From positions 1 through 26,351 of the IMG/VR virus record IMGVR_UViG_3300030382_002551: DNA of 26,351 bases, one strand, 5' to 3'. Shown piece by piece: positions 1 to 26,351 of this stretch. The notes below the pieces were generated by a model. That model had not been told where the DNA came from and did not search any database. It saw only the letters and a list, made by a program, of their open reading frames with translations. A program made the translations under genes and the position numbers. The stretch is from a virus. The stretch's first letter is position 1; each line of letters opens with the position of its first letter.

Positions 1-742
1 CATCTGGAACCATCCTCCAACTAAAAGGAGTTGCTGTTTCTGTAGTGCCATCATCTGTAGTTCTTGTCGCAGTTTTCGTTCCTGTTTTTTCTAAAAGCCC
101 TCCTTCATCTATCGCTTGTTGACTTAGATTTAAATATCTTTCTTCTATAGTTGGGTCACCATCCCCACCTGCTGGCCCAGCAGTTTTCATTTCAAGAGGA
201 TTACCATATCCAATTGATCCATACTTTTGATAATTTTGATGCCCTGCATTTCTCATAATATCTTGCGTTACTTTGTCTGTTGATAATCGATAGGCGTCTT
301 CCCAGGATTTTCCTTGTGCTAAATGACTTTGGATATCTTGGGTTGTTTGATATCCCCACCATTCATTGCCTTCTTGCCCTACTACATTCCCTTGTAATTT
401 GCCGTATGAATAATTCTGATGTCCTAAATAATTTTCTAAGTTAGATGTTTGCAACTTAGAGGCCCAGTCATATGTTCTTTCACCTAGTGCTACATCTGTT
501 GTCTGATGTTTGAACCAATCAGGCACACCTGCTGTTTCTCTGGCTTCAGTAGAACGGGCAACATTCCTAGAAATTGACAGGTCCGCAATATCTGCGGCCT
601 CTGTCTCAGTTTTACCGGCAGCGATAGCATTCGCTTTGATCTTTTCATACTCCGGCTTCCAGTACTCCATCCCTGTATCTCCGAAGTCTCTGTTTAAAAT
701 CTTCTGACTGATCTTGTTCAGTGCTTCAGTTGTTGTAGCCAC
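1..742 (-). CDS. Partial virion-type protein of unknown function, 3' end outside the window
   Basis: The first 247 codons of a gene running leftward off the window. The start is GTG at 742-740, overlapping the upstream TAG by one base (TAGTG), which is why I chose it. Residues 8-30 (KISQKILNRDFGDTGMEYW) weakly resemble the DUF4214 pattern 'lGRxpDxxGlxYW'. The motif GHQNY occurs twice (residues 107-111 and 167-171), suggesting a degenerate internal repeat. No membrane segment or signal peptide is visible. T7-like genomes switch from DNA metabolism to virion assembly right after the exonuclease, so a head or tail accessory role (T7 gp7.3 position) is inferred from place alone. It is not the N-terminus of a portal protein as I know that family. 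Confidence 0.75.
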   Translation of the reverse strand, partial: MATTTEALNKISQKILNRDFGDTGMEYWKPEYEKIKANAIAAGKTETEAADIADLSISRNVARSTEARETAGVPDWFKHQTTDVALGERTYDWASKLQTSNLENYLGHQNYSYGKLQGNVVGQEGNEWWGYQTTQDIQSHLAQGKSWEDAYRLSTDKVTQDIMRNAGHQNYQKYGSIGYGNPLEMKTAGPAGGDGDPTIEERYLNLSQQAIDEGGLLEKTGTKTATRTTDDGTTETATPFSWRMVPD

Positions 743-927
743 TATTCTTCAGCTGTATTTTGCTCAATATAAACGGCTTCAAGCATCCTTACCATTTCAA
801 CCTGCCCAACATACCTCCAGATCTCACGCTCCGACATGTCAAGAGAGGGGCATCGCTCAGGAAAAACTTCCTTTAATTTTTTGATTAGAACCTCATCGAT
901 AGGAGGCCATAGTTCTTCGTTGATCAT
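742..927 (-). CDS. Small conserved-type phage protein, 61 aa
   Basis: A 61-residue acidic protein beginning MINEELWPPIDEVLIKKL. An ATG at 939 in the same frame would add four residues, but the ATG at 927 overlaps the exonuclease stop as ATGA and has GGGA about nine bases upstream, so 927 is preferred. No membrane segment or cysteine is present; the predicted fold is mostly helical. It lies between the exonuclease and the first structural-type gene and is coupled to both by overlapping stop and start codons. Similar short proteins with a 'PPI..LL..L.E.FPER' stretch occur just before the head genes of marine T7-like phages (from memory). Function is unknown. Confidence 0.7.
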   Translation of the reverse strand: MINEELWPPIDEVLIKKLKEVFPERCPSLDMSEREIWRYVGQVEMVRMLEAVYIEQNTAEE

Positions 928-1658
928 GCTGGTTCCCATAAAGAAACTTCTCCTGTTGTGAAATTATATTCACCATCTCTAAGAATTCTTGTTAACCGTG
1001 CTGTTTGAATTGCAGAAGTGTAAGACAATTTCTTCTTCTCATATGCAGTCAAGACCTTATTCCACATCGCAGGTAATGATTCACTGTCACCCAAAATCTT
1101 TTCAGCTGTTACAGGTCCAACACCAGCCAGTCCATCGAAGCCATCAGTCTTGTCTCCTGTCAGGGTTTGTATCATCCAGTTTCTATCAGCTTTCTTCTTA
1201 GATATTATCTCCATTTCTTCTCCTCTTAATAAAGTACAAGGAATAGTTCTCATATCTTTGTCAGCACTAACAATAATAGGCTGCGTATATCTATCTCCAG
1301 TACTGAGTAGTCCCATTACATCATCTGCTTCTAGTCCAGGGAACGCAGCGACATTATAATATCTAGCAATTGCTTCGATGATGTTCTTCAAGCCTAATGG
1401 TTTACGTCGTCCGGCTCTGTTAGATTTGTAATTTGGAAATATCGTATGCCTAAATGTTGGGTATTCAGTAAAGCACATAACAATCTTGCCTTTATCTCCT
1501 GAGATTTCCTGATAGAGTTCAAGCTTGGTAGCGATCAGATCTAATACATCACGTTCATCTAAGTGCAATGTATGACACCATTCATCCCATCGAACATCTT
1601 GTTCGCAAGCACAACAAGATGAATAGCAAAGCCAATCAGCATCAATTAATAAAGTCAT
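924..1658 (-). CDS. 5'-3' exonuclease (T7 gp6-like, FEN/PIN fold)
   Basis: A 244-residue structure-specific 5' nuclease expected to degrade host DNA and remove primers during phage replication. The metal-binding acidic residues are in the family order: LIDADW with D6 and D8, LEADDV with E110, D112 and D113, SADKD with D133 and D135, and TGDKTDGFDGLAGVG with D169 and D172, followed by the helix-hairpin-helix GLAGVGPVTAEKIL (about 177-190). T7 gp6 is about 300 aa, so this is a compact version. The start ATG overlaps the primase-helicase stop (ATGA at 1655-1658), indicating coupling. In T7, DNA polymerase lies between these two genes; here nothing can fit. Confidence 0.92.
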   Translation of the reverse strand: MTLLIDADWLCYSSCCACEQDVRWDEWCHTLHLDERDVLDLIATKLELYQEISGDKGKIVMCFTEYPTFRHTIFPNYKSNRAGRRKPLGLKNIIEAIARYYNVAAFPGLEADDVMGLLSTGDRYTQPIIVSADKDMRTIPCTLLRGEEMEIISKKKADRNWMIQTLTGDKTDGFDGLAGVGPVTAEKILGDSESLPAMWNKVLTAYEKKKLSYTSAIQTARLTRILRDGEYNFTTGEVSLWEPA

Positions 1659-3256
1659 TGGAAATAAGTAGAGAGAGGGATAACTAGACGACCTGTCTTG
1701 TCATCATATAAAAGCTTGTCCACTGGGCCTGTCTGTCCACTGAACCTGTTCTTCAATACTCTTAATTGCAATTCACTACGTTCTGCTGCATCTCCTTGTT
1801 GATTACGTTCACAACTAATGACTAGGTCTGATAATTGAGCTATCGAATGTGATCCTCTCAAATGGCTAAGCGAGACTTGGAGTCCCTCCTCATGGCCTCT
1901 CCCCTCTGGCCTTTTCAGATGGGAGACAATAAACAAACCCATACCCGTACTCTCAACAACCTGCCGAAGTTTGGTGCAGGTAACATCAAGAGCCCTCCGT
2001 TCATCAAGGTCAGAGATACCACTAACGACAATGGTTAGGTGATCAAGGATTACGACATCAACTTCTTCAACAGTTGATAGGTATTTAATTTGTTCAACCA
2101 ATCTGTCAGGATCAATAGAACCAAAGTGGTCATAAAGAAAGAGACGACCAGTTCCTAGTAAATGATCGAAGGCTAACTTCAAAGAGTCAGCATCTGTTTC
2201 ACTGTTCAGATGTAAAGGTTGATTGATTTCAACTCCAATAATTCCCTGAAGAGTACGTTGTATTGATTCTTCCAAAGCTATATATCCAACCTTCAATCCT
2301 TTTTTAAGGAAGTGGTGAGCAAGTTCTCTACACACTGTTGACTTACCAGTGCCTGAACCTGCGGCAATTGTCACCATCTCTCCTTTACGACAGCCATGTG
2401 TATACTGATCCAACTTTGGCCATGGATACTCACAAACTGAGGCCGCGCCTGGTTTAACTAACTCTTCCCATAAACTAGAGGCATTAAGTATTCCATCTGG
2501 TCGAGCAGGTTGTGCCTTCCATAAGAGATTTCTAAGTTCATCCCCCTCTCCTGCGAGGAGCATTTCATTAGCATCCTTTCGTGGTAATCGACAGATAGCT
2601 GCTTTGCCAAGAGGTAAGACTTCAAGTGCCTTTTCGGCAGCAACCATGCCAGGCTCGTCACTGTCGAAACAGAGAACAACCCGTATAAATTGAGAAAGCC
2701 ATTTAAGATTTGCAGCAATGTATTTGTTAGCAGACTGCGCACCAGATGGCAAAGAAACTACGGGGAATTTATTGCCCTGTACTTGAGAGACAGACATAGC
2801 ATCTACCTCACCTTCAGTAATAACAGCGAAGGTTTTAGTAGAACTTCCATGATTCTGTCTCCATAATCTCTGTCCCCATAGCTGTATGTTGCTTGTCTCT
2901 CCAACCCAGATAAAACGTTTATCTCTAAAGCGCACATGTTGTGCAGCTGGTCTACCTAATTGGTCGTGATAAGTAGCAACTTGTACTGGTTGGTTGTGAT
3001 ACTCAGCAATTCCATAGTCAAATAGTTTTGCTGTCTCTTCTGTGATGCCTCGCTTAGGCAAAGCTTTGGGCTTGATGAATTTAATTAGTGATGGCTTTGG
3101 CACTGAGATGGTGGGTAGAGGTTTGGGTTTGTCTTTCTTGGGTTGATACTGATAATTGCAGCCATAACAAAAAGCATGGCCATCATCAAACCAAGCCAAG
3201 TTATCTTTGCTTTCGCACTCAGGACATGGTCCGTGCTTTACGAATTTGCTCGGCAT
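1655..3256 (-). CDS. Bifunctional DNA primase-helicase (T7 gp4-like)
   Basis: A 533-residue replicative primase-helicase (T7 gp4 is 566 aa). The N-terminal zinc ribbon has C11-x2-C14 and C30-x2-C33. A Toprim domain follows with TEGE at 147-150 and FDSD at 197-200. The RecA-like helicase has Walker A GSGTGKST at 300-307, the catalytic glutamate region ALEES (about 327-331), Walker B VVILDH with D405, the VSHLKRP motif around H446 and a probable arginine finger R504 in LKNRFSG, matching the T7 layout. GGAAGAA just before the ATG is a reasonable ribosome binding site. It overlaps the upstream 38-codon ORF by 38 bases and the exonuclease by 4. It should unwind DNA and prime lagging strands in the replisome. 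Confidence 0.96.
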   Translation of the reverse strand: MPSKFVKHGPCPECESKDNLAWFDDGHAFCYGCNYQYQPKKDKPKPLPTISVPKPSLIKFIKPKALPKRGITEETAKLFDYGIAEYHNQPVQVATYHDQLGRPAAQHVRFRDKRFIWVGETSNIQLWGQRLWRQNHGSSTKTFAVITEGEVDAMSVSQVQGNKFPVVSLPSGAQSANKYIAANLKWLSQFIRVVLCFDSDEPGMVAAEKALEVLPLGKAAICRLPRKDANEMLLAGEGDELRNLLWKAQPARPDGILNASSLWEELVKPGAASVCEYPWPKLDQYTHGCRKGEMVTIAAGSGTGKSTVCRELAHHFLKKGLKVGYIALEESIQRTLQGIIGVEINQPLHLNSETDADSLKLAFDHLLGTGRLFLYDHFGSIDPDRLVEQIKYLSTVEEVDVVILDHLTIVVSGISDLDERRALDVTCTKLRQVVESTGMGLFIVSHLKRPEGRGHEEGLQVSLSHLRGSHSIAQLSDLVISCERNQQGDAAERSELQLRVLKNRFSGQTGPVDKLLYDDKTGRLVIPLSTYFQ

Positions 3257-3335
3257 GTTTCTTCCAGTGGTGGATTAGAAGTTGAAGCTCCTTGATTCGT
3301 TGTTCTGCTATCTCGATACGTTCTCTTGTATTCAT
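3219..3335 (-). CDS. Small basic helical protein, 38 aa
   Basis: A 38-codon ORF starting MNTRERIEIAEQRIKELQLL, nested between the zinc-ribbon gene and primase-helicase. Its ATG overlaps the upstream stop as ATGA, and GGAGA lies about nine bases upstream; both argue for real translation. Its 3' end overlaps the primase-helicase start by 38 bases in another frame. The sequence is rich in E, K, R and Q with heptad-like leucine/isoleucine spacing, so a short amphipathic helix or coiled coil is likely. It could be a functional micropeptide or a leader whose translation delivers ribosomes to the primase start. Confidence 0.55.
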   Translation of the reverse strand: MNTRERIEIAEQRIKELQLLIHHWKKHAEQIRKARTMS

Positions 3336-3586
3336 CTTGGTGTTCTCCAAGTATCGAGCTGGTCAATCATCCATTCATATTTGGGAACATCAGTATGACA
3401 ACTGCGACATGTCAAAGTTTTCCAAGCGAGTCCATAGATTCGTTCAATGGATTCACAGTGAGGACACTTAATGTTTTTACCATCACGACCAGCTCGATCA
3501 TGCTTATTTATGAGGGCATAATCTTCCAAGAGAGTGACATGCTCACCTTTAACAATTAGTTTTTTTACACCAGTTGTAGGTGTCAA
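3332..3586 (-). CDS. Small zinc-ribbon protein, TTG start
   Basis: An 84-residue protein with two CxxC pairs (IKCPHCES and LTCRSCH), the signature of a zinc ribbon. The start codon is TTG at 3586: GGAGGA lies about seven bases upstream, and the TTG overlaps the previous stop as TTGA. No ATG is available in this stretch. Similar zinc-ribbon proteins with 'CPxC...W..L.C..C' are, from memory, common in cyanophages and of unknown function; nucleic-acid or replisome binding is an inference from the fold and from the position just upstream of primase-helicase. Confidence 0.8.
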   Translation of the reverse strand: MTPTTGVKKLIVKGEHVTLLEDYALINKHDRAGRDGKNIKCPHCESIERIYGLAWKTLTCRSCHTDVPKYEWMIDQLDTWRTPR

Positions 3587-3744
3587 GTTTGTTCCTCCTC
3601 TAGATAGCGTGGGTCTTCCCTCGTAACATGGATCTTTCCATCACTTGTGATATCAATCCATCTATTGCCAGTGAAGTAATAAGCTCTTTCCTTTACATCA
3701 TCGATGTAATAGTCACCCTCTCTTGGGTCTTTTATATCTTTCAT
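3583..3744 (-). CDS. Hypothetical acidic protein, 53 aa
   Basis: A 53-residue protein starting MKDIKDPREGDYYIDDVKE. The frame is open further upstream to an ATG at 3780, but the ATG at 3744 overlaps the endonuclease stop as ATGA, the arrangement seen at neighbouring junctions, so I prefer it. It is rich in aspartate, glutamate and tyrosine, including AYYFTGNRWIDIT, which looks like a small beta-sheet module. No known domain was recognised. It is coupled at its 3' end to the zinc-ribbon gene. Confidence 0.65.
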   Translation of the reverse strand: MKDIKDPREGDYYIDDVKERAYYFTGNRWIDITSDGKIHVTREDPRYLEEEQT

Positions 3745-4181
3745 GAGTACCAACTTGCTGGAATACAGCCACTGCTCCATTTAAATCCATGCTTAGTAGC
3801 CCATTGTCCATAAGTCATAGATCGTTTAGCTCGGCTGATCTTGTCCGTTGCATTTTGAAAGCACAGTCTGATATCTAGGTCAGGATGCTGTGCTTGAACA
3901 GCAAGCATCTTGCGCCTGTCATCAGATTTGAAGTGGCCCTTCGTTTCAACAACAACTCCATTTGGGAGTATGAAATCGGGGGTGTATACCGATTCAATTA
4001 TGTAGTCGAGAGCCATGCTCTCATAAGAGAACTGAACAGCTTTTTTGTCGAGGCTGGCAGCAATACCAGCCTCAAACTTACTGCGGTATCTAAAATTCGT
4101 CCCCCGCTGAGACGACGGAGGCGACGACGGAACAAGCTTCAGATGATTCCTCCGCCTTTTCCGATGATGCTTCAAAGCCAT
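3741..4181 (-). CDS. Endonuclease I, Holliday-junction resolvase (T7 gp3-like)
   Basis: A 146-residue homologue of T7 endonuclease I, which cleaves branched DNA and helps degrade host DNA and resolve replicating phage DNA. Catalytic residues are in place: E37 in SKFEAG, D69 in YTPDFILPNG, and E79 with K81 in VVETKG, with the same spacing as T7 D55, E65 and K67. The C-terminal MTYGQWATKHGFK also matches T7 (SYGEFCEKHGIK). The N-terminus has a basic extension (KHHRKRRRNHLK) ahead of the nuclease core; it is encoded within the last 92 bases of the SSB gene in another frame. No alternative ATG, GTG or TTG lies between 4181 and the nuclease core, so the long overlap appears genuine. Confidence 0.94.
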   Translation of the reverse strand: MALKHHRKRRRNHLKLVPSSPPSSQRGTNFRYRSKFEAGIAASLDKKAVQFSYESMALDYIIESVYTPDFILPNGVVVETKGHFKSDDRRKMLAVQAQHPDLDIRLCFQNATDKISRAKRSMTYGQWATKHGFKWSSGCIPASWYS

Positions 4182-4707
4182 AACCTTCAGCTGTTTTTAC
4201 ATATTCAACGTGTTTGCGGATGATGGCTGCTTCAGGTTGAATCTTGATGCCAACTCCAAAGCCTCCTTCATATCCACTGCAACGTAGGTTGACCTGACCT
4301 TCTGTGCCTGGTCCACATTTGTTCACTGTTTGTTTTTCTTCTTCGGTCATTGCTTTCCCTTCTGAATTAAACAGAGCAGGTGGTCTGTTCTTCCATGAGG
4401 AACCATCTTTTCTTACACCTCCAACTTTCATCTTGGTTTTAATTACAAAGAAAGGGGTGCCATCCACCTCTTCATAAGACCAAGGCTGAGTACCTAGCTT
4501 GTACGTGGTGTTTGGATTCTCAGCTTTTAATTGTTGCTTCCACCTATCTAATAAACCTGTCAGTTGTTCTTCAATTTCTTTTGCTTCTTCAGGTTTAATA
4601 AGACAAGTAACCTTCCACATTGGTTCGTACTTTGTGTCGGGTTCGACTAACCATGTGTATTGGAATTGACAGATGGGTGTCGTGACATTTAGAACTTCGG
4701 ATTTCAT
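4090..4707 (-). CDS. Single-stranded DNA-binding protein (T7 gp2.5-like)
   Basis: A 205-residue protein between RNA polymerase and endonuclease I, the position of T7 gene 2.5. The N-terminal 155 residues are beta-rich with aromatic and basic residues, consistent with an OB fold (KVTCLIKPEEA, PFFVIKTKMKVGG, GPGTEGQVNLRC, GGFGVGIKIQPEA). The C-terminal tail from about residue 178 is acidic and ends GDEF; gp2.5 also has an acidic tail ending in phenylalanine that contacts polymerase and helicase. Its ATG overlaps the RNA polymerase stop (ATGA). Identification rests on position, size, tail and fold-like pattern more than on sharp motifs. Confidence 0.85.
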   Translation of the reverse strand: MKSEVLNVTTPICQFQYTWLVEPDTKYEPMWKVTCLIKPEEAKEIEEQLTGLLDRWKQQLKAENPNTTYKLGTQPWSYEEVDGTPFFVIKTKMKVGGVRKDGSSWKNRPPALFNSEGKAMTEEEKQTVNKCGPGTEGQVNLRCSGYEGGFGVGIKIQPEAAIIRKHVEYVKTAEGYGFEASSEKAEESSEACSVVASVVSAGDEF

Positions 4708-7079
4708 GTGATGAAATAATTTGAGGATCGTGTAGAGGATGGATCTAACCCACCAAGTTCAGGCTCAGTGGGTAGATCCTTTAGTTGATTTTCATTTAGC
4801 TGTGAGCGGAGCTTCTCTTTAAGTTGAGACAACCAATCAGTTGCATACAAATCAGAGAAGCTGTGTCTAACGGATTCCCTCAAGGTGCTCATGCTTGCGG
4901 GATCAGTAATGAAACAGTCGTGAACACCTCCAATGTTGTGTACACCATTCATGCTGGCATGGATTGTGGCAAACGCCATATGACTAGCATCAAAACTATG
5001 CAGAACGTTCGCACTTAGTGCGTTCGCCATCCGTGTGGAGTCAAGGGATGGCTGTTCTATCTGTGTTCTTATGTCGAGGTACACGTCTGATAGATAACGC
5101 AACCTGACTCGTGTCTCTTTAGTGCTGTTGTATTGCTGGTGAACAAGTAAGCCTGATGGAGTTATCCATTCAAGTGGTCTGTCAGTTCTTCCTGCCCTTA
5201 ACCCTATAGATCTAAACCATTTCATTGCTTCTACTGCTGGTGAGATAAGTGCAGTCGCATGTTTATGCAATAGCTTTGCCATGAAGTGCATTGTTGTCAT
5301 TGCTCCTTTCCTTACAGTCCAACTACCAGTGCCAAATAAATCTTTAGTTCTCTTCTGTGCCCAGTCATATGCGTAGTAATAGAAAGCTGTATGTGTAGCT
5401 GAATAAGGTGTCGTCATGACACATGGTTTTGCTAATGATCTATCTGGTTGCAGCATCAACCACTTCTGAGCACGCGGATCCTTACTAACTCTTAGTTCCT
5501 CATTAACTCTTGTAATTACATTCGTATAAATATCTTGTGGACTTTCATTCTCTTTCAAGTTAACAAGTTCACCCATCGTTTCACATCTGAGGAGAGCTGC
5601 ATAATGCTGTATCCCTGAACAGGTGCAGTCCAACATGATTGGTAAGTGGCACTGATACTCTGAACCTTTCTGTTTCAGTTCAAAGTAAGCACGACAGAAA
5701 GCTAAGAAAGCCCATGGTTTATCTGCTCTCATCCAGAACTCTGCATTCAACCAAGGATCATTACCTGCACCAAGGATGAGTTGCTCTCTTTCATGTACCC
5801 AATCAATCCGTGTTCTGAAATCAGACTTACCTAGTCCATAGAGATTGGCACCATGTATCCGTAACCAATCTGTTTCTTCCTCTTGTGTAATAGATACCGG
5901 ACGAGCGAACTGCAGCAAAGCTCTAGCTACATCATTGCCCTGTGGATTTAAATATGGTGGTCGATAATAATAACGACCGCGAAAATCCAAGGACATTACA
6001 AAGTACATATGCTCTTCTTCTTTAAAGCGACGAGCTACCCATAAGGTCTTTGCATTTCCTATTCGTTTTGCTCTGGTCCTTTCATTCTTCTCATGGATGC
6101 CTCTGACTCTGCGTCTCCATTTCTCAACGTTAGGATCATCATCTTCTAAATGTTTCGGATAAGGAGGGACAGGCCAGCCATCTCTAGGAATTAAACATCC
6201 TATTTCTATATTATTATCGTAAGCATGTGTCACCTGTTCTAACATCCATCGATTGATTTGCCATGGTACTGATTGATGAATGTTCGCTGCTTTAATGAAG
6301 GGTTCTTGACCTGTACAGTAATCATTAATAATCTCATTGTTGCTTTTCATTAGCTTCAATGGGAGCTTTGTTAAATATCCTCCGTCTAATGGAGACACCC
6401 AATCTCTGGGCTTGATATACATTGGTAAATAGTTAGGAGTCATCAGTTCTTGTTGCTCTTTTACCTTATTAATCCACTCTATACATTCCTTGGTAGCTCT
6501 AACAACTCGCCTCTTTTTCCAGGGCTGATCATCTCTTACTATTTCAATGAGTCCTGTCTCTCTCTCTATTAACTGAAGAAGAAACAATCCACTTGCAATC
6601 TTTTCTTTTGGTGTCCATATCTCTGTCCTTTCCATGTGTCTTATCGCTGCCATCTTATGTGCCTTACGACTGCGACCTTTCTTAAGTTTTATTAGCTCAT
6701 CTTTACTTGCTCTATCTAACATAGTCTCTATCCATAATTTTTCAGCAATATCTATTGCAACTGAATGAACAGTTGGACTTGTACTCAAGGAATCAATTAC
6801 AGTCCTTATTGCCGCCGCAATGGTCTGCTGTGGCGGTAACTGGGTGACAGGGTTGAGTAGGGCAAAGCTAACTCCGGCTTTGCCTTGCTCTATCTTTTTG
6901 CGGATGGCTCTTAGGTGAGGAATACATCGGTCAATTCCATGCGCAGATAGAGCCTCTCCCCATTTAGATAGAGACTCCATCCTTTTTGTACGCCTTTCAT
7001 TAGCTAGCACCCTTACCCGATCACATCCCAAGGTCAGCATCTCTCGTTCGAGTGCCTCCTGGTCTGCTCGTGTTCGCAT
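4704..7079 (-). CDS. Phage single-subunit DNA-directed RNA polymerase (T7 gp1-like)
   Basis: A 791-residue T7-type RNA polymerase (T7: 883 aa) that would transcribe phage genes from its own promoters. All active-site motifs are intact: SLDFRGRYY (about 363-371; T7 MDWRGRVY), motif A with D484 in MLDCTCSGIQH, motif B with R547, K551 and Y559 at the T7 spacing (R627, K631, Y639), NVLHSFDASH, and motif C H720-D721 in GGVHDCF. The C-terminus is NYFIT rather than the T7 FAFA foot. The shorter length is mainly N-terminal, where promoter contacts and the T7 lysozyme interface lie. The gene begins directly after the stop of the ribbon-helix-helix gene and overlaps SSB by 4 nt. Confidence 0.98.
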   Translation of the reverse strand: MRTRADQEALEREMLTLGCDRVRVLANERRTKRMESLSKWGEALSAHGIDRCIPHLRAIRKKIEQGKAGVSFALLNPVTQLPPQQTIAAAIRTVIDSLSTSPTVHSVAIDIAEKLWIETMLDRASKDELIKLKKGRSRKAHKMAAIRHMERTEIWTPKEKIASGLFLLQLIERETGLIEIVRDDQPWKKRRVVRATKECIEWINKVKEQQELMTPNYLPMYIKPRDWVSPLDGGYLTKLPLKLMKSNNEIINDYCTGQEPFIKAANIHQSVPWQINRWMLEQVTHAYDNNIEIGCLIPRDGWPVPPYPKHLEDDDPNVEKWRRRVRGIHEKNERTRAKRIGNAKTLWVARRFKEEEHMYFVMSLDFRGRYYYRPPYLNPQGNDVARALLQFARPVSITQEEETDWLRIHGANLYGLGKSDFRTRIDWVHEREQLILGAGNDPWLNAEFWMRADKPWAFLAFCRAYFELKQKGSEYQCHLPIMLDCTCSGIQHYAALLRCETMGELVNLKENESPQDIYTNVITRVNEELRVSKDPRAQKWLMLQPDRSLAKPCVMTTPYSATHTAFYYYAYDWAQKRTKDLFGTGSWTVRKGAMTTMHFMAKLLHKHATALISPAVEAMKWFRSIGLRAGRTDRPLEWITPSGLLVHQQYNSTKETRVRLRYLSDVYLDIRTQIEQPSLDSTRMANALSANVLHSFDASHMAFATIHASMNGVHNIGGVHDCFITDPASMSTLRESVRHSFSDLYATDWLSQLKEKLRSQLNENQLKDLPTEPELGGLDPSSTRSSNYFIT

Positions 7080-7277
7080 CTAGTTCAGTTCAGTTGACCA
7101 AAACGCAATCTTTTCACAGTAGTTATTCTCTATCCATTCAGAAAGAGCACGTTGTACTACCTCTGATACAGATAGATCTTGTGTCTCTGCTATTAGCTTG
7201 AGACGTTTCATCAAACTTGGTGGAAGAGTCGCTTGTAGCTTCTCTTTATCTGGTTTGGTTGCTACTTCTTCTGACAT
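7080..7277 (-). CDS. Ribbon-helix-helix (Arc/CopG-type) DNA-binding regulator
   Basis: A 65-residue protein with the ribbon-helix-helix pattern: beta strand KLQATLPPSLM (about 13-23), helix KRLKLIAETQ, turn LSVSE and helix VVQRALSEWIENN. Such proteins bind DNA as dimers, the strand pair inserting into the major groove of short palindromes. The stop codon directly abuts the RNA polymerase ATG, so the two are co-transcribed. A perfect 8-bp inverted repeat lies about 45 bp upstream of this start (7323-7341), a natural candidate operator for self-control and control of RNA polymerase. No good ribosome binding site is visible. The fold call is confident; the operator link is inferred. Confidence 0.85.
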   Translation of the reverse strand: MSEEVATKPDKEKLQATLPPSLMKRLKLIAETQDLSVSEVVQRALSEWIENNYCEKIAFWSTELN

Positions 7278-7322
7278 GGTTTTCGTGTAATGAAGTGTAC
7301 AGTCCGTGATACTTATGAGTAC

Positions 7323-7341
7323 TTAGATAACGCTTATCTAA
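7323..7341. promoter_or_regulatory. Perfect palindrome upstream of the RHH regulator, candidate operator
   Basis: TTAGATAA-CGC-TTATCTAA, two 8-bp arms around a 3-bp centre, in the 77-bp gap upstream of the ribbon-helix-helix and RNA polymerase genes. No T-run follows on either strand, so it does not look like a terminator. Size and symmetry fit a dimeric repressor site. Confidence 0.5.
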
Positions 7342-7354
7342 AAAGTAAAGACAG

Positions 7355-7567
7355 CTAAGCCGCCTCACTCTCCACTCGTTTCGTTTCACTTCTTCTTGTG
7401 CTGTCATCTCCTAAGGAATACCCCTTCAATAGATGGTGTGCGTAATCACAACAGACAATAATCTGCTGCGAGCTTGGCTCCGAACCATATCTAGCTCGGT
7501 GCCATTCTCTGTAATGATCATAGATCTTCCGATCCTCTGCGTATTTACTGAAGGATGTCTTTGTCAT
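7355..7567 (-). CDS. Hypothetical early protein, 70 aa
   Basis: A 70-residue hydrophilic protein starting MTKTSFSKYAEDRKIYDHYREWHRARYGSE (given here only as the first-line composition: many K, R, E, Y and H). It has two adjacent cysteines (VCCDY) and a charged C-terminal tail (RRSETKRVE). No domain was recognised. It lies in the early region upstream of the regulator and polymerase, where T7-like phages keep small host-interaction proteins; that role is only an inference from place. Confidence 0.65.
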   Translation of the reverse strand: MTKTSFSKYAEDRKIYDHYREWHRARYGSEPSSQQIIVCCDYAHHLLKGYSLGDDSTRRSETKRVESEAA

Positions 7568-7587
7568 TTGAAAAATAATAGGGTGAG

Positions 7588-7770
7588 TTAGTGATCGCTG
7601 GGCTTTTTGATAATGAAAGAAAGAGAACGCTCAAGATCCCAAGGAATCCCAGCTGTATTAGTGCATTTTTCATCTTGTGGTAGGTCGTAATTAATCCCAA
7701 GGTCTGATCTCTCTGGCTCCTCTCCAAAAAACCAATCATCTATTTGCTTGGCCCTTTGTTTGGCTTCCAT
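7588..7770 (-). CDS. Hypothetical early protein, 60 aa
   Basis: A 60-residue soluble protein with MEAKQRAKQIDDWFFGEEPE at the N-terminus and a hydrophobic patch (LERSLSFIIKK) near the end. AAGGA lies about nine to ten bases upstream of the ATG. A second minus-strand frame covers the same DNA (ATG at 7673 to 7545) and would encode a 42-residue peptide with a hydrophobic segment (ALIQLGFLGILSVLFLSL); without a ribosome binding site I treat that one as less likely. Function is unknown. Confidence 0.5.
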   Translation of the reverse strand: MEAKQRAKQIDDWFFGEEPERSDLGINYDLPQDEKCTNTAGIPWDLERSLSFIIKKPSDH

Positions 7771-7800
7771 TGGTCTCAGTCCTTGGCTCTTTCTCAGATG

Positions 7801-8031
7801 CTACATACATAGCTCCTGGAACACTTTCTCGTTGATCTCTCTAACGTTGATGCCTGAATCATTCCAAGCGACTCTGTCCGGTGTCTCCAAGGAATCTCCC
7901 TCCCTCATTCTCTCAATGAAAGATTTGTAATCACCTGACTCCTCCGCCAAGATCTTCCAGCCTTCTTCGTTATCAATCCATAAGGCAACATTCCAAGTTT
8001 CGTAATTAGTCCAACCGTTGTAATTAGTCAT
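7801..8031 (-). CDS. Conserved small protein with a 'GWTNYETWNVALWI' N-terminus
   Basis: A 76-residue acidic protein. The frame is open upstream to 8085, but that extension runs back through the terminator hairpin, so the ATG at 8031 is taken as start. The N-terminal YNGWTNYETWNVALWIDN is a well-conserved signature that I recall from many phage and plasmid small proteins, including cyanophage ones, all of unknown function; the rest is helical. It is the first gene downstream of a strong terminator, so its expression needs readthrough or a promoter within the AT-rich 25 bp before it. Confidence 0.8.
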   Translation of the reverse strand: MTNYNGWTNYETWNVALWIDNEEGWKILAEESGDYKSFIERMREGDSLETPDRVAWNDSGINVREINEKVFQELCM

Positions 8032-8055
8032 GGTGAAATTAATTAATAAGAGGAC

Positions 8056-8081
8056 AAAAAAAAGGAGGCCCGAAGGCCTCC
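8056..8081 (-). terminator. Strong intrinsic terminator after the first early gene
   Basis: On the minus strand, a perfect 7-bp stem GGAGGCC and GGCCTCC closed by a TTCG tetraloop is followed at once by eight T residues, a textbook Rho-independent terminator. It begins 7 bp after the stop of the 80-codon gene and ends 25 bp before the next gene's ATG. On the plus strand no T-run directly follows, so it acts in one direction. Confidence 0.92.
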
Positions 8082-8088
8082 ACACCTT

Positions 8089-8331
8089 TTACTTGGTCAA
8101 GCTAAGACTAGGAATTACTTCTTGAACAGACGCCCATCCTTTCTTCAGACTTGCCCAATATCTTGGACAATCTTGGAATAATAGAAGATTAATTTCTTCG
8201 TTATGGATAGCTGTGCGCCTTCCCATGTCTGTCATGTAAGACTTCCAAGGAATAATCCGCTCAGTCTCTTCATAGCCTGCAAGCTTCTCCTTCAGCTCTT
8301 TTAGCTGACTCTCTAGTTGTGCCTTAGTCAT
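8089..8331 (-). CDS. First early protein, hypothetical, 80 aa
   Basis: An 80-residue protein and the first gene downstream of the divergent region. The N-terminal third (TKAQLESQLKELKEKLAGYEE) is a probable coiled coil; the remainder is soluble with three tryptophans. GGAG lies about nine bases upstream of the ATG. A host-type promoter candidate sits about 57-84 bp upstream and an intrinsic terminator follows directly, so this gene could be transcribed alone as the first message. No family was recognised. By position it may act on the host or on early transcription. Confidence 0.7.
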   Translation of the reverse strand: MTKAQLESQLKELKEKLAGYEETERIIPWKSYMTDMGRRTAIHNEEINLLLFQDCPRYWASLKKGWASVQEVIPSLSLTK

Positions 8332-8387
8332 GAGTCGAAACTCCGTGCTGTGTGTATGTAGACCCTCAGATGATGGCCTACAGGATC

Positions 8388-8415
8388 ACTATACATTCCA
8401 TGGATGATTTCGCAA
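8388..8415 (-). promoter_or_regulatory. Candidate host sigma-70 promoter for early genes
   Basis: On the minus strand, TTGCGA (plus 8410-8415), 16 bp, then TATAGT (plus 8388-8393): four of six and five of six matches to the sigma-70 hexamers. Transcription would begin near 8381, about 50 bp before the first early ATG. T7-like phages need such a promoter, since host polymerase must make the phage polymerase. Confidence 0.45.
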
Positions 8416-8543
8416 CCTTTTTCTCCCTGGGCGGCAACACAGACAAAAGAAGAGAACTTCCACAAAGTGCTGCTAAACGATGTATTCCATTGAGTATCTG
8501 TCCCAGAGGCAGTTACTCAGTCCAATCCACGACTGACTTATTG

Positions 8544-8590
8544 ACCCCCCACCCCTCCCTTGGACATATTTTGGACAGGCATTGGGGGGT
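8544..8590. repeat. G/C-run inverted repeat enclosing phased TTGGACA copies
   Basis: ACCCCCCA at 8544-8551 and its exact complement TGGGGGGT at 8583-8590 flank a 31-bp segment holding TTGGACA at 8560-8566 and 8571-8577, spaced one helical turn apart. TGGACA recurs at 8701-8706 and 8715-8720. Such clusters occur at origins, promoters or packaging sites; which of these applies is unknown. Confidence 0.5.
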
Positions 8591-8653
8591 GAGCAGCTTC
8601 TTCCTTATAAACGTAGAGCGTCAGAGATTTTTGCAATAAAAAATCAAGGATCG

Positions 8654-8672
8654 ATCTAAGATCTATCTAAGA
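8654..8672. repeat. Helically phased direct repeat ATCTAAGA
   Basis: ATCTAAGA at 8654-8661 and again at 8665-8672, an 11-bp period, followed by a run of six G. It lies between the TGGACA pairs of the noncoding region and may be a protein-binding site. Confidence 0.4.
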
Positions 8673-8796
8673 GGGGGGAAGAATATCTCTTCTTCTTATA
8701 TGGACAGTGAGTGGTGGACAGGGTTGTTAGTGTATGAGTATTGACCAGGTAACCTCCCAGATCTGATCCCCAAGTTCCAGCAGCGGAATGGTCAAG

Positions 8797-8832
8797 GTAA
8801 GAGCTTTTTCCGTGGTGGGTGGAAGCTCTTAC
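8797..8832 (+). promoter_or_regulatory. 10-bp perfect stem-loop in the terminase leader
   Basis: GTAAGAGCTT (8797-8806) and AAGCTCTTAC (8823-8832) form a perfect 10-bp stem with a 16-base loop, 42 bp before the small terminase ATG. No T-run follows, so it is not an intrinsic terminator. An RNA-processing site (as RNase III sites in T7), a stabilising 5' hairpin or a DNA-level binding site are all possible. Confidence 0.5.
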
Positions 8833-8874
8833 TGGGGAAATGCTTAAGATAAGGGAACAAACGAGAAAGGGATC

Positions 8875-9111
8875 ATGAAGAAGGGGAACACAACAGAGGT
8901 ATTAAGTGAATTACATGCAGGGTTAGCGGATTTATTCATGGAGAAGTTAAGGGAAGGGGAGATGACGACAGCAGATTTAAACGTTGCGCGTCAATTTTTA
9001 AAAGACAATCAGATTAGTTCTCAGCCAGTAGAGGAGACAACCTTTGGGGAACTAGCGAAAGCATTACCAGAGATAGAGAATGTGATTGCTTTTAAAAAGA
9101 AGAGGGCTTAA
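8875..9111 (+). CDS. Terminase small subunit (T7 gp18-like)
   Basis: A 78-residue protein directly upstream of the large terminase subunit. The pattern LHAGLADLFMEKLREGE, then ADLNVARQFLKDNQI, is typical of T7 gp18-type small terminases of marine podoviruses; T7 gp18 itself is 89 aa. These proteins recognise concatemeric DNA and load it on the packaging motor. AAAGGG lies just upstream of the ATG. It is the first gene of the plus-strand block and its stop is three bases before the terL start. Confidence 0.88.
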   Translation: MKKGNTTEVLSELHAGLADLFMEKLREGEMTTADLNVARQFLKDNQISSQPVEETTFGELAKALPEIENVIAFKKKRA

Positions 9112-9114
9112 TTA

Positions 9115-10845
9115 GTGAAGAGAGAGTGGGAGGCACTACCGGAGCCGTTTAGTAGTGACTTCAGATATTTTCTAGTAGTGGTATGGAATCATTTGCAGTT
9201 ACCGAATCCAACGCCAGTGCAGTTGGACATATCGGAATACATGCAAGAGGGTCCAAAGAGGCGAATCATTGAAGCCTTCAGGGGAGTAGGGAAGAGTTGG
9301 ATGGCAGCGGCATATGTGTTGTGGTTGCTAAGGAATGATCCACAGAAGAAGATCATGGTGGTATCAGCGAGTAAGACAAGGGCAGATGATTTTGCGCAAT
9401 TTTGCTTGAGATTAATTAGAGAGATGAAGATATTGAAGTGCTTAGATCCAGATAAGGATGAGCAAAGGAGTGCTAGTAATAGATTTGATGTAAGGCCGTC
9501 GATACCAGATCAGAGTCCATCTGTTAAGTCAGTGGGAGTTTTTGGACAGTTAACAGGTTCGAGGGCAGATTTAATTCTTGCTGATGACGTAGAGGTTCCA
9601 AATACTGCTTGGACAGTAGGAATGAGAGAGAAGTTATTAGCTTCTGTTGGAGAGTTCAATGCAATTTTAAAACCAGGAGGGGCGATTCTTTTTTTAGGGA
9701 CACCGCAAACGGAGGAGAGCATATATAACAAGTTGAGATTAAAAGGGTATGAGTGTCGTATCTGGCCATCTAGGTATCCAGAGAAACCTGCAAAGTATGG
9801 AGATGCTCTTGCTCCAGTGATTCTGGAAGAATGTGTAGCGAGAAAAAATATGCCAACAGACCCAGATCGATTTTCCGAGATAGATCTTCTTGAGAGGGAA
9901 GCAAGCTATGGTCGTTCACAGTTCACGCTTCAATTTCAACTTGACACTACGCTCAGCGACCTTCAGAGGTTTCCATTAAGGCTATCCGACCTAGTTGTTA
10001 TAGAGGTTGACCAGGATGCTCCAGAGAAGCTTGTGTGGTCTTCTGGAGCTGAGTACAGGGTTAGTGATCTACCTGCTGTTGGATTCAGTGGAGATTATTA
10101 CCATCGTCCTGCTTATATCCATGGTGAATGGATAGAGTTTCAAGGTTGTGCGATGTTTATAGATCCTTCTGGTCGCGGTTTAGATGAGACAGCTTATGCA
10201 ATTGTTGCGCATTTAAATGGGAATCTTTTTGTTTTAGAGGTTGGTGCTTTTACTGAAGGTTATACAGAAGTTGTTTTAAAAGGTTTAGCAGAAGCAGCCA
10301 AGAGACGAAAAGTAAAACTCATTCTTTTAGAGGATCAGTTTGGCCAAGGGATGCTTCAAAATCTTTTACAGCCGTATCTTCGGGAGATTTATCCATGCAC
10401 TGTTGAACCTGTTAGGAGCAATGTGCAGAAGGAGAGAAGAATTATTAATGCGTTAGAGCCTGTACTGAATCAACATCGATTGATTGTGAATCGATCAGTC
10501 ATTGAAAATGATGCGAAAGCAAGGGATGAGGATTCAGTAGAAACAGCTTTGGCTTATCAGTTATTTCACCAAATGACTCATCTGACAATCGATAAGAATT
10601 GTTTACAGCATGACGACAGATTGGACGCATTGGCTGGTGCAGTCGAATATTGGAATGAGTCGCTTGCTATAGATGAAGATAGAGCGATTAAAGAACGTGA
10701 AGCTGAACTCTGGGATTTGGAATTGGCAGCGTATCGGGGTGATATTGAAGGGCTTCTCGATTCGCAAATACTTGGGGTTCCTCTTAAATCGCTCTCGCAA
10801 AAAAACCCAAAAGAAGGTTGGATTAAAGTCTATGGAAATCATTGA
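9115..10845 (+). CDS. Terminase large subunit, packaging ATPase-nuclease (T7 gp19-like)
   Basis: A 576-residue terminase (T7 gp19: 586 aa) starting at GTG, three bases after the small-subunit stop. The ATPase half has Walker A FRGVGKSW (lysine 60) and Walker B LILADD (153-158) followed by the LFLGTPQ coupling motif. The RNase H-like nuclease half has acidic residues D350 in FIDPSGRG, E406 and D407 in LLEDQFGQ, and D500 with D501 and D504 in HDDRLDA. It pumps DNA into the prohead through the portal and cuts the concatemer. Unlike in T7, it is on the opposite strand from the polymerase, replication and tail genes. The last 14 bases overlap the next gene. Confidence 0.97.
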   Translation: MKREWEALPEPFSSDFRYFLVVVWNHLQLPNPTPVQLDISEYMQEGPKRRIIEAFRGVGKSWMAAAYVLWLLRNDPQKKIMVVSASKTRADDFAQFCLRLIREMKILKCLDPDKDEQRSASNRFDVRPSIPDQSPSVKSVGVFGQLTGSRADLILADDVEVPNTAWTVGMREKLLASVGEFNAILKPGGAILFLGTPQTEESIYNKLRLKGYECRIWPSRYPEKPAKYGDALAPVILEECVARKNMPTDPDRFSEIDLLEREASYGRSQFTLQFQLDTTLSDLQRFPLRLSDLVVIEVDQDAPEKLVWSSGAEYRVSDLPAVGFSGDYYHRPAYIHGEWIEFQGCAMFIDPSGRGLDETAYAIVAHLNGNLFVLEVGAFTEGYTEVVLKGLAEAAKRRKVKLILLEDQFGQGMLQNLLQPYLREIYPCTVEPVRSNVQKERRIINALEPVLNQHRLIVNRSVIENDAKARDEDSVETALAYQLFHQMTHLTIDKNCLQHDDRLDALAGAVEYWNESLAIDEDRAIKEREAELWDLELAAYRGDIEGLLDSQILGVPLKSLSQKNPKEGWIKVYGNH

Positions 10846-11038
10846 TTCACGCGCTTGGGTCGTTCGTATTCCTCCTGAATTTGTAGGTGGTGGATGCTTA
10901 GGCCAAGAAGGTTTTCAAACAGTTGTCATGGCTCAGAATCCTGATGAGGCATGGGTTAAGGCTGCAGAGAGTGATACATGGGAGTCATTGAGTTTTGAAG
11001 TAGAACATTTGATTGTTTTCCCTAAAGAGCCTCGCTAA
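10832..11038 (+). CDS. Hypothetical small protein, 68 aa
   Basis: A 68-residue protein (MEIIDSRAWVVRIPPEFVGGG at its start region, ending FPKEPR). A longer reading from 10673 exists but would overlap the terminase by over 170 bases and encode an implausible lysine/arginine-rich extension; the ATG at 10832 gives a 14-base overlap. The pattern of alternating hydrophobic strands and 'NPDEAWVKAAE' suggests a small alpha/beta fold. No family was recognised. Its stop overlaps, tail to tail, the stop of a minus-strand ORF. Confidence 0.65.
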   Translation: MEIIDSRAWVVRIPPEFVGGGCLGQEGFQTVVMAQNPDEAWVKAAESDTWESLSFEVEHLIVFPKEPR

Positions 11039-11214
11039 CCCTTTCTCCAATTTCTTCGTTGTGGAGGGTGATAGCTAGCAACAAGACGCTCTAGTTCAGT
11101 CATCCTTTTAAATAATTCACGCGTATCGCGGTCGCGTCTATTGCTGAGATTGCTAAGCAGCATGATGACAACACTGACAGATGCTCCAATGATTGCGGCT
11201 ATGATTTCTGTCAT
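11035..11214 (-). CDS. Small single-span membrane protein on the opposite strand, 59 aa
   Basis: A 59-codon minus-strand ORF that fills the gap left in the plus-strand gene block. Residues 3-22 (EIIAAIIGASVSVVIMLLSN) form a transmembrane helix, followed by a charged helix (RRDRDTRELFKRMTELERLV) and a basic end (PPQRRNWRKG). This looks like a real holin-, spanin- or XhlA-like topology. Its stop overlaps the stop of the 68-codon plus gene. No plus-strand frame is open between 11041 and about 11160. It has no clear ribosome binding site, and an isolated reversed gene is unusual in phages, so confidence is moderate. Confidence 0.5.
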   Translation of the reverse strand: MTEIIAAIIGASVSVVIMLLSNLSNRRDRDTRELFKRMTELERLVASYHPPQRRNWRKG

Positions 11215-11308
11215 TGTTTTTTTAGGTATTTTAGGATTAGTCTGGGTAGGCCTGCCAATTTTTTATGGAAACACCAAAGGATTCAACACCCACAAAAGAA
11301 GAACTTGA
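11162..11308 (+). CDS. Possible 48-aa membrane peptide overlapping the next gene
   Basis: A plus-strand ORF with two ATGs in tandem (11162 and 11165), a hydrophobic stretch MIAAMISVIVFLGILGLVWV (about residues 10-29) and a basic tail. It overlaps the N-terminal end of the minus-strand 59-codon ORF and the first 44 bases of the next plus gene in a different frame. No strong ribosome binding site is seen. It could be a small holin or lysis peptide, or the chance antisense of the minus-strand gene. Confidence 0.3.
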   Translation: MMTTLTDAPMIAAMISVIVFLGILGLVWVGLPIFYGNTKGFNTHKRRT

Positions 11309-11720
11309 AGATAAAAAGAAAGGAATATTAGGTAAACTTACAGATGCAGTTCCCGATCGTGAAGAGCAGATTGCAATCGTTGGTGTTGCAGTCAGATTAG
11401 CGATTGTAGTTTGGTCAGGATTCTGTCTTACTTTGGCTTATATTGATGTTCCTGGATTTCCAAAACAGACCTTCGATCCGACCTTTATAGCAAGTATTTT
11501 TACGTCGACTCTTACTACTTTTGGCGTCCAGGCCGCCAATAAAAAGGGCGAAGGCTCAGTCACCAAGGAGGATATGGAGAAGCTTATTGCTTCAAATAAC
11601 GGAGGGGGTAGTTATCAAACAATCAGGGTTCAAACCCCACTTAAGATTGAAGGAGCTGAATTGGTTGTAGAAGAGAAGCCTCCAGTGGATAATACCTTTA
11701 TTAGTGATAAGGAATCATGA
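11265..11720 (+). CDS. Membrane protein, holin-like candidate
   Basis: A 151-residue protein with a charged N-terminus, a hydrophobic helix at about 36-60 (IAIVGVAVRLAIVVW onward), a second weaker one at about 73-91 (TFIASIFTSTLTTFGVQAA), and a hydrophilic C-terminal domain. The two-segment layout with the short loop DVPGFPKQTFDP is reminiscent of small phage holins, and similar proteins are, from memory, found in cyanophages. It sits downstream of the terminase genes. No endolysin is recognisable nearby, so the lysis role is only an inference. Its stop overlaps the next start as ATGA. Confidence 0.75.
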   Translation: METPKDSTPTKEELEDKKKGILGKLTDAVPDREEQIAIVGVAVRLAIVVWSGFCLTLAYIDVPGFPKQTFDPTFIASIFTSTLTTFGVQAANKKGEGSVTKEDMEKLIASNNGGGSYQTIRVQTPLKIEGAELVVEEKPPVDNTFISDKES

Positions 11721-12226
11721 GGTGGTCGTTCTTAGCCCTGCTGTTCTTTTCAGTGGGGCCTGCGCATGCAGACATGATTCATAAACTCAGCTCCAGTACT
11801 TCCTTGAGGGTGGATGGGGCTGGAGCTACGAGCATTCGTGTGCCGAGTACTTACACAGTCTCAGGGTCAAACGTTAAAGTCTCTACAGCTAATAACAGCG
11901 TGTTCGGTGGATTGACCGCTGGCAGTGTTACAGCTGCAGCGACGATGAAAGTAGGAACCTACGATATAAATACTGCTGGATCGGCTTTTTCATTCTCAGA
12001 AAGCTGGCTCCAAGGAGATAACCCATTAGCAGTTAATGCTGGTGTGGATGTTTCTGCGGGGGTTGTAGCTGATCTCCCCGCGTTTGGTTCAACAACGGTT
12101 AGCTCTGGCGGTGTTGCAGGAAATCTGGCAGGTACTGTCTTGAGTTCTGGCATTGTGACCGCCGTGGCTGGTGGGGCTGGAACTACAGCGACTGGACAGG
12201 TATTTAGTGAACTAACAATTAAGTGA
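11717..12226 (+). CDS. Secreted or virion protein with signal peptide, 169 aa
   Basis: A protein with a clear Sec-type signal peptide (hydrophobic core LALLFFSVG, cleavage after AHA at residue 18), then a mature domain of about 150 residues rich in Ser, Thr, Gly, Val and Ala that looks all-beta. The ATG overlaps the upstream stop as ATGA. It is the first of three consecutive genes of this style. Similar cyanophage proteins are known to me only as structural or hypothetical. A role at the cell envelope or in the virion is possible. Confidence 0.75.
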   Translation: MRWSFLALLFFSVGPAHADMIHKLSSSTSLRVDGAGATSIRVPSTYTVSGSNVKVSTANNSVFGGLTAGSVTAAATMKVGTYDINTAGSAFSFSESWLQGDNPLAVNAGVDVSAGVVADLPAFGSTTVSSGGVAGNLAGTVLSSGIVTAVAGGAGTTATGQVFSELTIK

Positions 12227-12228
12227 TT

Positions 12229-12657
12229 ATGAGAAGGGTTCTCCTTCTATTAATGTTGACTTCTGTTCCGGCGCAAGCGGTCCCAGTGGTCCCTCAATTT
12301 ACTCAAGGGAGTATGACGAGCCATACTGAAACTACTTCTAAGGTTACAGAAACGATTAATTCTATAGACATACAATCGGGATTTCAATATACAGTTACAG
12401 GTACAAACATGAAACATAGTGGATCTTCTGTGTCTCCTACATCAACAACTGGTCCTTCTCAAACAACAGACGGAATTACTTACACATGGGTTGGATTAGA
12501 TCATTCAAACAGACCCAACTGGACACTCGAAACTCCAGGGAATGCTTTCCAATTTACAGAAACATATCAAGCACCAGGCGTATCTCAACAGACGATTATT
12601 CAAAGAGCAACAGAGATTACCAGCGTCACAGATACTACTTCTATCTTTCAGCAATAG
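12229..12657 (+). CDS. Secreted or virion protein with signal peptide, 142 aa
   Basis: Signal peptide MRRVLLLLMLTSVPAQA (cleavage after residue 17), followed by a Thr/Ser-rich, beta-predicted domain with repeated 'TSxVTxT' and 'TETxQxxG' style stretches. The frame also opens two codons earlier at GTG 12223, which overlaps the upstream stop as GTGA; the ATG at 12229 gives a cleaner signal peptide, and neither has a convincing ribosome binding site. It forms a tight run with its neighbours. No enzymatic motif is visible. Function unknown. Confidence 0.75.
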   Translation: MRRVLLLLMLTSVPAQAVPVVPQFTQGSMTSHTETTSKVTETINSIDIQSGFQYTVTGTNMKHSGSSVSPTSTTGPSQTTDGITYTWVGLDHSNRPNWTLETPGNAFQFTETYQAPGVSQQTIIQRATEITSVTDTTSIFQQ

Positions 12658-12674
12658 CTTATGCGATCTTTGGT

Positions 12675-13325
12675 TTGGGCTTTTGTCGGCCCTCTTATGG
12701 TGGTGACATTGGCGGTGTCTCTGCTACCGCCGCTCCTAATGCTTCGAGTAGTGGATCAGTTATCAATCAAGGTGTCCAGGTACTTCAAGGGCCGTTCCAT
12801 ACAAACACTTACGGCAACGGAATCCAATGCCAAGGCACGACCTTGTCGATTACTCCTTTTCTGACGGGGGCTATTTCAACGAAAAGACCATATGAATATG
12901 ATTATTTAGATCCTGTTTATGATAATACCGATTCAGATGGTGATGGAATTATTGATAATCCTGGTGGTATTTTGTATTATAAGAATGTAAGAACTAATCA
13001 GAAGGATTCTAATAGTATTACTGGTGGAATCTCAGCCACTATAAGCATTCCACTAGATAGAAGGTTCTCTAATCGTTGTCTTAACGCGGCTGATACTCAG
13101 ATTAAATTACAGCAACAGATCTTGGCAAACAAAAGATTAGATTTTGAGATTGCTCGTCTTAAGAATTGTGCTGAATTAAGGATTCGCGGTATATCTTTTC
13201 ATCCAAAAAGTAAATCTTATAGTATTTGCAGCGATGTTTTAACGACAGATTACAAGGAGGAAGTGTTACCTCATAACCATTCTATTTCGATAGGCTCCGT
13301 TGCTCCTGACGACGTTCAAAAGTAG
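12675..13325 (+). CDS. Cyanophage-type secreted/virion protein, start unclear (possible frameshift)
   Basis: About 210 residues in the frame ending at 13325: GGDIGGVSATAAPNASSSG, a 'VQVLQGPFHTNTYGNGIQCQG' type stretch (shown only in part), a calcium-loop-like DNTDSDGDG, then LQQQILANKRLDFEIARLKNC. I recognise this combination from cyanophage structural or hypothetical proteins that begin with a signal peptide. Here the only standard start near the previous stop in this frame is TTG at 12675. An ATG at 12661, four bases after the previous stop, opens a signal-like peptide (MRSLVWAFVGPLMVVT) in the neighbouring frame; a one-base change at the T-run 12681-12684 would join it. The last 44 bases overlap the convergent minus-strand gene. 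Confidence 0.7.
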   Translation: MGFCRPSYGGDIGGVSATAAPNASSSGSVINQGVQVLQGPFHTNTYGNGIQCQGTTLSITPFLTGAISTKRPYEYDYLDPVYDNTDSDGDGIIDNPGGILYYKNVRTNQKDSNSITGGISATISIPLDRRFSNRCLNAADTQIKLQQQILANKRLDFEIARLKNCAELRIRGISFHPKSKSYSICSDVLTTDYKEEVLPHNHSISIGSVAPDDVQK

Positions 13326-14049
13326 AGAGAATTTTATCTTTTTTAAGCAGTTTAAGGATCTTTTTCTTTACTTTTTTAAGTAAAGGTTTAACTATTTTCT
13401 TTACAGCTATATCTCCCAGTGGTTTTCCTATTGCTACTCCTCCAAAAATACCTACAGCTCCTATTGCAAGTGTTGTTGCTGTTAAGGAAGTAGAAGGTAA
13501 GTGGTTACCTATTACATCTGTAAGAGGTAAAGGATCGTAAATAGTTTCACATGCAGTTCCATTAGGCTTATAACCAATAACCATCTTGGTTTGAGAGCGG
13601 TTTAAGCCTCCTAACGGGACAGATCCTGGTCTTGGACACGGCAGGACAATTGGAATTTTAGGAGTTATGTTGGGAGGGGGAGGGGCTTCTTGCTGTGTGG
13701 GTTCCTCCTTCGCCACTTCCCTCTCCACCTTCTTAATTGGAGGGGGAATTTTGGGCGTAAATGCTTTAGGTGGTTCTGTAAATTCTTCTGGACGATAATC
13801 AATTGCATTGAAAGAAGGCATTCCAGCATCACAAAAGACTTTTACTCCTTTTGAATCGTCTGGTTTTAGTTGTTTATTGGTTCCTGCATCAGGATGTGCC
13901 TCGACACAACCTGGCATGTCAATAACTGGAATTCCAATCTCTAATGTGACAGGAGGAGTTTGGGGAATGCTTGTTGAAATAGCATCCGCCCATGAAGGAA
14001 TTTGAAGTAAAGGGATTCCCTCTACTCCGATCTCTGGAATTTCTGACAC
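13282..14049 (-). CDS. Cyanophage-type virion structural protein, proline-rich
   Basis: A 255-residue protein with a GTG start. An N-terminal domain (LEIGIPVIDMPGCVEAHPD, FCDAGMPSFNAIDY) is followed by a proline-rich linker (about 93-137), a second small domain with two cysteines (CPRPGS to ACETIYDPLPL), a hydrophobic segment at about 189-208 and a lysine-rich tail (about 217-238). I recall this layout, including 'GxPVxDMPGCV' and 'CxxGxxPSxxAMDY', from virion structural proteins of cyanomyoviruses. It lies downstream of the fibre genes in the same orientation and overlaps the plus-strand gene end to end by 44 bp. Role in the particle is unknown. Confidence 0.75.
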   Translation of the reverse strand: MSEIPEIGVEGIPLLQIPSWADAISTSIPQTPPVTLEIGIPVIDMPGCVEAHPDAGTNKQLKPDDSKGVKVFCDAGMPSFNAIDYRPEEFTEPPKAFTPKIPPPIKKVEREVAKEEPTQQEAPPPPNITPKIPIVLPCPRPGSVPLGGLNRSQTKMVIGYKPNGTACETIYDPLPLTDVIGNHLPSTSLTATTLAIGAVGIFGGVAIGKPLGDIAVKKIVKPLLKKVKKKILKLLKKDKILSTFERRQEQRSLSK

Positions 14050-14052
14050 CCT

Positions 14053-14364
14053 TTAGAAGGGCAGGTTAGGTCTTCCTTTCTTGGAAGATTTAGAAGGTAA
14101 TGCTCCTCCAGTTAAGTCTGGCAATGCTCCTGAAACCATTCCAGGGAGAGCTTCTTTAACTTGATCCATGACAATTTCGGTCAGCTTGTCTTGGTTAGAC
14201 GTGACCCAGTAATAGCCATAGCTAACAGTTCCTAATGTTCCAACGACTAGAACAAAAGAAGCAATGGCGAGGCCGTCGATGATTTTTCTCATGGTCATAG
14301 CTGATGGTTGCTTTAGAGGGATGCTAGGCATATCTAGAGCTTTGGGTAGTTTAGGGACTTTCAC
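14053..14364 (-). CDS. Small virion-type membrane protein, 103 aa
   Basis: A 103-residue protein starting at GTG, directly after the stop of the glycine-rich gene. The N-terminus is proline/lysine-rich (MKVPKLPKALDMPSIPLKQP), followed by one transmembrane helix at about 29-53 (IDGLAIASFVLVVGTLGTVSYGYYW), a helix (MDQVKEALPGMV) and a basic tail. Similar proteins accompany the neighbouring proline-rich structural protein in cyanophages (from memory). It may help the particle interact with a membrane; this is inference. Confidence 0.72.
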   Translation of the reverse strand: MKVPKLPKALDMPSIPLKQPSAMTMRKIIDGLAIASFVLVVGTLGTVSYGYYWVTSNQDKLTEIVMDQVKEALPGMVSGALPDLTGGALPSKSSKKGRPNLPF

Positions 14365-15267
14365 CTATTGATTAGTGATGTTTGTATTAGGGAAGGCTCT
14401 GCCATCACCCCAGATAAGACGAACTACGCCTTGACCTGAGTACGACTCATCACTCCAAGTACCATGTTGACCTTGACCACTACCAGAACCACCACCCCAG
14501 TCACCGCCGTCACCAGCTCTATGATTGGAACTATCCACCAAACCTCCATTTGAAGGGGCATTATTAGCATCTCCAATCCCGCCGCCGCCGCCGCCTGATC
14601 CAGCAGTATCACCGCCTGAACCGCCGCCGCCACCAGCTCCTATACCGTTTGTCGAACTACCTGCATACCCACCTTCTCCGTATCCCCAAGATTGGTAAGA
14701 TCCTGCACCACCGCCGCCTCCAGCATTACCGCCAGAACCACCAGTTAGACTTGTAAAAGCAGTACCTCCAGTACCTCCATCACTTCCACTACCTTCTCCA
14801 CCTATTCCACCAACACCATTATTCTTACCTCTACCACCTTCGTAAGAGCCATCTCCTACTTGTGTCTGTTTAGAAGTAGTGGAATGGCTAGAGCTTCCAC
14901 CACCCCATCCACCACCTATTCCTGAATCTCCACCAGCAGCTTTAACAGTTGTGTTATTTATGAAATATGAATCATCTCCTTCATCATCTCTTTCACCATC
15001 CCCACCTACGGCATGTTCTCCAACCCAAACTGTATAACTGGTTCCAGGCGTAACGGTAATGTTGTTTTTATAGGCACAACCACCTCCACCACCAGCTCTA
15101 CTATTAGGTTGATTATTACCCCCACCACCAGCTCCAATACATACGCAATGTACTAAAGTCACGTCAGCAGGAGCAGTCCAGCTATTACTACCTTCAGTTG
15201 TAAAAGTTGCTTGGCCTATAGGGTGAGGTTTAGCACCTAAGCCAATAAGCATTTGTTGTATAGGCAT
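14365..15267 (-). CDS. Glycine-rich tail tip/adhesin-like protein
   Basis: A 300-residue protein. The N-terminal region (FTTEGSNSWTAPADVTLVHCVCIGAGGGG) resembles the short beta strand that opens glycine-rich phage adhesins; the central 40-270 region has about fifteen runs of GG to GGGGG separated by variable Ser, Asn, Asp and Tyr-rich loops, as in polyglycine-helix receptor-binding tips. The C-terminus (GQGVVRLIWGDGRAFPNTN) matches an ending I recall from cyanophage tail proteins. It follows two fibre genes, so a host-recognition role is reasonable. The variable loops would be the binding surface. Confidence 0.8.
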   Translation of the reverse strand: MPIQQMLIGLGAKPHPIGQATFTTEGSNSWTAPADVTLVHCVCIGAGGGGNNQPNSRAGGGGGCAYKNNITVTPGTSYTVWVGEHAVGGDGERDDEGDDSYFINNTTVKAAGGDSGIGGGWGGGSSSHSTTSKQTQVGDGSYEGGRGKNNGVGGIGGEGSGSDGGTGGTAFTSLTGGSGGNAGGGGGAGSYQSWGYGEGGYAGSSTNGIGAGGGGGSGGDTAGSGGGGGGIGDANNAPSNGGLVDSSNHRAGDGGDWGGGSGSGQGQHGTWSDESYSGQGVVRLIWGDGRAFPNTNITNQ

Positions 15268-15268
15268 A

Positions 15269-16012
15269 TCAGCTCAACCCCGCACCACTTATGTAGGCGA
15301 CACTTGCAGATGCAAACCATACAGTTGCCATACCTCTACCAGCTAGAGTTCGGTTTCCTGTACTTTCATCTGCTGTGTTGTACATAGTAACCCCAGAACC
15401 TTGAGTTATTGTTTGATCTGAACCACTGTTATTGATGATACTCACGGCATCTCCAGCGTCGAATACTGAGTTATTAAGAGTGACTCCACCAGTTGATATA
15501 TAGATAGCTTTACCAGCATCTGCAGCGGTTGCTACATGAGCTGAACCTTGAGCGTTAGAAGGTATAGATCTTACATTACCTTTAGAGTCCTCTATCTTTC
15601 CTCCACAAGTAAGATCTGTACCGTCATAAGTAAGATTTGCTTCTCCTTCTAACGTGTTAGCTGTACCAGATCCTGTGATTAAACGGTTATCTGCATTATT
15701 ATTAATTGTTGTACCAGTTACAGCAGCCCAAGTAAGACCGCCTGTATTGCCTGATTGTTTAGATAAGTATTCACCGTTAGAACCAGCGTTACTTATTTGT
15801 AAGCGTGCTTCGTCTACAGCATCGTCAGCGATGGCAGCTTGAACCACTGCATCATCAGCAATAGCAGCTTGTACCACGCCGTCATCAGCGATTTGAGCTG
15901 ACCCCACTGCATCGTCAGCTATCTCACTAGAACCTACTGCGTTTGCTGGAATCTTACCAGCTGTGATGGCATCACTTTTGACGCCCGCAGTTGAAATTTG
16001 TGTTAATGCCAT
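15269..16012 (-). CDS. Second fibre-like protein with IADDAV repeats
   Basis: A 247-residue fibre-type protein. Residues about 26-65 consist of four 10-residue repeats of the form xxIADDAVxx, followed by LQISNAGSNGEYLSKQSGNTGGLTW, a module shared with the main fibre, then a beta-rich domain and a C-terminal stretch (HVATAADAGKAIYIS, INNSGSDQTITQGSGVTMYN) common in phage fibres. It has its own upstream gap with a promoter-like sequence. No chaperone or enzyme motif is visible. It may be an accessory fibre or adaptor with the glycine-rich tip. Confidence 0.82.
   Translation of the reverse strand: MALTQISTAGVKSDAITAGKIPANAVGSSEIADDAVGSAQIADDGVVQAAIADDAVVQAAIADDAVDEARLQISNAGSNGEYLSKQSGNTGGLTWAAVTGTTINNNADNRLITGSGTANTLEGEANLTYDGTDLTCGGKIEDSKGNVRSIPSNAQGSAHVATAADAGKAIYISTGGVTLNNSVFDAGDAVSIINNSGSDQTITQGSGVTMYNTADESTGNRTLAGRGMATVWFASASVAYISGAGLS
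15816..15935 (-). repeat. Four 30-bp repeats encoding xxIADDAVxx
   Basis: Four consecutive 10-codon units in the second fibre gene (EIADDAV, QIADDGV, AIADDAV, AIADDAV), in frame with no loss of reading frame, so copy number can vary without breaking the protein. Confidence 0.75.
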
Positions 16013-16103
16013 GATGTTTTATGCCTTAGTAAATGTTCTCATAGTGTAGACCTAGTTTATATTATGCATATTTCATACGCAATATGGTATTTCCATTTAT
16101 TTT
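16013..16103 (-). promoter_or_regulatory. Promoter-like gap between the two fibre genes
   Basis: A 91-bp AT-rich gap. On the minus strand it contains TTGCGT (plus 16077-16082), 15 bp, and TATAAA (plus 16056-16061), then the octamer GGTCTACA (plus 16045-16052), which also occurs upstream of the first early gene. This could be a host-type promoter or a phage-polymerase promoter for the fibre-to-structural genes below it. Confidence 0.35.
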
Positions 16104-19100
16104 TTACACTATCTCACCTACACCATAAATAGTCCATTTAAATCTATTAGGCTGTTGATCAAATTTAAATCGTACTTTTGTCATTGCACTATCAGTATCT
16201 AAAATACAACCTCTGAATCCTCCTACCGTTTTATTATGATAATCACCAGTACTAACGGTAGCTGTCATACCAGTCCATGTCATTATTACACCTCCTCCAG
16301 ATTCAGCATAATTTGGGTCATATATAGTTACTTCCCCTGCATTTCTACTGGTGTTATCTGGTAAAATTAAACCATTATCTTCGAAACTACCATACCGTGA
16401 ATAAGCTTGTTCACCATACCATCTTTGGGAGATGTAGGTGGAACTAGTGATATAACCACCTGAATTACCCAATTGACATTTTTGCGAACCTCCTCCACCT
16501 CCTCCAACTGTAAAGAAATACATGATTTTATAGCAAATATATGTATCAGCTTCAAAACCATCATATATCTCGATGTCAGTACCACTTACAGCTTGTCCAC
16601 TATCTACTTTTACCCAACCTGGACTGACTGGATCTGTCCAAGTTAAGCCACCTGTATTACCCGACTGAGCAGACAGAAGTTGACCGTTAGTAGGTGAGTT
16701 AGAAACTTTTAAATTAGCTTCATCTACAACATTACCCGCAATTACTGTTGCACCATCTCCAGTAGAAGTTACTTCTCCAGAGTGGTTAGGGTGTGTATAT
16801 TGGTTAGCCGTTGCCCAAGTTAAACCACCTGTGTTTCCAGATTGAGCTTGTAAGAATTGACCATTAGTAGGTGCGTTAGAGGCTTTTAAATTAGCCTCAT
16901 CAACTACATCATCAGCTATAACTGTCGCACCATCTGCAGTAGAGGTAACTTCACCACTGTGGTTAGGGTGTGTATAAACTGTGTCAGGTGGTACTTGCCA
17001 TGAAGATGTTCCATCTCCATCTACTCGTAAGAATTTAGTAGTACCAGATTCTCCAGTTGATTTAACATCAGTACCTTCTGAAGCTCCATCAGCCCACTCC
17101 ATTCCATTAGATGAAGTGTATTTAAGGTACTTACCATCAGCAGGTGCTTGATGTATATCTAACTTAGCTTCTACAATTGAATCATCAGCTAGTTTACTTC
17201 CAACAATAGCTGCACTATTTGATACTTTGGCATTAGTAATTGAACCATCGACAATCTTTCCAGTTGTTACTGTGTTGTCACTGGGAGTGCCAATGCTTAC
17301 GCTTGATCCTTGAGTGACAATAAAGAAATCACTCCCAGAAGCAGGGGCAGAGCTAAAGACAATATCATTTCCATCAACAGCAAAACCTTCTCCTGGTTGA
17401 CTTGTTCCAGCATTTGGTTTTTGAGTAACTCCATTAACACTTACTATTAATTGTTGAGCCATCGTAGGAGGATTGCTCAATGTAAAACGATAGGCACTGC
17501 CATTGAAAGTTGCACTTCCTCCACCTGTTCCACTAGAACTAGAAATAGTATTGATATAGAAATTACCGACAGAAGCAACGTCATCCCACGTACTGGTGGT
17601 TGCGTTGTACACCTTCATTTTATTGGCAGATGTATCAAAATAAAGATCACCATCATCATTGTTGGACGATGGTGCAGATGAGGCTACGCGATATCTTGCA
17701 TTGAAATCGTTTATATCGTCGCTTAGAGATTTGACATCATTTTCAGAGGCTAATATCTTGTGATAGTTATAAGTATTGCTTGAGCCTGTAGAGACAACTT
17801 GCATGCCAACACCACTGGCAAGTGTCTCACTGTTTAAAGAACTAGGAAAACCATTAATAGTTACTGTTGCGGGTGTGCCATCAGTGGTTCTACCTGTAGT
17901 GCTTGTTCCTGAACCGTTGACAACAACACCAGCAGCATCATTAATACTGACAACAATGCCGTTAGCGGGTTGAGATGCAGTAGCAGGGAAACTTGCATCA
18001 TTAGCAATAACAGTAAATCCTCCAACATTTCCAACTGCACTTGATACGTGAGAGGCAATAACTTTGGAAGAAGGTATTTCTGTATCACTAGTTGTTGTTA
18101 ATGTTCCGTCTCCAGAAGCTCGGAATGTTTTACCAGCGACAATATTTAATTCAGTTGTGCTAGCAGTCGCACCATCTAATTTATTTAATTCGCTGGTGTT
18201 TGCAGTGACACCATCAATTACTGCTTTTTCATTATCAGTTAAAGCATTGGTATCAGAATTAGACTCATAAGCTGTTTTGATTTCTGCTGCTGTTTGATCT
18301 GCTGTAGCGTTATCTTCTATGGCGTTAAGTCTAGAGTGGTCAGTGTCAGTAAAGACATTTGAATCTGTTGCTGATTCGACTAACGCTCGTATTTCTGCTG
18401 CTGTTTGATCGTCTTTTGCTCCAGCGTCTATAGCGTTTAGCTTGGAATGATCAGCGTCAGTAAAGACATTTGAGTCGGTAGCACTTTCAACTAACGCTCT
18501 AATTTCTGCTGCCGTTTGATCGTCTTTTGCTCCTGTATCTATATCGTTTAATTTAGTGTGATCAGCATCGGTAAAAACATTTGAATCACTAGCACTTTCA
18601 ACTAACGCTCTAATTTCTGCTGCTGTCTGGTCGTTTGTCGCACCTGTGTCTATCCCGTCTAATTTTGCTTTATCAGCAGCGGACATACTTCCTGCATTGC
18701 TGCTAGAGGAAGCTTGGAGTTTGCTTCCTGCTATAGCTGCACTGGCATTTACATCTGCATTCAGGATTGTTCCATCAAGAATCTGTGTAGAGCTAATACT
18801 GCCAGCACGTTCAAGATACGCTTTTGTTACTGCATCTTGTGCACTTGTTGGGTCGGCGACTTTAGTTAATCGAAGATTTGTGCCGGATTCTCCTAAAGAA
18901 GGAAGCCCTGTTGATTCATCAACACTGACTGTTTTTGTTTGGTTATCTTTTAATTCTTGGTCTATATATAAACTCTGTAAAGCACTGGTGTCTAGATCAT
19001 TTGCTGTAAGTGTTGAACCGTCAGCGTAATCAACAAGAGGTGTTCCTAATGAAGAGTTACGTCTGACTTCAACTCTCCTATTTGCTGATGTTGTCCCTGT

Positions 19101-19292
19101 GTTTAGACGAATCAGTTTTGGTGAGACGTTGGTTATGACTGCATATTGATTTGATCCTGTGCCCTGAGTCAGTTTTGTGTAGTCAAGGTACACTTCAATA
19201 TGTGCTTCCTTTATGTACGGGAAGGTGAATTGGAAATCAGTGGTCCCTTGTGCTGAGCTGGAATTGACGACGTATGATTGGGTGTAGGACAT
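16104..19292 (-). CDS. Main tail fibre with T7 gp17-type N-terminus
   Basis: A 1062-residue fibre. Residues 1-130 match the T7 gp17 tail-attachment domain (MSYTQSYVVNSSSAQGTTDF, FPYIKEAHIEVYLD, ANDLDTSALQSLYIDQELKD), which docks on the tail. The shaft includes four 37-residue repeats (IDTGAKDDQTAAEIRALVES pattern) and, near the C-terminus, two 59-residue repeats starting YTHPNHSGEV. The last 160 residues (VSPGWVKVDSGQ... to VGEIV) form the likely receptor-binding domain. T7 gp17 is 553 aa, so this is about twice as long. It follows the giant ejection-type protein, as gp17 follows gp16 in T7. Confidence 0.93.
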   Translation of the reverse strand: MSYTQSYVVNSSSAQGTTDFQFTFPYIKEAHIEVYLDYTKLTQGTGSNQYAVITNVSPKLIRLNTGTTSANRRVEVRRNSSLGTPLVDYADGSTLTANDLDTSALQSLYIDQELKDNQTKTVSVDESTGLPSLGESGTNLRLTKVADPTSAQDAVTKAYLERAGSISSTQILDGTILNADVNASAAIAGSKLQASSSSNAGSMSAADKAKLDGIDTGATNDQTAAEIRALVESASDSNVFTDADHTKLNDIDTGAKDDQTAAEIRALVESATDSNVFTDADHSKLNAIDAGAKDDQTAAEIRALVESATDSNVFTDTDHSRLNAIEDNATADQTAAEIKTAYESNSDTNALTDNEKAVIDGVTANTSELNKLDGATASTTELNIVAGKTFRASGDGTLTTTSDTEIPSSKVIASHVSSAVGNVGGFTVIANDASFPATASQPANGIVVSINDAAGVVVNGSGTSTTGRTTDGTPATVTINGFPSSLNSETLASGVGMQVVSTGSSNTYNYHKILASENDVKSLSDDINDFNARYRVASSAPSSNNDDGDLYFDTSANKMKVYNATTSTWDDVASVGNFYINTISSSSGTGGGSATFNGSAYRFTLSNPPTMAQQLIVSVNGVTQKPNAGTSQPGEGFAVDGNDIVFSSAPASGSDFFIVTQGSSVSIGTPSDNTVTTGKIVDGSITNAKVSNSAAIVGSKLADDSIVEAKLDIHQAPADGKYLKYTSSNGMEWADGASEGTDVKSTGESGTTKFLRVDGDGTSSWQVPPDTVYTHPNHSGEVTSTADGATVIADDVVDEANLKASNAPTNGQFLQAQSGNTGGLTWATANQYTHPNHSGEVTSTGDGATVIAGNVVDEANLKVSNSPTNGQLLSAQSGNTGGLTWTDPVSPGWVKVDSGQAVSGTDIEIYDGFEADTYICYKIMYFFTVGGGGGGSQKCQLGNSGGYITSSTYISQRWYGEQAYSRYGSFEDNGLILPDNTSRNAGEVTIYDPNYAESGGGVIMTWTGMTATVSTGDYHNKTVGGFRGCILDTDSAMTKVRFKFDQQPNRFKWTIYGVGEIV
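16623..16976 (-). repeat. Two 177-bp repeats in the fibre gene
   Basis: Two adjacent 59-codon units, each YTHPNHSGEVTSTxDGATV to QSGNTGGLTW plus a short spacer. The QSGNTGGLTW end also occurs in the second fibre gene near 15720-15770. Confidence 0.8.
18210..18653 (-). repeat. Four 111-bp repeats in the fibre shaft
   Basis: Four tandem 37-codon units beginning at minus positions 18653, 18542, 18431 and 18320. The first three are close copies (IDxGAxxDQTAAEIRALVES then SNVFTDxDHxKLN); the fourth is diverged (IEDNATADQTAAEIKTAYES). Exact 111-bp spacing keeps the frame. Confidence 0.88.
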
Positions 19293-19300
19293 GGCTTAAA

Positions 19301-22300
19301 TTAAGTACCTGCTAATTGCCGCCAAGTTGGCAGGCTGGATTGTTTTCCGTACTCCACATCATACTTAAATTGCAGGTTTCGAGACTCTTGCTCTTTAATT
19401 AACCAGCCGAGAGAATTAGGGCCTGTATCAAATTCTGCTATGAATCTTGCTTTTGCGGCTTTGACATAAGGTTCTATTACTTCCCTAAGCTTAGCTATAC
19501 GTTCACTGTTCTTCCCTTCGTAAGGGGGATATGGTGACAGACTCTGATATCTACTCGATCTAATCTGTGACTCTAATGCTTCATGGAGAGTCAGCCCATG
19601 TATCTTTATCTCTTGTGTGCCAATTACTATTAGTCTATTTAACTCGGTTGTATACAATTTTCTATCTGGCAGACTAAACATTCTTCTGTGCCAGACCCTG
19701 AGGCCACTCCCTGTTCCATGGAGTCTTAATAGCTCTTCATCTACAAGATCAGTGGATAAAGTTCTTGTTTTAAATGCTGATAAAGGCATTGCAACATCAT
19801 GGAACATTTTCAAGAAAGGTTCGTCTGGTGAAATCATTTGGCTTCCTGGGACTCCATAGCTAGGAACAGGATTGCCTGTAATTGGATGAAGCCGATTAGG
19901 TTGTGTTGCAGATAGGCCAGGTGTCTTAGCTGCTATTGTTTTTGCAAGGTTCTCGATGATATCTAGCCCCCAGATTGGTTTAGGACTGGCAGCGTCTATT
20001 TGTTTCATATAAGGATCAACTGCATTACGGGCTGCGTTTGAGAAGCCAGGCCAGAATCCTGCAAGTCTTTGTGTTACATAGTATTCAAATGGTTGTCTAG
20101 CACCAGCTTTTGCTCTGAGAGTTTCGTCTCTTGATAATTCTGTCACTAGATCCACGATATCTGTCAGCCCTTGCATTGGACCTTTCATGAATTGTCCAAC
20201 CCCTACTTGGACTAATGTCCCTGTAATTGTTGCTATCACACCTCCTGCGAATGCCATTAAGTCTTCTTCTGTGTGGTCTTTACTAGCGTAATTATCTATA
20301 TATGCTCCAACACCTCCAAAGACCGTTGCAAGTTGATCAAATGCTTCTATCGAATAATATGGAGTCCATTCACTTGTTCTTGGATTCTTAAATCTAATAC
20401 TCCAAGGTTGTCGACCTGATCTTATTTGTTTGTCTCTTATTGTTGTATTGAATTGGCTTAATGGCCCTGTAAATTCCACGTGTTGACTAGCTGCCAGCAT
20501 TAGAGCTAAGGAGAAAGCTGTATAAGCTATTCCAGTCTCTCCTAATGCTCTTGCTCTAGTGTTGGGATTTTGGCTGTTGAAATCTCTCCAATAACTATCA
20601 ACATATCGACTCAATGGTGTAAATCTTAGTGTGGATTTTATTAGGTTATGAGGTGTCCTTACTATTGGAATCATCATCCCTGAGATATTTGAAGTCACAC
20701 GGTTTTTACTACGATGGCCTTTCTGTATAAAGTCGGCTGGAAGATTTGCAAGGCCTTCCATAGCTTGTCTAAAGTGAGTTCCTTGATCGACTTCCTCTCT
20801 CATCCATTGATCAACCCATTCAACAATTTCTCTTGGATTAGTTATACCTTGTTGTCTTGCTTTTAATACTCCATATTGATAGTCTTTCTTCTCTGCTCTT
20901 ACTTTTACACTGTCTGTAAAGTTTACCCAGTCCATTGCATGTTTAGCTTGCTCACCTTTCAATCGACCATCTTTGATGATGGTGCCATTAGCTAGATCTA
21001 CGTCTTCAATACTTGCTTTTATTATTTCATCAGTCTTTCTAGAAGCATAGTCCCAAGCTTTATCTGAACCTGGTTCAAATCCTTTTACTTCTGCATTGGC
21101 TAGTTCTAATTCCATGATTCGGCCCCATTCGGAGGCAGGGCCAACCATTCCTGCAACGAAAGTATCAAACCCACCCATTATTCGACTTGATACACTGCTG
21201 CCTTTCTCTATTGCTTTTAATGCTTTTGCTCCATAGTAAAGACCTTGAGCGATAGGGTTAGCATCTATATCTGCAGAGAAATGATCATCCGGTATTTGCT
21301 CTGTTAATTGTTGTGCTTTAAGGTCGAGTTCTAATTGATCTGGATTAGTCGGTAGTCCTCTTCCGCCGTCAGCTTCATACTTTCTTCTTCCTACGTTGAC
21401 AAATACTTCGTTGTGCTTAATTGCTTCAGTCATCATCTTCCAGGCGTAAGGAAGATTCTGGAGATATTTGGGATAGATACCCATATCTAGACTGATTCTT
21501 TGCCTTGCTGCTTTCCTCGCTGCTGCATCCATTCCAGGCATCTGCATTGCCTCACCCATGGCTTGAGTTATAGGTAATGTTGCACCCCTATAAGCACTTC
21601 CAAGTAGAACTTTCATCCATGTTCGTGTATTAAAGAAGATGAGGTTTCTGTATATACTGGCATATACATTTGGATTTAATCCGCCATCTGGAACTTTGAG
21701 CATCAGCTCTGCTGCTGTTGCTCTAGCACTAGGATTGTTTTTCATGAACCAGGTCAATTCTGTCAACCGATCAAGCGTTTGTATTGCTTCTGGGGTTAAC
21801 TTCTTAGACTTGATAGATTTCAGAACAGTTGCAGGTAGTTTCTTCTCAAGTGTATTTGCAGCCCCTGTAATTGCTGCATCTAATATACTTTTAAATGAAG
21901 GCCCTTCTGGTTTTTGAGGAGGGATTGCTGCTTCTGAATCTATAACTCGGTTCGCTGTGTTCGTGTCAAATATGACAACTTGATCTCCTGTAAGTGGTTT
22001 ATTCGTAAAGTCAGTCCCATATCTAATACCTCCATAACCTTGATCTTCTGCCCAACTTTTAATACCTGTTTGTTGAGCAGGTGTTAGTTCAATCCCGTCT
22101 GGGCTGCTTTTGATTTTTCCTAGATTTAATTCATGAACTAGATCAGTGATCCTTTTGTTGGTAGAAACAAGATCAAGGATGGAAATATCTTGGGGGACAT
22201 TTCCATACAGTTCAACTGAATCAGGAAGTCCAGGCACCTGATTAGTCGAGAAGTACACTCCATCGCCGAGGAAACCTTGCTGAGGAGTGAAGCCATCTCT

Positions 22301-25300
22301 TAAGGCTGATGCGACAGCAGCGTCACTAGTTGTCATTTTTAGTTCTACACCAGCTGCCAAGGCAGAGCCCATGACATCTTCGTGTGGTGTTGCTGCTAAA
22401 CGTAAAAGTTGTCCTGTCTTTCTTGTAAGTGTTTGCCATGCAATCTCTAGTTTTATTTGATCTGTAGTTCTTGCAAGTAAGCGTTGGCCCGCTTCTGCTG
22501 TTTCTTCATTTGTCCTGCCACCTTTGTATTCAAGACTGGCTTGAGCTGCTTGTGAGAGATTTAAATCTCGATGATGCAATATCCCTGCGGCTGCATAAAG
22601 ATCTTCCTTAGAAGAAATGTCTCCTTTTCTAGCGTGTTCATATCTATTGATAGTTGCATCAACGTTATAACCGTCTGCTTTTACTGCATTTGCTGCATGG
22701 TCAAATACCTGTTTAAGTTTGACAGGATCAATTTTTGTTGCTGTCGCTCTATCCCCGAAGGCTTCTCTGAAGGCATCTTCAAAAGCCCTGTTCATTGCAA
22801 TTATGTCTTTATTCTCTCTATTTATGTAATCTGTTTTGCCACTACGACTGATTAACCGTCTGGACTCAGACTCCATTGCTGTATTTACATCTATCTCACC
22901 ATTTTCAATTCCATCTTTGTACTTGCCCATTCCCTCGACAAGTTCATCTGGGTCTATAGAATAAGCAATCTGAGGGTCTCTTCTTGTCTGACGAATAGGC
23001 CCTCTCTTTTTTATGTCATGGAAGAGAGCTTCTTCAAAGATATCGTCCCAACGTGTAAAGCCTAAATCTACTTTTAGTTTGCGTTCAATCCTGCCAAGGA
23101 ATCTTCTGATCTTATTAAAGACTTTTGCTACTCCAGTACCAAGATAATCATCTCTGTATAGCAACCAATTTTGGAAGGAATGAGCTGCAAGTTCTTCTAG
23201 TTCCATATTTCCAACTTCTGCTTTAATTGATGCAATTATTGTTTCAGGTCCGAGCTGTTTGGCGTCCTTATATTTGCGTTCACCTATCTTCGAACGTAAT
23301 GTTAATTCCCTTAAAATGTCTATGTCTTTTCCGAGAATGTCTTTCTCAAAATCCGTTAGAAAATTCCTCCATAGAGCATGGAAGCCTTCGTGAGCTTTAG
23401 TTGCCAATAGCTGATGGAAACTTCGTAGGTTGCCGTCAGAAAGCATTGCAAGAATAAGTATATTATCTTCTACGTCGTAAGCTCCCCAAATACCTACGAT
23501 CTTCCCAGCTTTTTCAGGCTCGCCATACATTTTTGCTTGGTATTCAGATATTGTTGCTTGTAAATTAGATGGCTCTAAGCGGACTCTTGCGTCTGAAACA
23601 CTTGTAAGCTCCCAAGCATTTCTAGCTTGTTGAAGCGTCCAGCCATCCTTTCTGAGCATATCTACCAACATTTTCCGAACTCTCTGTTTAATATTCAGGT
23701 GCCCGTATCGGTTGATGTATGCACTACCTAAAGAGCCTCCTGTAAGATCAGGAGGAAGCTCAGGAAGTTCAGCCATTAATGGCTTATTTCTAGGGTCTAA
23801 TTGATCACCGGGATCTTTAGGGTTAGTAACTGCATCGTATTCTTCTGCAGTTATTCCTTCTTCTTTATATTTTTTAATTAGATTGGGATCTAGGTTCTTA
23901 TATTTCTCCATTAAGCTAGTGTCTTGTTCTGCCTTTATTCGAGCTATCTCTTTTCTTATTGGTTCGTTAATCATCAAAGAAGTGTCGCCGCCTCTCTTCT
24001 CTGCTGTGCGTGTATCTGGAAGTTTTATATATGTATTGCGTGTATCTTTTTTATGTTTCCATATCTTCTTTCTTAACTTATTACCAACCTCTCTGATGAC
24101 TGTTGGATCTAGTCCAAGGTCTTGTATAAGCCATTTCACAATGTAGCCATGATTTTTACTTTGCGTCTTTGCATCAAAAGCAAGTATTGCTACATCAATA
24201 TCTGATTCAAATGAAACTCTAGTTTTTCTGTTCCAAGCACTTCTATATCTGCTAATGGTAGCTTTTAACTGAGGGGGAGTTTTTGTATCAACTGGAGCGA
24301 AGGCGTTATTAATGATTGGTTGATCTTTCTTCCCTTCCAGAAGTTTGGGTTTAATTTGTTTAGTATCTATAGCAGGTTTTTGAAGTAAAGCAGTAGCATC
24401 TTCTTCATTCAGAATTAATAAATCTCCATAAGCATTATGTTTACGGATAAGAACAATCTCACCTTTTTCTCTTAAGCGAATTGATTCTTTTATCATTTTA
24501 TTTCTTAAAGGCAACTCTTTAGGCCACTCACCTAAATCAACAATATCGCCTTCTATGCCAGTAAACTCAAGAATATTTTTTCCATGCTTACCAGCAGCTG
24601 CTTTATTACTTGTTAGATAAATACCTGGACCATACATACCAATTTCAGATCTACTTGCTCCTGTTGTACTATCAGTTCCATGATAAAAAACTTTCGGATC
24701 ATTCTCATCAACTCTGGTCGCTGTGATATCAACGATGGGCCCTTCTCTTTTGGGTATCTTGCCCTCTGCAATATCTATAGCATTCTTTGCAACTTGGACG
24801 ACGTTATCAAAAGCTTCTTTAGTTTTCCTGTCTTCTCCTTTTAAAACTTCTCCAATTTGTCGAAGAATATCAGGTAAGCCATCTGGCTTAAGTCTCTTCG
24901 ATTTAATTGCATCTGTTGGTGGTGGTGCCTCTCCAATCTTCGTTGGAATAGTGACAATTGCACCGTTAATTCTTAATTGACTTAACAGCTCTTGCTGCTC
25001 ATCCATTGATAGGTCGTTGAAATATGTAGTGAACTGTTCCTTGTCAACGAGAGGGCTAATTTCATCTATGTCAGCAGCCTTCCCTTCTGCTATTCGAGCT
25101 CTTAGTTCTGATTCTTTAATATCTATGTCGGCATATTGCTGTTCAAGATTTCGTTTTACTTCCTCTAATACCTCACCACCTTTAAGATTGTTTGCATCGT
25201 CTATGTTAGTTGCGATAATCTCTCTCGCATCATCAAGCTCTTTGAGGAGCTGCTTAATATCCTCTTTCTGTTCGTCGAGCAGCCTGTTTCCCATGTCAAA

Positions 25301-26351
25301 TATACGATCAAATTCTTTGTTGTGTTCTTCGATGTCTTTAAGTACGTATTCACTTTCTTCCCATAGTTTTTTTAATTCTTTGTATTTAGGCTCATTAAGC
25401 ATCTCTTTCCATGCAGCTTCGCTAAAGACTTGTTCTCCTATAGGATCTGCAATTTGAATTACCTGATCCGCTGGGGAATCAGGATTAATCCCTGCTCTTT
25501 CTAGAGCTGCTTCAAGGATTTTCTTTCTTCTGTTAAGGGCTCTTATTCCTGATTCTTTAACCTCTAATGAGTCGAGATCCTCTACTGCAAAACCATGATT
25601 GTCTAGATCTATTTCTCTTCTTGTCTGTTCAGCATCAAGACGTTTTAGATGAGTTTGGATTTGATGGAGAGTTGCTGTCCTTGGTAATTCTTCTACATTA
25701 TTATCACGAAGCAGTGTGAGATCTAGACCTTCAAGAGTTGCCTTTCTAAGGTCTCTCTGATTTTGTGTATGTACAGTATCAAGAGCGGAATCAGCACTCT
25801 TTCGTACTCCTTCTAGCTGCTCGCCAAATTGATCACTTAGTCCTCTCCTGGGTTTAAGATCTTCAGGGCTTATAACTTTTTCTATGTCGATAAGTTTCTG
25901 ACCGGAATCATTAGCTTTTGCTGCAGCATTTTTGAGTGTTTGTTCTGCTGTTTTGACTTGAGTGTTAAGTTCAGTTTGAGAAGCTTTAGGTTGAATAATT
26001 GGAGGTTCAGTTATTGTCTTTCCTGTTATTCGTCGTGTAGGAAGAACTAATCCTTCTGTAGCCGAAGGGCCTGCTTCTTTTAGTTGTATAGCTTCTGCTA
26101 ATTGTTTTTCGGCGGCCTCTTTATGAATAAGATCAGCAACTGTATTTGCTAGTGCATCGATAAGATGGCTTCCCTTCGTGGGTAAATCAGTTTTATCAAA
26201 AAATGTTTTTGCTCCTTGAAGTCCTTTCCATCCTTTTTTAAAAGCGAATGGAAGAAATTTTTCAAAAAACAATCCCCCTGATGGACCGACGATTATGGCA
26301 TCGACCAATGTATTTTTGTTGCGTCTTGTTTGATTGTTATCGTTGGGATTG
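19301..26351 (-). CDS. Giant internal-virion/polyvalent protein with two ART-like domains and an HExxH motif; 5' end outside window
   Basis: At least 2,349 residues. The frame stays open to the right edge; the TTG at 26308 has no ribosome binding site, so the true start is probably outside. Numbering from 26308: coiled-coil-rich N-terminus (about 80-450); ADP-ribosyltransferase-like domain 1 (about 538-640) with FYHGTD (H543) and GPGIYLTS (Y564); a small linker module RVSFESDIDVAI (about 700-740) of the kind seen in polyvalent proteins; HEGFH (973-977) with a downstream EELAAH (about 1038-1043), a gluzincin-type metallopeptidase signature; ART-like domain 2 (about 1330-1455) with GDGVYFST (Y1352) and GDQVVIFD; C-terminal hydrophobic segments (about 1925-1940 and 2015-2040). 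It occupies the gp16 position before the fibre, so it is probably an ejected internal protein (T7 gp16: 1318 aa). No lytic transglycosylase motif was recognised. Confidence 0.9.
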   Translation of the reverse strand, partial: NPNDNNQTRRNKNTLVDAIIVGPSGGLFFEKFLPFAFKKGWKGLQGAKTFFDKTDLPTKGSHLIDALANTVADLIHKEAAEKQLAEAIQLKEAGPSATEGLVLPTRRITGKTITEPPIIQPKASQTELNTQVKTAEQTLKNAAAKANDSGQKLIDIEKVISPEDLKPRRGLSDQFGEQLEGVRKSADSALDTVHTQNQRDLRKATLEGLDLTLLRDNNVEELPRTATLHQIQTHLKRLDAEQTRREIDLDNHGFAVEDLDSLEVKESGIRALNRRKKILEAALERAGINPDSPADQVIQIADPIGEQVFSEAAWKEMLNEPKYKELKKLWEESEYVLKDIEEHNKEFDRIFDMGNRLLDEQKEDIKQLLKELDDAREIIATNIDDANNLKGGEVLEEVKRNLEQQYADIDIKESELRARIAEGKAADIDEISPLVDKEQFTTYFNDLSMDEQQELLSQLRINGAIVTIPTKIGEAPPPTDAIKSKRLKPDGLPDILRQIGEVLKGEDRKTKEAFDNVVQVAKNAIDIAEGKIPKREGPIVDITATRVDENDPKVFYHGTDSTTGASRSEIGMYGPGIYLTSNKAAAGKHGKNILEFTGIEGDIVDLGEWPKELPLRNKMIKESIRLREKGEIVLIRKHNAYGDLLILNEEDATALLQKPAIDTKQIKPKLLEGKKDQPIINNAFAPVDTKTPPQLKATISRYRSAWNRKTRVSFESDIDVAILAFDAKTQSKNHGYIVKWLIQDLGLDPTVIREVGNKLRKKIWKHKKDTRNTYIKLPDTRTAEKRGGDTSLMINEPIRKEIARIKAEQDTSLMEKYKNLDPNLIKKYKEEGITAEEYDAVTNPKDPGDQLDPRNKPLMAELPELPPDLTGGSLGSAYINRYGHLNIKQRVRKMLVDMLRKDGWTLQQARNAWELTSVSDARVRLEPSNLQATISEYQAKMYGEPEKAGKIVGIWGAYDVEDNILILAMLSDGNLRSFHQLLATKAHEGFHALWRNFLTDFEKDILGKDIDILRELTLRSKIGERKYKDAKQLGPETIIASIKAEVGNMELEELAAHSFQNWLLYRDDYLGTGVAKVFNKIRRFLGRIERKLKVDLGFTRWDDIFEEALFHDIKKRGPIRQTRRDPQIAYSIDPDELVEGMGKYKDGIENGEIDVNTAMESESRRLISRSGKTDYINRENKDIIAMNRAFEDAFREAFGDRATATKIDPVKLKQVFDHAANAVKADGYNVDATINRYEHARKGDISSKEDLYAAAGILHHRDLNLSQAAQASLEYKGGRTNEETAEAGQRLLARTTDQIKLEIAWQTLTRKTGQLLRLAATPHEDVMGSALAAGVELKMTTSDAAVASALRDGFTPQQGFLGDGVYFSTNQVPGLPDSVELYGNVPQDISILDLVSTNKRITDLVHELNLGKIKSSPDGIELTPAQQTGIKSWAEDQGYGGIRYGTDFTNKPLTGDQVVIFDTNTANRVIDSEAAIPPQKPEGPSFKSILDAAITGAANTLEKKLPATVLKSIKSKKLTPEAIQTLDRLTELTWFMKNNPSARATAAELMLKVPDGGLNPNVYASIYRNLIFFNTRTWMKVLLGSAYRGATLPITQAMGEAMQMPGMDAAARKAARQRISLDMGIYPKYLQNLPYAWKMMTEAIKHNEVFVNVGRRKYEADGGRGLPTNPDQLELDLKAQQLTEQIPDDHFSADIDANPIAQGLYYGAKALKAIEKGSSVSSRIMGGFDTFVAGMVGPASEWGRIMELELANAEVKGFEPGSDKAWDYASRKTDEIIKASIEDVDLANGTIIKDGRLKGEQAKHAMDWVNFTDSVKVRAEKKDYQYGVLKARQQGITNPREIVEWVDQWMREEVDQGTHFRQAMEGLANLPADFIQKGHRSKNRVTSNISGMMIPIVRTPHNLIKSTLRFTPLSRYVDSYWRDFNSQNPNTRARALGETGIAYTAFSLALMLAASQHVEFTGPLSQFNTTIRDKQIRSGRQPWSIRFKNPRTSEWTPYYSIEAFDQLATVFGGVGAYIDNYASKDHTEEDLMAFAGGVIATITGTLVQVGVGQFMKGPMQGLTDIVDLVTELSRDETLRAKAGARQPFEYYVTQRLAGFWPGFSNAARNAVDPYMKQIDAASPKPIWGLDIIENLAKTIAAKTPGLSATQPNRLHPITGNPVPSYGVPGSQMISPDEPFLKMFHDVAMPLSAFKTRTLSTDLVDEELLRLHGTGSGLRVWHRRMFSLPDRKLYTTELNRLIVIGTQEIKIHGLTLHEALESQIRSSRYQSLSPYPPYEGKNSERIAKLREVIEPYVKAAKARFIAEFDTGPNSLGWLIKEQESRNLQFKYDVEYGKQSSLPTWRQLAGT

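What the first reader, a model, noticed from the sequence alone, without database searches (positions are those of the whole stretch)
19301..26351. Giant gp16-position protein that looks like an injectable polyvalent effector
T7 gp16 is ejected with the DNA and is about 1.3 kb codons long; the protein here is at least 2,349 residues and carries two ADP-ribosyltransferase-like domains plus a metallopeptidase motif. Large polyvalent proteins (described for phages and conjugative elements) package several host-targeting domains in one chain delivered with DNA. Combined with T4 Alt, a virion-borne ART acting on host RNA polymerase, this suggests immediate modification of host proteins on entry. 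Position, motifs and hydrophobic C-terminus are seen; injection and target are inferred.
Basis: partly seen in the sequence, partly recalled or inferred. Interest (0 to 1): 0.85.

Follow-up and report, generated by a model that had tools for sequence, protein, structure and literature searches.

The report
Giant phage ejection protein carrying effectors
A T7-like marine phage has its large DNA-ejection protein enlarged by a block of enzyme-like modules (two ADP-ribosyltransferase-like domains and a metallopeptidase-like domain) that would probably enter the host with the DNA, although neither entry nor any activity has been shown.

Summary
On the minus strand (26350 to 19301) there is one open frame of 2,349 codons, cut at its start by the contig edge; relatives suggest about 340 residues are missing. 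It lies in the T7 gene-16 position. Its C-terminus is homologous to gp16-position internal virion proteins of marine T7-like phages (profile-profile E 1e-28), but no similarity to T7 gp16 itself was found.

The metallopeptidase-like site (H987, E988, H991, E1053) is conserved: HExxH is in all 66 relatives that cover it. ART2 is PARP-like by homology (relatives pass Pfam's PARP cut-off), but the window's copy has lost two of three catalytic residues (M-Y-Q instead of H-Y-E) while staying strongly conserved: a predicted pseudoenzyme. ART1 keeps an intact-looking H557-Y578-D643 triad and is a swappable cassette of about 104 residues, present in four of six close family members.

So at most one ART is likely to be active. 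The AlphaFold models were too poor to test the folds; injection and targets remain inferred. The isolated cyanophages P60 and S-CBP42 also carry an unannotated ART in this protein, which makes the idea testable.

The parts
19301..26350 (-). Giant gp16-position protein, 2,349 codons, 5' end of the gene cut by the contig edge (about 340 residues missing)
   Evidence: Open frame; complete homologue of 2,563 aa in Prochlorococcus phage P-SCSP1u
24401..24694 (-). ART1, residues 553-650: ADP-ribosyltransferase-like cassette, putative triad H557-Y578-D643 (YHGT / GPGIYLT / GDLLILN)
   Evidence: Pfam ART-PolyVal E 2e-4, below cut-off; hhalign to ART2 over 45 columns E 5.6e-6, prob 85.6; three residues conserved in relatives L062, L065, L075, L078-L081; cassette present in L065, absent from L064 between otherwise matching flanks
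22976..23563 (-). Zincin-like metallopeptidase region, residues 930-1125: H987, E988, H991, E1053
   Evidence: HExxH in 66 of 66 relatives covering it; H, E, H and the downstream Glu invariant in 23 distinct sequences
22370..22975 (-). Conserved linker domain of unknown function, residues 1126-1327 (RRLISRSGKT motif region)
   Evidence: Conserved in alignment with P-SCSP1u and relatives
21923..22369 (-). ART2, residues 1328-1476: PARP-like by homology, catalytic positions M1339-Y1366-Q1457 (H-Y-E in other lineages), predicted inactive
   Evidence: Relatives L025, L030, L028 pass Pfam PARP cut-off; family profile hits PARP3 and PARP10 in PDB, E about 0.004; residue table and tree
19433..20920 (-). 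C-terminal region homologous to marine T7-like internal virion protein D, residues 1811-2306
   Evidence: blastp to HTVC025P protein E 2e-14; family profile vs HTVC025P, P-SSP7 gp16, Syn5 gp45 and others E 1e-28, prob 99.8
16104..19292 (-). Tail fibre gene directly downstream, fixing the gp16 position
   Evidence: PHROGs tail fiber protein E 2e-170; homologous to P-SCSP1u 00024, which carries a T7 tail fibre N-terminal domain

Best explanation
This is the gp16-position ejection protein of a DNA-polymerase-lacking, MPP-C-like cyanopodovirus, with a polyvalent effector payload built into the middle of the chain. Homology shows conserved ejection-protein ends (P-SCSP1u 141-374 and 2039-2529 match HTVC025P 143-348 and 735-1209) with far more sequence between them here (about 1,660 residues against 390). 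The ends are inferred to pack the protein in the head and help form the envelope channel; the payload is inferred to enter the host cell with the first DNA. Inferred roles: the zincin domain cuts the chain or a host protein; ART1 ADP-ribosylates a host macromolecule early in infection; ART2, its catalytic residues lost but its sequence conserved, acts as a binding or structural module. Shown: gene position, homologies, conservation, residue loss, cassette behaviour. Not shown: virion presence, entry, any activity, any target.
For: Gene order gp12 - gp13-like - gp14 - gp15-position protein with SLT lysozyme domain - this protein - tail fibre, with Pfam T7_gp14 E 2e-8, Phage_T7_Gp13 above cut-off in L063, SLT_3 E 1e-13, T7 tail fibre E 1e-23. 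C-terminus homologous to marine internal virion proteins. Middle insertion relative to HTVC025P. Zincin site invariant. ART2 relatives pass Pfam PARP cut-off. ART1 cassette present or absent between matching flanks. ART2 amino-acid sequence identical among L062, L063, L064, L075 (dN 0, dS 0.03-0.07). A later paper reports that the P-SCSP1u ejectosome is visible in virion slices, though not reconstructed (PMC11440229). Polyvalent proteins with zincin and ART domains are a described phage theme, predicted to be injected (PMC5512222).
Against: No virion proteomics for this protein or its homologues was found. AlphaFold models of residues 530-1490 and 1490-2349 have mean pLDDT 52.8 and 53.5 and gave no fold match. 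ART1 stays below Pfam's cut-off and its profile found no ART in the PDB. No detectable similarity to T7 gp16. In T7 the gp16 protein works mainly at the envelope; cytoplasmic delivery of the middle part is an assumption.
Confidence: 0.65

Rival explanations
1. The payload is mainly for virion maturation and passage: the zincin is an autoprotease that trims the chain in the head or periplasm, and the ART folds are inactive scaffold or NAD-binding spacers. No host target is modified.
For: Zincin site is the most constant feature; ART2 is degenerate in three lineages yet conserved; ART1 is dispensable, absent from L063 and L064; processing by zincins is the role proposed for polyvalent proteins (PMC5512222).
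Against: ART1 keeps an intact-looking triad; ART2 keeps H-Y-E in most other lineages; the ART in P60's gp16-position protein also keeps His, Tyr and Glu motifs.
Confidence: 0.25
2. The zincin is a cell-wall or envelope peptidase that helps the channel cross the periplasm, and the protein is a passage machine rather than an effector.
For: T7 gp16 carries a muralytic domain used for entry (PMC11440229); the giant proteins here show no SLT domain in Pfam scans.
Against: In P-SCSP1u the muralytic SLT domain is present at the C-terminus of the neighbouring gp15-position protein (SLT_3 E 1e-13), so no replacement is needed; it would not explain the ARTs.
Confidence: 0.07
3. The motifs are chance or an assembly artefact.
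For: ART1 match is below Pfam's cut-off; models are of low confidence.
Against: Same architecture in dozens of contigs and 17 isolated phage genomes; motif conservation and Pfam PARP matches in relatives.
Confidence: 0.03

Closest known systems
Prochlorococcus phage P-SCSP1u gene 00023 (MPP-C clade), annotated 'hypothetical protein'
   Same: Full-length homologue, 33% identity over residues 928-2306, same gene position, zincin site and ART2-like domain. The authors suggested that two genes of sister phage P-SCSP1a may encode internal virion proteins, from size and position only (PMC9860041)
   Different: Has a ParB-like NGHNR region and no ART1; ART2 triad is K-Y-E instead of M-Y-Q
Phage polyvalent proteins (Iyer et al. 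2017, PMC5512222), e.g. N4-like virion RNA polymerase fusions with zincin and ART
   Same: Several unrelated enzyme-like domains in one virion-gene-linked chain; zincin and ART combination
   Different: Chassis is a T7-like gp16-position ejection protein without an RNA polymerase; searches of the paper's main text for T7-like, gp16, cyanophage, Prochlorococcus and Synechococcus found none
T7 gp16, internal virion protein D
   Same: Gene position between gp15 and tail fibre; neighbours gp13 and gp14 recognisable
   Different: 1,318 aa, SLT domain at its N-terminus, no detectable sequence similarity
Synechococcus phage P60 gp34 and S-CBP42 homologue
   Same: gp16-position 'internal virion protein' carrying an ART-like domain similar to ART2 of relative L030 (30% over 151 aa, E 5e-10)
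   Different: 1,639 aa (P60), ART in a different place, no HExxH found
T4 Alt
   Same: Virion-borne ART injected with DNA (described in PMC5512222)
   Different: R-S-E clade ART of a T4-like phage, not part of a polyvalent protein (PMC5512222); no homology test against it was run here

Membership tests
Polyvalent proteins (PMC5512222) | Two or more domains with unrelated biochemical activities in one polypeptide | tested here: met
   Zincin-like site plus ART domains; activity itself untested
Polyvalent proteins (PMC5512222) | Encoded beside virion genes | tested here: met
   Between gp15-position gene and tail fibre
Polyvalent proteins (PMC5512222) | Packaged in the virion and injected | not testable with these tools
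   Only inference from position and homology
T7 gp16 / internal virion protein D | Position between gp15 and tail fibre in a T7-like late operon | tested here: met
T7 gp16 / internal virion protein D | Sequence homology to marine proteins so annotated (HTVC025P, P-SSP7 gp16, Syn5 gp45) | tested here: met
   hhalign E 1e-28, prob 99.8
T7 gp16 / internal virion protein D | Sequence homology to T7 gp16 | tested here: inconclusive
   No significant match to T7 gp16 or a profile of five T7-like gp16s; deep divergence not excluded
T7 gp16 / internal virion protein D | N-terminal lytic transglycosylase domain | tested here: inconclusive
   Window lacks its N-terminus; not found in 16 relatives, full-length ones included; SLT is in the gp15-position neighbour of P-SCSP1u
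ART superfamily, ART2 | Homology to a curated ART family | tested here: met
   Relatives L025, L030, L028 above PARP cut-off 26.7 bits; window copy 38-40% identical to members of this group
ART superfamily, ART2 | Catalytic H-Y-E triad | tested here: not met
   M1339-Y1366-Q1457 in the window
ART superfamily, ART1 | Homology to a curated ART family above cut-off | tested here: not met
   ART-PolyVal E 2e-4 but 22.6 bits vs cut-off 31.2
ART superfamily, ART1 | H-Y-[E/D] residues | tested here: met
   H557, Y578, D643 conserved in relatives; third residue assigned by pattern only
Zincin metallopeptidases | HExxH plus downstream Glu | tested here: met
Zincin metallopeptidases | Zincin fold | tested here: inconclusive
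   Helices around the motif modelled with fair to high pLDDT, sheet poorly; no Foldseek match

The most novel reading that the evidence does not exclude
Marine T7-like phages use the gp16 ejection protein as a general chassis for swappable effectors: ART, zincin and ParB-like modules are gained, lost and exchanged in the middle of the chain, and an ancestral ART that decayed into a pseudoenzyme in the window's lineage was joined by a newly acquired ART cassette.
Probability: 0.4. Interest if true: 0.8.

Novelty: new variant of a known kind. Interest (0 to 1): 0.6.

Why it matters
If true, the podoviral ejection channel would also deliver host-modifying enzymes, giving small T7-like phages something akin to T4 Alt before any gene is expressed. 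The relatives include MPP-C cyanopodoviruses, described in the literature as an abundant and cosmopolitan lineage (PMC9860041). Because P60, S-CBP42 and the P-SCSP1 phages are recorded as isolates with named hosts, virion content and early ADP-ribosylation could be tested directly.

Tried and rejected
Folding several domains in one job was probably a poor choice. Single-protein scan of viral contigs found nothing; alignment-based scans worked. T7 gp16 comparison by profile failed. No relative of the C-terminal region in genome contigs. ART1 absent from 50,697 phage records at E 0.1. Literature: no paper held joins 'internal virion protein' with 'ADP-ribosyltransferase' and 'podovirus'. PHROGs gave no family for the window protein. 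The MAFFT DNA alignment of the ART1 boundary was misplaced on one side; the boundary claim rests on the protein sequences printed in the same call.

Full report
What was claimed and what is there. The open frame is real: minus strand, 26350 to 19301, 2,349 codons, no stop, its start cut off by the contig edge. The window is a complete virus record of 26,351 bases. Relatives suggest about 340 residues are missing.

Which phage. The window carries a T7-type RNA polymerase, primase/helicase, exonuclease, endonuclease, Gp2.5-like ssDNA-binding protein, large terminase and tail fibre. Its closest named relatives are the Prochlorococcus P-SCSP1 phages: terminase 83% identical, and no DNA polymerase gene between primase and exonuclease, as reported for the MPP-C clade (PMC9860041). 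The host of the window's phage is not known.

Gene position. In P-SCSP1u and in contigs L063-L065 the order is gp12, a gp13-like protein, gp14, a gp15-position protein, the giant protein, tail fibre. Pfam recognises gp14 (E 2e-8), gp13 (above cut-off in L063), and the T7 tail fibre N-terminus (E 1e-23). The gp15-position protein of P-SCSP1u ends in a lysozyme-like SLT domain (E 1e-13), the activity that T7 keeps at the N-terminus of gp16. The window itself shows only the giant protein and the downstream fibre; the upstream genes are inferred from relatives.

Homology of the chassis. The C-terminal part matches the 'internal virion protein D' of Pelagibacter phage HTVC025P (blastp E 2e-14), which in turn matches gp16-position proteins of many marine T7-like phages. 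Profile against profile, the family matches a set including P-SSP7 gp16 and Syn5 gp45 with probability 99.8 and E 1e-28. No match to T7 gp16, alone or as a five-sequence profile, was found. P-SCSP1u matches HTVC025P at both ends (141-374 with 143-348, E 2e-4; 2039-2529 with 735-1209), leaving about 1,660 residues in the middle against about 390. The payload therefore sits inside an ejection-protein frame.

The zincin-like region. HExxH is present in 66 of 66 relatives that cover it (about 22 distinct at 92% identity). H987, E988, H991 and E1053 are invariant among 23 distinct sequences. Chance expectation is 0.045 such motifs per chain. A PDB profile search gave only FtsH, at a non-significant E of 0.04, aligned over its HExxH.

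ART2. Family members L025, L030 and L028 pass Pfam's PARP cut-off (30.5, 31.1 and 27.1 bits against 26.7), and the family profile finds PARP3 and PARP10 at E about 0.004. The catalytic positions are H-Y-E in most lineages, K-Y-E in the P-SCSP1 group, I-Y-E in L053 and M-Y-Q in the window and its four close relatives in the tree. Three different replacements suggest separate losses; a two-state count on the tree needs at least two changes, and some placements are uncertain because of long branches. In the window's clade ART2 is nevertheless the least-changed segment compared (from the window, dN 0.25-0.26 against 0.39-0.42 for the C-terminus; dN 0 among L062, L063, L064 and L075). I read it as a conserved pseudoenzyme.

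ART1. Residues 553-650 carry YHGT and GPGIYLT, and match ART-PolyVal weakly (E 2e-4, below cut-off). It is related to ART2 by profile over 45 columns (E 5.6e-6, prob 85.6). H557, Y578 and D643 recur in relatives L062, L065, L075 and L078-L081; the other ART1 relatives found (L082-L088) lie in frames of 1,214 to 3,656 residues, several of them cut by the edge of the stretch held. L065 has the cassette and L064 lacks it between matching flanks (EEIKKEV / FAKDKA). No isolated phage record contains it at E 0.1. The third catalytic residue is assigned by pattern only.

Independent support. Isolated Synechococcus phage P60 carries an ART-like domain in its gp16-position internal virion protein, with VYHAT and GSGVYT motifs and a TETFLFD ending, similar to ART2 of L030 (E 5e-10); S-CBP42 carries a 74% identical one. 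Pfam does not detect it in P60.

Mechanism. The best reading is an ejection protein with a built-in polyvalent payload. A later paper states that the P-SCSP1u ejectosome is visible in virion slices though not reconstructed (PMC11440229). Polyvalent proteins are predicted, not generally shown, to be injected (PMC5512222). Packaging, entry into the cytoplasm, cleavage by the zincin and ADP-ribosylation by ART1 are all inferred.

Limits. The AlphaFold models had mean pLDDT 52.8 and 53.5; only the helical part around the zincin motif and some other helices were fairly confident, and fold searches returned nothing meaningful. No virion proteomics was found in the held library.

Verdict. Novelty: new variant of a known kind, with a directly testable system in isolated cyanophages.

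Noticed in passing
L062, L065 versus L063, L064, L075, residues matching window 930-1125: The zincin segment of L062 and of L065 differs sharply from that of L063/L064/L075 (dN about 0.37-0.44) while the next segment is nearly identical (dN about 0.01-0.08), suggesting exchange of this module by recombination.
   Followed up: partly
L002 13711-16572 (P-SCSP1u gene 00022): The SLT lysozyme domain is at the C-terminus of the gp15-position protein, next to the giant protein, rather than at the N-terminus of gp16 as in T7.
   Followed up: partly
L098 3790-8709 (Synechococcus phage P60 gp34): Unannotated ART-like domain at about residues 390-545 of an internal virion protein, shared with S-CBP42.
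   Followed up: yes
L083, L084, L086, L087, L088: ART1-like domains lie in frames of 3,192 to 3,656 residues in contigs of about 25 to 105 kb; not otherwise examined.
   Followed up: no
window 2-742, minus strand: Frame of at least 247 residues at the contig edge, after the exonuclease, with no PHROGs or Pfam match.
   Followed up: partly
window 11265-13325, plus strand: Cluster of small frames after the terminase, two starting with signal-like hydrophobic stretches; match PHROGs families of unknown function.
   Followed up: partly
window 7080-9114: RNA polymerase and terminase genes, at opposite ends of the linear P-SCSP1u record, are about 2 kb apart here, so the contig appears to run across the genome ends.
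   Followed up: no
window 14365-15267, minus strand: Glycine-rich protein after the tail fibre (Pfam Gly_rich_2), possibly an adhesin.
   Followed up: no
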